From Spirochaetes bacterium ADurb.BinA120 (GTDB taxonomy: Bacteria > Spirochaetota > UBA4802 > UBA5368): a stretch of DNA of 64,000 bases. The notes under the pieces are model-generated. The model ran no database searches. It was not told where the DNA came from and saw nothing but the letters and a program-made list of their open reading frames with translations. Shown piece by piece: positions 1-64,000 of this stretch. Location: the NCBI GenBank assembly GCA_002069125.1, contig MVZN01000003.1, positions 1 through 64,000 on the forward strand. Direction: 5' to 3'. Within the stretch, counting starts at the first letter, position 1; every line of letters starts with the position of its first letter. The position numbers and the translations under genes were made by a program.

Positions 1-2
1 CC

Positions 3-422
3 GCCAATAACAATACCATACGGCTCGAATGGAACGAAGAGGGAAGCGACGCCTATTACAACGCCCACTCCTTCTCCGACGGAACTCTGCGGTTTATCTG
101 CCTGGCGACGCTTCTGCTGCAGCCTGAAAAGAACCTTCCGTCGGTCATCCTGCTCGACGAGCCCGAGCTCGGTCTGCACCCCTACGCTATCTGCGTGTTG
201 GCCGATATGCTCCGCTTCGCCTCGAAGAAAACTCAGATTATTGTCAGCACGCAATCGGTAACGCTGGTAAACCAGTTCGGTCCCGAGGACCTCATCATTG
301 TGGATCGTGAGAGCGAATCTTCGGTTTTCAGAAGGCCGGCTCCGAACGAAATCGAAAGCTGGCTCGACGATTATGCCCTCGGCGATATATGGGAAAAGAA
401 CCTCATGGGAGGAAGGCCTTAA
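3..422 (+). CDS. AAA/ABC-type ATPase, C-terminal part (AAA_21-like)
   Basis: The reading frame is open from the window edge, so the start and the Walker A region lie upstream. The visible 139 residues carry an SDGTLRF signature-like motif, a Walker B strand ending LLDEPELGLHP and a following STQS switch region. This order is that of RecF/SMC-like AAA_21 ATPases, as in OLD-type and abortive-infection ATPases. The stop at 420-422 lies two bases before the GTG of the DUF4276 gene, so the two are translationally coupled and probably act together. The role in phage or plasmid defence is inferred from this pairing. A chromosomal repair ATPase is the alternative but less likely given the partner. 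Confidence 0.8.
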   Translation, partial: ANNNTIRLEWNEEGSDAYYNAHSFSDGTLRFICLATLLLQPEKNLPSVILLDEPELGLHPYAICVLADMLRFASKKTQIIVSTQSVTLVNQFGPEDLIIVDRESESSVFRRPAPNEIESWLDDYALGDIWEKNLMGGRP

Positions 423-424
423 GC

Positions 425-1090
425 GTGAGAAAGGTTCTGGTGCTCGTGGAGGGGCAGACGGAGGAGCGGTTTGTCAAAGAAGTGCTCTGCCCGAAATGCC
501 TCCAGTCGGATGTTTTCATGCAGCCGGTCGTACTCGCCACCAAGAGGTCCAAGGTGGGAATAAAATTCAAGGGCGGCGTATCGACATACTCGAAGATTCG
601 AGCCGACGTCCTCAGGCTGCTGGGCGATTCCAGCGCATCCGCAGTCACCACTCTCCTCGATTACTACGGTTTGCCCGATGATTTTCCCGGCAGGGACCGT
701 GCCGTTGCCGGGGACTGTTATCAAAAAGTGGCTTATCTCGAAAGCTGCTTCGCCGAAGATATAAAACACGAGAAGTTTAGGCCTTTTCTGATGCTCCATG
801 AGTTCGAGACGATGCTGTTTTCCAACATCGAAAGGGTGGTCGAAGCCTTCAATAATCGCGAAACCTGCCTAGATAAAATGAAGAGCGTCCTTGCGGAATT
901 CCATAATATCGAGGAAATCAATGAGGGCGGAGATACGCATCCATCGTCCAGGATTCTGAAGATTTTTAACGACTACCAGAAAGCCTTGCACGGTCCTCTG
1001 ATCACCGGGCGAATCGGAATCGATAGAATCCGCGCTGCCTGCCGGCATTTCGACGAATGGCTCGGGTTAATGGAAAACCCGCCGGCCTGA
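425..1090 (+). CDS. DUF4276 family TOPRIM-like protein
   Basis: About 221 residues beginning VRKVLVLVEGQTEERF, the N-terminal signature of DUF4276 proteins. This family is thought to adopt a TOPRIM-like fold; the glutamate in VEGQTEE would be the first metal ligand. The HEFETMLF motif in mid-protein and the GRIGIDRIRAAC segment near the C-terminus are also typical. GTG at 425 is chosen because a strong Shine-Dalgarno (AGGAAGG near 412) precedes it and homology begins there; the longer ATG at 389 would overlap the ATPase by 34 bases. TOPRIM-type partners of AAA ATPases act as toxic nucleases in systems such as PARIS and OLD-like defence. That role here is inferred, and no activity can be read from sequence alone. 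Confidence 0.8.
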   Translation: MRKVLVLVEGQTEERFVKEVLCPKCLQSDVFMQPVVLATKRSKVGIKFKGGVSTYSKIRADVLRLLGDSSASAVTTLLDYYGLPDDFPGRDRAVAGDCYQKVAYLESCFAEDIKHEKFRPFLMLHEFETMLFSNIERVVEAFNNRETCLDKMKSVLAEFHNIEEINEGGDTHPSSRILKIFNDYQKALHGPLITGRIGIDRIRAACRHFDEWLGLMENPPA

Positions 1091-1225
1091 GTTATGTAGT
1101 AAGCGCCAATTTCTCCCCGTACTCTTTCGACGCGGCTTTACGTGACTCGTATAAACGAATACAAAAAATCCTGCATATATAAAATAATTCTTGAAATATC
1201 ATCAATACAACTGCAAATTACCCGC

Positions 1226-2404
1226 ATGTGGATAGAGCGCGATATAGAACGGTATCTAAGAGAGGTATCGGGTGAGCGCCCCGCGTGTATACTTACCGGC
1301 GGGCGTCAGACCGGAAAGACCAGCCTGCTTCTTCGGCTGTTTCCCGATATCCAATACGTGTCGCTGGATATCCCCTCACTTGCCGGCGAGGCCGAGGAGT
1401 CCGGCGAGAGCTTTCTCAAGCGCCTCAGCCCCCCGCTCATCATCGACGAGGTGCAATACGCGCCGGGTATTTTTCGTTACCTTAAGGCCGATATCGACGC
1501 GAACCGCAAGCACCGAAGGCGCTTCCTGCTAACCGGTTCGCAGAAGTTCTCCCTTATGCAGGGTGTAACTGAAAGCCTTGCCGGTCGGGTTTCGGTCGTA
1601 GAACTGTACACCCTGTCGGCGGGGGAGCTCGAGCGCTGGAGCCAAACGAGGGCCGATCCCTCCGTCTTGCTACGGTGGATGTTCGCCGGCGGCTACCCGG
1701 AGCTCCATGCCGGCTCTCTCGATCCACAGCGGTATTATGGGGACCTGGTGGCCACCTATCTCGAACGCGATGTGCGCCAGGCTCTGCAGGTAAAAAACCT
1801 CCGGGACTACGATCGCTTCCTCCGCCTTGCTGCCGTGCGGACCGGGCAGCTTCTCTCCATGAATTCCTTCGCCTCCGACCTGGGGATAAGCCCCAACACG
1901 GTAAAAAGCTGGCTCTCGGTCCTCGAGGCTTCGGGGATCGTCTGGCTGCTCGAACCGTATTACGGCAATCTGAGCAAGCGGATAGTAAAATCCCCCAAGC
2001 TCTATTTTACGGACACGGGTCTGGCGGCGTATCTGGCGGGCTTTCAATCGGAGGAAGACCTGGCCCAGAGTCCGCTGCTCGGCGCTTTCTTCGAAACCCA
2101 CGTGCTCGGCCAGATGGTGCGCAAGTACGCCAACCGCTGTCGCAGGCCGGCTATCTATTATTTCCGCGACCACCACGGACATGAGGTGGATTTTATAGTG
2201 CCGGTTGGCGGAAGGCTCAAACTATACGAATGCAAATGGTCCGAGGACCCCTCCGCGGACGTGCCGTCGTTTGCGGTGATCGAAAAGGCGGTCGGCGCGA
2301 AAAACATAATCTCAAGAAGCATCATCACCCCGGGGAGAAATCCGCGGAGAAAAGGCGCCGTATTGATCGAAGATAGTGTAGAGATACCGAGCCTAAAAGT
2401 ATGA
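1226..2404 (+). CDS. DUF4143 / AAA_14 family ATPase
   Basis: 392 residues. The N-terminal AAA_14 domain carries Walker A GGRQTGKTSLL (about residues 25-35) and Walker B PPLIIDEVQ, with sensor-1 LLTGSQ. A winged-helix-like segment (SFASDLGISPNTVKSWLSVL) and the C-terminal DUF4143 domain follow, ending in a PD-(D/E)XK-like pattern (HEVDFIVP then LYECKW). These ATPases are common, patchily distributed and of unknown role. The ATG at 1226 is preferred over GTG at 1142 because family homology starts at MWIERDIERYL. The 1145-1220 stretch is AT-rich compared with its surroundings and may hold the promoter. With the two genes upstream it forms the accessory end of the window. Confidence 0.85.
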   Translation: MWIERDIERYLREVSGERPACILTGGRQTGKTSLLLRLFPDIQYVSLDIPSLAGEAEESGESFLKRLSPPLIIDEVQYAPGIFRYLKADIDANRKHRRRFLLTGSQKFSLMQGVTESLAGRVSVVELYTLSAGELERWSQTRADPSVLLRWMFAGGYPELHAGSLDPQRYYGDLVATYLERDVRQALQVKNLRDYDRFLRLAAVRTGQLLSMNSFASDLGISPNTVKSWLSVLEASGIVWLLEPYYGNLSKRIVKSPKLYFTDTGLAAYLAGFQSEEDLAQSPLLGAFFETHVLGQMVRKYANRCRRPAIYYFRDHHGHEVDFIVPVGGRLKLYECKWSEDPSADVPSFAVIEKAVGAKNIISRSIITPGRNPRRKGAVLIEDSVEIPSLKV

Positions 2405-2570
2405 ATCGACGGAGCTCCATTTTCCGGTAGCACTGGGGTGTTTTTATTCGACGAAGGGCAAAGACCGCTCAAAGCGGCGTTAATCCTTTCGCTTAAAGCT
2501 TTGGGTCGGGTGCGGGCGCTCATATTTCAACGAACGCCTTTATCGATTTTATTAACCGGCAAAGATTGCG

Positions 2571-3110
2571 TCACTCGCCCCCCTTTCCCTTATCCTTAAG
2601 CTTCTCCACCATCTCCACGAAGAGCGCGTATAGCTCTTTAAGCTCGTCGTTTTTGCGTAGCGGCCTGGGCGAGGGGAGCTTTCCGTCGATAATCTCCCTA
2701 AGGTAATTGGACATAACATATACCGGCCCGGAGACGTGGTGCGTCTTTCGAATGAGGGCGACGAAGAGTAAGACGGCCTGCGCCAGAATGAATACCACTA
2801 TGCCCCACAGCAGGGTGTTGTTCTGGGCGATGATGCTCTCCATGGTGCGCACGTTCTCGGCATGGATGCGCGAGACGTTGGCGATCGGAAGCTTCTCCGC
2901 GCCCGCCGCCTCCTGCGAGAAGGCGAGGAGCGCCTCCACGTTGTTGTTGTACAGCACGATGATGTTGTTCAGACGCCGGTTGTTCATGCTTACGTTGACG
3001 CTTACGGCGGCGACTATGACCGCCGACACTATCAGCATTATTCCGATGATAGAAAACGCGGCTCTTAACTGGAATTTTTTGTCGATAACGTATTGCTTGC
3101 GCTGTGTCAT
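2571..3110 (-). CDS. two-TM sensor-like membrane protein with HAMP-like tail
   Basis: About 179 residues from ATG at 3110, where a GAGGGG site lies upstream. A first membrane helix spans roughly residues 18-40 and a second roughly 96-116, leaving a periplasmic loop of about 55 residues rich in Asn and Ala. After the second helix comes a HAMP-like linker (HVSGPVYVMSNYLREI ... DELKELYALFVEMVEKL) and then a short charged end. No kinase, methyl-accepting or cyclase domain follows, so it is a sensor stub that may act with another protein. It is the last gene of the rel-maf group. An upstream in-frame start at 3188 would add 26 residues without a signal sequence and is rejected. Confidence 0.65.
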   Translation of the reverse strand: MTQRKQYVIDKKFQLRAAFSIIGIMLIVSAVIVAAVSVNVSMNNRRLNNIIVLYNNNVEALLAFSQEAAGAEKLPIANVSRIHAENVRTMESIIAQNNTLLWGIVVFILAQAVLLFVALIRKTHHVSGPVYVMSNYLREIIDGKLPSPRPLRKNDELKELYALFVEMVEKLKDKGKGGE

Positions 3111-3193
3111 GGCGAATGCCCCTCGTGGAAGTGGGACGCCCCGAAAGCCCCGCCTGAATGGATAGCACGGCCGGGCCGTTTTGGTCAATCCCT

Positions 3194-3835
3194 TTATGGG
3201 GCGGAGCCGCCGGCCGAAAGGCCGTGTCCGCGATGTAAAAGCAGAAGCGCGCCCGCTCCCGCCTCGATGAGCATTTTGTAGAAGAGCCGCAGCGGAAATC
3301 CTATAACGTTCGAAATCGAACCGTCGATGCGCTCGATGATCATGTCGCCGTGTTCCTGCGCGGCGTAGGCCCCCGCCTTGTCCATGTACTCTATACGCGC
3401 CAGGTAATCCTCCATTACGCGCCGGTCGAGGGGCTTAAAGCTCACCCCGGAGCTCTCCAGGCCCGTTGCCGGCGAAATCCGGCCGCCGGCGCGGCAAAGG
3501 CCAATGGAAAGGCCGCTTATAACCCTGTGCGTGCGCCCCGAAAGGCGCTCTAAAATTTCAAGGGCCTCATCGAGCCCCGCGGGCTTTCCGATTATCGCCC
3601 CGTCGATCGTCACCACCGTGTCGCAGGTTATAACGAGCGCCTCGTCTCCGGCCGCCTCTATGCGCGGCGCGAGCGAGCGCATCTTATCCGCGGCCATTCG
3701 CACGGCATAAGCCTCCGGCGCCTCGCCCGGCGAAGGGGCCTCGTCCGCGGACGGCGCCAGGACCTCGAACTCGTCGAGGAGGCCTCCGAGCAATTCCCTG
3801 CGGCGCGGCGAGGACGATCCAAGAATTACGCGCAT
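3194..3835 (-). CDS. maf: Maf family nucleoside triphosphate pyrophosphatase
   Basis: 213 residues. The signature SSSPRRRELL (residues 7-16), the CDTVV metal site near residue 71, the GKP loop, the SGRTHRV motif, YMDKAGAYAAQ and the GSISNVIGFPL end segment are all those of Maf/YhdE/YceF proteins. These hydrolyse dTTP, UTP or modified nucleotides to monophosphates and so clean the nucleotide pool. The gene starts three bases after the rel stop, so both are read from one message. The last 20 residues after the Maf core (LLLLHRGHGLSAGGSAP) are an unusual tail. Confidence 0.92.
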   Translation of the reverse strand: MRVILGSSSPRRRELLGGLLDEFEVLAPSADEAPSPGEAPEAYAVRMAADKMRSLAPRIEAAGDEALVITCDTVVTIDGAIIGKPAGLDEALEILERLSGRTHRVISGLSIGLCRAGGRISPATGLESSGVSFKPLDRRVMEDYLARIEYMDKAGAYAAQEHGDMIIERIDGSISNVIGFPLRLFYKMLIEAGAGALLLLHRGHGLSAGGSAP

Positions 3836-3838
3836 GGC

Positions 3839-5878
3839 CTATTTCAGCAAAACCTTTTCGTTTAGCTTCTGGATCGAGGTGATGTTTTTCAAACGCTTCA
3901 GGCGGGCGATGATGTCTTTCAGATGTGCAAGGCTCTTCACTTCCAGCACAAGCTTGATGACGGCGTTGTCGCCGGCGTGCACGGTCGCCTCGACCTTTAT
4001 GATGTTGGCCTTGCTGACGGCCAGCTCGTCGGCAACGTCTTTTAGAAGGTTCGTCCGGTCGATGGCCTCTATCTGGAGCTTCACGGGGTAGGTGTTCTCC
4101 GAGCCTTCCCAGACGATCTCGATAAAGCGCTCCTTCTCGATCTTCAGGCGCTTAAGCGAGGGGCAGTTTTTCTTGTGCACGGTGATGCCCCTTCCGCGCG
4201 TTATGAATCCGACCACGTCGTCGCCGGGGATGGGCTGGCAGCACTGCGAGAGCTTTGTAAGCACGTTCGATGTGCCGTCTATGGAAAGCGCCGTCTTTTT
4301 CTGGCGCGAAATGCCCTTTATTTTAAAGAGCTCCGTCTCGGGAATGGAGACCTCGGCCGTCTTCTCCGGCTTTTTGTGCTCGGCTTGCGCCTCCGGCCGG
4401 CGTTCGGCCTCCTGCTCGCGGCGCAGCCAGTTGCGTATCTTGTAGCGCGCGTTGGCGGACTTAACGATCTTAAGCCACGACTCCGACGGGTGGCCCTTGG
4501 GGCTTGTGAGGATCTCCACGATGTCGCCGCTTTTAATCTCGGTCTTAAGAGGCACCAGCGCGTTGTTCACCTTTGCCCCCACGCAGCGGTTCCCCACCTC
4601 GGTATGGATGGCGTAGGCGAAGTCGATTGGAGTGGCCCCCTTGGCGAGTTTTACGATCTTCCCCCTGGGGGTAAAGACGAAAATCTCGTCCTCGTAGAGG
4701 TCCATCTTGAGTTCTTTCATGAACTCGCGGCTGTTCACCTTTTCGCCCTGCTCCTTGTCCGCCCTCGGTATGTTCTGCAATATCGGCAGGTTTTTAAAGG
4801 CGCGCTGATTGACGCTCTCCCTGTCCTTGTACAGCCAGTGCGCGGCGATTCCCATCTCGGCGGTCGCGTGCATGTCGCGCGTGCGGATTTGGAATTCCAG
4901 CGGCAGGCCGTCGGGCCCTATGACGGTTGTGTGCAGGGACTGGTACATGTTCGATTTCGGAACCGCTATGTAGTCCTTGAAACGCGAGGTGATAGGCGAC
5001 CACATGGTGTGTATAACGCCCAGTATGCCATAGCAGTCCCTTACCTCGGAGGTAATGATGCGGATCGCCCGGATGTCGAAGATGTCCTCGAAGCTCTTGC
5101 CCTGCAATTTCATCTTGCGGTAAATGGAGTAAAAGTGCTTGGCCCTGCCGGTAATCTCGGCCTCGATGTCGAGCCGCCTGAGCTGCTGGTCCAGGATGAA
5201 GCGCAGGTCCTCTATGAACTCGCCGATCTCGGTTTTGCGCCTGGCCACCTTGCCGGAGATCTCCTCGTACTCCTCCGGGTAAAGGACATGGAAGGCCATG
5301 TCCTCCAGCTCCGCGCGAATTTGCGACATGCCCAGCCTTCCGGCCATGGGGGCGTAGATGTCCATCACCTCGTGAGCGATCCGAACCTGTTTTTGTTCGG
5401 GCTGGAACATGATGGTGCGCATGTTGTGCACCTTGTCGGCGAGCTTGATTAGGATGACGCGCACGTCCTTTATGGTCGCCATTAGCATCTTCCGGATGCT
5501 ATGCACCTGGTCGTTATAGCGGGTCTTCTTTTTAAGGGATGAGATTTTAGTAACGCCGTCCACCAGAAGCGCGATCTCCTCGCCGAACTTATCGCGCACT
5601 ATCTCAAGCGAAACCGGCGTGTCCTCCACCACGTCGTGCAGCAGGGCAGCCGCTATCGTCGTGGTGTCCATCTTCAAATTCGCCAGGATTATCCCGATCT
5701 CGAGCGGATGGACTATATACGGCTCGCCCGAAAGGCGCTTCTGGTCTTTGTGGGCGTCGCTGGCGTACTCGTAGGCGCGCCTGATAAGCCCGAGGTCCCC
5801 CTGGGGGTTGTTTGCCTCTATTGCGGATAGTAGCGCGTTGAGGTCGCGGCTTTTTATTTTAAGGTCGATCTTCGACAT
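3839..5878 (-). CDS. rel: bifunctional (p)ppGpp synthetase/hydrolase (RelA/SpoT family)
   Basis: 679 residues from ATG at 5878. The N-terminal HD hydrolase has VHP at residue 57 and HDVVEDT at 81-87, so hydrolysis should be active. The synthetase domain (about 235-350) has RFKDYIAVPK, NMYQSLHT and the catalytic EFQIRT. RFKD is the motif of bifunctional enzymes, not the acidic version of synthesis-only RelA. A TGS domain follows (about 395-455, KLAKGATPIDFAYAIHT), and then a C-terminal ACT domain (about 605-679). It makes and degrades the alarmone that drives the stringent response. It is the only Rel seen here. The upstream in-frame extension to 5989 has no homology and was dropped. Confidence 0.95.
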   Translation of the reverse strand: MSKIDLKIKSRDLNALLSAIEANNPQGDLGLIRRAYEYASDAHKDQKRLSGEPYIVHPLEIGIILANLKMDTTTIAAALLHDVVEDTPVSLEIVRDKFGEEIALLVDGVTKISSLKKKTRYNDQVHSIRKMLMATIKDVRVILIKLADKVHNMRTIMFQPEQKQVRIAHEVMDIYAPMAGRLGMSQIRAELEDMAFHVLYPEEYEEISGKVARRKTEIGEFIEDLRFILDQQLRRLDIEAEITGRAKHFYSIYRKMKLQGKSFEDIFDIRAIRIITSEVRDCYGILGVIHTMWSPITSRFKDYIAVPKSNMYQSLHTTVIGPDGLPLEFQIRTRDMHATAEMGIAAHWLYKDRESVNQRAFKNLPILQNIPRADKEQGEKVNSREFMKELKMDLYEDEIFVFTPRGKIVKLAKGATPIDFAYAIHTEVGNRCVGAKVNNALVPLKTEIKSGDIVEILTSPKGHPSESWLKIVKSANARYKIRNWLRREQEAERRPEAQAEHKKPEKTAEVSIPETELFKIKGISRQKKTALSIDGTSNVLTKLSQCCQPIPGDDVVGFITRGRGITVHKKNCPSLKRLKIEKERFIEIVWEGSENTYPVKLQIEAIDRTNLLKDVADELAVSKANIIKVEATVHAGDNAVIKLVLEVKSLAHLKDIIARLKRLKNITSIQKLNEKVLLK

Positions 5879-6095
5879 GGTCCGAATCCATACGGGCGTC
5901 GCGCCCATACTGTCATAGTAGCATCGCGCGAACGGCGTTTCAATCATAAATCGCGCCGCAGCGCGGCTGGCGCATGAAACGCCGGCCAAATGGGTCCCCG
6001 CGCCCGGGCGTTAAAAAGAGTAAAGCCAAACGGGGTTTGGGCCGACTGTATGAATGATTGATAATCCATTACACTCCCGGGTGTGTGCCGGGAAG

Positions 6096-6134
6096 AAGGC
6101 TTTTGCAAGCGGCATTCTTGCAAAAGCCTTTTTT
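6096..6134 (+). terminator. strong rho-independent-type hairpin with no gene upstream on its strand
   Basis: A perfect 14-bp inverted repeat, AAGGCTTTTGCAAG (6096-6109) with CTTGCAAAAGCCTT (6117-6130) around a 7-nt loop, is followed by four more Ts. The T-run is on the plus strand. The only plus-strand sequence before it is the 5879-6095 spacer divergent from rel, so it either ends a short RNA or acts as an attenuator ahead of the yciO-type gene at 6233. Confidence 0.7.
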
Positions 6135-6232
6135 GTCCGCTAATCTTAGGCCCCCGCGCCTGCCGATAGTTATACAGGGACGGGGAATGCCCGGGAGGGC
6201 ATGGGCCGGAGGCCCCGAAAAGCGCGAGGACC

Positions 6233-6847
6233 ATGATTTTCGTCATAAACGAACAGAACCCGCAGAAGCGGCTAATCCAGAAGACCCGGCAGGTCCTGGA
6301 GGAGGGGGGCGTCATCATCTACCCCACGGACACGGTCTACGCCTACGGCTGCGACATCAACGACCGACGGGCCATAGAGCGGATCTATCACATTAAAAAG
6401 ATTGCCAGAAACAAACCTTTGAGCTTTGTGTTCTCCGAGATAGGCGAGCTGCATGAGTACGCGCGCAACATCTCGGACCGGGCCTTCAAGACCATGAAGA
6501 AGGCGCTGCCGGGACCCTACACCTTCGTCTTCAAGGCGAGCCGGCTGGTGCCCAAAATAGCCATCTCGCAGCAAAAGACGATCGGAGTGCGGATCCCCGA
6601 CAACAACGTCGCGCGCGAGATCGTGCGCGCGCTGGGGCGGCCCATCATCTCCGCGAGCGTAAGCACGGCCGACGGCGAATACATCATAGAGCCGGACGAC
6701 CTCGGGAAGGTGTACCGCAACGAGGTCGACCTGGTCATAGACTGCGGACCCAAGATATCGGAGCCGTCCACGGTGGTCGATTTCTCGGAGGGCGATATGC
6801 GGATCATACGGAAGGGGAAGGGCGAACTCTTTTTCGCGCCCGAGTAA
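6233..6847 (+). CDS. YciO/Sua5/YrdC-family protein (L-threonylcarbamoyladenylate synthase-like)
   Basis: 204 residues with GAGGA upstream of the ATG. The motifs GGVIIYPTDTVYAYGCDIND, KKIARNKPLSF, PGPYTFVFKA, TIGVRIPDN and RPIISASVS mark the YrdC-like nucleotide-binding fold. The length and the MIFVINEQNPQKRL start resemble YciO more than long Sua5 proteins. The family makes the TC-AMP intermediate for the t6A modification of ANN-decoding tRNAs, but YciO members are thought to be weaker or to have another role. Without another tsaC candidate in view, the main t6A role cannot be assigned. Confidence 0.88.
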   Translation: MIFVINEQNPQKRLIQKTRQVLEEGGVIIYPTDTVYAYGCDINDRRAIERIYHIKKIARNKPLSFVFSEIGELHEYARNISDRAFKTMKKALPGPYTFVFKASRLVPKIAISQQKTIGVRIPDNNVAREIVRALGRPIISASVSTADGEYIIEPDDLGKVYRNEVDLVIDCGPKISEPSTVVDFSEGDMRIIRKGKGELFFAPE

Positions 6848-6872
6848 ACACTTCACTGTCGGGGGAAACGCC

Positions 6873-7199
6873 ATGTCGGACGAACTTTTAGGTTTTCTAA
6901 TGAAACTCCTCGCCATCGCGCTCTACGTAGCGCTGGGCGCGCTGGTGTCGTGGATCTTCTATTTTCTCAAGCGGCGCGACCTTTTAGGCGGCTATATCGG
7001 CGGGCTCGTGGTGGGCGTCATCGGGGCACTCATCGGCGGATTCATATTGGACCGTCTGCTTCTGGACATCACAATAAGGGTGCTTCGCTTTCTGGTCTAC
7101 GACACCGGGGTCAACCTCATCGCCGGGTTCATCGGCGGCTTTGTGGCCCTCTATATAATGAATCGCCTCAATCACGACAAGGAGCGCAAGAAATACTGA
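6873..7199 (+). CDS. small glycine-rich three-helix membrane protein
   Basis: 108 residues with a clear GGGGGAAA ribosome site. Helices lie at about residues 8-30, 40-62 and 78-98. The second and third have GGYIGGLVVGVIGALIGGF and NLIAGFIGGF glycine zippers, like the GlsB/YeaQ/YmgE transglycosylase-associated proteins. The C-terminus is charged (NRLNHDKERKKY). It follows the yciO-type gene by 25 bases and is likely co-transcribed. The function of this group is unknown; an envelope stress role is only a guess from the family resemblance. Confidence 0.7.
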   Translation: MSDELLGFLMKLLAIALYVALGALVSWIFYFLKRRDLLGGYIGGLVVGVIGALIGGFILDRLLLDITIRVLRFLVYDTGVNLIAGFIGGFVALYIMNRLNHDKERKKY

Positions 7200-7216
7200 C
7201 GCCCGGCCCGCCTCCC

Positions 7217-8866
7217 TCAGTCGAAGGCCATGTCGTCCAGCAGGGCCTCCGGTATGGCCGGCGCTATTCTACGCACCTCCTCCTTCCCGGTAAAAGGCCG
7301 CCGGAGCACAAGCTCGCTCGCGCTCTTCCTCCCGATGCCTGCGATAAGCTCCAGCGCCTTCGCCGGCAGATCGTTTATCCCGAGCGGGCGGGGCAGGGCG
7401 GCGAGAGAGCGCTCGCGGTGTCCTACCACAATTAGGTCCGCGAAGCTTTTAAGGGGCAGCTCGAGCGGGACCGCCGCCGTAATGGAATAGCTTGCAATCT
7501 GCTTTGCGAGCGAGTAGCCGTGCCGCCGCTCCTCCACCAGCGCCTCGCGGAGCACCGTGCCCGCGGGGTACACCCGCCGGAGCATTACATGGTCTATCTC
7601 TTCGCGGATGCGCCTTTTATAGTACTCGTAGCGGTTTCGTATCCTCACTGCCGGCTCGCGAAACGCCCCTCCCGCGGCGGTGCCGGGATACGGCAGGAGC
7701 TTCCGGATGTTGATGCGCTTTATCATAAGTCCCGCCCCGGCGATTGCCGCCAGCCCCTCGTAGTTCAGCCTGAAGGTATCCATGGACTCGCCCGGCAGGC
7801 CGTGTATAAGGTTTATTCCGGGTAGAAGCGCCGGAAGCCCCTCCTCCCGCCGCCCGCCGATGTCGTTTACCAGGCGCACCGCCTCGAGCAGTTCGCGCGC
7901 GTTAACCTTGAGGCCGTTACGCGCAATGACTGCCGGGTCGAGCGATTCCACGCCCATGGCGAGCGTGTCGCCCGGCGTTATCGCCCCCACGATGGCGCGA
8001 AGTATCGCGGCCGACTCGCTTGGAAAGTTCGCTATAGTGCCGGGGTTTCCGTTGTCGATGTTCAGCACGCGGATGGCCCCGGCGTCGCGCCGTTTTTTAA
8101 GTTCGCCGAAAAGATCCGAAACCGCCTCCACCGAAGGGCGGGGGAAGCCCTTTCGAAATTCGGCGAAGGGGGTGCGGTACTGGAGGATGTCGGCCTGCCG
8201 TCCAAGCCGAAAGCGCGTAACGCCGGCGGCGATAAGCGCGTCGATCTCCGACAGGATATCGCCCTCGTCGCGGAACTCGAGCTCGTGTGTCGCGCCCTCG
8301 GAGCAGAACGAGCAGTGCGACAGCCGCGGACAGCCGCGGAAGGTCTCGATCTCGCAGATGATGTTGGGGTGATCGGGATGCCTGCGCGCGAGCCCGGCCC
8401 CACTTACGGCCCAGCGGGCGATCTGTTCGGTTGTGCGCCTTTCGTCCGAGGGCGCGCCGCGGGCCTTTGTATAGGCATACGCCTCTATATCGCGGAGAAC
8501 CGGAAGGCAGTTGGGCCGCCTCTCGCGCTCTAAAAGCGGGGCTATCATCCCTCCCACGGCGAATTCCTGGCGCGGGTTCGCGTCCATAGTGCGGAGCAGC
8601 TCCGCAAGGGTGCCAATTCGGTGTCCTAAGTACTTCCCCGGCACAACCGCCCCGCCGATTACGAAGGCCTCCTCGTAGCGCTCCTCCAGCCGATAGCCCG
8701 AAACCCTCAGATTGTCGATGGTGAGGTAGTCGACCGCCTCCGGCGGGACTCCGGCGTCGAACAGCGCGCCGAGAATATAACGGGGATAGGGCGCGACGAA
8801 GGGGGGCACGCCAAGACAGGCGGGCTCGTCGACGTAGCAGTCGAGTATGAGGAAACGCCTATTCAT
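7217..8866 (-). CDS. radical SAM protein with C-terminal helix-hairpin-helix (COG1031-like)
   Basis: About 549 residues from ATG at 8866 (a GTG at 8878 adds four). The cluster-binding motif is at C179, C185 and C188, a CX5CX2C spacing instead of the usual CX3CX2C. Downstream elements LNIDNGNPG, MGVESLDP and LIHGLPGES fit a B12-type-like radical SAM TIM barrel. The last 60 residues form a helix-hairpin-helix (KALELIAGIGRKSASELVLRRPF) that should bind nucleic acid. I know this architecture mainly from archaea, as COG1031. The start overlaps the HD-protein stop by 8 bases, so the pair is coupled. The likely substrate is an RNA or a protein bound to nucleic acid, but this is inference. Confidence 0.8.
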   Translation of the reverse strand: MNRRFLILDCYVDEPACLGVPPFVAPYPRYILGALFDAGVPPEAVDYLTIDNLRVSGYRLEERYEEAFVIGGAVVPGKYLGHRIGTLAELLRTMDANPRQEFAVGGMIAPLLERERRPNCLPVLRDIEAYAYTKARGAPSDERRTTEQIARWAVSGAGLARRHPDHPNIICEIETFRGCPRLSHCSFCSEGATHELEFRDEGDILSEIDALIAAGVTRFRLGRQADILQYRTPFAEFRKGFPRPSVEAVSDLFGELKKRRDAGAIRVLNIDNGNPGTIANFPSESAAILRAIVGAITPGDTLAMGVESLDPAVIARNGLKVNARELLEAVRLVNDIGGRREEGLPALLPGINLIHGLPGESMDTFRLNYEGLAAIAGAGLMIKRINIRKLLPYPGTAAGGAFREPAVRIRNRYEYYKRRIREEIDHVMLRRVYPAGTVLREALVEERRHGYSLAKQIASYSITAAVPLELPLKSFADLIVVGHRERSLAALPRPLGINDLPAKALELIAGIGRKSASELVLRRPFTGKEEVRRIAPAIPEALLDDMAFD

Positions 8867-9437
8867 CCGCGAGCCCACAGAGGGCCTGGAGTCCCCTGGC
8901 GCCGGACCTCATGCGGCGGGCTATCTTGGCCTCAACGGCGCGTGCGAGCTCGAAATTCCCGCGTATAAGGGCCTCGCGTTCGGGCGTACCGCCATAGCGG
9001 ACCACGAGGTCCTCCAGGCGCTCGTCGAGCGAAACGACCGTGTCGTGCATCACGCGTTTGTCGGCGTAGTAGACTATCTCGCTTTCGAGGAGAGGCCCGT
9101 CGGGGGCGAAGCTTTCAAGGTAGACGTGCTGTTCGATGATCCGGGCGACCCTCTCCATACCGAGGCCCCGCACGAGCTCGCCCCCCGATTTGTCGTGGCG
9201 CTCCCTCGTTCCAAGCGCGCGGGTCTTGGTGATGTCGTGCAGCAGGGCGGCCGCCACAACGAGAGGGCGCTCCATCCCGTCCGGGGCGACAAGATCATCC
9301 ACAATGGATGTGGCGACGCGCATCACGGCCTCCGAGTGGGCCTTTATGTTGTGCAGCATGCCGTGTTCCTCGGCGAGCGCGCGGCATTCGCTTTCGGAGG
9401 GCACTCGGTCGCTCGCCGGTTGTCGTTCGGTCTTCAT
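8859..9437 (-). CDS. HD-domain phosphohydrolase
   Basis: 192 residues with a CAGGTGA ribosome site. The metal-binding pattern of the HD superfamily is present: the histidine in HNIKAHS near residue 33, LLHDITKT near residue 66, a histidine in the EQHVY segment, and the aspartate in YYADKRVMHD. This single-domain type (HDIG-like) usually hydrolyses phosphomonoesters or nucleotides; the substrate here is unknown. It lies between the SET protein and the radical SAM protein on one minus-strand transcript and overlaps the latter by 8 bases, which suggests linked function. Confidence 0.85.
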   Translation of the reverse strand: MKTERQPASDRVPSESECRALAEEHGMLHNIKAHSEAVMRVATSIVDDLVAPDGMERPLVVAAALLHDITKTRALGTRERHDKSGGELVRGLGMERVARIIEQHVYLESFAPDGPLLESEIVYYADKRVMHDTVVSLDERLEDLVVRYGGTPEREALIRGNFELARAVEAKIARRMRSGARGLQALCGLADE

Positions 9438-9516
9438 TCGGGTTCACCTGTCGTGCGATGCGGCCAGCCGGCGGGGGGCGGTAGCGTGGCGACAGGCGTT
9501 TGGGCGGACGGGGTGC

Positions 9517-10107
9517 TTAGAAGGCCGACTGCGGGGCCGGCTGCTCGTCCGCTGAAGGCGGGAAGCCCGCGCCCGGTCCGGCGGCCATCGCCGCGATGTC
9601 CGGCGTGCGCTCAAGTCCCGCGAGAATAAAGCCTGGAACGGCGCCCAGCGCCATGTAACGCTCCCTGGTATCCGCCGGCAGGTGCCGGAAATCGCGTATC
9701 CTTCCCCTGCAGGAGGGGCTTTCGCACCGGCATTCCATCTCCCAGAAATTCTCGTCCATAGAGGTGGAATAGTCAAAGCTTATTTCCTCGCCCCTCAGGA
9801 TGGGCCGAATGGCGAAGAGATAGGCCCTGCCGTCATCGATCCTCAAGCCGCAGTTGGGATCGCAGGAGTGGTTGATGAAATTGTCGGCCGTCACTGTGGG
9901 GCCCAGAAAGACGTTATGGTCGATCTGCAGAAAGTGGTTGTTGTCGGGGACGACGAGGGCCATGTACTCCTCGCGGCTGAAGCGCTCGCCGCCGAATTCA
10001 ATTATAAACGAGCCCGCATCAAAGTCTTTTGCGGCGAATACCGAACGGCCGCGCTGGGTCTCGCCTATTACGAGACCCTCTCCCGAAGCGATTGATCCTT
10101 CATCCAT
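9517..10107 (-). CDS. SET-domain protein, predicted protein lysine methyltransferase
   Basis: 196 residues. It has the SET hallmarks in order: GRSVFAAKDFDAGSFIIEFGG at the start of the fold, the pseudoknot motif NFINHSCDPNCGL, GEEISFDYST, and a post-SET cysteine cluster (ECRCESPSCRG) that would bind zinc with the NHSC cysteine. All the S-adenosylmethionine and lysine-channel motifs look intact. SET proteins are common in eukaryotes and sporadic in bacteria. The C-terminal 45 residues are Pro/Ala-rich and probably disordered. The start at 10107 has its best GGAGG site about 16 bases away, so initiation may be weak. A TTGACA-like -35 lies on this strand at 10302-10307, without a clear -10. Confidence 0.85.
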   Translation of the reverse strand: MDEGSIASGEGLVIGETQRGRSVFAAKDFDAGSFIIEFGGERFSREEYMALVVPDNNHFLQIDHNVFLGPTVTADNFINHSCDPNCGLRIDDGRAYLFAIRPILRGEEISFDYSTSMDENFWEMECRCESPSCRGRIRDFRHLPADTRERYMALGAVPGFILAGLERTPDIAAMAAGPGAGFPPSADEQPAPQSAF

Positions 10108-10211
10108 ATGGTGGGCGCCGCCACCCCTCCTTTAACGCTGTTATGGACCGAAGTGCCGGCGGAGGCCAGGCACCCCGAACGGGATGATGGCGAATCCGCA
10201 CCTGGCATACA

Positions 10212-10248
10212 AGAGCGCTCTCCTCCGTATAATGGAAAAGAGCGCTCG
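10212..10248. repeat. pair of palindromic sites AGAGCGCTC spaced 27 bp apart
   Basis: AGAGCGCTCT at 10212-10221 and AGAGCGCTCG at 10239-10248 are each nearly perfect palindromes. Together they could also form a 9-bp hairpin with a 17-nt loop. A TATAAT hexamer (10228-10233) lies between them. They lie in the leader region of the minus-strand SET gene. They may be a dimeric repressor operator or an mRNA leader hairpin. The rest of 10108-10360 shows no gene. Confidence 0.45.
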
Positions 10249-10360
10249 TGGACGCATTCCGGCCTGTTAATTGAATGTACAGGAATAACGCTCCTTTGTT
10301 TTGTCAACGCATTTTCCGGGGTTTTCCCGTTTCCGGAAACACGAAATTCGGCAAAATGCG

Positions 10361-10389
10361 AAAATAAGGGGCGGCCCCGGCCGCCCCTT
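10361..10389 (-). terminator. rho-independent terminator of the 46-codon gene
   Basis: GC-rich inverted repeat with arms AAGGGGCGGCC (10366-10376) and GGCCGCCCCTT (10379-10389), followed on the minus strand by ATTTT (10365-10361). It lies 22 bases beyond the stop codon of the small gene at 10411-10551. The inner base pairs must open to make a loop. Confidence 0.7.
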
Positions 10390-10410
10390 CCACTTTCCGG
10401 CGACAGGGGA

Positions 10411-10551
10411 CTACAGCATTATGTGTCTTGCCAGGAAATGTTCGTTGACATTGTTCCGGGCGGAATCGTCGAGCTCGTTGAAGATGGTCTCACACCTACG
10501 GTAGTAGTCGCAGCGATCGTCGATGCAGAAAGAAGCCGTTAGGTTTTTCAT
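10411..10551 (-). CDS. 46-residue cysteine-containing small protein, unknown
   Basis: A short ORF from ATG at 10551 to TAG at 10411-10413, preceded by a near-perfect CGGAGGT ribosome site (10557-10563) five bases from the ATG. The protein begins MKNLTASFCIDDRCDYYRRC and has three cysteines (9, 14, 20) spaced CX4CX5C, then an acidic/Asn-rich segment (NELDDSARNNVNEHF) and a basic end. It could bind a metal or form a disulfide. A sigma70-like promoter (10735-10762) and a terminator (10361-10389) frame it as a single-gene unit with a leader of about 175 bases. I do not recognise the family. Confidence 0.65.
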   Translation of the reverse strand: MKNLTASFCIDDRCDYYRRCETIFNELDDSARNNVNEHFLARHIML

Positions 10552-10734
10552 GGCTTACCTCCGTATATATCCGGCACTTTGGTCTTTCAAGTTGTCCCGG
10601 GCCTTCGAAGGCCTTCCTTAAAAATAAATGGGCCTTCGTAAGTCCCGGTGTGAGACAGAAACTCTATTATAAACGCCGATCCTTCCCTTAAAGGGTTGGC
10701 GGCGATATGTTCATCAAATCAACTCCTATATTTC

Positions 10735-10762
10735 AGTATATTATAAGATGCTAAAAAGTCAA
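10735..10762 (-). promoter_or_regulatory. sigma70-like promoter of the 46-codon gene
   Basis: On the minus strand TTGACT (10762-10757), 16 bp, TATACT (10740-10735). The leader to the ATG at 10551 is about 175 bases. It contains the perfect palindrome GGCCTTCGAAGGCC near 10600 and a partial repeat of it near 10632, which could fold and control expression. No gene is seen on the plus strand in 10552-10817. Confidence 0.65.
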
Positions 10763-10817
10763 GCCTCTTCGAAAAAATAATTGCAAAATTTGCGGTAATT
10801 AAAACAATTATATATCT

Positions 10818-11951
10818 ATGAATAAATCGAACCTGCTTACATCGCCCGCGCTTTTCCGCTCCCGTGTGATTCCCAACCGGCTTGCCGCGCAGGCCATGGA
10901 GACCAATTCCGCCGCCCCGGGCGGCGGTGTCGGCGAGGCCCAGTTCGCTCGCTACGGCTCTCTGGCCGCCGGAGGATGGGGGATTGTCATAATGGAGGCG
11001 GTATCGGTCACCGCGGACTCACTGGCACGCGTTCGCGGCCTCGTAATGAATAAAGAAAGCGTCGACGGCTTCCGCCGCCTGGTCGATTCGTTCAAAGCGG
11101 TAAATCCCGATTCGCTCTTCATCATTCAGCTTACCCACGCTGGTCGTTTTGCCGGAGGCTTTTCGCGCCCCTTTAGCGGCTGCGGCGACGATTCCGCGCC
11201 CCGTATCTCCGCGGCCGGTCTCGACGCGGTGCGCAACCTGCACGGCGAGGCCGCACGCCTCGCCGCGAGCGCGGGCTTCGACGGGGCCGAACTTAAGGCC
11301 TGCCACGGCTACCTTGCCGGCGAGCTTCTCCGCCCGCTGAACGACCGCGGCGACGACTACGGCGGGAGCCCGGCCAATCGCGCGCGCCTTGTCGCCTCGG
11401 CTATCGCCGACGCAAGGGCGGTGCGGCCCGGCTTTCTCGCCGGGGTGCGCGTTTCGCTCTACGAGGGGCTGCGCGGCGGCTGCGGCACGGCCGGGCCGGA
11501 GGGGCTGATGGAGGACCTGGCGGACATGAGGACGGTGCTTGCAAAGATTGCCGGGGCGGGCGCCGATTATATCAACGTCTCCGCGGGAGTCCCGGCGATA
11601 ACGCCGCAGCTTACGCGCCCGCTCAAGGGAAACGCCTTCGATCTGTACCACCACTTCCGGTATGCGCGAACGGTAAGACAGTGGTTTCCGGATGTGCCCG
11701 TCATCGGCTCGGCCTATTCCACGGGGGGCGAGTCCGCCGCCTCGTTCGCCGAGGAGAACATCTCCGCCGAGTACGCGGACATCGCGGGCTTCGGGCGGCA
11801 GAGCCTGGCCGACCCATTTTATCCGAAAAAGCTTAAGAACGCCCCGGGAAGCATCGACTACTGCACGCTCTGCGGAGGCTGCTCCCGCCTTCTTAAAAAC
11901 CAGAAGCCCGTCCGCTGCACCACCTATGCGCGCGAAGGAGGGGGCCGATGA
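10818..11951 (+). CDS. Old Yellow Enzyme-like flavin oxidoreductase with C-terminal Cys motif
   Basis: 377 residues. A TIM-barrel NADH:flavin oxidoreductase of the 2,4-dienoyl-CoA reductase/BaiCD branch: FIIQLTHAGR, ELKACHGYLAGELLRPLNDRGD (the usual HXYL active-site segment), DYINVSAG, and a late GFGRQSLADPF phosphate site. The end carries CTLCGGCSRLLKNQKPVRC, a CX2CX2CX11C pattern fitting a 4Fe-4S cluster. It stops there, without the C-terminal FAD/NAD domains of full dienoyl-CoA reductases. The family reduces activated C=C bonds. There is no Shine-Dalgarno before the ATG and the upstream is AT-rich with an AACAAT/TATAT region, so a leaderless transcript is possible. It is the first gene of the sugar-acid operon. 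Confidence 0.87.
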   Translation: MNKSNLLTSPALFRSRVIPNRLAAQAMETNSAAPGGGVGEAQFARYGSLAAGGWGIVIMEAVSVTADSLARVRGLVMNKESVDGFRRLVDSFKAVNPDSLFIIQLTHAGRFAGGFSRPFSGCGDDSAPRISAAGLDAVRNLHGEAARLAASAGFDGAELKACHGYLAGELLRPLNDRGDDYGGSPANRARLVASAIADARAVRPGFLAGVRVSLYEGLRGGCGTAGPEGLMEDLADMRTVLAKIAGAGADYINVSAGVPAITPQLTRPLKGNAFDLYHHFRYARTVRQWFPDVPVIGSAYSTGGESAASFAEENISAEYADIAGFGRQSLADPFYPKKLKNAPGSIDYCTLCGGCSRLLKNQKPVRCTTYAREGGGR

Positions 11952-12961
11952 GCCCAAAACGTCCCCGAAGGCTCGACGACATAGCGCGAACGTGCGGAGT
12001 ATCGGCCAGCACCGTCTCGCGCGTGCTGTCCAACGCCCCCGGCATCTCCGCCGGCACCCGGCGAAGGGTGCTCGAGGCGGTGGAGGCCTGCGATTTTTCC
12101 CCACGCAAGAGGAAGCGCCATATAAGCAGGAGCGCCATTCGCATTACAGTCGTAATCCCCGGGCGCCAGCGCCTGGCCACAAACCCCTTCTTCGACCCCG
12201 GCGAGTTGGTCGTGGCCATCAACAACGCCTTCGGCGATGTTCCGCGCGAGGTTTCGCTTCTCACCTACGAGGATCTGGGTGCCCCTACCGGCCTGCCGGG
12301 CCCCGGCGCCGACGGGTTCATCTTCGCCTTCGGTGAGATCGACGACTCCATGCGCGGGCTCCTTCGGGGGGCCGACATCCCGTACATATTCCTTAACCGC
12401 GTCCGCCAAGGCGAAAGCTACGTCTCGTGCAATAACTTTAAGGGCATGCTTCGCCTGGGGAGGCACCTTGCGGAGCGCTCTTACCGTCGCGTGGGCTATC
12501 TGGGCTGCGCCGACAACGTCATCGACATTGACCGCTACCGTGGCTTTGCGGTGGCCATGACCGAGGCAGGCCTTTCGGATTTCAAAGCGAACGTCTACCG
12601 CGCCGCCGAGATCGCATCGGTGGACGGGAGGGCGGCCGCCTTCTTCAAGGAGAGGCGCTGCGACGCGGTGATGTGCTTTAACGACAATTTCGCCATCCGC
12701 CTCATCTCGCATTTCCGCGACATGGGACTTCACGTTCCGGGCGATGTCGCCGTTACCGGTTTCGACCGCTCGCCCGCACAGGCGCTCTTCCGGCCCTCCA
12801 TAACGACCATCAGCCTCTCGACCTACGAGATGGCTTTTCTCGCCGCGCGCTGGCTTCGCGACAACATCGAACAGCGGGAGGCTCGAATCATGCGCCTGGA
12901 GGTGGAGGGCGCGTTTATAGAGGGGGATTCTGTAGGGTGGAGGAGGGTCCGCGATGCCTGA
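11948..12961 (+). CDS. LacI-family transcriptional regulator
   Basis: 337 residues; the start overlaps the upstream stop as ATGA. The N-terminal helix-turn-helix RLDDIARTCGVSASTVSRVLSN (about residues 8-29) and hinge helix RRRVLEAVEACDFSPRKRKR are canonical. A periplasmic-binding-protein-like sensor domain follows (GADGFIFAFG, YIFLNRV, RVGYLGCADN, DAVMCFNDN, PGDVAVTGFDRSP). It should sense a sugar or sugar acid and control the surrounding catabolic genes. Its place inside the operon suggests autoregulation. The effector cannot be read from sequence. Confidence 0.92.
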   Translation: MSPKRPRRLDDIARTCGVSASTVSRVLSNAPGISAGTRRRVLEAVEACDFSPRKRKRHISRSAIRITVVIPGRQRLATNPFFDPGELVVAINNAFGDVPREVSLLTYEDLGAPTGLPGPGADGFIFAFGEIDDSMRGLLRGADIPYIFLNRVRQGESYVSCNNFKGMLRLGRHLAERSYRRVGYLGCADNVIDIDRYRGFAVAMTEAGLSDFKANVYRAAEIASVDGRAAAFFKERRCDAVMCFNDNFAIRLISHFRDMGLHVPGDVAVTGFDRSPAQALFRPSITTISLSTYEMAFLAARWLRDNIEQREARIMRLEVEGAFIEGDSVGWRRVRDA

Positions 12962-13742
12962 GCGCTCGGGAGCGGGAAAAGTCGCGCTGGTAACCGGCTC
13001 GACCGCCGGCATAGGCCGGGCCATGGCCCTCGCGCTCGCGGCCGAGGGCTTTTCGGTGGTGCTGAACGGCCGTCGCGCGGAGGCCGAGGCGAAGGCGGCC
13101 CTTTCCGAGGTGCGAAGCGCGGGAGGTGATGAAAATTCGTGCATCTACGCACGTGCGGACGTTTCGCTCGAGGCGGGCCGAGAGGCCCTCTTCGAGGCGG
13201 TGAGAGCGCGCTTCGGGCGGCTGGACGTTCTTGTAAACAACGCCGGGATAAGCACGGAAGGCCGGCGGGACATGCTCGATCTCACCGAGGAGGCGATGCT
13301 TCGCGTGCTCAGGACGAACCTAATAGGGCCGTTTCTGCTTAGCTCGCGATTTTCTGACCTCTTAATGAACGGGGAGGGGGCGCGCTATATGGTGAACATC
13401 TCCTCCATCTCGGCCTATCTTCCCTCGGTCAATCGCGCGGACTATTGCCTCTCCAAGGCCGGCATGGCCATGATGACGAAGCTGTTCGCGGCGCGCCTGG
13501 CCCCGTACGGCGTGCGCGTCTTCGAGATACGGCCGGGGATCGTCCGCACAGACATGACGGCGCCTGTGGCGGAGAGGTACGACAGGCTTATAGATGCCGG
13601 GCTCCTGCCGCTTGGCCGCTGGGGCGAGCCCGGGGACGTGGCGCGCGCCCTTGTGGCGGTGGTGCGAGGGCACCACGACTACTCAACGGGCGAGGTTATA
13701 AACGTGGACGGCGGGTTCCAAATAAGCCGCGGGGCCCTGTAG
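12954..13742 (+). CDS. short-chain dehydrogenase/reductase (3-ketoacyl-ACP-reductase-like)
   Basis: 262 residues, overlapping the LacI stop by 8 bases. The Rossmann cofactor motif TGSTAGIGRAMAL (residues 14-26), NNAGIS, the catalytic serines in MVNISSISAY, and YCLSK (the YX3K pair) are all present, with the end segment GEVINVDGGF. Such classical SDRs include KduD-type sugar-acid dehydrogenases, which fits the operon. The arginine of NGRRAE after the second strand suggests NADP(H) preference. The exact substrate is inferred from context only. Confidence 0.9.
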   Translation: MPERSGAGKVALVTGSTAGIGRAMALALAAEGFSVVLNGRRAEAEAKAALSEVRSAGGDENSCIYARADVSLEAGREALFEAVRARFGRLDVLVNNAGISTEGRRDMLDLTEEAMLRVLRTNLIGPFLLSSRFSDLLMNGEGARYMVNISSISAYLPSVNRADYCLSKAGMAMMTKLFAARLAPYGVRVFEIRPGIVRTDMTAPVAERYDRLIDAGLLPLGRWGEPGDVARALVAVVRGHHDYSTGEVINVDGGFQISRGAL

Positions 13743-13789
13743 CGGGCGCACGGCAGGGGCGCGCGGGAAAGGCCGTTTCGGAGGGCGGC

Positions 13790-13831
13790 ATGACGGATCG
13801 GGACAGGGCGAAATGGAAAAAACGCGCATAA
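13790..13831 (+). CDS. possible 13-residue leader/coupling ORF
   Basis: ATG at 13790 follows GGAGGG at 13780-13785, the best ribosome site in this gap, and encodes MTDRDRAKWKKRA. It ends at 13831 inside the next gene, whose ATG at 13813 is in another frame. Ribosomes leaving this ORF could reinitiate on the flavoprotein gene. It may equally be a chance ORF. Confidence 0.25.
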   Translation: MTDRDRAKWKKRA

Positions 13832-15807
13832 CGGCATCCGGGGCGGATGTCCCGCTCGTATCGCTAAGGGCCGCGGTCGCGGGATCGGGCGCGGCAGCGC
13901 TTAACGCGGCTGTGCACCTAAAGCGGCTCGGCGTGGACGACGTCGCCATTTTCACGGAGCGAATGGGCGCGGGCGTTTCGGCCAACGCCGGCTCGGACAA
14001 GCAGACCTACTACCGGCTCGACCCCTCCGGCGACTCGGTCCGCGGCATGGCGTCGCGCCTCTTCGCCGGCGGCTGTGTCCACGGCGATATAGCGCTGGTG
14101 GAGGCGGCCCTGTCGCTTTTAGAGTTTTACCATCTCGCCATCCTCGGCGTCGGCTTTCCCTTCGACCGCTACGGATCCTTCGCTTCCTATAGAACCGACC
14201 ACGACGAGCTTGCCCGGGGCTCCTCGGCTGGTCCAGACACCTCCATAATGATGTACCAGAGGCTTCGCGACGAGGCCGCGCTCCTCGGAGTCCCCGTGTT
14301 CGAGGGCCTTGGCATCGTTGATATCGTCGCTACGGGCGAACCCGCGGCCCGCCGGGCAGTGGGCCTCGTAGCCATGGGCGGGCCCAAGGATCTCGGCGGG
14401 CCATACGGCCTTACCGCCGTTCGGGCCGATTTTATCGTGCTCGGCACGGGCGGCCCCGGCGAGCTCTACGCCGACAGCGTCTATCCGCCCGGCCAGACCG
14501 GTACGCTCGGCGCCGCGCTCACCGCCGGCGCGGCGGCGCGGAACCTCTCCGAGTCCCAGTTCGGCATAGCCTCCAGGCGGCCGCGCTGGAACCTTTCGGG
14601 CTCGTACCAGCAGGCCCTGCCGCGCTATTACTCCACGTCACTCGACGGGAGCGACGAGCGCGAATTCCTCGCCGACTTCTTCCCGTCGCGGGAGGTTATG
14701 CTCCTTGCGCAGTTTCGCAAGGGCTACGAATGGCCGTTCGACGCTTTAAAGGTTTCCGATTACGGCTCATCTTGCGTTGACCTGCTGGTTTATTACGAGT
14801 CGGCAGTGCGTTCGCGCCGCGTCTTTGTCGATTACCGCGCGAACCCGTCGTTTTCCGGCGCCCCCCTTTCCATTCCGGACGAACTGCCCGCCGAGGCGAA
14901 GGAGTACCTGGGGCGCTCGGGCGCGCTCGAAAAGACGCCCGCGGAGCGGCTTATCGCGATGAACGCGCCCGCCTATGGGCTATTCCTTAAAAACGGCGTC
15001 GACCTCGCGCGCGAACCGCTGGAGATCGCCGTGTGCCACCAGCACGTCAATGGCGGGCTCTGCGGCGACATCTGGTGGGAGTCGAACGTGCGGAATCTCT
15101 TTCCGGTGGGGGAGGCCAACGGCTCGCACGGCGTGTACCGCCCCGGAGGCGCCGCGCTCAACGCGGGACAGGTCGGGGGGCTTCGCGCCGCCCAGATGAT
15201 AGCGCACCGGCACGCGGCAGGAGAGGCCCCCTCGGATAGCGAGGCCGAGGCTTACATCCGGGCGGCGCTCGAGGCCCGCCTGCTCGAATGCCGCAGGGCG
15301 CTTTCGTCCGAGCCCATGGACTGGCGCGACGAGCGCCAGCGATTAAAGCGGCGCATGTCCAGCGCCCTCGGCATACTGCGCGAGCCTTCCATAATAGAGC
15401 GGGCGCTCTCGGAAAACGCGGAGGCATTACAGCGCCACAGGGCTTCAGGCGTGGCCGGGCCGGAGGAGCTCCGCGACTATTTCGTAAACGCCGAACTCCT
15501 CGCCATGGAGCGCTGTTTTCTCGAGACCTCCAGCCTGGTGCTTGGAAGGATAGCGGGCGGACGCGGGTCCTACCTGGCCGGGGCGATCGGCGACTTTTTG
15601 GAAATCGACGCGAAGGGCAGGGCAAGCGCGCTACGCGGGCCGAAAATTGAGGCCATGGCGCTCGACGAGACGGTGGAGGTGGAGCTTTCGCCGGACGGCC
15701 GGCCGGTCGCGCGTGTCGTCGGGGTGCGCCCCGTGCCGGAGGAGGATGCCTGGTTCGAGCGGGTCTGGAGGGAACATCGTGACGGGAGCGTCTATGGGAC
15801 GGCGTGA
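13813..15807 (+). CDS. FAD-dependent oxidoreductase, fumarate-reductase/L-aspartate-oxidase-like
   Basis: 664 residues. The N-terminal dinucleotide motif is AAVAGSGAAALNAAVHLKRLG (from about residue 20) with ADFIVLGTGG mid-protein. The HVNGGLCGDIWWESNVRNLFPVGEANGSHG segment corresponds to the FAD-site HYxxGG motif of succinate dehydrogenase/fumarate reductase flavoproteins, and GAALNAGQVGGLRAA follows. A helical C-terminal domain ends the protein. There is no signal peptide or heme motif, so it is cytoplasmic and must use a soluble donor or acceptor. It probably oxidises or reduces a sugar-acid or C4-like substrate of the operon. The pairing with the Old Yellow Enzyme suggests handling of an unsaturated intermediate. 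The substrate is unknown. Confidence 0.82.
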   Translation: MEKTRITASGADVPLVSLRAAVAGSGAAALNAAVHLKRLGVDDVAIFTERMGAGVSANAGSDKQTYYRLDPSGDSVRGMASRLFAGGCVHGDIALVEAALSLLEFYHLAILGVGFPFDRYGSFASYRTDHDELARGSSAGPDTSIMMYQRLRDEAALLGVPVFEGLGIVDIVATGEPAARRAVGLVAMGGPKDLGGPYGLTAVRADFIVLGTGGPGELYADSVYPPGQTGTLGAALTAGAAARNLSESQFGIASRRPRWNLSGSYQQALPRYYSTSLDGSDEREFLADFFPSREVMLLAQFRKGYEWPFDALKVSDYGSSCVDLLVYYESAVRSRRVFVDYRANPSFSGAPLSIPDELPAEAKEYLGRSGALEKTPAERLIAMNAPAYGLFLKNGVDLAREPLEIAVCHQHVNGGLCGDIWWESNVRNLFPVGEANGSHGVYRPGGAALNAGQVGGLRAAQMIAHRHAAGEAPSDSEAEAYIRAALEARLLECRRALSSEPMDWRDERQRLKRRMSSALGILREPSIIERALSENAEALQRHRASGVAGPEELRDYFVNAELLAMERCFLETSSLVLGRIAGGRGSYLAGAIGDFLEIDAKGRASALRGPKIEAMALDETVEVELSPDGRPVARVVGVRPVPEEDAWFERVWREHRDGSVYGTA

Positions 15808-15852
15808 ATGATAGGCCATGAGCTGTATCGATACTAAAATAAGGGGGCTGGA

Positions 15853-16482
15853 TTGAAAAAAAGGGTTCTCGTAATTACCGACGGCTTAGTCCATCCCTCC
15901 CTCCGGGCAAGGAGCGATTTAAAGCGGCTCCTTTTGGGCATGGACCGGCTCGAGTGCGTCCATTCCGGGTCGATCGAGGCGCTAAAAACGCTCCCGGGCG
16001 GGGACTTCGATGCGCTTGCCGTCTACCTGCACCGCCAAAGCGTATCCGACCTGGCTCTCGATGCGCTTGAGGCTTTCGTAAGGGGCGGCGGCGGACTTTT
16101 CGCCCTGCATTCGGCCTCGGCCTCGTTTAAGATTAGGGACCGCTGGTTCGATCTGCTCGGCGGGCGTTTCGTCGCTCATGGCAGGGTCGGCCCCTTCGCC
16201 CTTCGCCGCGTGACCCGGGGGATATTCGGTGGGATCGACGCTTTTACCCTTCATGACGAGCTCTATTTTCACGAGTACGATCGCTCCAATACCGTACATT
16301 TCGTAGCCGATACCGAGAAGGGCCCGGAGCCGCAGGTATGGACCCGCGTGTTCGGGGAGGGCCGTGTGTGCTACTTCGCCCCGGGCCATCGCGCCGCCAC
16401 CATAAGGCACCCCGCCGCCGGACAGGTGCTTAAGAGGGGCCTGTACTGGGTTTGCCGTATCGACGAAGAGGCGGGGGAGTGA
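15853..16482 (+). CDS. ThuA-like domain protein
   Basis: 209 residues. TTG at 15853 is the start, six bases after AAGGGGG; no nearer ATG fits. The protein has the flavodoxin-like ThuA pattern: RVLVITDG at the start, GGGGLFALHSAS, WFDLLGGRFVAHG, a DELYFHEY motif, PQVWTRVFGEGRVCYFAPGH, and HPAAGQVLKRGLYW. ThuA proteins are tied to 3-keto-disaccharide metabolism in Agrobacterium-type trehalose use, usually next to a Gfo/Idh partner. A Gfo/Idh gene follows here four bases downstream, so a 3-keto-sugar step is a reasonable inference. Confidence 0.85.
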   Translation: MKKRVLVITDGLVHPSLRARSDLKRLLLGMDRLECVHSGSIEALKTLPGGDFDALAVYLHRQSVSDLALDALEAFVRGGGGLFALHSASASFKIRDRWFDLLGGRFVAHGRVGPFALRRVTRGIFGGIDAFTLHDELYFHEYDRSNTVHFVADTEKGPEPQVWTRVFGEGRVCYFAPGHRAATIRHPAAGQVLKRGLYWVCRIDEEAGE

Positions 16483-16486
16483 TGCC

Positions 16487-17524
16487 ATGAAAAAACGCTT
16501 TACGCTTGGATTCATAGGCTGCGGCGACATGGCGACCGACCTCGCACGGGTGGTCCGCATGACCCCGGGCGTGGCCATAGGTCCGTGCGCCGACCCCGAT
16601 ATAGCCCGCCGCGCCGCCTTCGCCGGGCGCTTCGCGGCGGGGACCGGGTATGGGGATGCCGGGGAGCTAATGGAGAGGGAGAGGCCCGACGCGCTTTTCG
16701 TTGGGATACCGCATAACCTCCATTATCCGGTCGTAATGCGAGCGCTCGAACTCGGCCACCATGTTCTCTGCGAGAAGCCGCTCGCCGTTACGATGAGGCA
16801 GGCGCGGGAGATGGAGGAGGCGGCGCGGGAAAGAAAACTCAAGCTGGCCGTCAACTACCAGTACCGCTACGACCGGAGCGCGCACGCGCTCATCATGCTC
16901 TGCCGCCAGGGGCTGCTCGGCGGCATCTCGCACTGCCGTGTCAACATGCCCTGGCGAAGGGGGCCCGAATACTTCGCCGCCGGCGCATGGCGCTCCAGAA
17001 AGGCCGAGGCCGGGGGCGGCACCCTTCTTACGCAGGCAAGCCACTGGATAGACATTGCGCTCGAGGCGATGGGGAGCCCGCCGGCCGCCGCCATGGGCAT
17101 GACGGCGCGCCGGCGCTTCAAAGATGTGGAGGTGGAGGACCTGGGCATGGGGACGGTGGAGCTTTCCGACGGCGCGCTCCTAAGCGTCACCGGGGCCATG
17201 ACGGCCAATCCCCATCAGAGGGTAAGGATCGAGGTGTACGGGGAGCGGGGCACCGCCGTGTACACAGGTCCCGACGATTTTCCGCCCGCATCGAGGCTCC
17301 TTCTGCTTGGCTTAAGGAAAAAACGCTATTCCATGCCCTTCCCCGGGCTTTTTTCCCTGCAGCGAAACATAATCGGCTTTGTTCGATGGGTGCGCGACGA
17401 CGCGCCCTACGATAACCACGCCGCAAGGTCTCTGCCGGCGCTCGCCACCGTGCTCGCGCTCTACCGCTCCGCGGAAAGCGGGCAAAAGGAGACCATAGAA
17501 CTCGATGGAGGCCACTCCGGATGA
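16487..17524 (+). CDS. Gfo/Idh/MocA-family oxidoreductase
   Basis: 345 residues. N-terminal Rossmann domain with GFIGCGDMA (residues 8-16), VGIPHNLHYPVVMRAL and the family hallmark HVLCEKPLAVT (EKP lysine). The C-terminal domain has the GGGTLLTQASHWIDIALEAMG segment with the catalytic-type histidine. The family oxidises or epimerises sugars, inositols and their amino or keto derivatives with NAD(P). It lies four bases after the ThuA-like gene and overlaps the symporter gene by 4 bases, so all three are co-translated. Confidence 0.92.
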   Translation: MKKRFTLGFIGCGDMATDLARVVRMTPGVAIGPCADPDIARRAAFAGRFAAGTGYGDAGELMERERPDALFVGIPHNLHYPVVMRALELGHHVLCEKPLAVTMRQAREMEEAARERKLKLAVNYQYRYDRSAHALIMLCRQGLLGGISHCRVNMPWRRGPEYFAAGAWRSRKAEAGGGTLLTQASHWIDIALEAMGSPPAAAMGMTARRRFKDVEVEDLGMGTVELSDGALLSVTGAMTANPHQRVRIEVYGERGTAVYTGPDDFPPASRLLLLGLRKKRYSMPFPGLFSLQRNIIGFVRWVRDDAPYDNHAARSLPALATVLALYRSAESGQKETIELDGGHSG

Positions 17525-18966
17525 AAACCACAGGTGAAAAACTTTCGCTCCCCACCAAGATCGCCTTCGGCATGGGCGACATCTACGGCGGCGGGTCCAT
17601 GATTATCGTGGGCATTTATTATCTCTATTTTCTAACCGACATTGTGGGCTTAAGCCCCGCGCTGGCCGGCACCGTTCTGTTAATCAGCAAGATCTGGGAC
17701 GCGGTCAACGATCCGCTGATGGGCCTCATTACCGACCGCACGCGCACCCGCTTCGGCCGCCGGCGGCCCTTTCTGCTTGCGGGGGTGGCCTTCATCTTCC
17801 TCTCGTACTTCATGCTCTGGTATCCGGTAAGCTACCAGAGCGAGGCGGCGCGCTTCGTTTTCGTGCTCCTGGCGTATTTCTTCTTCGACGCGGTCATCAC
17901 GCTGGTCATGGTGCCGTACAACGCGCTCGCCTCCGAGCTCACGCTGGATTACGCCGAGCGCACCTCGCTCGTCTCCATCCGCATGGGCTTTTCGATGTTC
18001 TCGTCCATCCTCTGCGCGGTCGTCCCCATGGAGATCGTAAAAATGGTCCCCGACGTGCGGGTGGGGCACATGATTATGGGCGCAAGCTTCGGGCTCTTCT
18101 TCGCGCTTCCCTTTCTGGCCACCTTCTTCTATACGAAGGAACGGCCGGAGTTCCAGGAGGCGGTCCCCGAGTTCAACCTGCTTAAGTCCTACCGCGAGCC
18201 GTTTAAAATAAAGTCTTTTCTCCATGTGATGTTCATGTATCTCTTCAGCTTTCTGGCCATGGACGTGGTGATGGCCATAGTCATCTATTTCATGACGCAT
18301 TATATAAAGAGGGGCGGCGACACCAACTATGTGCTCGGCGCCCTCCTGATCACCCAGCTAACCGTCATTCCCCTGTATTACTGGATAAGCCGCAGGACGA
18401 GCAAGAAGACCGGTTTTATAATAGGCGTGTGCCTGTGGATGGCGGTTATGGCCGGAAGCTTTCTAATCACCCCGGAGTCCGCCCGCGTGTCGGTGTTCGT
18501 TTTCGGCTGCGCAATGGGGCTTGCCACCGGAGGGGTCGTGGTGATGATCTACTCGATATTTCCCGACCTTCCCGACGTGGACGAGCTCGTTACCGGGATG
18601 AGGCGCGAGGGGGTCTACGCGGGCCTCTTTACCTTCATGCGGAAGCTCAGCGCCGCCCTGGCGATCTTTCTGATATCGCAGGCCATTTCGCTCGCGGGCT
18701 ATGCCCCGCCGCTAAGTGAGACCGTGGACGGCATCACCAGGCTGGTCCAGCAGCCGCAGTCCGCGGAGTTCATTACGGTGCTGAGGGCTGTATTCGCCGC
18801 TGCGCCGATTCTGCTGCTGGCCCTCTGCCTGTACTTCGCAATCAGGTTCCCGCTGACCCCGGCGACGCACGCGCGCCTCAAGGAGTTTCTGGAGCGCCGG
18901 CGCGCGGGCGAGAGCGGCGCCGAACTCGACGCCGAGGAAGAGTTTTTAAAGAAGCTTCTGGTCTGA
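17521..18966 (+). CDS. GPH-family sugar:cation symporter (MFS_2)
   Basis: 481 residues with 12 predicted membrane helices. KIAFGMGDIYGG near the N-terminus and DPLMGLITDRTRTRFGRRRPFLLAG after helix 2 are the signature of glycoside-pentoside-hexuronide:cation symporters (MelB, UidB, XynB types). PYNALASELT in helix 4-5 is also typical. It would import the glycoside or uronide used by the operon with Na+ or H+. The ATGA overlap with the Gfo/Idh gene shows tight coupling. Confidence 0.92.
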   Translation: MKTTGEKLSLPTKIAFGMGDIYGGGSMIIVGIYYLYFLTDIVGLSPALAGTVLLISKIWDAVNDPLMGLITDRTRTRFGRRRPFLLAGVAFIFLSYFMLWYPVSYQSEAARFVFVLLAYFFFDAVITLVMVPYNALASELTLDYAERTSLVSIRMGFSMFSSILCAVVPMEIVKMVPDVRVGHMIMGASFGLFFALPFLATFFYTKERPEFQEAVPEFNLLKSYREPFKIKSFLHVMFMYLFSFLAMDVVMAIVIYFMTHYIKRGGDTNYVLGALLITQLTVIPLYYWISRRTSKKTGFIIGVCLWMAVMAGSFLITPESARVSVFVFGCAMGLATGGVVVMIYSIFPDLPDVDELVTGMRREGVYAGLFTFMRKLSAALAIFLISQAISLAGYAPPLSETVDGITRLVQQPQSAEFITVLRAVFAAAPILLLALCLYFAIRFPLTPATHARLKEFLERRRAGESGAELDAEEEFLKKLLV

Positions 18967-18975
18967 GGCGCGGCG

Positions 18976-21102
18976 ATGAGGCGAAACGCAGGGGGCCGTG
19001 AACGCGGCGAACAGACGCCCCTCCCATCGGGGAAAACAAAAAAGGGGCAGGGGCCGATGTACACTGACGGCCGCGGACCCGTCCATCGGCATGAATTTTT
19101 CGAGACAACCGGAGTAACCGATTACAGGCTCGCCGTCCGCGGACGGCCGCCACGGAGATATCCGGCGAAAGAGCGGCCCGACCGCTACTCGCCGCGCCCC
19201 TTCGCTACGACCGGAGAGGAGCGCCGACGGGCATTCCTCGCCCACGCCGGGCACAACCCCGCCCGCGACACCTTAAAGGGGCATTTTCTGGAGCTCGCGC
19301 GCCTGGCCTCCGGGCGCGGGCCCGTACACGCAGGGCTAATCGAGGCGGCGCTCGATTATATCGACGAGCGGCGCGACTGTTCGGACTTCGTTATGCTCGG
19401 GATCGTGCGCATGATGTACATGTTCGGCAGGAGCCCGCTTCTCGACAAAAGGCTTGTTTCGCGCGCCGAGCGAACGCTCCTCTCGTTTAAGTATTGGCCG
19501 GACGAGCCCGGCGTGGACTCCATGTGCACCTGGACCGAGAACCATCAGATAATGTTCGCGGTGAACGAGTACCTCGCCGGGCAACTGTTCCCGGACCGGA
19601 CCTTCGAGGGAAGCGGCCTTACGGGCGTCGAGCGGATGGAGCGCGCCCGCCGGCGCATCCTTCGCTGGATGGAGATGCGTTATCTTACCGGATTCAGCGA
19701 GTGGCTCTCCAACGTGTATTACGACGAGGATATTACGGCCATGGCGAACCTCGTGGACTTCTGCTCCGACGAGACGATTCGACGGCGCGCGCCAATCATC
19801 CTGGACCTCATATTTCTCGACATGGCGCTCAACAGCCTCGACGGCGTATTCGGCTCGACCCACGGGCGGAGCTACGCGAAGGAGAAGCGCTTCCCCTTCC
19901 TCGAGTCCACCACGGACACCTCCAAGCTCCTCTTCGGCGCAGGGGTCTTCGCCGGGGCGGACAACATGTCGGCCGTCTCTCTCGCCCTCGGCGGGTATCG
20001 CCTTCCGCGCGTCATCTACGCGATAGCGAACGACCGGAACGCCATGGAGAACAGGCAGCGCATGGGCATACGCCTTGCCGAGGCCGGGCGCTGGGGGATG
20101 GATCTAAACGACCCCGAGTGCGTGATGGAGACGCTCGGCCTGGAGGCATACGCCCATCCCCGAACCATCACCGCGGTGATGCGCCTCTTCGACTCGTACC
20201 GCTGGTGGGACAACGACTTCTTCGCGCCCTTCGCCTCCAAACGCCGGCTCATCACCGCCGCGCGGAAATTCGGCCTGCTTCCGCTTGTGGCGCGACTCTT
20301 CGAAAAGGACATAACGCGAAACACCCGCGAGGAGGTGAACATTTACACCTACCGCACGGCCGAGTACATGCTGAGCTCCGCGCAGGATTACCGCCCCGGC
20401 TACGGCGGAGACCAGCAGCACGTCTGGCAGGCGAGCCTTGGGAGCGAGGCGGTGTGCTTTACGACGCATCCGGGAAAGTACGAGGACGGCTCCATCGGCT
20501 ACTGGACCGGCTCGGGAAGGCTGCCGCGCGCGGCGCAGATAAAAAACGTGCTGATGTGCGTGTACAACATAAAGGGGAGGCCCGGTATTTATCACACGGA
20601 CCGGCTGTTCTTCACGCACGCCTGGCTTCCGCGCGACCGCTTCGACGAGGTGCGCGAGCGCGCCGGCTGGGTGTTCGCGCGCAGGGACAATGCCTACCTT
20701 GCGCTGTATTCGCGGAACGGATACCGCTGGAGGGAGGATGGGCCCGATTCCGGGCGCGAGCTTATCGCCGACGGCGCGCAAAATATCTGGCTTTGCGAAC
20801 TTGGAGGCCGCTTTGAAAACGGTCCCTTCGACGCTTTTGTCGAAGCGATTTCGAACAGCCCGCCCGAGTTCGGGGGATTGCGCGTTCGCTACAGCTCGCC
20901 CTCCGTGGGGAGGATGGATTTCGGCTGGAGCGGGCCGCTTCGGCTTAACGGGAGTGTCGTACCGCTTTCGGATTATCCGCGTTACGACAACCCCCACTGC
21001 CGCGCCGATTTCCCTCCGGGCGAGATAGTGGCGCGGCACGGAAAGCATACGCTAAGGCTCGATTACCGGCGGGGTGTACGCGAGGCAAGCGGCTTCGCAT
21101 AG
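18976..21102 (+). CDS. 708-residue protein of unknown function, possible polysaccharide-active enzyme
   Basis: A large helical N-terminal half with many aromatic and acidic positions ([58 protein letters not shown]) is followed by a beta-rich second half ([43 protein letters not shown]). Alpha-toroid plus beta-sheet order recalls heparinase/alginate-lyase-like enzymes, but no known catalytic motif could be confirmed. There is no signal peptide, so it would act on imported oligosaccharides or has lost export. The ATG at 19057, behind GGGGCAGGGG, is an alternative start; the first 27 residues look unconserved. It lies between the symporter and the KDG-kinase-like gene. Confidence 0.7.
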
Positions 21103-21157
21103 TAGCGCGGCCGTTGGAAAGCGTATTTTTGAAATATTCATGTGCGGGGTTTGGGGC

Positions 21158-22219
21158 ATGACTGTAGACGACATTAAAAACAGGGCGGCGGGCAGGACGG
21201 TCGTAACGCTGGGGGAGATAATGCTCCGGCTCTCGCCGCCGGGAAACGAGCGCATTCTCCAGGGACGGCTTCTGGAGGCGCAGTTCGGGGGAGGAGAGGC
21301 CAATGTGGCGGTAAGCCTGTCCATCCTTGGGCTTCCAGCTCGCTTCGTAACGGCCCTGCCGGACAACGAGCTTGGCCGCGCGGCGCTTCGCGAGCTTCGC
21401 GGGCATGGCGTAGATACCGGCTGCGTAAGCCTCGTCCGCGATTCGCGCATGGGCATCTACTTCGCCGAGCGCGGGGCCAACCAGCGCCCCTCTACGGTAA
21501 TCTACGACCGGGCCCATTCCGCCATAAACTCGATTTCGCAGGGCGACATGGACTGGGAGAGGGCCTTTAAAGACGCCGGCTGGCTGCACATCACCGGCAT
21601 AACCCCGGCCCTCTCGCAAAACGCCGCAAACCTCGCGCTTGTCGCCGTAAGCGAGGCGGCCCGGCGCGGCCTCGTCGTCTCCTGCGACCTCAACTACCGC
21701 GCCCGGCTCTGGAATTACGGCGTCCCCGCGCGGGAATTCATGCCCCGAATAGTCAGCCTGTGCGACGTGCTTGTCGCCAACGAGGAGGACTGCCAGAAGG
21801 CCCTTGGCCTCGGTGGCTTCGAGGCGGCAGGCGGCGCGCTACAGGCCGCGCGCTACGGGGAGCTCGCGCGCACGGTCATGGCCGCCTATCCATCGCTTTG
21901 TCTTGTCGCAATCACCCTCCGGGAGAGCGCTTCCGCCGACAGCAACGGCTGGAGCGCCTGTTGTTTCGACGGAAAGGACATCCTCGTCTCGCGAAAATAC
22001 GCCATAAACGACATCGTGGACCGCGTCGGCGCCGGCGACAGCTTCGCGGCGGGGCTTATATACGGCCTGCTTGGCCTTTCATCGCTCGAAAAGGCGCTTG
22101 ATTTCGCTGTGGCCGCCTCGTGTTTAAAGCACTCCATCGAGGGCGATTTCAACCTTGCGACGGCCGGAGAGGTCTTGCGGCTCGCCGGGGGAGACTCGTC
22201 GGGGCGCATAGATAGATAG
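21158..22219 (+). CDS. kdgK: PfkB-family sugar kinase, probable 2-keto-3-deoxygluconate kinase
   Basis: 353 residues from ATG at 21158, behind a GGGG-rich site; an in-frame extension to 21074 would overlap the previous gene. [13 protein letters not shown] at the start, [16 protein letters not shown] (ribokinase signature 1), DLNYRARLW and [18 protein letters not shown] (signature 2 with catalytic Asp and anion hole) are intact. The E-I-M-L-R-L-S-P start and DLNYRxxLW motif are typical of KDG kinases, which make KDPG for Entner-Doudoroff cleavage. No KDPG aldolase is visible nearby. It closes the sugar-acid operon. Confidence 0.85.
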
Positions 22220-22277
22220 AAATTAAAAGTCAAGAGCGGCCCCAATTTATCCGAAACTTTAAGCAGTATATTTCCGG

Positions 22278-23792
22278 ATGGTCCCGAACATAATGACGAG
22301 AAAAACGAACCACAGGAACAAGACAATCCCGATCGTCATCGCGCTGTCCGCGGGTCTGGCGCTTGGCGGAGCGGTAAGGGCGGCCTTTCTCCTCGACGAG
22401 GAGGCGCCGGCTCGCGTCGAAAAGGCCGAAAAGGCCCCGGTAGCGAAGCCGGCAAGCGAGTTTCCTCCGCACATCGCGACCAATATAAAGGCGCAGCCGG
22501 TGGCCGGGGTTCGCGGGGCGATACGGGTTAGTTGGGACGCCGACCCCACGGCGCCGAACGACTTTATAGTCGGGCGTTCATCGGAGGCGCCCGACACCTT
22601 CGAAAAGGCGCTGGCGGCAAAGTCTATAAAGATACTGCCGGCAGCCATGAACTCGAGCGTCATCGACAGCAATCTTCCGCCGGGCCGCTACTATTATGTG
22701 GTGCTGGCGCGCGAAAGGGTGATGTCCAGGGAAATTGAAATCTATCCGGATGTCAATTATACGGTAAATCCGGTTATTTTGGAAAGGGAGGAGCCTCTCT
22801 CCGGGCGCCCACTCCTTCCCGACCAGGTGACCCTCATCTACGCGCGGGTGGTCAACCAGACCCAGGTGGCGCTTAGCTGGAAGGGCGTCTCCGGGCAGGG
22901 TATCAGCTACAACATATACCGTGGTGCGGCGCCGCTTTCAAGCCCCGAAAAGATAAGGGGGGCCGAGCGCGTGGCCGTCGTTACCGACAGGCGGGAGGCA
23001 TACACGGACCGAGGAATTACGGCCACTGGCACCTATTATTACGCCGTTAGCACGAGCGACATGGCGGGTAACGAGGACCTCCAGCTCATACCGGAACAGA
23101 GCTACATGACCAAGGGCGTGTTCGTGGCCTTTATCTCGGAGGCAACGGTCTCCGGGCTCAGAGCGCGGCCGGAGGGCGATGGGAGCGTACGACTCACATG
23201 GAAGGGGATAGGTTCAAGCTCCGTCGAATACCTGGTGTACCGCTACGACAGGCCGATCACCGACGTACAGCGGCTCGCGCTCGCGGCCCACATAGGGGTC
23301 GTCCAGGCGGACGAAAGCGAGTTTACGGACGCAAGCCCCGGGCAGGGGGCGAACTATTACGCCGTGTTGGTGCGCCTGCGGGATTCGTCCATAGACAATA
23401 CCATCAAGGAGGGGAGCAACTGCACCCTCGATCCGGTATCGGCGGGCCGGGCTCCCGTAACGCGTAAAAGGCCGGCGGCCCGCATGGAGCCACCGCCAGG
23501 AAAGGAGACGCCGCGCCGCTCGCCCGTCGAAACAGGGACCGTGGACGCGGTGCTCCGGGAGACCTTCTTCCGTGAAAGGTACCCCCTGGCGCTCAGGCGT
23601 CTCGAGGAGGTGGCGCGTTCCTCGACTAACGAGGCCGAGGTCGCCAAGGCGCGCCTTTTCATGGGCCGCTCGCTTGTCGAGATGCGGAGGTACCGAAAAG
23701 CGATCGATTACTTCCTGATGCCCGACGTCAGGAGGCATTTCCCGAAGGAGGCGGAGTTCTGGAGGGAATACGCCATTTCGAGGACACGTTGA
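22278..23792 (+). CDS. membrane-anchored or exported protein with fibronectin-III-like domains
   Basis: 504 residues. A hydrophobic segment at about residues 17-37 serves as signal or anchor. Three Fn3-like beta-sandwich repeats follow at about 55-155, 165-280 and 285-395, each with the alternating pattern RVSWDAD/ALSWKGVSG/RLTWKGIGS and YYYVVLAR/YYYAVSTSD/YYAVLVRL. A Pro/Arg-rich linker then leads to a C-terminal helical repeat (about 430-500; ALRRLEEVARSSTNEAEVAKARLFMGRSLVEM) like a TPR. It likely sits in the periplasm as a binding scaffold. It precedes a TPR membrane protein and the filament locus. No specific function is recognised. Confidence 0.7.
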   Translation: MVPNIMTRKTNHRNKTIPIVIALSAGLALGGAVRAAFLLDEEAPARVEKAEKAPVAKPASEFPPHIATNIKAQPVAGVRGAIRVSWDADPTAPNDFIVGRSSEAPDTFEKALAAKSIKILPAAMNSSVIDSNLPPGRYYYVVLARERVMSREIEIYPDVNYTVNPVILEREEPLSGRPLLPDQVTLIYARVVNQTQVALSWKGVSGQGISYNIYRGAAPLSSPEKIRGAERVAVVTDRREAYTDRGITATGTYYYAVSTSDMAGNEDLQLIPEQSYMTKGVFVAFISEATVSGLRARPEGDGSVRLTWKGIGSSSVEYLVYRYDRPITDVQRLALAAHIGVVQADESEFTDASPGQGANYYAVLVRLRDSSIDNTIKEGSNCTLDPVSAGRAPVTRKRPAARMEPPPGKETPRRSPVETGTVDAVLRETFFRERYPLALRRLEEVARSSTNEAEVAKARLFMGRSLVEMRRYRKAIDYFLMPDVRRHFPKEAEFWREYAISRTR

Positions 23793-23879
23793 GCGCAGGG
23801 CGGCGATAACGCCCCGCCTAACTTCCGATACGGTCCGGGCGGAAGGGCGGCGCCATATACAAGGTGAGGAGATTCACTG

Positions 23880-25118
23880 ATGAAACCCAAACTGATTGTA
23901 GGCATACTGCTTGTGGCGCTTGGAGCCGGGGTTTTCGTATACAACGAAAGCTATCTCAGGCCCGAGCGCGAGGCGCGCGAAATGATGGTAGAGGCCAAAA
24001 TGATCTACGAGCGCGGGGACAAGGACTCCATAAACCAGGCCATCAACATATTCACGAAGGTGATAGCCAAATATCCCTCATCCCGACTGATCCCCGAGGC
24101 GTATTACCTCATCGGGCAGTGTTACGAGCGCATGGGCCTCAACCGGCTCGCGTTTCTAAAATACAGCTATCTTATCAAGAACAATCATCCCCATCTCTCC
24201 GCGGATTTAAGGAAGGAGGTGATGATAAGGCTCGCCAGGCTCAACGTGCTCAAGCAGTACAACGAGGAGGGCATAAACCAGCTTTACGCCCTGCTCAGCG
24301 CCAATTACAACAGGGACCTCCGCAGCCGCATCTATTCGGAGCTCGGCCACACCTACCTGCGCCTCGGGGAATACCAGCGCTCCAGGAGGATGTTCGACAT
24401 AGCGCTCGCCGAGAACGGAACTAACGAGGAGGCCCTGGTCGGCAAGGCGCGCGCCTTCAAGCGTCTGGGCATGGACGACGACGCGTACGACACCTATGAA
24501 TATTTCCTGCGCTATTACGGCGCGGTAAGCCAGTACGCCTCGGATGTCCGCTCGGCATACAGGGACCAGGCCTATAAAAGCGGCCTCGACGCCTTCCGGA
24601 AGGGGAGCTACGAACGCGCCATATCGTATCTGGGCCGTGTTTTAAAGAATTTTCCGGACGATCGTCTCGCCGAAAACGCCATGTACTGGATCGGCGAGAG
24701 CAATTTCGCCCAGCGCCGGTTCGACACCGCCATTTCGTGGTTCAACAGGGTGCTTTCCAACTCCCAGTACAACAAGGACCAGGATGCCCAGATAAAGAAG
24801 GGATACGCCTATTTTCTAAGCAAGCGCTTTGACCTCGCCGCCCGGGAGTTTCAGACCTATCTTAAAAATTATCCCGCCGGCCGGCACGCGGCGACCGCCC
24901 GCGAATGGAAGAGCATGAGCACAAGGGAGCTCCTTTACAGGATAGAGGGAAAGAAGGCCCCTGACGAGTCGGACGAGGACGAGGCCGAAAGTCCGGCCGA
25001 GCCCGCCGGCAAAAAGCCCGGACCGCACGTCGGAAGCGACGAGGAGGTCGCCGGCGAATACGGTGAGGACGACGCCGACGGCGGAAAAATAGAACTTGAA
25101 AATGTCGCGGAATTGTAA
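23880..25118 (+). CDS. membrane-anchored TPR protein with acidic tail
   Basis: 412 residues behind a strong GGTGAGGAG site. A membrane anchor occupies residues 5-21. At least seven TPR-like helical pairs follow (for example INIFTKVIAKYPSSRLIPEAYYLIGQCYERMG and AISYLGRVLKNFPDDRLAENAMYWIGESNF), the latter resembling the tol-pal YbgF/outer-membrane-assembly lipoprotein repeats. The last 55 residues are very rich in Asp and Glu (ESDEDEAESPAEP, EYGEDDADGG) and probably disordered. It would act as a protein-interaction scaffold at the inner membrane facing the periplasm. Confidence 0.75.
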   Translation: MKPKLIVGILLVALGAGVFVYNESYLRPEREAREMMVEAKMIYERGDKDSINQAINIFTKVIAKYPSSRLIPEAYYLIGQCYERMGLNRLAFLKYSYLIKNNHPHLSADLRKEVMIRLARLNVLKQYNEEGINQLYALLSANYNRDLRSRIYSELGHTYLRLGEYQRSRRMFDIALAENGTNEEALVGKARAFKRLGMDDDAYDTYEYFLRYYGAVSQYASDVRSAYRDQAYKSGLDAFRKGSYERAISYLGRVLKNFPDDRLAENAMYWIGESNFAQRRFDTAISWFNRVLSNSQYNKDQDAQIKKGYAYFLSKRFDLAAREFQTYLKNYPAGRHAATAREWKSMSTRELLYRIEGKKAPDESDEDEAESPAEPAGKKPGPHVGSDEEVAGEYGEDDADGGKIELENVAEL

Positions 25119-25126
25119 ACAATGAC

Positions 25127-25153
25127 AGCGGCCCCGAGGAATTCGGGGCCGCT
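25127..25153. repeat. perfect 11-bp inverted repeat after the TPR gene
   Basis: Arms AGCGGCCCCGA (25127-25137) and TCGGGGCCGCT (25143-25153) around a 5-nt loop. There is no T-run on either side, so it is not a classical intrinsic terminator. It may be a processing or pausing hairpin between the TPR gene and the 245-residue gene. Confidence 0.55.
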
Positions 25154-25241
25154 AGCGACGGCAGCCATCCAGACGAAAAGCCCTGAGACGGCCCGAAAAC
25201 CCGCCGGCAAAAAAACTAACTGACCATTACCAGGGGACACG

Positions 25242-25979
25242 ATGTTTACGAAATACTTCGAGGACGTCCAGAAACAGCTCGTCAAGGCGCGCCCGGGCTC
25301 CCAGTCAAAAACCCGGGCCCGGGGAAAGACTGCGTCGAAATCGGGCAAAACCGCGCCGGCGGCCGCCCAATTGGACCCCGGCGGACTTATTAAAATAATG
25401 GAGGGCCTCGTGCCGCCCAAGCTCTGCCTGGGCACGCTCGGCGTCATCGATCCCAGCGGCTACTCCCCGGAGGGGGTCGACTTTGTCGCTTACCGTCCGC
25501 TTTGCAGGGACATGGCCGCGCTCATGGGAGGCTACGCGCCGTCGGAGCTGGTATACGGTACATATCACCTCTGTGGCGACATAGGCAGGGAAAACCTGCA
25601 GGCTGCCCTTAACAGTGTAGTGCAGGCGAAGAAGCTCAACCTGTTCACAGAGGACCGCCAGGAGTATCCCGCCATTCCCGCCTTTATCGTAAGCGCCGGC
25701 GGCGGCATGCGCCTTGAAGAAATAAAGGAATCCATTCTCGATTATTATGTTTCGAAGAGCGTGGATTATGCGCTCGAGTTCGACGTGCTCATGATACTCG
25801 ACAAGGGCCTCGTGGTAAAAAACTGGCGCGAGAAGAGGAGCTTCATCGCGCTCGAAACCGGAGCCGCCACGCTCATGTGGTTCTTCATCCTCATGCACGA
25901 GTATCTGGATATCGAGCGAGGCGGGAGCCTCGATCTCAGGAATTACGTAAAATACACGGAAAAGTACGCTGAGTACTGA
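25242..25979 (+). CDS. conserved-looking protein of unknown function (245 residues)
   Basis: Soluble, no signal peptide. The first 45 residues are basic and low-complexity (KARPGSQSKTRARGKTASKSGKTAPAA); a globular domain follows. It starts GGLIKIMEGLVPPKLCLGTLGVIDPSG and contains GVDFVAYRPLCRDMAALMGG and a hydrophobic strand EFDVLMILDKGLVVKNW. The pattern faintly recalls DUF6602 nuclease-fold proteins (GTG-x-vID, D-x-vaY), but the family's lysine motif is not evident, so I leave it unnamed. It lies just upstream of the VWA gene but is separated from it by a hairpin and a promoter. Confidence 0.7.
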   Translation: MFTKYFEDVQKQLVKARPGSQSKTRARGKTASKSGKTAPAAAQLDPGGLIKIMEGLVPPKLCLGTLGVIDPSGYSPEGVDFVAYRPLCRDMAALMGGYAPSELVYGTYHLCGDIGRENLQAALNSVVQAKKLNLFTEDRQEYPAIPAFIVSAGGGMRLEEIKESILDYYVSKSVDYALEFDVLMILDKGLVVKNWREKRSFIALETGAATLMWFFILMHEYLDIERGGSLDLRNYVKYTEKYAEY

Positions 25980-26027
25980 CAGTACGTTGAATCCTTGGAA
26001 GCGCCTCCCGGTTTCCGGACAAAACCT

Positions 26028-26060
26028 GGCCGCGGAAAGCGGCCTCCGGGGGCTCTTTTT
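26028..26060 (+). terminator. probable terminator after the 245-residue gene
   Basis: GGCCGC (26028-26033), GGAAA loop, GCGGCC (26039-26044), with flanking CCCGG (about 26008) and CCGGG (26046-26050) able to extend the stem, and then CTCTTTTT ending at 26060. The T-run is 10 bases beyond the inner stem, which fits the extended fold. Confidence 0.5.
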
Positions 26061-26076
26061 ATGGATATTATTATTC

Positions 26077-26105
26077 TTGACAAAAAGCAAAATTTTTAAT
26101 ATGCT
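26077..26105 (+). promoter_or_regulatory. sigma70-like promoter of the VWA gene
   Basis: TTGACA (26077-26082), 17 bp, TATGCT (26100-26105). The surrounding 26060-26110 is AT-rich. It lies 67 bp before the GTG start at 26172. Confidence 0.75.
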
Positions 26106-26171
26106 ATTAAGCCGGAATGCGGATTTGGTCTCTATGCGTACTTCCACACCCTCGGAAAGGAGAGGCAAAGC

Positions 26172-27299
26172 GTGAAAGAGCGAAAACTGGGACGGATTTC
26201 CCCGCTGGGATTGTTCTTCGCGGGCCTGCTTTCTTTTATCTTGGTGATGCCGGGCGTCTGTGCGGCAAGGGAACGAAAAGACATGATCCTTGTCCTGGAC
26301 ACCTCCATGAGCATGATAGGCAGCGGTGGCCGGAATATTATGGCCGGGGTAAAGGAGGGGCTCGACAGGTTTATAGATCAGCTCGAGGAGGGTGACAGTT
26401 TCACCTTCATCACCTTCGATACGGAAGTAAAGCTGTACCCGGTCGTCTACATCCACGGCAAGAACGACAAGGACATACTCAAAAAATACCTCTCCATGGT
26501 CGAGGCCAGGGGGCTTTGGACTTACACACAGGAGATGCTCCGTAACGTGTTCAGAAAGGCCCAGGAGCTCGAGGAGAAGGACAAGGGGCGCCAGAGGGTG
26601 ATAGTCGTGTTGACCGACGCCCTGGACGATCCGCCCCCGGGGCGGCGCCATGAGCGCTTCGACATCAATAAGGTGGCCAAACAGTACAACAACAAGGACT
26701 GGTTCATCTTTCTCGTCAATCTCGGAGATCTGGAAACAAGCAGGAAGATCGAGAAAACGAAAAAGGACATAAAGGAGAGCGTTTCGCCATACACCAAGGT
26801 GGTCGACGCGACCGAGGCCCCCGGAAAGGTGATAGAGAAACAGCTGATGCAGGATGTGCGGGACATGTCCGCGGCGCGCCGCGAAGACGAAAAAACCTTC
26901 CTCTCCAGCCCATGGTTCATTGCCCTCATCGCGTTGTTGGCGCTTGCGGCCATTTTTATATTGGTGCGCCGATACCGGGCGCTTCGGGTCAACGGCGTTC
27001 TGGATTACTGGAACAACGCCATACTGGATCCGTATATAAATACAGCGAACCTCACCCGTCAGGGGAGCCGCAAGGTCCTCATCGGACGGGGCGGCGGCTG
27101 TGCGGTGAACATAAGGGACATAGAGATAGCCGAGCCGTTTACCATCGTCGCGGAGAGGGACAAGGGTGTGATAAAGTGCGCCCTGCAGTGGGGCAATAGT
27201 TATACAATCGAGTTTCAGAACGGAGTACGGGGCGAATACCTCAAGGACGGCGATGTCTTCAAGGTGGCCAACTACACGTTCAAGTACAGTATCGACTGA
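26172..27299 (+). CDS. von Willebrand factor A-domain membrane protein with FHA-like cytoplasmic tail
   Basis: 375 residues, GTG start behind GGAGAGG. A signal peptide (about residues 1-31, ending VCA-A) precedes a periplasmic VWA domain with the MIDAS motif DTSMS at residues 43-47 and the second aspartate in VVLTDALDD. A membrane helix lies at about 247-267 (FIALIALLALAAIFILV). The cytoplasmic C-terminal 105 residues contain KVLIGRGGGCAVNIRDIEI and YLKDGDVFKVANYTFKY, which follow the strand pattern of FHA domains but lack the usual Ser/His pair. It sits directly before cfpA, so a link between envelope and filament is a reasonable hypothesis. From memory, T. pallidum also has a VWA gene (TP0750) near cfpA. 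Confidence 0.85.
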   Translation: MKERKLGRISPLGLFFAGLLSFILVMPGVCAARERKDMILVLDTSMSMIGSGGRNIMAGVKEGLDRFIDQLEEGDSFTFITFDTEVKLYPVVYIHGKNDKDILKKYLSMVEARGLWTYTQEMLRNVFRKAQELEEKDKGRQRVIVVLTDALDDPPPGRRHERFDINKVAKQYNNKDWFIFLVNLGDLETSRKIEKTKKDIKESVSPYTKVVDATEAPGKVIEKQLMQDVRDMSAARREDEKTFLSSPWFIALIALLALAAIFILVRRYRALRVNGVLDYWNNAILDPYINTANLTRQGSRKVLIGRGGGCAVNIRDIEIAEPFTIVAERDKGVIKCALQWGNSYTIEFQNGVRGEYLKDGDVFKVANYTFKYSID

Positions 27300-27355
27300 C
27301 TGGCGAAAAGGGGATGTATTTTGGCAAAAAATTTGATTTAATTTGAAATAAAGCC

Positions 27356-27383
27356 TTGACATCGCATAAAGCGCTGATACACT
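27356..27383 (+). promoter_or_regulatory. sigma70-like promoter of cfpA
   Basis: TTGACA (27356-27361), 16 bp, TACACT (27378-27383), giving an mRNA leader of about 117 bases before the ATG at 27508. It is separate from the VWA promoter and fits strong expression of an abundant structural protein. Confidence 0.72.
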
Positions 27384-27507
27384 CGCGGCGGCATTTCGTG
27401 ATGAAACGAGAATCCCCCCGGGTGAAGAGCGTGACATTATATAAAGGTTCATAATTCGAGCGGGGGCGATTTAATAAGTCCGCAGCAGAAAAAAAGGAGG
27501 TTTTTAC

Positions 27508-29466
27508 ATGTCGATAACTCAATTACCCAAGAGCCCGAATAAATTTCATCCCACCGAGCCGAGTGCGGTCGGGTCGAGGAATTCGATCGCTCAGGAGGGG
27601 CGCGACAAAATCGCCGAATCGAAGCTTCTCATCGACGAAGCGTCGGACAAGGTGCTGAACACCATCATGACCAAGCTTCCCGAAGAGGTCCTCGCAAAAC
27701 TCGACGTGATGGGCGGCCTTAAAGAGAAGATATACAACTATGTGAACCAGTCGTACGTGAACATGGCCAACCGCTACACGGTCACCATGGAGGACGAATT
27801 CATTAAAAAGGTCCGCGACTTCGTCGACAAGGAAGAGGCGAAAGGCCTGGCCCGATACACCTCCAGGGAGGTGGTCGAGCTGCTCGACAAGATCGGCGGC
27901 GCCGACAAGTTCAACACCGGCGAGATCGAAAAGTCCATGGTCAACATGTACGGACACCTCCAGGGCCACATCCAGCGGGGAATGAACGACCTCGAGAACG
28001 AGACCAACGCCATACTCCGCCAGAAAACGGACGTCGGCGCGTTCGTCCGCGGTGAGAACGCCTACGCGATCATCAAGTGTATCTTTAAGGACAATCAGCT
28101 CCGGCCCAAATACGTTTACGACGTCAAGCTGTCGATAAACATACTCGACAGCGAGCTTGTAAGCCCCATCTATCACTACCAGGTGACAGTGGAGTCGCTC
28201 CTTAAAGACGCCATCCAGAAACACATTCAGGACCTCATCGAAAAGCAGGTCATGATTCTCACCGAGGAGCTTGTCGACCAGGGCAAGAGCGAGCTCTCCG
28301 GCTCCGAGATCATGTTCGAGAAGATCAAGAGGATCGAAAATTTCACCGACGACGACAAGGAAGACGAGAAGTCCCGCCGATATACCATCCTCGCGAAGAA
28401 GTTTCTGGACAAAATCGAAGGGCTCCGCGCCGAGATCGACGTGGAGGAATACGATCCGCTTAACATCCGCGAGAACATCAAGCATATCATTGACTCCGAA
28501 AACATCAGAAACCGCGGCTACAATACGGCGATCAACGCCCTCACCTCGATTCTGGACACCTCCAAGCTCGGATACCAGGTATGCGACAACATGAAGAACG
28601 CGCGCATATGCCAGATTCGGGAATACGAGGAGCTCGACCGGACCATCCTGCCGGATGAGCGCTACGCCATAAGGCTCGCCTATTACGACCAGAACCAGCT
28701 GCGCGAGGAGAAACGCGAGTTCGACCGCCAGATGGAGGCCTTTACGAGGGAGATCCTCAGGGCATGGGACGTTGTGCACGCCCATTACGAGTCCAAGAAA
28801 CGCTTCCGTTCCCTCAAGGATTTCGACGACCTCTGCAATCGTCTCATGAGCAAGGAGTGGAGGCGCGGCAAGAAGGAAGAGGAGGCCGATCCCAACAACG
28901 TTCTCTGGAACGAGATCGGCGAGATGTATAACGAGGGAAGCTTCGTCGAGAAGAACAACAGGACCTATGAGGACAGGATCCTCAACTTGAAGAACAAGCT
29001 GAAGTACCTCAGGGAGATCCTCCAGAACATGCACGGGTATCAGAACCCGATCGAGCGTGTCATTCTCGACGAGCGCCTGAGCTTCCTCGACAGGAAGTTC
29101 AACGAATTCACCTACAAGATCAACCCGCACCACATTCAGCCCGGGCTTATCCTCGATGTCGACGTAACGACGATCAAGAGGAAGCAGTACATGCTTAAGG
29201 GCATGGCGAACGTGCTCAACGAGTTCCTGTACGGCATATCGAAGGGCTTTGCCGACGCGGCGTTCGCGCAGTTCAAGCGCAGAAGGTCCACCGTTCGCGA
29301 GGACATATCCCAGTCTTTCGGCGAGCAGGAGATGAAAGAGGACATCTTCGAGGCCGCGTACAAATCGGCTTCCGGTTCCGGGGAATCCTCGGAGGTCAAG
29401 GGATCCATCGATCTCTCGCCCCGCGCGAAACCCAAGGGGAAGGCATCGGGGCTCAAAGAGCTGTAA
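27508..29466 (+). CDS. cfpA: cytoplasmic filament protein A
   Basis: 652 residues. The N-terminal half matches treponemal CfpA very closely in remembered motifs: AVGSRNSIAQEG, KVLNTIMTKLPEEVL, YTVTMEDEFIKKVRDFVDKEE, GADKFNTGEIEKSMVNMYGH, HIQRGMNDLENETN and RQKTDVGAFVRGENAYAI. The rest is highly charged and predicted to be helical/coiled coil, with an Ala/Gly/Lys-rich end. CfpA polymerises into the ribbon-like cytoplasmic filaments under the inner membrane of spirochaetes and is needed for normal cell division in Treponema. A very strong AAAGGAGGT ribosome site and a dedicated promoter and terminator point to high expression. The T. pallidum protein is slightly longer (about 680). Confidence 0.96.
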   Translation: MSITQLPKSPNKFHPTEPSAVGSRNSIAQEGRDKIAESKLLIDEASDKVLNTIMTKLPEEVLAKLDVMGGLKEKIYNYVNQSYVNMANRYTVTMEDEFIKKVRDFVDKEEAKGLARYTSREVVELLDKIGGADKFNTGEIEKSMVNMYGHLQGHIQRGMNDLENETNAILRQKTDVGAFVRGENAYAIIKCIFKDNQLRPKYVYDVKLSINILDSELVSPIYHYQVTVESLLKDAIQKHIQDLIEKQVMILTEELVDQGKSELSGSEIMFEKIKRIENFTDDDKEDEKSRRYTILAKKFLDKIEGLRAEIDVEEYDPLNIRENIKHIIDSENIRNRGYNTAINALTSILDTSKLGYQVCDNMKNARICQIREYEELDRTILPDERYAIRLAYYDQNQLREEKREFDRQMEAFTREILRAWDVVHAHYESKKRFRSLKDFDDLCNRLMSKEWRRGKKEEEADPNNVLWNEIGEMYNEGSFVEKNNRTYEDRILNLKNKLKYLREILQNMHGYQNPIERVILDERLSFLDRKFNEFTYKINPHHIQPGLILDVDVTTIKRKQYMLKGMANVLNEFLYGISKGFADAAFAQFKRRRSTVREDISQSFGEQEMKEDIFEAAYKSASGSGESSEVKGSIDLSPRAKPKGKASGLKEL

Positions 29467-29485
29467 ACTCGGTAATTTCGAAATT

Positions 29486-29519
29486 AAAAAGGGGCGCCTG
29501 CGAGGGCGTCCCTTTTTTT
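29486..29519 (+). terminator. rho-independent terminator of cfpA
   Basis: AAAAAGGGGCGCC (29486-29498) pairs with GGGCGTCCCTTTTT (from about 29504) and runs into seven Ts ending at 29519. It lies 20 bases after the cfpA stop. The rest of 29520-29771 is an AT-rich spacer with the next promoter and no gene. Confidence 0.85.
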
Positions 29520-29648
29520 GCTCGTCGAAGGGGAGAAGTTTAAAGTATATTGGAATAGCCGGGTTATAGGAATGGCGGGAAGCGAGCCCCGGAGGGCTGA
29601 CCGAAACAATGGAGCTAAATTGGCGCCTGCCCTAATATTTTCCGGCAG

Positions 29649-29693
29649 TTGACAAAATGCTTGCATTTATTGCAAAATAATCCACATTATACA
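29649..29693 (+). promoter_or_regulatory. candidate promoter region of the 304-residue gene
   Basis: TTGACA at 29649-29654 is clear; the -10 is ambiguous (CAAAAT at 29673 with an 18-bp spacer, or CATTAT at 29685 behind TTGCAT at 29661). The region is strongly AT-rich and contains the short inverted repeat TTGCA/TGCAA. Confidence 0.5.
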
Positions 29694-29771
29694 TTGCCGT
29701 GACCTGGATGGCGCGGCTGTCCCTCATATAAAGGTTTATTGATGAAAAAATTACCATAAGGAGTCTGACCA

Positions 29772-30686
29772 ATGGAAAGCGCTTTTTATTCGCTTGCGAC
29801 CAGGAGCAATTTCAACAAGGCACTGAACCACTTCTTCAAGGTCAACGAAATCGTCGATTACCTGGATTCTAAAAGAAACCTGGCCGATGTCATAAACGCC
29901 GATCTGGACCAGAATGAAATACTGACCGACCAGATACTGCCGATCGTCGGTGCAGTAATCCGCGACAAGTACCAGTATTCGTACGATTCCTACAACGTAC
30001 ACGACACGGTTACGGATTTTACGAAAATATCCGCGGAAACCGCCAAGTGGACGGCCCTCGACATCCTCATCGTCTATTATACACCCTCGGGAGAGACAAC
30101 ACTTGTCAATCCCAAGAACCAGGCGCACTGGGAAAGGGTGCGCGAGCTTGGAAAGGACCAGGCGATGGTGATATACGCGCGCCATCTCAAGGAGCCGAAG
30201 GATTCAAAAATAGAACAGGAGGCGATCGCGGCCATAGAGGAAATGATCTCCGGAAAAGACGTATTTATCAACAAGGAGTTCATCGACCAGACTGTGGCGC
30301 CAAAGGTAGAAGCGCCAAGGCCGACACCGCAGGCGGCGGCCGTAGCGGCCGGGCAGAGAAGGATGACGCCCAAGTATTCGGTCCAGGTGACCAACGAGCT
30401 TTTTCATAATGGAAACGTCGAGGCGTGGAAGCGTATCATTGAAAGCTACAAGGTTTCGCATCCCGACCTCGAAGTGATGATCTTTTACGAAAACGAGCTC
30501 ATCAACGACATCAACACCCTTTTCAAGTGGGGGAAGGTGAAAACCGGCGGTTTGATATTCTTTCAGATCTCGGGCGAAAACATACGCAACGTTTCCAAGT
30601 TGCAGAAATATCTTTTCGAGGGCGCAAGCCCCCGCTTCGAACAGTTCCTCAAGCTGGGCGTCGGCAAAGTCCTAAAGCTCTTCTAA
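29772..30686 (+). CDS. uncharacterised protein of the filament locus (304 residues)
   Basis: Soluble protein with AAGGAG upstream of the ATG and no signal or membrane segment. The N-terminal domain (1-165; NKALNHFFKVNEIVDYL, ILTDQILPIVGAVIRDKYQYSYDSY) looks helical/alpha-beta. An Ala/Pro/Arg linker (about 176-200) follows, then a C-terminal domain (TPKYSVQVTNELFHNGNVEAWKRIIESY, PDLEVMIFYENELINDINTLFKWGK). I recognise no family. It lies between cfpA and the PPDK-like gene, and from memory an uncharacterised gene (TP0747) holds the same place in T. pallidum, which suggests a conserved role with the filament or the PPDK-like protein. Confidence 0.85.
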   Translation: MESAFYSLATRSNFNKALNHFFKVNEIVDYLDSKRNLADVINADLDQNEILTDQILPIVGAVIRDKYQYSYDSYNVHDTVTDFTKISAETAKWTALDILIVYYTPSGETTLVNPKNQAHWERVRELGKDQAMVIYARHLKEPKDSKIEQEAIAAIEEMISGKDVFINKEFIDQTVAPKVEAPRPTPQAAAVAAGQRRMTPKYSVQVTNELFHNGNVEAWKRIIESYKVSHPDLEVMIFYENELINDINTLFKWGKVKTGGLIFFQISGENIRNVSKLQKYLFEGASPRFEQFLKLGVGKVLKLF

Positions 30687-30741
30687 AGGGCTGACACGCG
30701 GAAAAGGACCGGACAAGGAATATTAAAGGGAGAGTTGAACA

Positions 30742-33333
30742 ATGGAAAACATAGTTTATTTCAACAAGGACCTCAAGGATCTCGACGAGAAGACAAAGAA
30801 AAGGCTGGGCATAAGGGGAAGGCGCGCGGTCGAGCTTGCGATGATGGGCCTGCCGATAGCCCCGGGATTTATAATCGATTCGGAGCTTACCCGGAAGCTA
30901 CCCCAGGTAAACCTGAAGGAATTCCTGAAGACCCATATCGATCATCTCGAAAAGGAGACCAAAAAGGGATACGGCGACTCGAAAAAGCCCCTGCTTCTTA
31001 AAGTTGTACTGAGTTCGGATTTCAACGTTCCGTATTTCCCCTCAATACATAATATCGGCCTTAACGACAAGACCGTCACCGGATTCGGCCAGTTTACGGG
31101 CCTTGATTTCGCGTACGGCGAATACAGTTTTCTGCTGAGGAGCATGGGGACCAAAATCTACAGCCTGGAGGCCGCGGACTTCGACAAGATGGACGTTAAG
31201 GGCGGCAAACAGAAGGCTGAGGACATTAAAAAGGCCGTCGATAACTTCAAGAAGTACCTTGGCGACAAGTTCAGTGAGGACGTTTACGACCAGCTCAGCC
31301 TCATCCTGAAGGGGGCGGCCTCGCGGTACTGCGATTCGGAGATTGACGTGGACAACTCGCTTTCGATCATGGTACAGGCGATGGTGTACGGCAATTTCGG
31401 CAACAACTCCTATTCGGGCAATTACTACACGCGCAATATCATCACCGGGGATCCGGTAATCCAGGGCAATTTTCTCCAGAATGCCTTCGATATCGACAAG
31501 AGCAAGCCCAAGGATATCACAAAAATCGATAAAAAATACTTCGACAAGTTTTCGGATATCGCGAAGAAGGTCGAGGAGCAATTCAAGGAGATAAGGGAGA
31601 TCAAGTTTACGATCGAAGAGGGCGATTTCTGGCTGGTCGAGCAGCGCGATGTCGATGAAAAATCGACCCAGGCGCACATTAAGACCCTGCTGGACCTCTG
31701 CAAGCGCAAGAGCGTTTCCGAGGAATACGTGGTGTCCAATATTAAACCGGCGCAGCTCAACGAGCTTCTTCACCCGGTAATCGACCCTCGGACAATCGGC
31801 GGCGTAAAGACCATAAAAGGCGGTATCTCCGGTTCGACCGGGGCGGCGATCGGCAGAGTGTTCTTCTCTACGCCGAAACTGCTCGAAGAGTATAAAAAGG
31901 CGATAATGCACGGCGGCGACACAAACATGATACTGGTGATGCCCGCCAGCTACGCCGAGGATGTTAAGGCTATCGAGGTGGCCAGGGGCGTCATCACCTC
32001 CGAGGGCGGATTCTCTTCGCACGCGCCGGTGGTGGCCCGAAGCCTTGGCAAGGTCGCGATGGTCCAGCCGGAGATGAAAATACGGGGGACCACCTTCACC
32101 CTGGCCGGGAAAACGGTCAAGGAGGGAGACTACGTTTCGATCAATGTTCCCTACTACGAGCCTCCAACGATCTATCTGGACAAGGTCGGCCTTATAGAGC
32201 CCAATGTAAAGGAAAACGGATTGATCGATTTCCTCCAACTGGTCGAGAATTTCATCGACGATTTCGACGTCCGCGCCAACGCCGACCAGGGCCGAGACGC
32301 GAAGCTGGCCCGCGAGTTCAACGCCGCCGGCATCGGGCTGTGCCGTACGGAGCATATGTTCTTCAACGAGAAGCGAATCATGAAGTTCCGTGAGATGATT
32401 CTCGCCGAATCCGAGGAAGAGCGCAGAAAAACCCTCGAGGCGCTCAAGCCGATGCAGCGCTCCGACTACTACGAGCTGTTTAAGACCATGGTCGGCTATC
32501 CGGTGACCATCCGCCTGCTCGACGCGCCGCTGCACGAGTTTTTGCCGCGCACCGACGAAAGCATGAAGGAATTCATAAAGTACATGCAGGGCAGGAAGAA
32601 GGGCGTAAAGCCGGCCGAGATAGTGGCGCGCTGCGAGGAGCTGTCGGAGATGAATCCGATGCTCGGCCACCGCGGCTGTCGTGTGGCGATTACATATCCC
32701 GAGATCTACGAGATGCAATGCCGCGCCATTTTTGAGGCCGCCTGCATGCTCAGAAAGGAGGGAATAAAGGTCGAGCCGGAGATCATGATACCGATCGTCA
32801 TGACCGAACACGAATTGAAATTCATCAAGAACGGCAAGAGGATAGAGGGCAAGGTGGTAAAGGGGATCAGGGACATCAAGGACGAGGTGGTGCAGGAATA
32901 TGGCGTCGATGATCTCATTTACAGCGTAGGGACCATGATCGAGCTGCCGGCCGCCGCTCTCGGCTCGGGCTCCATCGCCCAGTACGCCGAGTTCTTCAGC
33001 TTCGGGACGAACGACCTCACGCAGACTACGTACGGCCTCTCGCGCGACGATATCAACTCCTTCTTCCCAAGCTATTCGCTCTACGACCTCATCCGCAACA
33101 ATCCCTTCCAGGTGCTCGGCGAACAGGTGAAGGAGCTCATCGAAGTGGCGGCCCTTCGCGGAAGGCTTACCCGCCCGGATATAAAGATGGGGCTGTGCGG
33201 AGAACACGGAGCGGACCCGGAGAACATCGAGTTCTGCATAAACGTCGGTTTGAATTACGTTTCCTGCAGCCCGTATTCGATACCGCTGGCCAAACTTGCC
33301 GTCGCGCAGTACAACCTCAAGCAGGAAGAGTAG
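30742..33333 (+). CDS. pyruvate phosphate dikinase-like protein with eroded nucleotide-binding domain
   Basis: 863 residues, close to the PPDK length of about 875. The central phosphohistidine domain has GGFSSHAPVVAR with His427. The C-terminal PEP/pyruvate barrel is intact: GLCRTEHMFF, GTNDLTQTTYGLSRDD and GLCGEHGADP with Cys819. The N-terminal ATP-grasp part is not normal. The usual RSGA...SMPGMMDT region reads KVVLSSDFNVPYFPSIHNIGLND, and the catalytic DIEFTI segment reads EIKFTIEEG. Phospho-transfer between His and pyruvate/PEP may remain, while ATP use is doubtful. It could be a regulator or use another phosphate donor. It is 55 bases after the 304-residue gene in the cfpA locus. Confidence 0.88.
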   Translation: MENIVYFNKDLKDLDEKTKKRLGIRGRRAVELAMMGLPIAPGFIIDSELTRKLPQVNLKEFLKTHIDHLEKETKKGYGDSKKPLLLKVVLSSDFNVPYFPSIHNIGLNDKTVTGFGQFTGLDFAYGEYSFLLRSMGTKIYSLEAADFDKMDVKGGKQKAEDIKKAVDNFKKYLGDKFSEDVYDQLSLILKGAASRYCDSEIDVDNSLSIMVQAMVYGNFGNNSYSGNYYTRNIITGDPVIQGNFLQNAFDIDKSKPKDITKIDKKYFDKFSDIAKKVEEQFKEIREIKFTIEEGDFWLVEQRDVDEKSTQAHIKTLLDLCKRKSVSEEYVVSNIKPAQLNELLHPVIDPRTIGGVKTIKGGISGSTGAAIGRVFFSTPKLLEEYKKAIMHGGDTNMILVMPASYAEDVKAIEVARGVITSEGGFSSHAPVVARSLGKVAMVQPEMKIRGTTFTLAGKTVKEGDYVSINVPYYEPPTIYLDKVGLIEPNVKENGLIDFLQLVENFIDDFDVRANADQGRDAKLAREFNAAGIGLCRTEHMFFNEKRIMKFREMILAESEEERRKTLEALKPMQRSDYYELFKTMVGYPVTIRLLDAPLHEFLPRTDESMKEFIKYMQGRKKGVKPAEIVARCEELSEMNPMLGHRGCRVAITYPEIYEMQCRAIFEAACMLRKEGIKVEPEIMIPIVMTEHELKFIKNGKRIEGKVVKGIRDIKDEVVQEYGVDDLIYSVGTMIELPAAALGSGSIAQYAEFFSFGTNDLTQTTYGLSRDDINSFFPSYSLYDLIRNNPFQVLGEQVKELIEVAALRGRLTRPDIKMGLCGEHGADPENIEFCINVGLNYVSCSPYSIPLAKLAVAQYNLKQEE

Positions 33334-33357
33334 ATCGGAAGAACAACACTCAAGCGA

Positions 33358-33389
33358 AAAAAGGGAGGGGTAAAACCCCCTCCCTTTTT
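33358..33389 (+). terminator. rho-independent terminator of the PPDK-like gene
   Basis: Perfect 13-bp stem AAAAAGGGAGGGG (33358-33370) with CCCCTCCCTTTTT (33377-33389) around TAAAAC. It closes the filament locus. Confidence 0.88.
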
Positions 33390-33553
33390 CTATTCCAAGG
33401 CGCAGTCCGGATCAGCGGAATATAAACATCGTGCAAAGATTGTCCCGTTATCTGTCATGCAACATGCTCCGCCTCTTCGTAATAATATTTTAAAATTGTC
33501 TTGATAATCCAGGGGGCCCATTTATCTTCCTCCTAAAAAAAGGAGATTGTTCT

Positions 33554-34750
33554 ATGGACAACAAGGATATCATCATTCTTTCGGGATGCAGGACGCCGAT
33601 AGGCGGCTTCGGCCAAAGCCTGCGCGATGTGCGGGCGTACGAGCTGGCCTCTCTTGTCATGAAGGAGGCCATGGTTAGGGCGAAGGTGGAGGGCGCGCAG
33701 CTAAGTGATGTAATTTTCGGCGATTGCATCCAGACCTCGGAGGAGGCCAACACGGCCCGAACCGCGGCCCTTAAAACCGGGATTCCGGTGGAGGTTCCCG
33801 CCGTCACCATACAGCGCCAGTGCGCATCGGGGATGCAATCGGTCATCTTTGCCAGCCAGCAGATCCAGTGCGGCGATTCGGAGATCGTTCTGGCCGGCGG
33901 TGTTGAGTCCATGTCGAACGCGCCCTACATACTTAAAAAGGCGCGCTGGGGCGCACGCCTCCAGCACGGAGAGATGACGGACGCGATGTGGGAACTGCTT
34001 CATTCGGGCAGCGGCCTGCTCGGAGAGGCCTTTATAATGGGCCAGACGGCGGAAAACCTGGCCAAGAAATACAATATTTCGCGCGATGAGCAGGATCAGG
34101 TCGCCTTCGAAAGCCATTCCAAGGCGCTCGCGGCGATAGACTCCGGAAGGTTTAAGGACGAGATAATCCCGGTTCCCATTCCCGGGCGCAAGGGTGAGGT
34201 GAAGATGTTCGATACCGACGAGCACCCGCGCCGCGACGTAAGCCGCGAGAGCCTCGCGAAACTCAAACCGGTTTTCGACAAAAACGGGACCGTAACGGCC
34301 GGCAACTCTTCGGGGCTGAACGACGGAGCCGCAGCGCTTATCGTGACGAGCGCCAAAAAGGCGAACGAGCTCGGCGCCAAGCCCATTGTCCGTCTGATTG
34401 CCAATGCGATAGCCGGTGTAGAGCCGAGTCTAATGGGTTACGGTCCGGTGCCGGCGGTACAAAAACTCTTGAAGAAGACCGGAATGAAGCTGGACGACAT
34501 TGGGCTTATCGAGGCCAACGAGGCGTTCGCCGCGCAATACCTGGCCTGCGAAAAGGGGCTCGGGCTTGATCGTACAAAGGTAAATGTGAACGGTTCGGGC
34601 GTGGGCCTTGGGCATCCGGTAGGCTGCACGGGCGCGCGCCTCATAGTGACGCTAATGAATGAAATGAAGAAAAGGAGTGTCAAGTACGGTATAGCAACAC
34701 TCTGTGTCGGCGGAGGAATGGGCGCGGCCGTTCTTCTCGAGAACATCTGA
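33554..34750 (+). CDS. acetyl-CoA C-acetyltransferase (thiolase)
   Basis: 398 residues behind AAAGGAGA. The acylated cysteine is in QRQCASGM (Cys90). [18 protein letters not shown] (His of the second site) and the base cysteine in [11 protein letters not shown] near residue 383 complete the catalytic set. [14 protein letters not shown] and [12 protein letters not shown] are usual thiolase motifs. It condenses two acetyl-CoA or cleaves 3-ketoacyl-CoA; biosynthetic and degradative roles cannot be separated by sequence. It is monocistronic by spacing. A GATAAT hexamer at 33503 may be its -10, but no good -35 accompanies it. Confidence 0.93.
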
Positions 34751-34811
34751 CGCTTTGGACGGGCGTGCGTGGGTTTTTCCCCATCCTCCATCGCGTTTTT
34801 CAAAAAAAAAA

Positions 34812-34841
34812 TGGACAATGGGCCCGTCCCGTTGGTATATT
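34812..34841 (+). promoter_or_regulatory. candidate promoter of the DUF1858 gene
   Basis: TGGACA (34812-34817), 18 bp, TATATT (34836-34841), just after an A-run at 34802-34811, which may act as an UP-like element. The ATG follows 32 bases later. Confidence 0.55.
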
Positions 34842-34872
34842 GCAAGATAACTTGTTCTTGAGGAGTGGGAAT

Positions 34873-35082
34873 ATGGCGGATTCGATTACGAAAGATATGA
34901 CGTTTGGAGAGCTTATCAAAAAACATCCCAAGGCCGGCCCCATTCTTGCCGGATACGGTCTTCACTGCATAGGGTGCCATATCGCTACAATAGAGACCCT
35001 GGAGCAGGGGGCCAGGGCGCATGGTTTGAACGATGCCGACATAAAAAGGATGCTTACCGATCTGAACGCGGTTGCGGTTTGA
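34873..35082 (+). CDS. DUF1858 redox-disulfide domain protein
   Basis: 69 residues from ATG at 34873, behind AGGAGTGG; the longer in-frame ORF from 34765 crosses the promoter and is rejected. The sequence TFGELIKKHPKAGPILAGYGLHCIGCH carries the CX2C of the hybrid-cluster-protein-associated redox disulfide family (DUF1858/TIGR03980). Related domains occur alone or attached to ScdA/RIC and hybrid cluster proteins, and are thought to act in redox or Fe-S repair chemistry. No hybrid cluster protein is visible in this window. Confidence 0.88.
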   Translation: MADSITKDMTFGELIKKHPKAGPILAGYGLHCIGCHIATIETLEQGARAHGLNDADIKRMLTDLNAVAV

Positions 35083-35100
35083 TTTGAGGGTGCACCTATA

Positions 35101-35134
35101 AAAAAAGTCGGGATTCGCGAATCCCGACTTTTTT
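35101..35134. terminator. bidirectional terminator between DUF1858 gene and tRNAs
   Basis: A perfect 34-bp palindrome with arms AAAAAAGTCGGGATTCG and CGAATCCCGACTTTTTT. It has a T-run on both strands, so it can end the DUF1858 transcript (plus) and the tRNA transcript (minus). Confidence 0.9.
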
Positions 35135-35140
35135 GTCGTG

Positions 35141-35222
35141 TGGTGAGGGAAGGATTCGAACCTTCGAAGGCTTCGCCGGCAGATTTACAGTCTGCTCCCT
35201 TTGGCCGCTCGGGAACCTCACC
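35141..35222 (-). tRNA. tRNA-Tyr (GTA)
   Basis: Read on the minus strand, the acceptor arms are GGTGAGG and CCTCACC with discriminator A. The anticodon stem-loop is CAGACTGTAAATCTG with anticodon GTA. A long class II variable arm and a T arm GAAGGTTCGAATCCTTC follow. The CCA end is not encoded (the next bases are CAC), so it must be added by tRNA nucleotidyltransferase. It lies 6 bases after tRNA-Thr. Confidence 0.96.
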
Positions 35223-35228
35223 CGTGTT

Positions 35229-35301
35229 AGCTGGCGAGAGGAATCGAACCCCCAACAAGCTGATTACAAATCAGCTGCTCTACCGATTGAGCTACGCCAG
35301 C
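35229..35301 (-). tRNA. tRNA-Thr (TGT)
   Basis: Minus-strand tRNA of 73 nt. The acceptor arms are GCTGGCG and CGCCAGC with discriminator T, the D arm is AGCTCAATCGGTAGAGC, and the anticodon stem-loop CTGATTTGTAATCAG holds anticodon TGT. The T arm is GGGGGTTCGATTCCTCT. CCA is not encoded. It is the first gene of a two-tRNA transcript with tRNA-Tyr. Confidence 0.96.
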
Positions 35302-35318
35302 AAGCTCAATGAGCTAAC

Positions 35319-35346
35319 CTTCTATTCCATGAAAAACGAGTGTCAA
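35319..35346 (-). promoter_or_regulatory. promoter of the tRNA-Thr/tRNA-Tyr unit
   Basis: On the minus strand TTGACA (35346-35341), 16 bp, TAGAAG (35324-35319), about 18 bases before the 5' end of tRNA-Thr. Confidence 0.65.
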
Positions 35347-35422
35347 TACTTTTTTTGGGCCCGGGTTCGGAAAAACACTCAAATGCGCCGCGAGCCAATG
35401 CCGCTCCAGGAGCATTATATTA

Positions 35423-35452
35423 TTGACAGGGCGGCGATGCAAATGCTTTAAT
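35423..35452 (+). promoter_or_regulatory. candidate promoter of the efflux operon
   Basis: TTGACA (35423-35428), 18 bp, TTTAAT (35447-35452). The leader to the ATG at 35580 would be about 120 bases. No gene is seen in the rest of 35302-35579. Confidence 0.6.
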
Positions 35453-35579
35453 GCATTCTGGTTGCCCGGCCACGGGCTTGTCCCTATTCTGGGCCGGGAT
35501 GCAGCTTCTCCATGGGAATAAAAATAATCGGCTGTCACTTTTATCCCCTTAGGCGGGTGATTTTTTTTCAGAGGCCTGA

Positions 35580-36920
35580 ATGAACGTGCGATTGCTATCG
35601 TCTGCCGGAATCGTTCTGCTGCTCTTCGCCGGTCCTCTATACCCCGAAACACGCAAATTGACGAGGGAGGATTGTATCTCCATCGCTCTCGAAAACCATC
35701 CGGCTGTAATGGCGCTGGCCCAGGAACAGAAAAAAGCCGCGGCGAACTATCGCCTCGCGAAGGCGCCGGACCGCATACAGGTTAGCGGAGAGGTAAAAAC
35801 CGCCGAATACTTAAAGCCCGAGTCATCGTCGTCGGGCTTCAATGTGCCGGGCAGAGACACCACTATCGGCATCTTCGCCGGGGCCTCGGCCGTGTACAAC
35901 CTTATCGACCCTAATGTTTCTCGAAGACAGGAGGCCGCCAAACTCGCTATCGATATGGCCAGGATGAACGAGATCAAGGAGCGCTCTACGATCGTACTGA
36001 ACGCGAAGTCGGCCTATTACGCGTACAACATGGCGATTGAGAACGCCGCGGTGCGGGAGAAATTGAGGGACAAATACAGGCTGAAACTCGAAACCACCAC
36101 CGTTCTTTTCAGAAACGGCCAGCGTCCTATTCTCGATGTCACCAAGGCCGACGTAGATCTCGCCTCGGCCATGCTGGAATATGAAAAAGCGAAAAATCAG
36201 GAAAGCCTGGCCAGGACCGAGCTTCTGGCCGCGCTCGGCATTATGGAGGAAGAGATAGATGTGGCCCCGTACGCGATGGAGGAGCTGCCCTCCCTGCGTT
36301 TCGGCTATGAGGAACTGTACAGGCTGGCGGAGGGGCACCATCCCGAGTTGCGTATCGCCAGGCTCAACCGGGAGGTCCAGCGCATAAATATCGAGGTGGA
36401 ACGCTCGGCGGGGAGTATCAAGGTGGATTTGATGGCCTCACTCGGTTTCGAGAACAAGAACATAGCCGGCCTCGGCGAGATGCAGGAGAACGTCAAGGGC
36501 TCCAACTGGGAACCGACATTTCACGCGGGCATTCAGGCAAGGGTCCCTATATATACCGGAGGGGCCATAACCGCCCGGATAAACGCCGCGGAGGCGGAGT
36601 ACAATAAATCAATTTATGGGGAGAAGCAGATACTCCTGGGGGTAAAGGCCCTGTTGAGGAATTACGTACAGGGGATGGAGGAGTTAAAGAAGCAGATCGA
36701 GCTTTCGCGGCTCATGAAAATCAACGCCGAAAAGCATCTTACGCTCGCGCAGAAAAGCTATGATGCCGGAGTGGGCTCGCAGCTTTCGCTTCAGGACGCG
36801 GAGGCCGCGGTGCTGGACGCGGAACTCTTTTCGGTAAGTGCGCGTTATGAATACCTTACCATTCTTGCCAGACTATCGAAGACCGTCGGCGTCGAGGAGG
36901 ACTACCTATGTCGAAAATAA
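35580..36920 (+). CDS. TolC-like outer membrane efflux protein
   Basis: 446 residues with an N-terminal signal peptide (about residues 1-22). Two OEP repeats of long coiled-coil helices follow: the first with DCISIALENHPAVMALAQEQKKAAANY, the second with ELYRLAEGHHPELRIARLNREVQRINIEVERS. A VPIYTGGAITARINAAEAEY segment and SLQDAEAAVLDAEL near the end are typical of OMF proteins. It would form the outer-membrane duct of a tripartite pump with the next three genes. The adaptor gene starts 13 bases inside its end. The ribosome site is weak (AGAGG). Confidence 0.9.
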   Translation: MNVRLLSSAGIVLLLFAGPLYPETRKLTREDCISIALENHPAVMALAQEQKKAAANYRLAKAPDRIQVSGEVKTAEYLKPESSSSGFNVPGRDTTIGIFAGASAVYNLIDPNVSRRQEAAKLAIDMARMNEIKERSTIVLNAKSAYYAYNMAIENAAVREKLRDKYRLKLETTTVLFRNGQRPILDVTKADVDLASAMLEYEKAKNQESLARTELLAALGIMEEEIDVAPYAMEELPSLRFGYEELYRLAEGHHPELRIARLNREVQRINIEVERSAGSIKVDLMASLGFENKNIAGLGEMQENVKGSNWEPTFHAGIQARVPIYTGGAITARINAAEAEYNKSIYGEKQILLGVKALLRNYVQGMEELKKQIELSRLMKINAEKHLTLAQKSYDAGVGSQLSLQDAEAAVLDAELFSVSARYEYLTILARLSKTVGVEEDYLCRK

Positions 36921-38026
36921 ACCTCTCCCGCCTCATCCCCCGTAAAAAATCGATGATCGCCATCGCCGTGGCGGCCGCGGTCCTTCTCATTTATCTTCTG
37001 ATCCGGGGGTGCTCCGGCTCATCCGATGTCGTGTATCGTTATGAAAAGGTGACGAAGGGGGATGTGGTCAAAACCGTTTCGGTTACCGGCAGCCTCGACG
37101 TGCTGAACTCGTACCGTGTAATGAGCAAGATCAACGGCGTGGTGAACCGGGTGTTCGTCGATTTCAACCAGGTCGTTGCCAGGGGGCAGATTCTCGCGAC
37201 AGTGGATTCCACCGAAATAGACCAGGAGATGTCTCGCGTGCTTGCCCAGCTCGAGCGCGCCAGGCTTGACCTGGCCGGCGCCAGGGCGGATATAGAGACA
37301 AAAAAGGACCTGTACAGGGAAAACCTGATATCGAGGAAGGACCTGGAGCAGGCCGAGCTTAACTACAAGAAGATAGCGGCCCAGTACAGGCAGTTCCAGG
37401 TGGAGTACGAGATCGCCATGAGGAACAAGAGCTACACCCGCATATCCTCGCCCGCTTCGGGGACGATTATTTCGATGGAAATAAGGCCGATGGACGTGGT
37501 CTCCGTAAACAAGGCGCTTTTCGTTATCGTAGAAGATATGCGAAAGATGTATCTTACCATAAACGTGGACGAATCGGACATCGGTAAGATTGCCAGGGGC
37601 CAGCGTGTCACATTTACGGTAAGCGCCTTCCCGGGTAGCGTGTTTGAAGGCAAGATAGACCAGGTGCGGCTAAACCCCATCGCGCAGCAGGGTTTGGTGG
37701 TTTACCAGGCCATAGTTATATGCGAAAATTCGGAGATGAAGCTAAAGCCCGGAATGACCGCGACCGCCACGGTCGTGGTCGACAAAAAGGAAGGCGTTAT
37801 GCGTGTGCACAACGAGGCGTTTATCGTTTCCCCGGTCGAGGTGAGCGGCGATTTGAACCGGCAGTTTGTGTGGAAAAAGAGGGGCGGGGTGGCGGACAGT
37901 ATACCGGTTAAAAAAGTGGGAGTTAAGACGGGGCTTGTGGGCGATGCCTTTACGGAGGTCTCTTCGGAAAAGCTGAAGGTGGGCGACGAGATACTGGTGC
38001 GCATAGAGAAGAAATTCAAGCTGTGA
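36908..38026 (+). CDS. HlyD/MacA-type periplasmic adaptor protein
   Basis: 372 residues. One N-terminal membrane helix (about 17-35), then a lipoyl/barrel-sandwich half (VVKTVSVTGSLDVLNSYRVMSKINGVVNRVFVD...), a helical hairpin (LAQLERARLDLAGARADIETKKDLY, RKDLEQAELNYKKIAAQYRQFQ), the second lipoyl half (YTRISSPASGTIISMEIRPMDVV) and beta-barrel domains (ITFTVSAFPG-type, VVVDKKEGVMRVHNEAFIV). It joins the ABC permease to the TolC-like duct. Its start overlaps the upstream gene, so expression is coupled. Confidence 0.92.
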   Translation: MSKINLSRLIPRKKSMIAIAVAAAVLLIYLLIRGCSGSSDVVYRYEKVTKGDVVKTVSVTGSLDVLNSYRVMSKINGVVNRVFVDFNQVVARGQILATVDSTEIDQEMSRVLAQLERARLDLAGARADIETKKDLYRENLISRKDLEQAELNYKKIAAQYRQFQVEYEIAMRNKSYTRISSPASGTIISMEIRPMDVVSVNKALFVIVEDMRKMYLTINVDESDIGKIARGQRVTFTVSAFPGSVFEGKIDQVRLNPIAQQGLVVYQAIVICENSEMKLKPGMTATATVVVDKKEGVMRVHNEAFIVSPVEVSGDLNRQFVWKKRGGVADSIPVKKVGVKTGLVGDAFTEVSSEKLKVGDEILVRIEKKFKL

Positions 38027-38042
38027 AGACCGCCGGGTTGTA

Positions 38043-38762
38043 ATGAAAAATGTAATCGAGGTCCGAAATCTCGTAAAAACCTATTTCCTGAGCGACGAGG
38101 TGAGCGTTCAGGCCATTCGCGGTATATCCATGTCGGTTGAAAAGGGCGAATTCCTGGCGATAATGGGCGCGTCCGGCTCGGGCAAATCCACATTCATGAA
38201 CATCCTTGGTTTCCTCGATTCGCTTACCGGAGGTAGCTACCTGCTTGACGGGGTCGAACAGGCGTCGCTTGACGACGATCGAAAGGCGGAGATTCGCAAT
38301 AGCAAGATCGGCTTCGTATTCCAGGGATTCAATCTACTTTCGAGAACCTCTGCGCTCGAGAACGTCGAATTGCCAATGATCTACCGGGGCGGTGCCCGCC
38401 CGTCCGAGGTGCGCCGGAAGGCGCGCGAGCTTCTCGCGATGGTTGGCCTCTCCGGCCGCGAAGACCATCACCCCAACAGACTCTCCGGCGGAGAGCAGCA
38501 GCGCGTGGCCATAGCGCGTTCCCTGATAAACGATCCGGCCATCATCCTGGCGGACGAGCCGACTGGAAATCTCGACACCCGAAACACCGCGGAGATAATG
38601 GGGATTTTCTCCAGGCTGAACAGGGAGCTCGGTATAACGATAATCCTCGTCACCCACGAGCCGGAGGTGGCCGACTATACCGGAAGAAGAATAGTCTTCA
38701 GGGACGGGCTCATCGTTCAGGACGTTCAGTTCAGGAAATCGCCGCGCCGGGGCGTAAAATAG
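38043..38762 (+). CDS. ABC transporter ATP-binding protein (MacB/LolD type)
   Basis: 239 residues with every ABC motif: Walker A GASGSGKSTF (about residues 39-48), Q-loop FQGFNLL, signature LSGGEQQR, Walker B AIILADEPTGNLD and H-loop VTHEP. The sequence is of the LolD/FtsE/MacB branch that powers mechanotransmission, not substrate import. It is one base before the permease gene. Confidence 0.95.
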   Translation: MKNVIEVRNLVKTYFLSDEVSVQAIRGISMSVEKGEFLAIMGASGSGKSTFMNILGFLDSLTGGSYLLDGVEQASLDDDRKAEIRNSKIGFVFQGFNLLSRTSALENVELPMIYRGGARPSEVRRKARELLAMVGLSGREDHHPNRLSGGEQQRVAIARSLINDPAIILADEPTGNLDTRNTAEIMGIFSRLNRELGITIILVTHEPEVADYTGRRIVFRDGLIVQDVQFRKSPRRGVK

Positions 38763-38763
38763 A

Positions 38764-39942
38764 ATGAACATTCGCAATCTATTTGTCACCGCCTTCCGCT
38801 CGCTCGCCAAGAACAAGATGCGCTCGGCGCTCACCAGCCTTGGAATCATCATCGGCGTGGCTTCGGTTATCATGATGGTCGGGATAGGCAACAGTGCGCG
38901 CGTGGCGGTGCGGGACAAGGTGTATACATACGGCGCGAACGCGATGTCCATTGACTCCGATCGTCCTTTCACCGAGAAGGACCTGGAGCGCCTGCGAAGA
39001 ACCACATCCTATATTAGATATATAACTCCCATGATCGGAGGGAGGGTGGTTAACATCAAATACGAGAACCGTTTTATCGCGAGCCGGATACGAGGGGTCA
39101 ATAACGATTTTTTTCGCATACAGGAGTGGCCTGCCACCTATGGCAGGTATTTTACGGAGCTTGAAATTCTTTCCTACGAGAAGGTGGCCATTCTTGGTGA
39201 CAGCGCCAGGCTGGCGCTTTTCGGCAACGCGAGCCCCATAGGGCGCATCATCCTGGTCAACAACGTGCCTTTCCAGGTGATTGGTTCGCTCTCCGAGCTG
39301 GGGCAGGCGTTTTCGGGGCGCGACCAGGACAATGTCATCATAATACCCTATACCACGGCGGGGCTGAAGATCGAGGGGAGGCGGGACTTTAACGAGATCT
39401 ACGCCTCGACCTATTCGGAGGACCTTGTGGGGAAAACCGCGGACGAGATTCGCCGCTCGTTGAGGGCCGAGCGCTCGATTCCAGCGGGGCAGCAGGACGG
39501 TTTTACGGTGAAAACCAGTAAAGAGAAACTCGAGATGGCGGAATATATCTCGAAAACACTGGCTATACTGCTCGCCGGTATCGCCTCCATCTCTCTCATC
39601 GTGGGCGGCATCGGCATTATGAACATCATGCTGGTTTCGGTGAGTGAGCGTACGCGCGAAATAGGCATCAGAATGGCGATCGGCGCGCGAAAAAGGGACA
39701 TTCTGCTGCAATTCCTCATCGAGGCGGTCACCCTGAGCGCGGCCGGCGGTATCGTCGGCATCACTCTCGGAATTATCATATACCTCGTCATCACCATCGC
39801 GGTTGGATGGCCCTTCCTGTTTTCGGTGTTTTCGATCGCGATATCCTTCATTTTTTCGGGCGCCGTGGGGGTCTTCTTCGGTTATTATCCCGCCCGTAAG
39901 GCCTCCAGCCTGAAGCCCATAGACGCCCTGCGTTACGAATAG
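38764..39942 (+). CDS. ABC transporter permease, MacB/FtsX family
   Basis: 392 residues. One N-terminal helix with the MacB_PCD start (FRSLAKNKMRSALTSLGIIIGVASVIMMV), a large periplasmic domain (about 50-265), and three C-terminal helices of the FtsX domain, with GGIGIMNIMLVSVSERTREIGIRMAIGARKRDIL between the first and second and PARKASSLKPIDALRYE at the end. Separate ATPase and permease subunits plus adaptor and TolC make a complete MacAB-TolC-like exporter for a lipid, peptide or antibiotic. The substrate is unknown. Confidence 0.94.
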   Translation: MNIRNLFVTAFRSLAKNKMRSALTSLGIIIGVASVIMMVGIGNSARVAVRDKVYTYGANAMSIDSDRPFTEKDLERLRRTTSYIRYITPMIGGRVVNIKYENRFIASRIRGVNNDFFRIQEWPATYGRYFTELEILSYEKVAILGDSARLALFGNASPIGRIILVNNVPFQVIGSLSELGQAFSGRDQDNVIIIPYTTAGLKIEGRRDFNEIYASTYSEDLVGKTADEIRRSLRAERSIPAGQQDGFTVKTSKEKLEMAEYISKTLAILLAGIASISLIVGGIGIMNIMLVSVSERTREIGIRMAIGARKRDILLQFLIEAVTLSAAGGIVGITLGIIIYLVITIAVGWPFLFSVFSIAISFIFSGAVGVFFGYYPARKASSLKPIDALRYE

Positions 39943-40141
39943 CCACCCGGGCGCCGGCGCGCCTCCTCAAGAAATTAATTTTTTCCCTGTTAAGACATAA
40001 TCTCCAACGGGCCGATATATAGAGCGTACATGCGAACCACGGCGGATCGGAAGGCCGCCTGGAGACAGAAAGCGGAGGATGGCCGGTCGGAGCGCCGACT
40101 CCCGCAAGGGCTCCGGACCGGCAAACCCAAGGAGAAAAGAG

Positions 40142-41035
40142 TTGAAAGAGATCCAGGCGATTAAAAAATTCAAGAGGTTCCTGCAGACCGAAAGGGGGCT
40201 TTCCCCGAACTCCATTTATTCCTATACCTATGATCTCAAGAAGTTCAGCGATTTCCTGTCGCGAAGCGACAAGGACATCCTCAGCGCCACCCACGATGAC
40301 GTTCAACAGTTTCTTAAATTCGAAAAAAACAAGAAGCATAACTCATCCAGGACGCTGGCGCGGTCGCTTGCGGCCATCAGGCAATTCTATAATTTCATCT
40401 CGCTCAACGTGGAGCGCATCGAGAATCCCGCAAGCCGCATAGGCACGCCGCAGGTGGAAAAGACGCTTCCGGATTTCCTGACAGTACGCGAGATAGATGT
40501 CCTTTTTCGCTCGATCTCCGAAAGCGACCCGTTCGAGCTGCGCGATAAGGCGATATTCGAGCTGTTGTATTCGTGCGGACTGCGGATCACCGAGGCGGTG
40601 GAACTGGCGGTGGGGGACCTCGATTTCGAGAACCGTTTTATAACGATAACCGGTAAAGGCGGCAAGGAAAGGATGGTGCCCGTCAGCGAAGAGGCGGTCA
40701 GGCTGATACGTAAGTATCTCAAACACTCTCGCGGCGATATTCTCGGTGACAGGCTCAGCGATTTCGTATTTATCAGCAAAAAGGGCTCCAAGCTCAACCG
40801 AAAATCGGTCTGGCGCCTGTTGAAAGGATATGTCGACCGAACACAGATCAAAAAGAACATCACCCCCCATACCCTGCGCCATTCCTTTGCTACGCATCTT
40901 CTGGAAAACGGGGCGGACCTGCGTTCGGTCCAGGAGCTTTTGGGACATATGGATATCTCGACCACGCAGGTATATACCCACCTGGCGAGGAAGGAACTGC
41001 AGAAAATCCACCGTCGCTTCCATCCCAAGGGATAA
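40142..41035 (+). CDS. xerD: tyrosine recombinase XerD/XerC
   Basis: 297 residues when started at TTG 40142, which has AAGGAG seven bases upstream. The ATG at 40079 adds 21 residues without homology. The N-terminal SAM-like core-binding domain (FKRFLQTERGLSPNSIYSYTYDLKKF) precedes the catalytic domain with arginine in CGLRITEAVEL, lysine in TGKGGKERMVPV, HTLRHSFATHLL, LGHMDISTTQ and the tyrosine in VYTHLARKEL. It should resolve chromosome dimers at dif. Whether it is XerC or XerD cannot be settled, but the length and motif set favour XerD. Confidence 0.93.
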   Translation: MKEIQAIKKFKRFLQTERGLSPNSIYSYTYDLKKFSDFLSRSDKDILSATHDDVQQFLKFEKNKKHNSSRTLARSLAAIRQFYNFISLNVERIENPASRIGTPQVEKTLPDFLTVREIDVLFRSISESDPFELRDKAIFELLYSCGLRITEAVELAVGDLDFENRFITITGKGGKERMVPVSEEAVRLIRKYLKHSRGDILGDRLSDFVFISKKGSKLNRKSVWRLLKGYVDRTQIKKNITPHTLRHSFATHLLENGADLRSVQELLGHMDISTTQVYTHLARKELQKIHRRFHPKG

Positions 41036-41039
41036 TTAG

Positions 41040-42290
41040 GTGCGGTTTATAACCGGGAAAGGAACCCGTCCGGGGATCGACGGCCGCGGCGTCGCGTGCT
41101 CGGTCGGCCTTGCCGCATTCGTCCTCGGCCTTTTGGCCGGTTGCACGCCGTCTCGTGAATTTCTATTGAAGAGAAGCACGGAGCTCGGTGAGGACAAGAA
41201 CTACGTCCGAGTGCTTCTCATCGACACAAAGGAAAGGATATCCATCTCCTCGTCGTCGCGAATCAAAATCAGCGACCTTTCGGACAGGCGGGTGCTCCGG
41301 GACATGAATAAAGGGAGCGTCTATTTTTATCCAGAGAGGCTGAAGCGACCCGTAGCGGTTGAATCGTGGAACGCCCCCCTCTCCGTTAATGGAACCGCGT
41401 ACAGGGGTTCGATCGAGCTGCATTCGAGGATGGGAAGGCTCCTCGTCATAAATGTGGTTACGATGGATGAATATCTTTCAGGCGTCGTCCCCTGCGAGAT
41501 ATCCAGCGGCTGGAATACGGAAGCGCTGCGCGCCCAGGCGGTGGCGGCCCGTAGTTACGCGTATTATCATATCATGAACGGAAGCGATCCCCTGTATGAT
41601 CTGGACTCGACCAATCGTTCGCAGGTGTATCGAGGCGCCGGGTTCGAAACCGAACGTACCAACAGAGCGGTGCGGGACACCAGCGGGCAGGTGCTTGCCT
41701 ATAACGGAAAGCCCATTCTCGCCTTCTTCCATTCCACCTGCGGCGGCAGAACGGTCGATAACGACAAGGTATGGTCGGGGCAGGCGCTCGATTACCTGCG
41801 CGCCGTGCGATGCCCGTATTGTTCGGCCTCGCCGCATTTTTCCTGGGAGGAAAAGCTCACGTTGTATGAGATACGGCAACACCTAGGGAAAAAGTTTCTG
41901 GGTATCGGGCCGATAACCGGCATCTCGTTCAAGAAGTCCGATGGACCCGTAAATCTTGTTACGGTGGAGCATAAGAACGGCATCGTGCGCCTCTCCGGAA
42001 ACGATTTCCGGTTGCTGTTCCCGGACAAGAAAATAAAAAGCCTTTCATTCGACGCGGTCAAAACGCGGGATGGCCTGCTCCTGAAAGGGCGGGGCTGGGG
42101 CCACGGCGTGGGATTGTGCCAGTGGGGGGCGAACGGCATGGCCGAACGCAAGGCCTCCTACAACCAGATCCTCCGGCATTACTACCGCGGCACCACGCTT
42201 ATGATGATCGGGGAAAAGCCACGCGGAGATGAAACCCGAAAAATGGCCCGTGACCGCACCCGCCGGGTTGAGTACGCCCGCCAGAAATAA
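41040..42290 (+). CDS. SpoIID/LytB-domain lipoprotein
   Basis: 416 residues, GTG start four bases after xerD. A lipobox LLAGC places the lipid-modified cysteine at about residue 35. The SpoIID domain follows: MDEYLSGVVPCEISSGWNTEALRAQAVAARSYAYYH (with the catalytic-type glutamate), TCGGRTVDNDKVWSG and GRGWGHGVGLCQWGANGMA. SpoIID proteins are lytic transglycosylases acting on denuded glycan strands in sporulating bacteria. In non-sporulating spirochaetes the homologue probably remodels peptidoglycan at division. The basic C-terminal tail is unusual. Confidence 0.88.
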   Translation: MRFITGKGTRPGIDGRGVACSVGLAAFVLGLLAGCTPSREFLLKRSTELGEDKNYVRVLLIDTKERISISSSSRIKISDLSDRRVLRDMNKGSVYFYPERLKRPVAVESWNAPLSVNGTAYRGSIELHSRMGRLLVINVVTMDEYLSGVVPCEISSGWNTEALRAQAVAARSYAYYHIMNGSDPLYDLDSTNRSQVYRGAGFETERTNRAVRDTSGQVLAYNGKPILAFFHSTCGGRTVDNDKVWSGQALDYLRAVRCPYCSASPHFSWEEKLTLYEIRQHLGKKFLGIGPITGISFKKSDGPVNLVTVEHKNGIVRLSGNDFRLLFPDKKIKSLSFDAVKTRDGLLLKGRGWGHGVGLCQWGANGMAERKASYNQILRHYYRGTTLMMIGEKPRGDETRKMARDRTRRVEYARQK

Positions 42291-42330
42291 TTGTTGTTAA
42301 AGCGAAGCCCTTCCGTAACATGATCGCGCC

Positions 42331-43368
42331 ATGGCTGACGAGCGGACATTCCGTCTTTCCGATTTCGATTTTCATCTTCCCGAAGAGCTTATTGCGCAGG
42401 AGCCGGCCGCCGAGCGGGACATGTCGAGGCTTATGGTGCTGCGCGAAGACGGCCTCCTGGAGCACAGGGGGTTTCGCGATATCGTTGAATATCTTCGTGA
42501 GGGTGATGTCGTCGTTTTTAACGACGCCCGTGTGATTCCGGCACGCGTATTTTTTTCGCGCCTGAGCGGAGGCCGCGTCGAATTCATTCTTACCCAGAGG
42601 CTCGACGATTACAGATGGACGGCGATCTGCAATCGGACCTCCAGGTTAATACCGGGAGAACGGCTTAGGGCCGAGGCCGCCGGGGATGTGGAGATACGCG
42701 TTGTATCGCGTGAAGGAGATCATTTCATTATCGAAAGCGGAACCGCCATGGACCGAACAGTGCTGGAGAAAATCGGAGAGGTGCCCCTTCCCCCGTATAT
42801 ACGGCGCGCGAGCAATGAACTGGACGGCGAACGCTACCAGACCGTCTATGCGCGAGAGGACGGGGCAGCGGCTGCTCCCACGGCGGGCCTGCATTTTACG
42901 GGCGGATTGCTTTCGGAGATGGCCGCGCGCGGCGTGCATACGGTTTATCTTACGCTCTTCGTCTCCTGGGGCACCTTCCAGCCGGTTCGCCAGGAGGAGA
43001 TCTCGCTCCACAGGATGCACGCCGAGCGATACCTTCTCCCCGAGGCGACCGCCGGGGCCGTCAACCGGGCCAGGGCGGAGGGGAGGCGGGTCATAGCGGC
43101 GGGTACGACCTCCCTTCGGGTTCTCGAAAGCACATTCGACAGCGGCATCAACCGTCCCGGGGAGGGGACTACGGATATCTTCATACGCCCGCCGCACCGG
43201 CCGCAGTCCATAGACGCGCTGATAACCAATTTCCATACGCCGCGTTCGACCCTGCTCATGCTTGTCGCTGCCTTCGCCGGATATGACCGCATTATGGAAG
43301 CGTACTCAAGGGCCGTCGAACTGCGGTATCGGTTTTTTTCGTACGGCGACGCCATGATTATTCTTTGA
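42331..43368 (+). CDS. queA: tRNA preQ1(34) S-adenosylmethionine ribosyltransferase-isomerase
   Basis: 345 residues, the normal QueA length. Motifs: FDFHLPEELIAQEPAAERDMSRLMVL, VVFNDARVIPARVF, VPLPPYIRR, YQTVYAREDGAAAAPTAGLHFT, SWGTFQPVR, GTTSLRVLES and NFHTPRSTLLMLVAAFAG. It transfers the ribosyl part of SAM to preQ1 at tRNA position 34 to make epoxyqueuosine. No other queuosine gene is in view. It stands 40 bases after the SpoIID gene, with no preQ1 riboswitch seen in the gap. Confidence 0.96.
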   Translation: MADERTFRLSDFDFHLPEELIAQEPAAERDMSRLMVLREDGLLEHRGFRDIVEYLREGDVVVFNDARVIPARVFFSRLSGGRVEFILTQRLDDYRWTAICNRTSRLIPGERLRAEAAGDVEIRVVSREGDHFIIESGTAMDRTVLEKIGEVPLPPYIRRASNELDGERYQTVYAREDGAAAAPTAGLHFTGGLLSEMAARGVHTVYLTLFVSWGTFQPVRQEEISLHRMHAERYLLPEATAGAVNRARAEGRRVIAAGTTSLRVLESTFDSGINRPGEGTTDIFIRPPHRPQSIDALITNFHTPRSTLLMLVAAFAGYDRIMEAYSRAVELRYRFFSYGDAMIIL

Positions 43369-43443
43369 AGGGGCGTTCGCCTTTTGCGCCGCATAATGTT
43401 ATTATGAGAACAGGCGCGGAGACGCCTCTCCCGGAGGAAATTC

Positions 43444-44271
43444 ATGAAGATCGAAGAGTTAAAATCCTTTCTCGACGGCCGGTTCCCGCCCGCACTGCAG
43501 GAGAAATACGACAACGCGGGAGGACAGGTGCTTTTTTCTGATGACGATTGCACGGGTATCCTGATTTCACTCGATTGCGATAGGGCGGTAATAGGCGAGG
43601 CCATCTTGCTGGGGTGCAATCTCATAGTGAGCCATCATCCATTTTTTTTCAGGCCGCTTCGTTCTATATCCGACGGGGATCCCCGCTCCGGGGCGCTTTT
43701 TGACCTGGTTAGCGGCCGGATCAGCCTGTACTCGGCGCATACCAATCTGGACAAGATATACTACGACCGGCTGGCGCGGGTGATAGGGCTGTCGGACATA
43801 AAGCTTCTTCTGGGATCGGACGCGCCGCAAAGCCGTGAACCGGGCGAGTACGGGTTCGGCGCGGTCGGAGAGCTCGACGAAGCGCTTCCGCTGATGAGTT
43901 TGCTTGACCGGGTGCGCGAGAGGCTGTCGCTGCCATATCTGATATATTCGGGCGATTCTTCCAAGCTCGTTCGCCGCTGCGCGGTGAGCGGCGGCGCCGG
44001 CGGCGGGGCCATCGAGCGGATAATTGGCGGACACAAGGTGGATTGCGTTATAACCGGAGATGTCGGATATCACGACGCGAAAACCGCTCTTGACCACGGG
44101 GTGGCGGTTATCGACGCGGGGCATTTCGGCACGGAAAGGATATTGCTGGATTTTTTGCACGCCGAAATCCAAGACTACTTGACAAAAACAACCCCCGCCG
44201 GGCAAATAAGGGCCTGTGTCTCCAGAATGGAGACAAATCCTTTCAGGGTATATCCGCCGGAAAAACAATGA
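43444..44271 (+). CDS. Nif3-like dinuclear metal centre protein (DUF34)
   Basis: 275 residues behind CGGAGGAAA. Metal-binding positions are present: SHHPFFF (two adjacent histidines near residue 64), HTNLDKI with aspartate near residue 102, and DAGHFGTERI near the C-terminus (His and Glu). Nif3/YbgI proteins bind two metal ions in a toroidal hexamer. A GTP cyclohydrolase- or nucleotide-hydrolase-like role has been proposed, but the function is not settled. Its ATGA overlap with the zinc-ribbon gene reproduces a pairing common in many bacteria. Confidence 0.92.
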   Translation: MKIEELKSFLDGRFPPALQEKYDNAGGQVLFSDDDCTGILISLDCDRAVIGEAILLGCNLIVSHHPFFFRPLRSISDGDPRSGALFDLVSGRISLYSAHTNLDKIYYDRLARVIGLSDIKLLLGSDAPQSREPGEYGFGAVGELDEALPLMSLLDRVRERLSLPYLIYSGDSSKLVRRCAVSGGAGGGAIERIIGGHKVDCVITGDVGYHDAKTALDHGVAVIDAGHFGTERILLDFLHAEIQDYLTKTTPAGQIRACVSRMETNPFRVYPPEKQ

Positions 44272-44969
44272 ACAGCGATATCAGCGGAATGATAGAGCTT
44301 CAGCGGTTCTGGGACACGGTTCTGCGCTGTCGTGACGAGATCAAAAAAGCCGGCGACTCGATCCAATACTGGAAAGGGCAAATCGATGAAAGCGCCGGCC
44401 GCGTCGAGACGTTGCGGGAGTCGATACGGATTTCAAAAAGCTCGCAAAGGGGCAGGGAGGTCGAGCTTGCGGCGGTCGAGGAGAAGATCGCCAGGCTCGA
44501 ATCGCGAAGGGACACGCTGAGGACCGAGCGCGAGGCGGACGCGCTCCAAAACGAGCTTGCGGCCGCAACATCCGAGAAAAGCGTCCTGGAGGAGGAAATA
44601 CTCCTTCTTATGGACGAGCTCGAATCGAAAAGCGCGATTCTGGCGGAGGCCGAAAGAGAGGCGGGGGAGATAGGGAGGCAGTCGGAGTCGGATATAGCGA
44701 TGCTGGAGGAGCGGATACGGCGCTTCACTGCGCAGATGGACGAACACCAGGCCAGATTCGAGGAGGGACTTTCCGGGCTCTCGGCGTCCGTCAGGCCGAA
44801 ATTCGTAAAGCTTACCGGGACCGCAAACGGAAAGGCCATAGTCCGCATAGATGGCGAAATCTGCGAGGGCTGTCGTGTCAAGGTGCCCTTTCACCTGGCG
44901 GGCGAGGTGTCCAAACGGGACAGGGTGATATCGTGCAGTAATTGCGGAAGGTTTCTTTACAGCGGATAA
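44268..44969 (+). CDS. coiled-coil protein with C4 zinc ribbon (DUF164/CdsZ-like)
   Basis: 233 residues. The first 170 are an almost unbroken coiled coil (for example RREVELAAVEEKIARLESRRDTL and ILLLMDELESKSAILAEAEREA). The last 45 form a zinc ribbon with CEGCRVKVP and CSNCGRF, two CX2C pairs. Homologues such as HP0958 bind RNA and flagellar partners in Helicobacter; elsewhere the role is unknown. It is coupled to the Nif3-like gene by ATGA. The 239 bases after it (44970-45208) hold no convincing gene or RNA. Confidence 0.9.
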   Translation: MNSDISGMIELQRFWDTVLRCRDEIKKAGDSIQYWKGQIDESAGRVETLRESIRISKSSQRGREVELAAVEEKIARLESRRDTLRTEREADALQNELAAATSEKSVLEEEILLLMDELESKSAILAEAEREAGEIGRQSESDIAMLEERIRRFTAQMDEHQARFEEGLSGLSASVRPKFVKLTGTANGKAIVRIDGEICEGCRVKVPFHLAGEVSKRDRVISCSNCGRFLYSG

Positions 44970-45208
44970 CGCGCGCCCGCTCCAGTTACGGACGCTTCGT
45001 ACGCGGCCGCGGTGCCGCCGGGAAACATGCCGGTCAAATGGGGCGGTTTATATCGGCGCAGGGCCGGATGCTTTCGGAATTTTCGTCCGTCGGACATGCC
45101 GGAGGACAATCCAGCTTCGTATAACAATGCGCCCGTTTGTGCGGAGTATAAGCGGAAGGCGCGCATGCGAAACGGCCCGGAAAGGCCGATCGAGACCAAG
45201 GGGATAAT

Positions 45209-45898
45209 ATGCTTCTGAGTATTGACAGGGTGTTGCAGCTTCTCGCCGAAGGGAAGAGCGTGGAGAAGATAGCGGAGCTTTCGGATGTCGATACCTCCGA
45301 GGTCTGTGCGATAATAGAAGAAGCGAGGGCGATAATAGAAAGCAGCGACAGGGCGCGCTCCCGTAAAAAGATCATCATCCGGCGGAAGAACACGGAAGAC
45401 GACCCATCAACCGTGTCGGCGGAAGATAGCGGGGGCGCTCCCTCCCCGGACGACGAGATCTTCGAAGGCGCAGAACTCTCGGTCGTGCCGCTGGACTCCT
45501 CCCTGGTGATGTACACCGACGGGGCCTCGCGCGGCAATCCCGGTCCCGCCGGCATAGGGATCGTCATATACGACAGCGACAACCGGCAGGTCGGCAAGGT
45601 GTCGGCTCCCATCGGCGTGCAGACCAACAATTTCGCGGAATATACGGCGCTGATACGCGCCCTGCGCATAGGGCGATATTTCCGGGTCCGCATGCTGAAG
45701 ATACGCACAGATTCCGAGCTCGTGGTTAAGCAGATCAGGGGCGAATACAAGGTCAATCACGAGAACATTAAGGGCCTTTATGCGGAGGCCATGCGGCTTA
45801 AAAAGGGCTTTTCGAGCTGCAGAATCGAACACGTTACGCGCAACCTCAACGACAAGGCCGATTACCTGGCAAAAAAAGCCTCGGAAATGAACAGGTAG
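45209..45898 (+). CDS. rnhA: ribonuclease HI with N-terminal helical/HTH-like extension
   Basis: 229 residues. The RNase H fold spans about residues 105-229: MYTDGASRGNPGPAGIGIV (first Asp), NNFAEYTALIRAL (Glu), IRTDSELVVKQIRG (Asp), and NDKADYLAKKA (last Asp). It removes RNA from RNA-DNA hybrids. Before it lies a 50-residue helical segment, LLSIDRVLQLLAEGKSVEKIAELSDVDTSEVCAIIEEAR, which looks like a helix-turn-helix of DUF433 type, and then an acidic linker. Such an extension is not part of ordinary RNase HI and may help DNA binding. The start has AAGGGGA upstream. Confidence 0.92.
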   Translation: MLLSIDRVLQLLAEGKSVEKIAELSDVDTSEVCAIIEEARAIIESSDRARSRKKIIIRRKNTEDDPSTVSAEDSGGAPSPDDEIFEGAELSVVPLDSSLVMYTDGASRGNPGPAGIGIVIYDSDNRQVGKVSAPIGVQTNNFAEYTALIRALRIGRYFRVRMLKIRTDSELVVKQIRGEYKVNHENIKGLYAEAMRLKKGFSSCRIEHVTRNLNDKADYLAKKASEMNR

Positions 45899-45900
45899 GC

Positions 45901-48003
45901 GTGACTCCGGTGGCCATGGTAGCTTCAGGCGAGGAGAGGGATCTTGCGGCGGAGCTTTGCTCCAGGTTCGGCCTGGACCCCGTTATCGCCGGACTGCTCG
46001 TCCGCCGGGGTATCCGCGACCTGAAGCAGGCCGAGGCTTACATCAATCCAAGCCTGGCCATGCTCCACAGCCCGTTTTTAATCCCCAAGATGCATGAGGC
46101 GGTGGCCAGGCTCGAGCGCGCCGTGAATTCCGGCGAGCGTATAGGAATTTTCGCGGATTCGGATCTCGACGGGCTTTCGGCTCTCGCGGTCCTGGAACGC
46201 CTGCTCGGCGCGAGCGGGGACATTCCGGATAGAGTTATCCGCTATCCTGTCGACGATGATGACTACGGCCTGAGCATGCGCGTGGTCGGGGAGTTCGGCG
46301 CGTCCGGCGTCCGGCTTCTCGTTACACTGGATTCCGGCATACGGGATATCGACGAGATCCGCCGTGCGCGCGAACTCGGCATGGACGTGCTGGTATGCGA
46401 CCATCATGAACCGGGCGATGAGCTTCCGGACGCCATCGTCGTAAATCCCAAAACGCGAAACAATCCCTATCCGTTCAGGGACCTCGCCGGCGTAGGAGTG
46501 GCCTTCAAACTATGTTCCGCGGTGCTTTTTTCCCGCGGCCCCCTGTACAAACGTCGTCATGCGATAATTACACGGGACGGGAGTGGGGTCCATATCCTCA
46601 GAATAACCGATATGCTTGCGGAATCTCCCGTGAGCTTTCAGGCTCGGGCAAGCGTGGATAAGCTCGAACTGGCGGATGTGGATAGCGTTCTGCACTACGA
46701 CCTGGACGATGATCTCAGAAAAGATATCCAGGCCCGGTTCGGACATAACGCCGATGATTTTCTTAACTTTCTCGAGCCTTTGGAAAATAACGCCTCAGCG
46801 CAAACGCTTACGCTTTCCGAATGGTGCGCCAAATTTTCCGTGCGGGAAGACATGTATACACGGCGTATAGACCTGCTTGAAAGGCTCTTTTTCGAGGCTT
46901 GTTACGCGAAGGGCTGCGCGATTCTGGATTTCGCGGATTCCACCCTGGACCTGGTCGCCCTCGGCACCATCGCGGATATCATGCCCCTTATCGACGAGAA
47001 CCGGGCGCTTGTTAGATACGGGATCGACGCCCTTGGCCGTACGCGCCATGCCGGTCTTCGCCTCCTGATCGATTCGAACGGCGGCGTGTGTACGGCGCGC
47101 GACGTCGCATGGAGGATAGCCCCTTTTCTCAACACGCCGGGCCGCTACGGCCGCAGTGAGCTTCTGGCCTCATTTTTCCTCGAAAGTGACAAAGAGGCCC
47201 TTGGCAAAATAATTCGCGAGATAAGCGATATGAATGGGCGGCGCAAGGACGAGCTCTCACTCCTGTATGCGCGCCTGTACGAAGAATGCGCCAGGGACGA
47301 CAGGCACCGGGCCGGCGGTGGCATGTTTTTCGTGTGCGATCCGGAGGTGCCAGACGGGCTCTGCGGATTGTTGGCCAACCGGCTTGCGGACGCCTTTAAG
47401 ATGCCCGTCATAGTGGTGGCGCTTACGGACGGCCGCGATGTAGTGAAGGGCTCCGGTCGCGCAAGCGGCAGCTTCGACTTTTTTTCGTGCGTCGTTCCGT
47501 TTATGCCGCTTTTCGAGAGAGCCGGGGGGCATCCGCAGGCCTTTGGCTTTTCTGTGCGGAGGGAAAGGATCGATGAGGTCCGAAAAAAGATCGGCGCCGC
47601 GGTAGAGTCGGCGCCGAGGGGCGGTCTCACCGCAAACGGCCCCGCATACGCGGAGCTCGCTATCGAAAGGCTGGGGCGCCTGGAAACTGAGTTCGTTGAA
47701 TCCCTTAAACTGTTCGAACCGGTGGGACATCGAAACGAGGAGCCCCTTTTCATCTCACGCGGGGTACGCCCTTCCGCTTTCCGGACGATGGGCGCGGGGC
47801 AGGCGCACGGAAAATTTACGATCGATGGACCGGCAGGGGTGGAAGCCATAGGTTGGGGCATGGCCGCGGAAATGGCGGCCGCAGCCCGGGGGGCCGAGGT
47901 CGATCTTATATACTCCCTGTCGCTGAACGAGTTTCGGGGGGTAACCAGACCCCGTATGCTCATTAAAGCCATTACGCAACGGGGGGCCGTGGACAACGAT
48001 TAG
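45901..48003 (+). CDS. recJ: single-stranded-DNA-specific exonuclease RecJ with an internal insertion
   Basis: 700 residues, GTG start two bases after rnhA. DHH-family motifs: FADSDLDGLSA (motif I, three Asp), LLVTLDSGI, LVCDHHEPG (DHH), LVALGTIADIMPL and, in the DHHA1 part, FERAGGHPQAFGF. It degrades single-stranded DNA 5' to 3' in mismatch and recombination repair. Between LAGVGVAFKL (about residue 205) and LVALGTIADI (about 355) there is a stretch of about 145 residues; E. coli RecJ has roughly 25-40 there. The inserted part (LHYDLDDDLRKDIQARFGHNADDF) is unrecognised. Confidence 0.92.
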   Translation: MTPVAMVASGEERDLAAELCSRFGLDPVIAGLLVRRGIRDLKQAEAYINPSLAMLHSPFLIPKMHEAVARLERAVNSGERIGIFADSDLDGLSALAVLERLLGASGDIPDRVIRYPVDDDDYGLSMRVVGEFGASGVRLLVTLDSGIRDIDEIRRARELGMDVLVCDHHEPGDELPDAIVVNPKTRNNPYPFRDLAGVGVAFKLCSAVLFSRGPLYKRRHAIITRDGSGVHILRITDMLAESPVSFQARASVDKLELADVDSVLHYDLDDDLRKDIQARFGHNADDFLNFLEPLENNASAQTLTLSEWCAKFSVREDMYTRRIDLLERLFFEACYAKGCAILDFADSTLDLVALGTIADIMPLIDENRALVRYGIDALGRTRHAGLRLLIDSNGGVCTARDVAWRIAPFLNTPGRYGRSELLASFFLESDKEALGKIIREISDMNGRRKDELSLLYARLYEECARDDRHRAGGGMFFVCDPEVPDGLCGLLANRLADAFKMPVIVVALTDGRDVVKGSGRASGSFDFFSCVVPFMPLFERAGGHPQAFGFSVRRERIDEVRKKIGAAVESAPRGGLTANGPAYAELAIERLGRLETEFVESLKLFEPVGHRNEEPLFISRGVRPSAFRTMGAGQAHGKFTIDGPAGVEAIGWGMAAEMAAAARGAEVDLIYSLSLNEFRGVTRPRMLIKAITQRGAVDND

Positions 48004-48099
48004 ATATGTTGCCGGAGTCGGAATGATCGGCGCTTCCACTCCGCGAACGCGGAAACCGCGCTCTCATTTTCGCTCAGACGACAAGTTCGATTAATTTAT

Positions 48100-48128
48100 T
48101 TGACTTTCACGGACGCCCTTCATACTGT
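48100..48128 (+). promoter_or_regulatory. promoter of the STAS gene
   Basis: TTGACT (48100-48105), 17 bp, TACTGT (48123-48128), about 43 bases before the ATG at 48171. Confidence 0.65.
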
Positions 48129-48170
48129 GAGACGATCGCGATGGCGAGAAATTACCCTCGAGGAAGCGCT

Positions 48171-48470
48171 ATGAACATCGAAGTGAAGGAAGATGCCGCC
48201 CTGGTGAATGTCATCGTAAACGGCGATATCGAAATGATGACCATCAAGGACTTCAAGGAGAAACTGCTCAATCTCGGGCAGGGCACCGATAAGGATATCG
48301 AGCTCGACCTCGCCAACGTTGAATATATCGATTCCTCGGGGGTCGGAGTGCTGATCAGCCTGCTCAAGCTCCAGAAAAAAAAGGGAAAAGCCCTTAAAAT
48401 ACGAAAAGCCAGCACCAAGGTCTTAAACGTGCTCAAGCTAAGCTCCCTCTCGGACGTATTCGAGCTTTAA
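48171..48470 (+). CDS. STAS-domain anti-sigma factor antagonist
   Basis: 99 residues from ATG at 48171, with GAGGAAG upstream; the in-frame ATG at 48141 lacks a site. The SpoIIAA-like core is clear: DIELDLANVEYIDSSGVGVLISLLKLQKKKGK, in which the SSG serine is the usual phosphorylation site, followed by VLNVLKLSSLSDVFEL. It should switch partners by phosphorylation. A SpoIIE-type phosphatase gene at 51850 is a candidate to dephosphorylate it. No RsbW-like kinase is visible in the window. Confidence 0.9.
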   Translation: MNIEVKEDAALVNVIVNGDIEMMTIKDFKEKLLNLGQGTDKDIELDLANVEYIDSSGVGVLISLLKLQKKKGKALKIRKASTKVLNVLKLSSLSDVFEL

Positions 48471-48489
48471 GCCGGAAAAACCGCGACCC

Positions 48490-48972
48490 GTGGACCTGCG
48501 CGTCGGCATAGGATATGACGTTCACGCGTTCGCCGAGAATAGAAGATTGGTTCTCGGCGGGGTGGGGATCGATCATCCACGGGGGCTTGCCGGGCATTCC
48601 GACGCCGACGTTTTAGCGCACGCCGTAATCGACGCGCTTCTGGGCGCGGCCTCCCTGGGAGATATAGGACAAATCTTCCCCGATACCGACCCTTCCCTGC
48701 GCGACGCGGACAGCATGGAGCTCCTTGCCCGCGTGTACGGGCTTATGGCCGAGCGCGGCACTCGAATCCTGAACATCGACTCTGTGGTGATATGCGAGCT
48801 TCCGAAGATAGCTCCGCATGTCGGCGCGATCAAGGCCAAAATATCGCGCGCTCTTGGCGGCCTGCCGGTGGAGCGCATCGGAGTGAAGGGCAAGACCTCG
48901 GAGGGGATGGGCTTTACGGGGCGCCGCGAGGGCATAGCGGCGCAGGCTGTAGCGCTGGTACGCCTCGATTGA
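48490..48972 (+). CDS. ispF: 2-C-methyl-D-erythritol 2,4-cyclodiphosphate synthase
   Basis: 160 residues, GTG start. The metal ligands are in GYDVHAF (Asp and His) and the later His in ADVLAHAVIDALLGAA. LGGVGIDHPRGLAGHSDADV, DIGQIFPDTDP, KTSEGMGFTGRREGIAAQAVALV are canonical IspF motifs. It catalyses cyclisation of CDP-methylerythritol phosphate in the MEP isoprenoid pathway. It lies 20 bases after the STAS gene, an odd pairing that may only reflect shared transcription. Confidence 0.95.
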   Translation: MDLRVGIGYDVHAFAENRRLVLGGVGIDHPRGLAGHSDADVLAHAVIDALLGAASLGDIGQIFPDTDPSLRDADSMELLARVYGLMAERGTRILNIDSVVICELPKIAPHVGAIKAKISRALGGLPVERIGVKGKTSEGMGFTGRREGIAAQAVALVRLD

Positions 48973-49200
48973 TTACGCGCCCTTAGCTTTGGCCCCATGG
49001 ATATGGGGAATGCCGGCAAACGATGACGGCGCTCCAGTTGGCCCATTCCCGGGCGTGCGGACCTTTCCCCGCAAAAACCCTGGTTTCGAGCAAATAATCT
49101 TGACAAGCCCGTCGTTTATAGTGTTTTCATTTTATCCCGCAACCGGCGGCGGGGGACACGCGCACCGATGCCGCTCATTACCGCTGTATGGATGGCCCTT

Positions 49201-50415
49201 ATGATCAAAAATGATGTCGAACTGCTCAGGCGAGGTACGGAGGAGATAATACCCGAGGACGAATTTTTAAAAAAACTGGAGCGCTCGGAGAGGGAGCAAA
49301 AACCCCTGATCGTAAAGGCCGGTTTCGATCCCACGGCCCCGGATATCCACCTTGGGCACACCGTGCTTTTAAGGAAGATGCGGCATTTCCAGAGGATGGG
49401 CCATACGGTGGTATTTCTCATCGGCGATTTTACCGGCATGATCGGCGATCCGTCGGGAAAGTCCGAAACCCGAAAGCGCCTGACGCGCGAGGAGGTGCTC
49501 GTCAACGCTGAGACCTACAAGAAACAGGTGTTCAAGATTCTCGATCCCGCCCTTACAGTAGTCGACTTCAATTCGCGCTGGTGTCAGCCCATGGGTTTTG
49601 GGGACGTGCTGGAGCTCACCTCGCGCTACAATGTCGCGCGCATGCTGGAACGGGACGATTTCGCCGGCCGCTACCGGGAGGGCAGGCCGATCTCCATTCT
49701 GGAATTCATGTATCCGCTGGTGCAGGGATACGATTCGGTGGCGCTGAAGGCCGATATCGAGCTGGGCGGCACCGACCAGAAGTTCAACCTGCTCGTGGGC
49801 CGCGATCTGCAGCGGGAATACGGCCAGGAGCCCCAGGTGATAATGACGCTTCCGCTTCTGGTGGGTACGGACGGCTCGCAGAAGATGTCCAAATCGCTCG
49901 GCAACTACATAGGCATCAACGAATCGCCGAGGGAGATATTCGGCAAGGTGATGTCCATCTCCGACGAGCTCATGTTCCTTTATTACCGTTTGGTGACCGA
50001 CGTACCCTACGACGAGATAGAGGCTTTCGAAACCGGCCTTAAGGGAGGGGCGATCCATCCTCGCGACATAAAGGTCCGCCTGGCAAAAGAGATCTGCGCG
50101 CAATTTTACGATGCCGAGACGGCCGTGAGGGCCGAGGCCGAGTTTAACAGAATCTTCGTGCAGAGGGACCTGCCGGACGATATCCCGGAATTCTCCATTC
50201 CCATGGAGGAATCGGCCGGCGGCTCGATCTGGATCGCGAAGCTTCTGGTGCTTTCCGGCCTTGCCTCAAGCAATGGAGAGGCGCGCCGTCTGGTCAAGGG
50301 CGGCGGGGTTTATATTGACAACAACAAGGTGGAGAGCGAGGATTTCGAACTCAGCCTCCCGTGCGACTGCGTCGTGAAGGTCGGCAAACGCCGCTTTGTG
50401 CGGATACGGGGCTGA
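49201..50415 (+). CDS. tyrS: tyrosyl-tRNA synthetase
   Basis: About 404 residues from ATG at 49201 ([16 protein letters not shown], where family homology starts); ATG at 49168, behind GGGGGA, would add 11 residues and cannot be excluded. The class I signature is HLGH (in [13 protein letters not shown]) and the KMSKS loop reads [25 protein letters not shown] and [16 protein letters not shown] are TyrRS motifs of the shorter, TyrZ-like subgroup. The C-terminal S4 domain ([21 protein letters not shown]) binds tRNA. A TTGACA at 49100 may be its -35. No T-box leader was seen. The cognate tRNA-Tyr gene lies at 35141. Confidence 0.95.
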
Positions 50416-50442
50416 TTTTTTTGTAACCCACCGGAAACCGGC

Positions 50443-51015
50443 ATGTCGGATAAAAGTGACCTTGAGGTAATAGACAGGGTGCTTGCGGGTGATATTGAGG
50501 CGTTTTCAACGATCATCGAAAAGTACCGGGACAGGGTGTTCCGATACGCCTATTCAAGGGTCTACAATTACGATGAGGCCCTGGATATCACCCAGGAAGT
50601 GTTTCTTATGGCGATGGAGGCCCTGCGTTCTTTCAGAAGGGAGGCGAAGTTCTCCACCTGGCTTTTCAGCATAATGGTGAACTATTGCAAAAACTTCCGG
50701 AAGAAGCGCGACCGCTTCCCGTCGGTCGCCCTTAGCCGGTCGGACGGCGGGGACGAGTTCGAGATCCCCATACCCGACGAGCGACAGAGGCCGGAGGATG
50801 ACGTGATTACGGTCGACACGCTCCGGATCGTAAAGGAGGAGCTTTACGGCCTGCCCGAGGACTACAAGGAGATACTTGTGCTGCGGGACATCGAGGGGCT
50901 TTCCTACGGGGATATAGCGCGTGTCCTGGGCATTCATCTTTCCAACGTCAAGGTGAGGATACACAGGGGGAGGGAACTCTTGAAGAAAAGGCTCGCCGAG
51001 AGGGGACTCTTATGA
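50443..51015 (+). CDS. ECF-type RNA polymerase sigma factor
   Basis: 190 residues. Region 2 (YRDRVFRYAYSRVYNYDEALDITQEVFLMAMEALRSFR...FSTWLFSIMVNYCKNFRKKR) binds core and the -10 element; region 4 (LYGLPEDYKEILVLRDIEGLSYGDIARVLGIHLSNVKVRIHRGRELLKKRL) binds the -35. There is no region 3, as in extracytoplasmic-function sigma factors. The anti-sigma gene follows with an ATGA overlap, so the pair is co-produced. Target promoters cannot be deduced here. Confidence 0.94.
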   Translation: MSDKSDLEVIDRVLAGDIEAFSTIIEKYRDRVFRYAYSRVYNYDEALDITQEVFLMAMEALRSFRREAKFSTWLFSIMVNYCKNFRKKRDRFPSVALSRSDGGDEFEIPIPDERQRPEDDVITVDTLRIVKEELYGLPEDYKEILVLRDIEGLSYGDIARVLGIHLSNVKVRIHRGRELLKKRLAERGLL

Positions 51016-51701
51016 TTAGGGAACACGTACGCTTCGGTCTTCTTTCAGATCTGCATGACGGCGTGATGGACGCCATAAGCAAGGAGTCGGTACTGGATCA
51101 TCTTCGCGAATGCGTCGAATGCGACCGGGAATACCGGGAAATAGGGCGTATGCTAAGGATGCTGTCCGGCCTCCGCGCCTTATGCATACGCTCCGGGGAC
51201 GATTTTACCCGGGCCACGCTGTCGCGCATCCTGATCTGCGAGAAAAAGAGAAAACGGCAGGCCTATTATAAAAGGATGATCCCCTCCGCGGTGGCGGCGA
51301 TGGTGATTTTCCTCGTGGGGGTGGACCAGTTCAGGAATTCCCCTTCCGGTACGAAACCGGAGCCGGTGAGAATGAGCTCGAGCCTGGGAAGCGGGGATGA
51401 AAGCCGCGAGATAGCGAGTTCCTACGACATGCGCAGGACCATCTCGATTCTTAAAAGGAACAGGGCGCGCGTCACCATGGTATCCGGCGCTTGCATAGAG
51501 GCGGAGGCGCCCGTGCGCTTCGTCGATGATATCCAGCGCGAATGCGAGGGCTCTGTTTCGTACGGGATGCAGGGTTTCGCCACGGCCGTCGGCTACAGTG
51601 ACGGCGGAATGCAGGAAGGCGTGGCCCCCTTTCCGGGATTTATCCAGCAGAGATCGGCGGACCAGTTCCGAACCGTGCGCGTGAGGATCAAGCTGCGTTA
51701 G
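51012..51701 (+). CDS. anti-sigma factor with ZAS zinc motif and one membrane helix
   Basis: 229 residues. The N-terminal cytoplasmic part has the HX3CX2C zinc-type anti-sigma motif at H30, C34 and C37 (DHLRECVECDREY). A membrane helix lies at about 91-107 (IPSAVAAMVIFLVGVDQF). The extracytoplasmic part (about 108-229) is unrecognised and would be the sensor. It should hold the upstream ECF sigma factor inactive until an envelope signal arrives. Confidence 0.85.
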   Translation: MIREHVRFGLLSDLHDGVMDAISKESVLDHLRECVECDREYREIGRMLRMLSGLRALCIRSGDDFTRATLSRILICEKKRKRQAYYKRMIPSAVAAMVIFLVGVDQFRNSPSGTKPEPVRMSSSLGSGDESREIASSYDMRRTISILKRNRARVTMVSGACIEAEAPVRFVDDIQRECEGSVSYGMQGFATAVGYSDGGMQEGVAPFPGFIQQRSADQFRTVRVRIKLR

Positions 51702-51849
51702 CCTTACGGCTTTCCCGGCGTGTGCTCATTCCTCTTTTTGATTGCAATTTCCAGCTCGATCGGTTAGCATTGTCCTTCGAGGGGGGCCGAAGGAACATGT
51801 AGCCGGCCCCTGGGGATCGTCCAAGCACAACCAGCGGGACGGGAATGCC

Positions 51850-53994
51850 ATGCTAACAATAAGCCTTGTCTCTTCTCTTGTCGCGTCGATTCTCCTGCCA
51901 TTCATGGCCCTGTTCGTCATGTACAAGGACTGGCGGGATCAGGTGCACCGCTTTTATTCTTTGCTCATCCTATCCGGTTTTGGAATCGTGTTCACCATGT
52001 TCATCACCTACGCCTTCCCAAACTCCACCGCTCTTACCGAGATCAACAGAATAACACAGGCCGCTACCGCTTTCACCTTCACCTCGCTGTTCGGCGTATC
52101 GCTAGTGTTTCCCAAGGGCGAAAGCCGGTTTCCGTTCAAATACAGCGTTTTGATATTTCTTCCAACGATCGTTGTCAGCGTGATCGTAAACGTCACCGAC
52201 TGGAGCATCACTGCCGCCTACTTCAAGGGAGGGGTGCTGATCCGAGATTTTAATTTCTTTTACACCTATTATGCTCTGATTGTGCTGGTGTATCTGATAC
52301 TCGGTACGGGCAACTTCATCATCAAGTATATTCGGACGAAGATCAGGATTTTCCGTCTGCAGATGCGCTTCGTGTTTTTAGGCACCTCTTTTGGCATAAT
52401 GGGCGGAGCGGTATGTTCGATAATATTGCCCCGCTTTTTCAACTATTCCGAACTTTATGTCCTCGGCCCATCCCTTGCGTCATTCATAGCCTTTGGGTCA
52501 TTGTTTTATTCCATTATATCCTACAACGTGATGGACATCACCACGGCGGTGCATAAAACCGCCACCTACACGATCATCTCAATGGGCATCTTCGTCCCGA
52601 TTTTCCTGGTGCTGGGGGCCTGGGACACCAACCTCTGGTCGGCGGGCGAGGCCCCTCTCTTCGTGGTGGCGGGTGTCGTGGTCATCATATTCATCCTCTT
52701 TTCCGTGTACGTGCAGCCCGCCATAGACCAGGCGTTCAAACGCAGACAGTATGAGTTCGAGGCGATCATCGACCGTTTTATCCGCGACGTGGGCGGATTG
52801 AGGGACTTTACGACCATAATCCGCCGCTCGGTGGACATCCTTCACGATTCCCTTTTCCTTAAAAGCGCGTTTTTCATACTGTTCGATAACGAGTCCAAGC
52901 GATACGAGCTGGCCTACCAGAAGGGCGCGCAGGTTGAGGTGCCGCCGCTCGAGCGGGGCTCGCCCGTAATTCGCTGGTTTATCCGTAACCAGGAGGTTCT
53001 TTCAGACGACAGGGTCTATACCGACGAGAAGAGCTTTGCGGATATAAAGGAGGATTTTCTTGGATTTTTCTCCGCCGGCGGCACTCGTATCGTAATCCCG
53101 ATCTATCATGAACGCCGTGTACTGGGGCTGCTCTGTCTGGGGGACAAGGATTCGCTGGCGGCGTACAAGCCGGACGAGATCGAAAAGCTCGACTATTTCC
53201 GCTCGGAGAGCAACACGCACATCTCGAACGCGCTTATCTACGAGGAATCCAAACAACAGCAGCTCATAGGGCGGACCATGGATCTCTCGTCGGATATCCT
53301 CGCCAAGGCGGTGCCGCTCAAGCTTCCGAACCTGATAGGGATCAAGTTCGGGGCCTTCCTGGTTCCCAGATACGGCGAGGGGATAGACTATTTCGACTTC
53401 ATCCGGCCTGGAAGCCACGGGGTGGGCGTGGTCGCGACGGACATCGCCGGCGTCGGCATAAACAGCGCCCTCTATTCCGTGGTGCTGCGCTCCGCATTCC
53501 AGTCGTGCTTGGAGGAGGCGCCGTCCGCGTACTCGGTGATCCAGAAGATGAACAACGCTGTGTATGAATACGGATCGGGCGAGAGCGGACTCATTACGGC
53601 CTATTATCTGTATTACGACCTTCGTTCCATGAGGCTCATCTACTCCAACGCGGGCTTTCCACCGCTGGACCTCTATCGCATAGATAAAAACGATTTCGAC
53701 GAGCTCGATACCGAGGGAATTCCCCTGGGGTACGACCCAAAGGCGAGCTACGGGATGGGACGCACCAACCTGCTCCGCGGAGATATCGGAATCGTCTACT
53801 CCAAGGCCCTGGTAACCTCGAAGAACCAGAAGGGCGAGGCCTTCGGCATCGGCAACCTTCGCACGGTGATTAAGGAACACCGGGCGGAGCGGCCCGAGGA
53901 CATCGCCTCGGCGGTAAAGGACCGTTTTCTTTCGTTTTTGGGGCTGGCCTCGCCGGAATCGGACATTGTGGCCATTCTTTTCAAGATACTATAG
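51850..53994 (+). CDS. 7TM-GAF-SpoIIE-type serine phosphatase sensor
   Basis: 714 residues from ATG at 51850. Eight or so N-terminal helices (about 5-305) resemble the histidine-kinase N-terminal 7TM region. A GAF domain follows (about 335-480; FLKSAFFILFDNESKRYELAYQ, IPIYHERRVLGLLCLGDKDS). The C-terminal PPM/SpoIIE domain (about 500-714) has GEGIDYFDFIRPG, VVATDIAGVGINSALYSVVLRSAF and ESGLITAYYLYYD. The usual metal aspartates in DYFDF and ATDIAG are present, though SGHG is changed to AGVG. It should dephosphorylate a STAS protein such as the one at 48171. Gap 51702-51849 shows no gene. Confidence 0.88.
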   Translation: MLTISLVSSLVASILLPFMALFVMYKDWRDQVHRFYSLLILSGFGIVFTMFITYAFPNSTALTEINRITQAATAFTFTSLFGVSLVFPKGESRFPFKYSVLIFLPTIVVSVIVNVTDWSITAAYFKGGVLIRDFNFFYTYYALIVLVYLILGTGNFIIKYIRTKIRIFRLQMRFVFLGTSFGIMGGAVCSIILPRFFNYSELYVLGPSLASFIAFGSLFYSIISYNVMDITTAVHKTATYTIISMGIFVPIFLVLGAWDTNLWSAGEAPLFVVAGVVVIIFILFSVYVQPAIDQAFKRRQYEFEAIIDRFIRDVGGLRDFTTIIRRSVDILHDSLFLKSAFFILFDNESKRYELAYQKGAQVEVPPLERGSPVIRWFIRNQEVLSDDRVYTDEKSFADIKEDFLGFFSAGGTRIVIPIYHERRVLGLLCLGDKDSLAAYKPDEIEKLDYFRSESNTHISNALIYEESKQQQLIGRTMDLSSDILAKAVPLKLPNLIGIKFGAFLVPRYGEGIDYFDFIRPGSHGVGVVATDIAGVGINSALYSVVLRSAFQSCLEEAPSAYSVIQKMNNAVYEYGSGESGLITAYYLYYDLRSMRLIYSNAGFPPLDLYRIDKNDFDELDTEGIPLGYDPKASYGMGRTNLLRGDIGIVYSKALVTSKNQKGEAFGIGNLRTVIKEHRAERPEDIASAVKDRFLSFLGLASPESDIVAILFKIL

Positions 53995-54003
53995 GCGGGT
54001 CGC

Positions 54004-55827
54004 TCAGCCCTCAGAGCTTTCGGGATGGAAGTGCCGGTGGATAATCCGCGCCGTTTTATCGCCCAGGCCCGGTATGCGCGCGAGTTCTTCGGCCGACATT
54101 TTTGGGATCTTGGAGGGTTCGGCTACGCCGCGCAACAGGAGCGTCTTCTTCTTTGCGCCGACCCCCGGTATCCTGTCGAGAGAGGAGGAGGTCATCGAGC
54201 GGTCCCGAATCGAGCGATGATAGTTGATCGCGAACCTGTGCGCCTCGTCGCGGGCCGCTTGCAGTATCTTGAGCGCCGCCGATCTTTCCGGAAGACGGAG
54301 CGGCGCGGCCCCGGGATCGGTATAGACCTCCTCCAGGCGCTTGGCCAGGGACACCATCGCCACAGGCGCCCCGAGCGCGTCGCGCGCCTCCATCGCCCGC
54401 GCCAGTTGTGTCGGCCCGCCGTCAACGACGATTAGGTCCGGGAATTGCAGGTTCCCGTTAATTATATGCTGGAGCCTCCTCCCGACGACCTCGTGTATCA
54501 TGCCGGGATCGTTGGCGCCCTCGTAAGCGCGTATCCTGAACCGCCGGTAGTTCTTTCTGTCGGGTTCGCCCTCGCGGAATTCCACCATCGAGGCGACGGC
54601 ATGCCTGCCCTGGATGTTCGATATGTCGAAACAGTCTATCACCTCCGGCGGCCCGGGAAGACCCAGGAGTTCGGAGAGCTCGAAAAGCCCCTTCTCCCTG
54701 TCGGCAAATTGCCGGTGCGCCTCGCGATCGGCCATGACGAGGTCGATGTTTTTCTGGACCATTCGGATGATCCCTCGTTCGTCGGCCGTCCTGGGGGGCG
54801 ATATGGCGATTTTCCTCGACGATAACGAGCCGAGATAGCCTGCCACGGTGGCGCGATCGACCGGATCGGACGAAACCACTATGCGCAAAGGGGCCTCCAC
54901 TGTACGGTAGTACTCCACAAGAAAAGTCGAAATGACCTCGCCCGGCGTGGAGAAGCGCGCGTTCTCGAACACATATATTTTGCGCCCCACAAGCGCGCCG
55001 GCGCGGAACTCGAAAAGCATGGCCACAGCCTCGTCGCCGCCCATGGAAAGAGCCACAAAATCCTGGTCGCCGCCGATGGGCGCGAGCACCTTCTGGCCGC
55101 CGCTAATCTTCCGTATGTCAGCTATCACGTCCCTCATGCGTGCGGCCTTTTCGTATTCCATGCGCGCGGCATAACCGTTCATGATGGAGGTGAGGTCATC
55201 GATGACCGGATCTATGTTCCCTTCGAGAAAGCGCATGGCGTTCCCCACGATCGCTCGGTACTCCTCCGCGGACATCAAACCCCGGCATATTCCCTGGCAG
55301 CGGTTGATCTGGTAATTAAGGCATGAGCGCTCGTGCTCCGAGAGCGGCAGGGGGCGGGCGCAGGTCTTGAGCTTGAAGGTGGTGTTGATGGCTGAGATCA
55401 TCTGCCGCGCCGCCCTGGCGTCGGTGTAGGGGCCGAAGTAGCGGTTTCCGTCCTGGGCGAGCCTCCGGGTGAACACGAGCCGGGGGTACTCCTCGTCGAG
55501 TTTCACCATTATATACGGATATCGCTTGTCGTCCTTGAGCCGGATGTTGTATCTGGGCTTGTGTTTTTTTATCAGCGTGTTTTCGAGAAGGAGCGCCTCG
55601 ACCTCCGAGTCGGTCATGATATACTCTATATCGGAGACGCTTTTAACGAGCACCCTGGTTTTAACGTCCAGATCGGACTTCTGGAAATACGAGGATACCC
55701 GTTTCCGGAGTGAACCCGCCTTGCCAACGTAGATGATCTCGCCGGCGGCGTCCATCATGAGATACACGCCGGGCTTTTGGGGGAATTGCGAGATTTTAAG
55801 CTGGAGGTCGGTCTCCGTTTTTTTCAT
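54004..55827 (-). CDS. uvrC: excinuclease ABC subunit C
   Basis: 607 residues. The N-terminal GIY-YIG nuclease is KPGVYLMMDAAGEIIYVGKAGSLRKRV (about 17-43). The middle UVR motif is GYAARMEYEKAARMRDVI. The RNase H-like second nuclease has VIDCFDISNIQGRHAVASMV and LIVVDGGPTQLARA. The C-terminal (HhH)2 domain (LDRIPGVGAKKKTLLLRG, ELARIPGLGDKTARIIHRHF) is complete. It makes both incisions in nucleotide excision repair. Its start overlaps the end of the TPR-sensor gene by 32 bases, so it is the last gene of a three-gene minus-strand operon. Confidence 0.97.
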   Translation of the reverse strand: MKKTETDLQLKISQFPQKPGVYLMMDAAGEIIYVGKAGSLRKRVSSYFQKSDLDVKTRVLVKSVSDIEYIMTDSEVEALLLENTLIKKHKPRYNIRLKDDKRYPYIMVKLDEEYPRLVFTRRLAQDGNRYFGPYTDARAARQMISAINTTFKLKTCARPLPLSEHERSCLNYQINRCQGICRGLMSAEEYRAIVGNAMRFLEGNIDPVIDDLTSIMNGYAARMEYEKAARMRDVIADIRKISGGQKVLAPIGGDQDFVALSMGGDEAVAMLFEFRAGALVGRKIYVFENARFSTPGEVISTFLVEYYRTVEAPLRIVVSSDPVDRATVAGYLGSLSSRKIAISPPRTADERGIIRMVQKNIDLVMADREAHRQFADREKGLFELSELLGLPGPPEVIDCFDISNIQGRHAVASMVEFREGEPDRKNYRRFRIRAYEGANDPGMIHEVVGRRLQHIINGNLQFPDLIVVDGGPTQLARAMEARDALGAPVAMVSLAKRLEEVYTDPGAAPLRLPERSAALKILQAARDEAHRFAINYHRSIRDRSMTSSSLDRIPGVGAKKKTLLLRGVAEPSKIPKMSAEELARIPGLGDKTARIIHRHFHPESSEG

Positions 55828-56953
55828 CGCCGTACTTTAGCTTCCTGATCTTTTCGATGTATTGCTTCGTCAGATCGCTACCGGGATTGGCCCGAAGCGC
55901 CCGCTCGAACATGTCCATGGACTTCTCGTAATTTCTGCACCGCGCGTGGATAACCCCCAGGTTGAAATAGCTTCCAAAGCCCTCCGGCTTGAGAAAAGTA
56001 AGAGTGGTGAAAAGCGCTGCCGCGTCCTCCAGCCTGTTCTCCTTGAGGAGGGTAACCCCAAACTTGAATATATCACCGAGAGTGTCCTTGTTCTCGAGAT
56101 CGGCGAGAATTTTCTCCTTTTCCTCGAATATTTTTTCTCGAGATTTTAACTCTTTTAGCTCCCCCAGCAGGGTGTTGAATGAGGTGGCGAGCTCGTAAAG
56201 CTCCCCATCGGCGCTTTCGTTGAGGTTTACATCGAACTCGCCCGCGGACGCCTTCTTCATCGAGGAGGCGAGCCCTTCTATGAGCAGCGTAAAATTATGC
56301 ATGAAGATATAGCTCGCGCCGAACACGGCGAGCACAAGCGCGAAGGCGAGAAGCGCGACGATTTTTTTCATCCTGGCTATCCCGGCCGAATATCCGTCCA
56401 GCGCGGTCTGAAGCGCCGTTGCCGAAAACGAAAACTGAAGCACGAGCTCCCTTTTCCCCAGAGTGAAGGGTGCGTACACGTTTTGCCAGTATACCCCGCC
56501 GGAAGCCCTGACCAGCGGGTCGACCACCGTTTCGAAAAGCCCTTTCTTGAGATAGCCTGTTTCCCTGTCCTCTCTGAGCACTGCGTTTCTGCTTATGCCT
56601 GTATCGAGCGCCCGATTAAGGCCGATTGTTTCGGCCGCACGAAAATAATTCTCGTCGGCGGTGCGCGAGAAAACGACTGCGCCCAGGCAGTCGGTCTGTG
56701 CACTGCAGAGTGACTTGAGCTCCGCCGTTAGGCCGGACGTTTTTGCCGCGCCGCGCCGCTCAAGCGCCCGCACAATGGTTTCGGCCCTGCCAAGAAGCAG
56801 GAGATCGCGGCCGCTAATTATGGTCTTTGTAATGACGGACTGGTTTTCGCGGAGCATCTGGTTGAAGGCCAGCGCGATGAGCAGAACGAGCGCCGAAACG
56901 ATCGACGCGATGACAATGACGAAGCGCTTCGAAATCCCTGCGCGTGTTTTCAT
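55796..56953 (-). CDS. membrane sensor with HAMP-like and TPR domains
   Basis: 385 residues. A membrane helix at about 12-32, a periplasmic region of about 155 residues with two cysteines in a SLCSAQTDCLG loop, a second helix at about 195-215, and a HAMP-like segment (LIEGLASSMKKASAGEFDVNLNESADGELYELATSFNTLL). A coiled coil and two or three TPR-like repeats follow (AAALFTTLTFLKPEGFGSYFNLGVIHARCRNYEKSMDMFERALRANPG). There is no enzymatic output domain. Coupled by ATGA to the receiver-kinase gene, it probably feeds a signal to that kinase by protein contact. Confidence 0.75.
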   Translation of the reverse strand: MKTRAGISKRFVIVIASIVSALVLLIALAFNQMLRENQSVITKTIISGRDLLLLGRAETIVRALERRGAAKTSGLTAELKSLCSAQTDCLGAVVFSRTADENYFRAAETIGLNRALDTGISRNAVLREDRETGYLKKGLFETVVDPLVRASGGVYWQNVYAPFTLGKRELVLQFSFSATALQTALDGYSAGIARMKKIVALLAFALVLAVFGASYIFMHNFTLLIEGLASSMKKASAGEFDVNLNESADGELYELATSFNTLLGELKELKSREKIFEEKEKILADLENKDTLGDIFKFGVTLLKENRLEDAAALFTTLTFLKPEGFGSYFNLGVIHARCRNYEKSMDMFERALRANPGSDLTKQYIEKIRKLKYGDEKNGDRPPA

Positions 56954-58059
56954 TTATGAATCTCCTGCGGTATCCTTACTCGGAATACGCTTCCCCTCCC
57001 CTGGGCGCTCTCGGCCTCGATCGTTCCTCCGTGGAGGTCCACGAAGCGCTTGCAGATGACCAGGCCGAGCCCGGTCCCGCCCTCGCCCCTGGTCCCTTCC
57101 GAGCGGAAAAAGGAGTACTTCTCGAATATCGAGCCCAGCGCGTCCGGAGGCATGCCGGTCCCGGTGTCGCGGATGGTGAGCATCACCGCGCCGTCGGAGG
57201 AGCGTTCGGCCGAGACGTGAATCTCGCCGTTCTCCGTGAACTTGACCGCGTTGTTGATGAGGTTGTTGATGACCTGGAGCATCTTCATCCGGTCGATCAA
57301 CACCCGGGGGCTGTCGAGCCCGTTGTGGAAATGGATGGCGGTGTTCTTGTCGGAGGCGAGCAGTATGAAGTTGTTGATGCTGGTGTTGACGAGTTCGGTG
57401 ATGTCGGTCTCCTCCATGGAGAGCCGTATTACGCCCGATTCGATCTTGGAGATGTCGAGTAGCTCGTTGACAAGCGAATAGAGGTTATCCGCGATCTCGC
57501 GAATAATTAGCAGGTAACTCCGCTGGGTGTCGGAGAGATCGCCCTTTTTAAGAAGGTAGTTGGCGTAACCGCCTATGGACGAAAGCGGCGAGCGAAGATC
57601 GTGCGAGACCACGGTGAGGAACTCGTCCTTGAGATCGCTCAGTTTTTTCAGTTCCAGCAGGTTTCGTTCGTTCTCGCGCTTTAAGACAACGCGCTCCGCG
57701 GCCCTGTACACGATAAGCTTGAGCGTCTCCGCGTCTACCGGCTTCTGAATAAAATCATAGGCCCCCAGTTTCATGGCCCGTATGGCGCTCTCGACCGAGG
57801 CGTATCCGGTGAGCACGAGGGGCAGGGTGTCTATTCCCTCGCTCCGGATGTATTCCATCACCTCGAAGCCGTTGCGGTCCGGCATATTGATGTCGGTGAG
57901 CACGATGTCGTAGGTTCGGGCGGAGAGTCTCTGAAGCGCGGTATTTCCGTCGGAGGCCGTTCCGACCGCGTACCCCTCCTTTAATAGTATGCGTTCGAGG
58001 CGGGTGAGTATCTTTTCCTCGTCATCGGCGATCAGGATGTTGATGTGATTTTTCTGCAT
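56950..58059 (-). CDS. hybrid receiver-histidine kinase
   Basis: 369 residues from ATG at 58059. The N-terminal receiver (about 1-120) has DDEE, the phospho-acceptor aspartate in IVLTDINMPD and lysine in DFIQKPVD. The HisKA helix carries the phosphorylated histidine in TVVSHDLRSPLSSIGGYANYLL. The HATPase domain has NNLINNAVKFT (N box), DTGTGMPP (G1) and GGTGLGLVICKRFV (G2). Receiver before kinase, with no membrane segment, marks a soluble kinase that needs a separate sensor, most likely the coupled TPR protein. No downstream response regulator is visible. Confidence 0.92.
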   Translation of the reverse strand: MQKNHINILIADDEEKILTRLERILLKEGYAVGTASDGNTALQRLSARTYDIVLTDINMPDRNGFEVMEYIRSEGIDTLPLVLTGYASVESAIRAMKLGAYDFIQKPVDAETLKLIVYRAAERVVLKRENERNLLELKKLSDLKDEFLTVVSHDLRSPLSSIGGYANYLLKKGDLSDTQRSYLLIIREIADNLYSLVNELLDISKIESGVIRLSMEETDITELVNTSINNFILLASDKNTAIHFHNGLDSPRVLIDRMKMLQVINNLINNAVKFTENGEIHVSAERSSDGAVMLTIRDTGTGMPPDALGSIFEKYSFFRSEGTRGEGGTGLGLVICKRFVDLHGGTIEAESAQGRGSVFRVRIPQEIHK

Positions 58060-58210
58060 TGGCCGTGGCGGCGCCCGCTTCAATAGGTATGCCGGCGCTC
58101 GTACATGTTTGTTGTGCCTATCCGGATGCGAATTTGCAAGAAAAATATCGGCCCGCCATGTGGGCGATGTTTTTATGCCGAAATTTTATGGTGACAAAGA
58201 AAATCCGGGC

Positions 58211-58358
58211 TATAATCAAAGAAGACATCAATTACGGACTGAACGCCGGTCTCCCGTATTGTCATAATATCTTTAGTATTTTGCTCACGCTGATGAATCG
58301 ACCGGCTAAAGGTGTTAGAATCGGAAATGGCGCCAACTTGGCGCCATTTCATTTATAT
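58211..58358 (+). ncRNA. candidate small RNA with promoter and terminator-like hairpin (weak)
   Basis: In the gene-free stretch 58060-58455 the plus strand has a perfect TATAAT at 58211-58216 with a poor -35 (ATGGTG, 17 bp upstream). A perfect 12-bp hairpin, GAAATGGCGCCA (58324-58335) and TGGCGCCATTTC (58339-58350), lies about 110 bases on, followed by ATTTATAT. That would define a transcript of about 125-135 nt without a plausible ORF. The hairpin might instead end the minus-strand glycosidase transcript or serve as an operator. Confidence 0.28.
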
Positions 58359-58455
58359 GGGAGGATTACCTCTTCCGGCCGTGTGGGGGGCGGGTTTTCT
58401 TCCGGGGCGCCTTCCCAACGACAAGCCCTATGCGTTCACGCCCTACAGTCCAGTG

Positions 58456-59361
58456 TCAGCCGTTTCGCGCGTTGAAATAGAGATGCCAGGTAGACCTATC
58501 GACAGGCCGGGCGTCCAGTGCGTATACATGGCTTTTCTTCCATCCCTCACCCCCGGGGCGAACGAGCGGCCCCGGGAGGGCCTGTTTCCATTTCAGGCCG
58601 TCCCTTGATGTGAATACGAGTATCGCCGAGCCCGAGCGGGACGAAGCCTCGTCCCAGTAGATGCCGTTTTCCAAACCTATGAATCCGTCATCCATCCGCA
58701 CGGCCTTGAACGCGCCGGCGCCCAGATTGCGCCACGGGTCATTCGGCGATGGGGAGATGATCGGCTCGGGGCGCGGTATAAACGGGCCGGTCGGGCCGTC
58801 GCCCTCGGCCACGCCGATGTAGAGCGGCTCGTTGAATCCGCAGTCGGGAACTCGCACCAGCGACGCGCTGTAGTACAGGAGGTAGCGTTTGCCGTGTCTG
58901 AGCACGCATGGATTGCCTACCGACGCGCCGTATCGCGCGTCGCTGTGCCACTCGAGCGTGGGATAAAAAACCGGAAGCGGTTCGCTCCATGCAAGGAGGT
59001 CGTCGGATACCGCGCATTCGATGTGCGATTTCCATTTTACTGGAAGCATCGAGAACCAGATGCCGTATTTACGCGGCCGCTCGTAGTAGAGATAGTACCT
59101 TCCACCGTCGCGCAGAATAAAGGGCCTCATGGCGCCCGGGCATACGAGGCCCGGCAGTCGCCCGAACGAATACCCGTCGGGTGAGATGAAATGGTGTATG
59201 CCCATAAGCGAATGGGCGAAAAGGTGCCACGCGCCGTCGGGCGATTCCGCCGGAGTGAGGAAGCTCGGATCGGCAATAATGGAGGATGGAAAGGGCGCCT
59301 CTATGATCGGATTGGCCGCGTATTCCGTCCATGCGAGCTTTATAAATTCGGTCGTCTTCAC
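58456..59361 (-). CDS. GH43-like five-bladed beta-propeller glycosidase
   Basis: 301 residues, no signal peptide. Repeating blades are visible: IIADPSFLTPAESPDGAWHLFAHS, GAMRPFILRDGGRYYLYYER, ASVGNPCVLRHGKRYLLYYSAS, GAFKAVRMDDGFIGLENGIYWDE and HVYALDARPVDRSTWHLYFNARNG. The pattern D-P-x-F plus repeated G-x-Y-Y-L-Y-Y is that of GH43/GH117/GH130-type propellers. The exact family and catalytic acid cannot be fixed by eye. It starts just after the MFS-transporter stop and probably acts in the cytoplasm on an imported glycoside. Confidence 0.75.
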   Translation of the reverse strand: MKTTEFIKLAWTEYAANPIIEAPFPSSIIADPSFLTPAESPDGAWHLFAHSLMGIHHFISPDGYSFGRLPGLVCPGAMRPFILRDGGRYYLYYERPRKYGIWFSMLPVKWKSHIECAVSDDLLAWSEPLPVFYPTLEWHSDARYGASVGNPCVLRHGKRYLLYYSASLVRVPDCGFNEPLYIGVAEGDGPTGPFIPRPEPIISPSPNDPWRNLGAGAFKAVRMDDGFIGLENGIYWDEASSRSGSAILVFTSRDGLKWKQALPGPLVRPGGEGWKKSHVYALDARPVDRSTWHLYFNARNG

Positions 59362-59362
59362 A

Positions 59363-60619
59363 TCATGCCTCCCCCGCGTTCGGTTTCCTTTCGGTTACCG
59401 CATAAAGCGGAATGAGCGTAAGAAGCACGAGGATGGCGGAGGCCCCGAAGATGGCGCCGGTCGGTATGACGGCCTCCCTGCCCTCGATTACGCGACGCAC
59501 CCCCCATGTGTGGGCTATCAGCCCTCCTATAAGGGGGCCGGGGACCATGGTGAAGGCAACGGTGAACATGGTCATATAACCCGAGAACTGGCCGCGCTTG
59601 TCGGACGGATAAAGGTCCTTGCTCCACGCTCCGGTCGCCGTGGTGAAGGCCGTCTGCGCTCCGATCCAAAGCGCGCCGAATACGGCAAGCCAGACGACCT
59701 CGCGCGACTGCGAGAAGAGGTATAGTGAGACCGATATGATGAAGACCGAGGCGACGCTCACGCTTTTTCTTCCATAGCGGTCAGCCAGCCAGCCGCTGGG
59801 GTAGGCCGCCATAATCCCTCCGACCAGAATGGAAACGAAGATGAGCAGCGACGACCGGTCGATCGGGATTTCAAGAAAGTGATTCAGGTAGATCAACAGA
59901 AAAGGGAAAAAGACCTCGAATGCCATTCCCCAGAGCCCCATGGCGAGCAGCACCATGAAGAAGTCCCGGTTCCGGGTGATGGATTCCCGCGTGAAGGTGC
60001 CGCGGATGGATTCCCACAGCCCTGCGCGCGCCTGGGGCGGCCCCGCCTTTTCTTCGATGAGGATGCCCCCGGCGAGCCCCAGGACCAGCACGAGGGCGCC
60101 CACTGCGCAGAAGAAAACAAAGTAGCCGTAACGGCTCACCACAACCCCCGACGCGCCGTATACTATGAGGATGGCGAGCATTGTGCCAAGGGTAAGGAGC
60201 GCCTGGCCCCGGCCGCGATTCGATCTGTCCGTCGCCTCGGCCAGGTAGGCGTTGTAGTTCGCGTCGAAGGCCGTCGAGCCGAAGAAGGTCATGAGGCAGT
60301 CGAGCGCTATGAGTATCCAGGCGGCAAGAAGCGCGGGCCTGGCCCATTCCGCCATGGGCACCACGGTGATGGACACGCCCCAGACTATATAGCCGTACAG
60401 CAGAAAGGGCCTGCGCCTGCCGATGCGGTCGCCGAACGCCCCCATCACGATCGAGGTGAGCGTCGCAACTATTGCCGAGAGGGCCACCATGAGCGAGACG
60501 TACAGCGGGTTGGGGATGATCTTGTCGAACATGAAGATGTTGAAAAACTGGTTTTCCACGGCCCATGCGATCTGGCCGGCGAATCCGAGAAGAAAGAGGG
60601 AAACCCAGGTCCGTTTCAT
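59363..60619 (-). CDS. MFS transporter, probable sugar or glycoside permease
   Basis: 418 residues from ATG at 60619, preceded by GGAGGG; the longer start at 60676 lacks a site. Twelve predicted helices, with the MFS loop GAFGDRIGRRRPFLLYGY between helices 2 and 3 and GWLADRYGRKSVSV between 8 and 9. The N-terminal FAGQIAWAVENQFFNIFMFD resembles SLC45/sucrose-type MFS carriers. It is coupled to the glycosidase gene (one-base gap), suggesting import followed by hydrolysis. Confidence 0.88.
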   Translation of the reverse strand: MKRTWVSLFLLGFAGQIAWAVENQFFNIFMFDKIIPNPLYVSLMVALSAIVATLTSIVMGAFGDRIGRRRPFLLYGYIVWGVSITVVPMAEWARPALLAAWILIALDCLMTFFGSTAFDANYNAYLAEATDRSNRGRGQALLTLGTMLAILIVYGASGVVVSRYGYFVFFCAVGALVLVLGLAGGILIEEKAGPPQARAGLWESIRGTFTRESITRNRDFFMVLLAMGLWGMAFEVFFPFLLIYLNHFLEIPIDRSSLLIFVSILVGGIMAAYPSGWLADRYGRKSVSVASVFIISVSLYLFSQSREVVWLAVFGALWIGAQTAFTTATGAWSKDLYPSDKRGQFSGYMTMFTVAFTMVPGPLIGGLIAHTWGVRRVIEGREAVIPTGAIFGASAILVLLTLIPLYAVTERKPNAGEA

Positions 60620-60788
60620 GCGCGCCCTCCGATTGATTGTGCCGTTCAGTTTATACCTCGAAAACCGGGCGGTCAAATGAAAAACACTTCATTGGCCGGC
60701 ACGTTCGGATATAACGCCCCGGCCCTTTGGGCCATAAGAGGACCGGGTAAATTGCGCACAGGATGGGGGAGGCGCAAAAATAAAATTC

Positions 60789-60816
60789 TGGACATTTTAT
60801 GGCACCTGCTGTAAAT
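60789..60816 (+). promoter_or_regulatory. candidate promoter of purL
   Basis: TGGACA (60789-60794), 16 bp, GTAAAT (60811-60816). If used, transcription would begin near 60823, after the ATG at 60815 and before the one at 60839, which supports the latter as the real start. No purine riboswitch was seen in 60620-60838. Confidence 0.45.
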
Positions 60817-60838
60817 GCGCAGTGTCATTGGGGGGACA

Positions 60839-63829
60839 ATGGACGAATCCAGATACCGTATTGAAGTCTATTCCACAATAGCCGACCACCGGGGAGAGGC
60901 TTTAAGGGCAAGGCTTGTCCGCCTGGGCTACGATGTCTCGGCGGTTACGATTACCGATAACTACCTGGTAAACGCCGATCTTTCGGGTGAGGAGCTCGAG
61001 TCGGTCGCCCGCATGCTCGCAAACCCAGTCACAAGGGCCTTTACCGTAAACAGGCCGTTCGCCCCGGAGCGCTTTCGCTATGCCATCGAGGTCGGTTTCC
61101 TTCCCGGGGTGACCGATAACCTTGCGCACACGGCCCGCGAATCCATGGAAGACCTGTTGAAACGCCGGCTCGATCCAAAGACCTCCGTGTTCTCCTCCAC
61201 CGGCTATTTTATCGACGGCGGGCTTTCGCGCGTGGACGCGGAGCGGATAGGCATGGAGCTTTACAATCCGCTAATACAGCGTTTAAAGGTGCTCGATCGG
61301 CCGGAATATACCACTGCGGGCGGCATGGGGCGCGCGCTCCCTCTGGTTCGCATCCACGAAAGGACCGTTGCGGACGAGGTGGACCTTGAGATCCCGGAGG
61401 ACGAGCTCAGGCGCCTGGGACGCGAGGGCATCCCGGACTCCGACGGAAGCCGCAGGGGGCCGCTTGCCCTCGACATGCTCTCGCTCGACGCCATCCGGCG
61501 CTATTTCCGTGAGGACGAAAAGCGCAATCCGACCGACGTGGAGCTCGAATCGATCGCCCAGACCTGGTCGGAGCACTGCAAGCATACAATTTTTGCCGCG
61601 CGCCTGGACGAACTGGACGACGGCATCTTCCGCCGCTTTATCCGCGAGGCCACCATGCGCGTTAGGCGCGAGAAGGGCGCGGATGATTTCTGCGTTTCGG
61701 TGTTCGAGGACAACTCCGGAGGCATAGAGTTCGATGACGACTACGTGGTCTCCGACAAGGTGGAAACCCACAACAGCCCGAGCGCCCTGGACCCCTTCGG
61801 GGGGGCCATCACGGGCGTCGTGGGCGTCAACCGCGACACCATTGGATTCGGGATGGCCGCGCGGCCGATAGCCAACCGCTACGGGTTCTGCTTCGCCGAT
61901 CCATTCGACGAGACGCCGCTGTACCGCTCGAAGGATGAGGGCTCGAGGCTGCTTTCGCCCCGCCGCATAATGGAGGGGGTGGTGCAGGGCGTAAATGTCG
62001 GCGGCAACTGCTCCGGAATCCCCACGCCGCAGGGCTTCGTTTACTTCGACGACCGCTATAAGGGCAAGCCCCTGGTATTCGTGGGCACCATCGGACTGAT
62101 TCCGGCGAAGATCGACGGAAAGCCGTCCACCGAAAAAAAGGCGATGCCGGGCGACCATATAGTTATGGCGGGCGGGCGTGTGGGAAGGGACGGCATACAC
62201 GGAGCCACCTTCTCCTCGGAGGCCCTCGGCTCGGGAAGCCCGGCGACAGCCGTTCAGATAGGGGACCCCATTACCCAGAAGAAGATGTCCGACGCAATAA
62301 TAAAGGAAGCGCGCGAGAAGGGCCTGTACCATTCCATAACCGACAACGGGGCCGGCGGGCTCTCCTGTTCCGTCGCCGAGATGGCCAGAGAGGCCGGAGG
62401 CTTCGAGGTGGAGCTCGAAAAGGTCCCGCTTAAATATCCGGGCCTGGCCCCGTGGCAGATCTGGGTGAGCGAATCGCAGGAGCGCATGACGCTCTCCGTT
62501 CCCCCGGAGAAGAGTGGCGAGTTCATCGCGCTCATGGAAAGCCGCGGCGTGGAGGCCACCGTAATAGGCCGCTTTACGGGCTCGAAGCGCGGAATGGTGA
62601 CCTATCACGGGGAAAAGGTCTTCGACCTCGACATGGACTTTCTGCACAACGGCCTTCCCCAGAAGAGCCTTAAAACCTCTCGGCCGACCGGCCCCACGCT
62701 TCACCCCGATATCCCCGCGCCATCGGACCTCGGCGGCGCTCTCCTCGACATGCTGGAGCGACTAAATATCGCGGGTTTCGAGTTTATCTCCACGCAATTC
62801 GACCACGAGGTGCAGTCCAATTCGACGCTAAAGCCCCTGCACGGACCGGGCCGCGTAAACGCCTCCGCCTCGGTCATAAGGCCGCTTCCCGATTCCGTAA
62901 AAGGGGTGGTGCTTTCGCAGGGGCTTTATCCCTCGTACAGCGAGATCGATCCATATCGCATGGCCGCCTGCTCCATCGACACGGCTGTGCGAAACGCCAT
63001 CGCCGCGGGGGGAAGCCTCGGGCGGCTTGCGCTTCTCGACAACTTCTGCTGGTGCGATTCGGACAATCCCGAGCGCCTGTGGCAGCTTCGCCAGGCGGCG
63101 CAGGCCTGTTACGATTACGCCGTTGCCTACGGTACGCCTTATATCTCGGGCAAGGACAGCATGTACAACGACTTCCACGGTTACGATGCGAATTTCAACC
63201 CGGTGAGTATCTCGGTGCCGCCGACGCTTCTAATATCGTCCATCGGCATCGTAGCCGATGTTTGGCGCTGCCAGACGATGGATTTTAAATTCGAGGACGA
63301 CTTTATCTATTTAACCGGCATTACGAACGACGAGACCGCCGGCAGCGAATACGCGGCCATGGCCTCCGAGTCGGCCGGGCGGCGGGGCGCGCTGTATGGA
63401 AGCGAGGTGCCCCGGGTCGACGCCGCGGCGAACGCCAGGCTTTACCTGGCCTACGAGGCGGCGCTCGCAAGGGGGCTGGTGGCCTCTTCCGTGTCGCTGG
63501 AGCGAGGCGGCCTGGGCGTGGCCCTGGCGCGCTCGGCCATGGCGGGCAAACTGGGGGCGGACGTGGACCTGGCGCTCGTGCCGGGCGCGGCGGAGCTTCG
63601 CGAGGACATCATCCTATTTTCGGAAACGCAGGGGAGGCTGCTCGCGTCCGTCGCTCCGGCGAACGCGGCGGCCTTCGAGGAGCTTTTTGCCGGCATGCCC
63701 TGCGCTCGTATCGGACGGGTCACGCGCGACGGCGTCCTCCGTATCCGCGGCTGCGACGGCGCGCCGATGGTTTCATGCGGCGTCGACGACCTCCTCGACA
63801 GCTATCGCAAAACATTCGGGGATTTTTAG
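60839..63829 (+). CDS. purL: phosphoribosylformylglycinamidine synthase with N-terminal PurS-like fusion
   Basis: About 996 residues from ATG at 60839. The first 160 or so residues (RYRIEVYSTIADHRGEALRARLVRLGYDVSAVTITDNYLV, then FRYAIEVGFLPGVTDNLAHTARESMEDLL) look like two PurS-type ferredoxin-like units. The FGAM synthase core follows with QTWSEHCKHTIFAA, SDKVETHNSPSALDPFGGA, GVVGVNRDT, TDNGAGGLSCSVAEMA and SGKDSMYNDF. It carries out the ATP-dependent amidation of FGAR in purine synthesis. There is no C-terminal glutaminase; PurQ is encoded separately right after. Length is between small PurL (about 740) and large PurL (about 1300). Confidence 0.94.
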   Translation: MDESRYRIEVYSTIADHRGEALRARLVRLGYDVSAVTITDNYLVNADLSGEELESVARMLANPVTRAFTVNRPFAPERFRYAIEVGFLPGVTDNLAHTARESMEDLLKRRLDPKTSVFSSTGYFIDGGLSRVDAERIGMELYNPLIQRLKVLDRPEYTTAGGMGRALPLVRIHERTVADEVDLEIPEDELRRLGREGIPDSDGSRRGPLALDMLSLDAIRRYFREDEKRNPTDVELESIAQTWSEHCKHTIFAARLDELDDGIFRRFIREATMRVRREKGADDFCVSVFEDNSGGIEFDDDYVVSDKVETHNSPSALDPFGGAITGVVGVNRDTIGFGMAARPIANRYGFCFADPFDETPLYRSKDEGSRLLSPRRIMEGVVQGVNVGGNCSGIPTPQGFVYFDDRYKGKPLVFVGTIGLIPAKIDGKPSTEKKAMPGDHIVMAGGRVGRDGIHGATFSSEALGSGSPATAVQIGDPITQKKMSDAIIKEAREKGLYHSITDNGAGGLSCSVAEMAREAGGFEVELEKVPLKYPGLAPWQIWVSESQERMTLSVPPEKSGEFIALMESRGVEATVIGRFTGSKRGMVTYHGEKVFDLDMDFLHNGLPQKSLKTSRPTGPTLHPDIPAPSDLGGALLDMLERLNIAGFEFISTQFDHEVQSNSTLKPLHGPGRVNASASVIRPLPDSVKGVVLSQGLYPSYSEIDPYRMAACSIDTAVRNAIAAGGSLGRLALLDNFCWCDSDNPERLWQLRQAAQACYDYAVAYGTPYISGKDSMYNDFHGYDANFNPVSISVPPTLLISSIGIVADVWRCQTMDFKFEDDFIYLTGITNDETAGSEYAAMASESAGRRGALYGSEVPRVDAAANARLYLAYEAALARGLVASSVSLERGGLGVALARSAMAGKLGADVDLALVPGAAELREDIILFSETQGRLLASVAPANAAAFEELFAGMPCARIGRVTRDGVLRIRGCDGAPMVSCGVDDLLDSYRKTFGDF

Positions 63830-63870
63830 CCGCCTACGGGGCGCACATAACGAAAGGAGACATTGGGCCA

Positions 63871-64000
63871 ATGGCAAAACCGGCCGTACTGGTGCTCACA
63901 GGATATGGGATAAACTGCGACGAGGAGACTCGTTACGCCTTCGAGCGCGCAGGGGCCGCCGCGCGCATCGTGCACATCAACGACATCATCTCCTCCCCAT
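63871..64000 (+). CDS. purQ: phosphoribosylformylglycinamidine synthase glutaminase subunit, N-terminal part
   Basis: Begins at ATG 63871 behind AAAGGAGA and is cut by the window end after 43 residues. PAVLVLTGYGINCDEETRYAFERAGA is the PurQ start: a class I glutamine amidotransferase strand, then the GxNCDxET motif. The catalytic cysteine lies beyond the window. It would supply ammonia to the PurS-PurL protein just upstream, 41 bases away. Confidence 0.9.
   Translation, partial: MAKPAVLVLTGYGINCDEETRYAFERAGAAARIVHINDIISSP

Follow-up and report, generated by a model that had tools for sequence, protein, structure and literature searches.

A three-gene cfpA–p304–PPDL module in Spirochaetota, with a proposed PEP-driven phosphotransfer pair

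In genomes of Spirochaetota, the cytoplasmic filament gene cfpA is accompanied by two further genes, p304 and PPDL, and this cfpA–p304–PPDL gene module is well supported by both co-occurrence and gene order. Two features of the companion proteins are new here. PPDL, a protein derived from pyruvate phosphate dikinase (PPDK), has lost its ATP site with its PEP and histidine site retained, and the C terminus of p304 has a predicted HPr fold with an invariant histidine. Knowledge of CfpA filaments goes back decades, and in the literature that we searched we found neither a partner protein of CfpA nor any regulation of it. p304 and PPDL provide two specific candidates for filament partners across the whole phylum, together with a chemical hypothesis.

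Conservation of the cfpA neighbourhood

The window (the whole stretch of 64,000 nucleotides that was analysed) contains four consecutive open reading frames, which encode a VWA-domain protein, CfpA, the 304-residue protein p304 and the PPDK-like protein PPDL (Table 1), as an earlier note on this DNA had described. The expression signals and closing terminator that it reported were also recovered, as consensus matches: promoter-like sites upstream of the VWA gene (26077), cfpA (27356) and p304 (29649), and a stem beyond PPDL. The CfpA of the window lies well above the equivalog cut-off of NF040882 (500 bits) and is an ordinary member of this family, which includes TP0748 and TDE0842; relative to known CfpA, the novelty lies in its dedicated partners. 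Its predicted structure was of low confidence (mean pLDDT 54.9) and was therefore not used.

Table 1 Features of the cfpA locus in the window
Feature	Position	Strand	Description
245-aa protein	25242..25979	+	companion of the VWA gene; clade-specific accessory; no Pfam match
VWA-domain protein	26172..27299	+	hydrophobic segment at about residues 247-266, then C-terminal domain; PF00092 (Pfam search), 6.7e-11, 43.1 bits
CfpA	27508..29466	+	cytoplasmic filament protein; NF040882, 913.6 bits (profile search); single copy in the genome of the window (G000)
p304	29772..30686	+	companion protein, 304 aa; C-terminal domain predicted to be HPr-like; basis: co-occurrence, AlphaFold2 model, Foldseek
p304 HPr-like C-terminal domain (predicted)	30378..30683	+	residues 203-304; secondary-structure order, Foldseek; hhalign negative
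p304 His212 codon	30405..30407	+	candidate phosphorylation site; invariant (107/107); immediately before helix 213-229
PPDL	30742..33333	+	PPDK-derived; ATP-grasp domain degenerate, His and PEP domains intact
PPDL His427 codon	32020..32022	+	catalytic His455 of C. symbiosum PPDK by alignment; kept in 100/100
PPDL Cys819 codon	33196..33198	+	Cys831 of the PEP/pyruvate site by alignment; kept in 100/100
Terminator-like stem	33367..33379	+	3' end of the module; consensus scan only

We surveyed 150 Spirochaetota genomes, of which 61 encode CfpA and 89 do not. p304 and PPDL occur together in 60 of the 61 CfpA-positive genomes, and none of the 89 CfpA-negative genomes has either. Correlated gain and loss with cfpA had been set beforehand as a test of the proposed partnership, and the two genes track CfpA throughout the phylum. 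Gene order is similarly stable. Among 80 named loci, retrieved by p304 alone, cfpA is upstream of p304 in 70 of 73 and PPDL is downstream of p304 in 78 of 79; the conservation of neighbours on which the note made its proposal depend is borne out in named genomes. Both genes persist even in genomes with a dispersed locus. One family (f29) retains all three genes on different contigs, and another (f2) retains the p304–PPDL pair separate from cfpA. The core of the locus is three genes: cfpA, p304 and PPDL.

Published data on Treponema bear on the same genes. In T. denticola, TDE0842-44 are repressed together (PMC3914990), and a set of 16 major envelope proteins includes TDE0844 (PPDL) as well as CfpA (PMC3931704). 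Because the envelope fraction contains further proteins, this co-fractionation is no proof of binding. The main text of the T. pallidum interactome does not mention the p304, PPDL or CfpA proteins, and TP0747 is absent from the T. pallidum hypothetical-protein and modelling papers that we examined.

Residues lost and retained in PPDL

PPDL shares with PPDK (TIGR01828; C. symbiosum 1dik/1kbl) a three-domain architecture and the His, Cys and PEP-site residues, but it has lost ATP-grasp catalytic residues, forms a separate clade and is linked to cfpA. The protein of the window scores 714.1 bits against TIGR01828, under the equivalog cut-off of 843.45 bits. The ATP-site residues K22, R92, E323 and R337 are missing from 100 of 100 PPDLs and present in 23 of 24 canonical PPDK rows, the exception being a doubtful open reading frame. 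The phosphohistidine and PEP-site residues H455, R561, R617, E745, N768, D769 and C831 are retained in all 100 PPDLs. Within the ATP domain, Q240 and S251 are kept, as is Q335 under one alignment. In a tree that excluded one canonical row (L182, a wrong or odd open reading frame), PPDLs form a single clade apart from true PPDKs (SH-aLRT 100). Mean identity among PPDLs is relaxed in the ATP domain (43%) and tight in the His (64%) and PEP (67%) domains; the corresponding values for true PPDKs are 58, 54 and 57%. Loss of PPDK chemistry is well supported by these residues, and PPDL seems unable to use ATP, yet fitted to accept phosphate from PEP.

These observations call into question the standard view of TP0746, the T. 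pallidum orthologue of PPDL (L032), as the glycolytic PPDK of the syphilis agent. TP0746 is annotated and discussed in papers as a glycolytic pyruvate phosphate dikinase, and papers rely on this reading in accounting for mutations and expression data. The annotation is not supported by the residues of TP0746; we rejected the glycolytic reading of PPDL and TP0746 on that basis, and TP0746 is probably misannotated. It is very improbable, in our estimate, that PPDL is nevertheless a working metabolic PPDK, as annotated, and that gene order reflects co-expression only. Such an enzyme would suit T. pallidum, in whose genome TP0746 is the sole PPDK homologue and we found neither a pyruvate kinase nor a working PPDK besides TP0746, and it would agree with published usage and with the retention of Q240, S251 and, in one alignment, Q335. 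However, four ATP-site residues are lost from every PPDL, a canonical PPDK is also present in most PPDL-bearing genomes, pyruvate kinase occurs in 11 of the 12 genomes tested, and PPDL is strictly tied to CfpA. T. pallidum also has GTP-PEPCK and oxaloacetate decarboxylase beta, a possible alternative route.

The p304 C terminus and a possible phosphotransfer pair

Searches with p304 returned no match above cut-off in Pfam or NCBIfam, and a sequence search of the PDB likewise gave nothing useful. In an AlphaFold2 model, the C terminus has strands and helices in the order found in HPr, and HPr structures are the main Foldseek matches of the model (probability up to 0.99, TM 0.5-0.66, with E-values of only 0.05-0.3), suggesting an HPr-like fold for this domain. 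His212 is predicted to start helix 1, as expected of a phosphorylatable histidine; it is invariant in 107 of 107 sequences and occupies the position of HPr His15. The motif around it is also very highly conserved. Unlike HPr, p304 has no PF00381 match by Pfam search and lacks Arg17, having H-N-G-N instead of H-x-R-P, with Gly214 at His+2 in all 107 sequences. Because p304-C aligned with spirochaete HPr by hhalign no better than shuffled controls did, we claim no HPr homology, only a predicted fold and a possible analogous function. The earlier note missed both this predicted domain and the loss of the PPDL ATP site, which together give its 'likely partners' a hypothesis that is specific and can be tested.

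We give about even weight to the reading that cfpA, p304 and PPDL form one functional unit, in which the filament has a phosphotransfer pair dedicated to it and driven by PEP; the pair would be PTS-like, analogous to EI–HPr but PPDK-derived. PPDL would be a PPDK descendant that has lost the ATP/AMP/PPi half-reaction. Most likely, the phosphoryl group of PEP would pass to the histidine of its swivelling domain, which is the job of PTS Enzyme I, and from there to p304 His212 in the HPr-like domain instead of to AMP/PPi. Either phosphorylation of p304, or binding of PEP or pyruvate by PPDL, could then set the assembly, bridging or membrane anchoring of CfpA filaments, and the state of the filament would follow the cellular PEP:pyruvate state. 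We infer the phosphotransfer, its direction and its control of CfpA from a PPDL that appears fitted for PEP and a p304 tail shaped like a phosphocarrier, a combination that may couple the filament to the energy state of the cell.

In the proposed scheme, phosphate moves from PEP to a histidine of the enzyme and on to a histidine of the carrier, as it does with Enzyme I and HPr of the PTS. Enzyme I has His and PEP domains homologous to those of PPDL, and the fold of HPr resembles that predicted for p304-C. Unlike Enzyme I, PPDL has a degenerate ATP-grasp domain and no match to PF05524, the N-terminal HPr-binding domain of EI, in a Pfam search. True EI and HPr coexist with the pair in every genome tested, which counts against the proposal, as do the missing Arg17, the hhalign result and the high Foldseek E-values. 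A precedent for a PPDK that has left central metabolism for a different task in phosphotransfer is mycobacterial VadK (Rv1127c), which has ATP-binding and kinase (His) domains (PMC13400623). PPDL would be its mirror image, with the His and PEP parts kept and the ATP site lost. If correct, the proposal would give VadK a mirror-image counterpart, a PPDK converted to signalling, and would reveal a second way of arriving at a pair of the EI/HPr kind.

Instead of transferring phosphate, PPDL and p304 could be purely structural: PPDL would be an inactive dimer derived from PPDK and p304 an adaptor with an HPr fold, the two forming bridges and membrane anchors of the filament. We regard this as rather unlikely, although the lost ATP site, the very high conservation around His212, which extends over a whole surface-like motif rather than the histidine alone, and the presence of PPDL and CfpA in the same envelope fraction would all fit it. 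Bridging and anchoring components also feature in the title of a 2004 tomography paper (cited in PMC3398590), and we found no protein name for them in the literature searched. A structural role gives no evident reason to retain all PEP-site, His and Cys residues in 100 of 100 PPDLs while the ATP site goes. Less probable still is that PPDL phosphorylates the cell's ordinary HPr, senses PEP by binding it, or does both, with p304 a mere docking platform on the filament. The retained PEP/His site and the presence of a true HPr in 22 of 22 genomes tested are compatible with this, but p304 carries an invariant histidine at the HPr position and, because a true EI is also present in every genome tested, ordinary HPr already has a donor.

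The proposed phosphotransfer between PPDL and p304 leads to a wider proposal, which we hold tentatively: a bacterial cytoskeletal filament that has a PEP-powered phosphorelay of its own, in which a PPDK without its ATP chemistry acts as the Enzyme I analogue beside an HPr-like protein and assembly or anchoring is coupled to the PEP:pyruvate state. As a corollary, TP0746 would be no glycolytic PPDK, and the last glycolytic step would proceed differently, for example through PEPCK and oxaloacetate decarboxylase.

The VWA gene and its companion

The VWA gene belongs to the locus only in the order of the window and in one deep family (f30). It adjoins cfpA in the 29 CfpA-positive genomes of that order and is near cfpA in f30, whereas no VWA orthologue was detected near cfpA in families f8, f10, f21, f24, f28, f31, f36 and f38. 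We therefore rejected it as a phylum-wide member of the module, having detected none near cfpA outside this order and f30. The expectation that the flanking proteins are likely filament partners holds, by co-occurrence and synteny, for p304 and PPDL, and does not extend to the VWA protein, which lies outside the phylum-wide core.

The gene order that the note gives for T. pallidum divides in the same way. PPDK, unknown protein and CfpA match (L032, which is G049:C1), but the VWA part does not: TP0750, of 223 amino acids, is on the opposite strand and divergently transcribed, and its weak similarity to the VWA protein of the window (24% over 123 amino acids) is confined to the generic VWA domain. 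A four-gene module of VWA, CfpA, p304 and PPDL acting jointly in all of these spirochaetes accounts for the adjacency in the order of the window and in f30, but the families without a detected orthologue and the arrangement of TP0750 make it the least credible of the readings considered here. The VWA protein is a clade-specific candidate for a membrane anchor. The gene for the 245-amino-acid protein pairs with the VWA gene, occurring upstream of cfpA in the order of the window and downstream of p304 in f30.

The cfpA neighbourhood

An ORF check of the window confirmed the positions of four genes that the earlier note had read as one module: a VWA protein, CfpA, a 304-residue protein (p304) and a pyruvate phosphate dikinase (PPDK)-like protein, here PPDL. 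CfpA is an equivalog member of NF040882 (913.6 bits), the VWA ORF matches PF00092, and the family-profile search returned no family match for p304. PPDL matches PPDK models, with a TIGR01828 score (714 bits) below the cut-off (843 bits). Promoter-like sites 5′ of the VWA gene, cfpA and p304 are consensus matches only, as is a terminator-like stem 3′ of PPDL, the last gene of the module. A 245-aa gene just upstream of the VWA gene travels with it; an FN3-like and a TPR gene farther upstream are conserved together with the 245-aa gene in several families of the window's taxonomic order (f1, f2, f5 and f7), and are perhaps a further envelope-associated group. In a low-confidence model of the window CfpA, a helix–three strands–helix pattern is seen twice (residues 138–257 and 317–428), which hints at internal duplication.

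Coordinates of features in the window and at other loci
Feature	Sequence	Position	Strand
FN3-like and TPR genes	window	22278-25118	
245-aa gene	window	25242-25979	
cfpA	window	27508-29466	
p304	window	29772-30686	+
PPDL	window	30742-33333	+
GAF-GGDEF gene	L042 (f30)	12757-13797	
Large protein upstream of cfpA	L037 (f28)	6514-9177	
Large protein upstream of cfpA	L038 (f10)	12254-14575	
TP0750 and TP0751	L032 (T. pallidum cfpA locus)	10715-12133	

Among 150 evenly drawn Spirochaetota genomes, 61 encode CfpA; p304 occurs in 60, all CfpA-positive, and PPDL in the same 60 (at least 821 bits; among CfpA-negative genomes the top PPDK-like score is 574 bits). Fisher's p for co-occurrence with CfpA, which ignores phylogeny, is ~1e-41. 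Only one CfpA-positive genome, G104, lacks p304 and PPDL. Because other members of its genus carry these two together on a contig different from that of cfpA, the simplest reason is a contig missing from the assembly. All three genes are retained on different contigs in family f29, and p304–PPDL lies apart from cfpA in f2; the link is thus more than operon inertia. In f24, to which the T. pallidum-like G049 belongs, the triad is present in four genomes, and the examined genomes of genera g56 and g62 gave no CfpA or p304 match. We consider it almost certain that cfpA, p304 and PPDL form a functional module.

With only the C-terminal domain of p304 as query, a search across 84,980 GTDB species yielded 344 relatives, the best 80 of which were retrieved, with titles naming spirochaetes or unclassified bacteria. 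Among these best 80, cfpA is upstream of p304 in 70 of the 73 loci with enough flank and PPDL downstream in 78 of 79, with median gaps of 15 bp and 35 bp, respectively. Leptospirales-labelled MAGs and f30 have the 245-aa/VWA pair and other genes, including a GAF-GGDEF gene, between p304 and PPDL. At the f30 locus this (diguanylate cyclase) gene is immediately 5′ of PPDL, and a 670-aa protein without a Pfam match follows the VWA gene. Five loci from Leptospiraceae- or Leptospirales-labelled MAGs (L134, L142, L150, L160 and L162) carry cfpA and p304 followed by the 245-aa/VWA pair; PPDL is present in four. The large protein directly upstream of cfpA in f28 and f10 has a C-terminal LysM match, weak in the latter.

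The VWA gene adjoins cfpA throughout the CfpA-positive genomes of the window's order and is near it in f30; it was not detected beside cfpA outside these groups. The T. pallidum VWA protein TP0750, 223 aa long, is encoded on the opposite strand, and its 24% identity to the window protein covers the generic VWA domain only. The T. pallidum order given in the earlier note therefore holds for three genes (PPDK, unknown protein and CfpA), not four. In T. pallidum, TP0750 and TP0751 (pallilysin), host-interacting proteins according to the literature, are arranged head to head with cfpA.

ATP and PEP sites of PPDL

Aligned with Clostridium symbiosum PPDK, the window PPDL carries the substitutions K22R, R92V, D321E and E323K, and its SGTG loop is altered. 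In all 100 PPDLs compared, K22 is Arg, R92 is lost and E323 is replaced by Lys, Arg, Met or Thr. R337 is also lost in 100 of 100 by MAFFT; a HMMER alignment of the window protein shifts this stretch by one residue, so that R337 is kept and Q335 lost. H455, R561, R617, E745, N768, D769 and C831 are retained in every PPDL, and canonical spirochaete PPDKs retain them all. Roles of K22, D321 and R337 in PPDK were reportedly described by Ye et al. in 2001, a study that PMC13400623 cites. Arg95 and Glu324 of plant PPDK, which seem to correspond to R92 and E323, are described as directly involved in ATP binding (PMC5507339). Mean identity among PPDLs is lowest in the ATP-grasp domain (43%, versus 64% for His and 67% for PEP), whereas in true PPDKs (58, 54 and 57%) that domain is not the lowest. 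A tree built from the His and PEP domains groups all PPDLs in one clade (SH-aLRT 100). We are highly confident that PPDL has lost the ATP chemistry of PPDK, and it probably retains the PEP chemistry. PPDLs of f8 and f21 (L039, L040 and L051) are ~100 residues longer, with N-terminal halves too divergent for BLAST alignment; to judge from sequence, their former ATP domain is rebuilt further.

Papers describe TP0746 as a glycolytic enzyme that makes ATP from PEP. The published coordinate of a TP0746 SNV (810772) falls inside the PPDL ORF of G049, taken as T. pallidum, and this protein, like every other PPDL, has lost its ATP-site residues. PPDL is the only PPDK homologue in G049 at the threshold used, and neither a pyruvate kinase nor a canonical PPDK was found in this genome. 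Because G049 encodes GTP-PEPCK and oxaloacetate decarboxylase beta, T. pallidum could possibly convert PEP to pyruvate via oxaloacetate, and the accepted view of how its glycolysis ends may have to be revised.

In T. denticola, TDE0842–44 (CfpA, hypothetical, PPDK) are repressed jointly in co-culture (PMC3914990); TDE0844 was identified as PPDL by its gene order and annotation, not by sequence. The envelope fraction of the same species had 16 major bands, including TDE0844 (band 1) and CfpA (band 3); in the passages of that paper on this fraction, the presence of CfpA is ascribed to membrane anchoring and 'PPDK' draws no comment (PMC3931704). Such a location would be unexpected for a soluble glycolytic enzyme.

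p304 and a possible phosphoryl relay

A likeness to HPr, the PTS phosphocarrier, was first seen by eye in the p304 sequence (TNELFHNGNVEAWK...LFKWGKVKxGxxIxFQVxGE). In an AlphaFold2 model, residues 202–292 form strand-helix-strand-strand-helix-strand-helix-helix, with His212 seven residues past strand 1 and just before helix 1 (213–229). His15 of HPr has the matching position relative to its strand 1 and helix 1. HPr structures are the main group of Foldseek matches in the PDB (probability up to 0.99, TM 0.5–0.66), with weak E-values (0.05–0.3). His212 is invariant in 107 of 107 sequences; unlike HPr, with Arg17 in its active centre, p304 has no equivalent of this residue. An HPr-like fold is very likely on the strength of the model. 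Because a profile comparison with HPr gave no support, we limit the claim to this predicted fold and a possibly analogous function, and do not claim HPr family membership.

We propose that a phosphoryl group would pass from PEP to the PPDL His and thence to His212, and that phosphorylated p304 would alter filament assembly, bridging or anchoring. We give the transfer from PPDL to p304 about an even chance, and control of CfpA by it is a more tentative suggestion. Enzyme I (EI) of the PTS, whose His and PEP domains are homologous, works on the same principle, but has an HPr-binding domain where PPDL has a degenerate ATP-grasp domain; this relic may now dock p304. There is precedent in VadK, a PPDK turned kinase (PMC13400623), and in E. 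coli, where cell size is influenced by the PTS and by PEP/pyruvate levels (PMC13426487). The genomes tested also encode a true EI and a true HPr, so PPDL–p304 would be a second, private relay.
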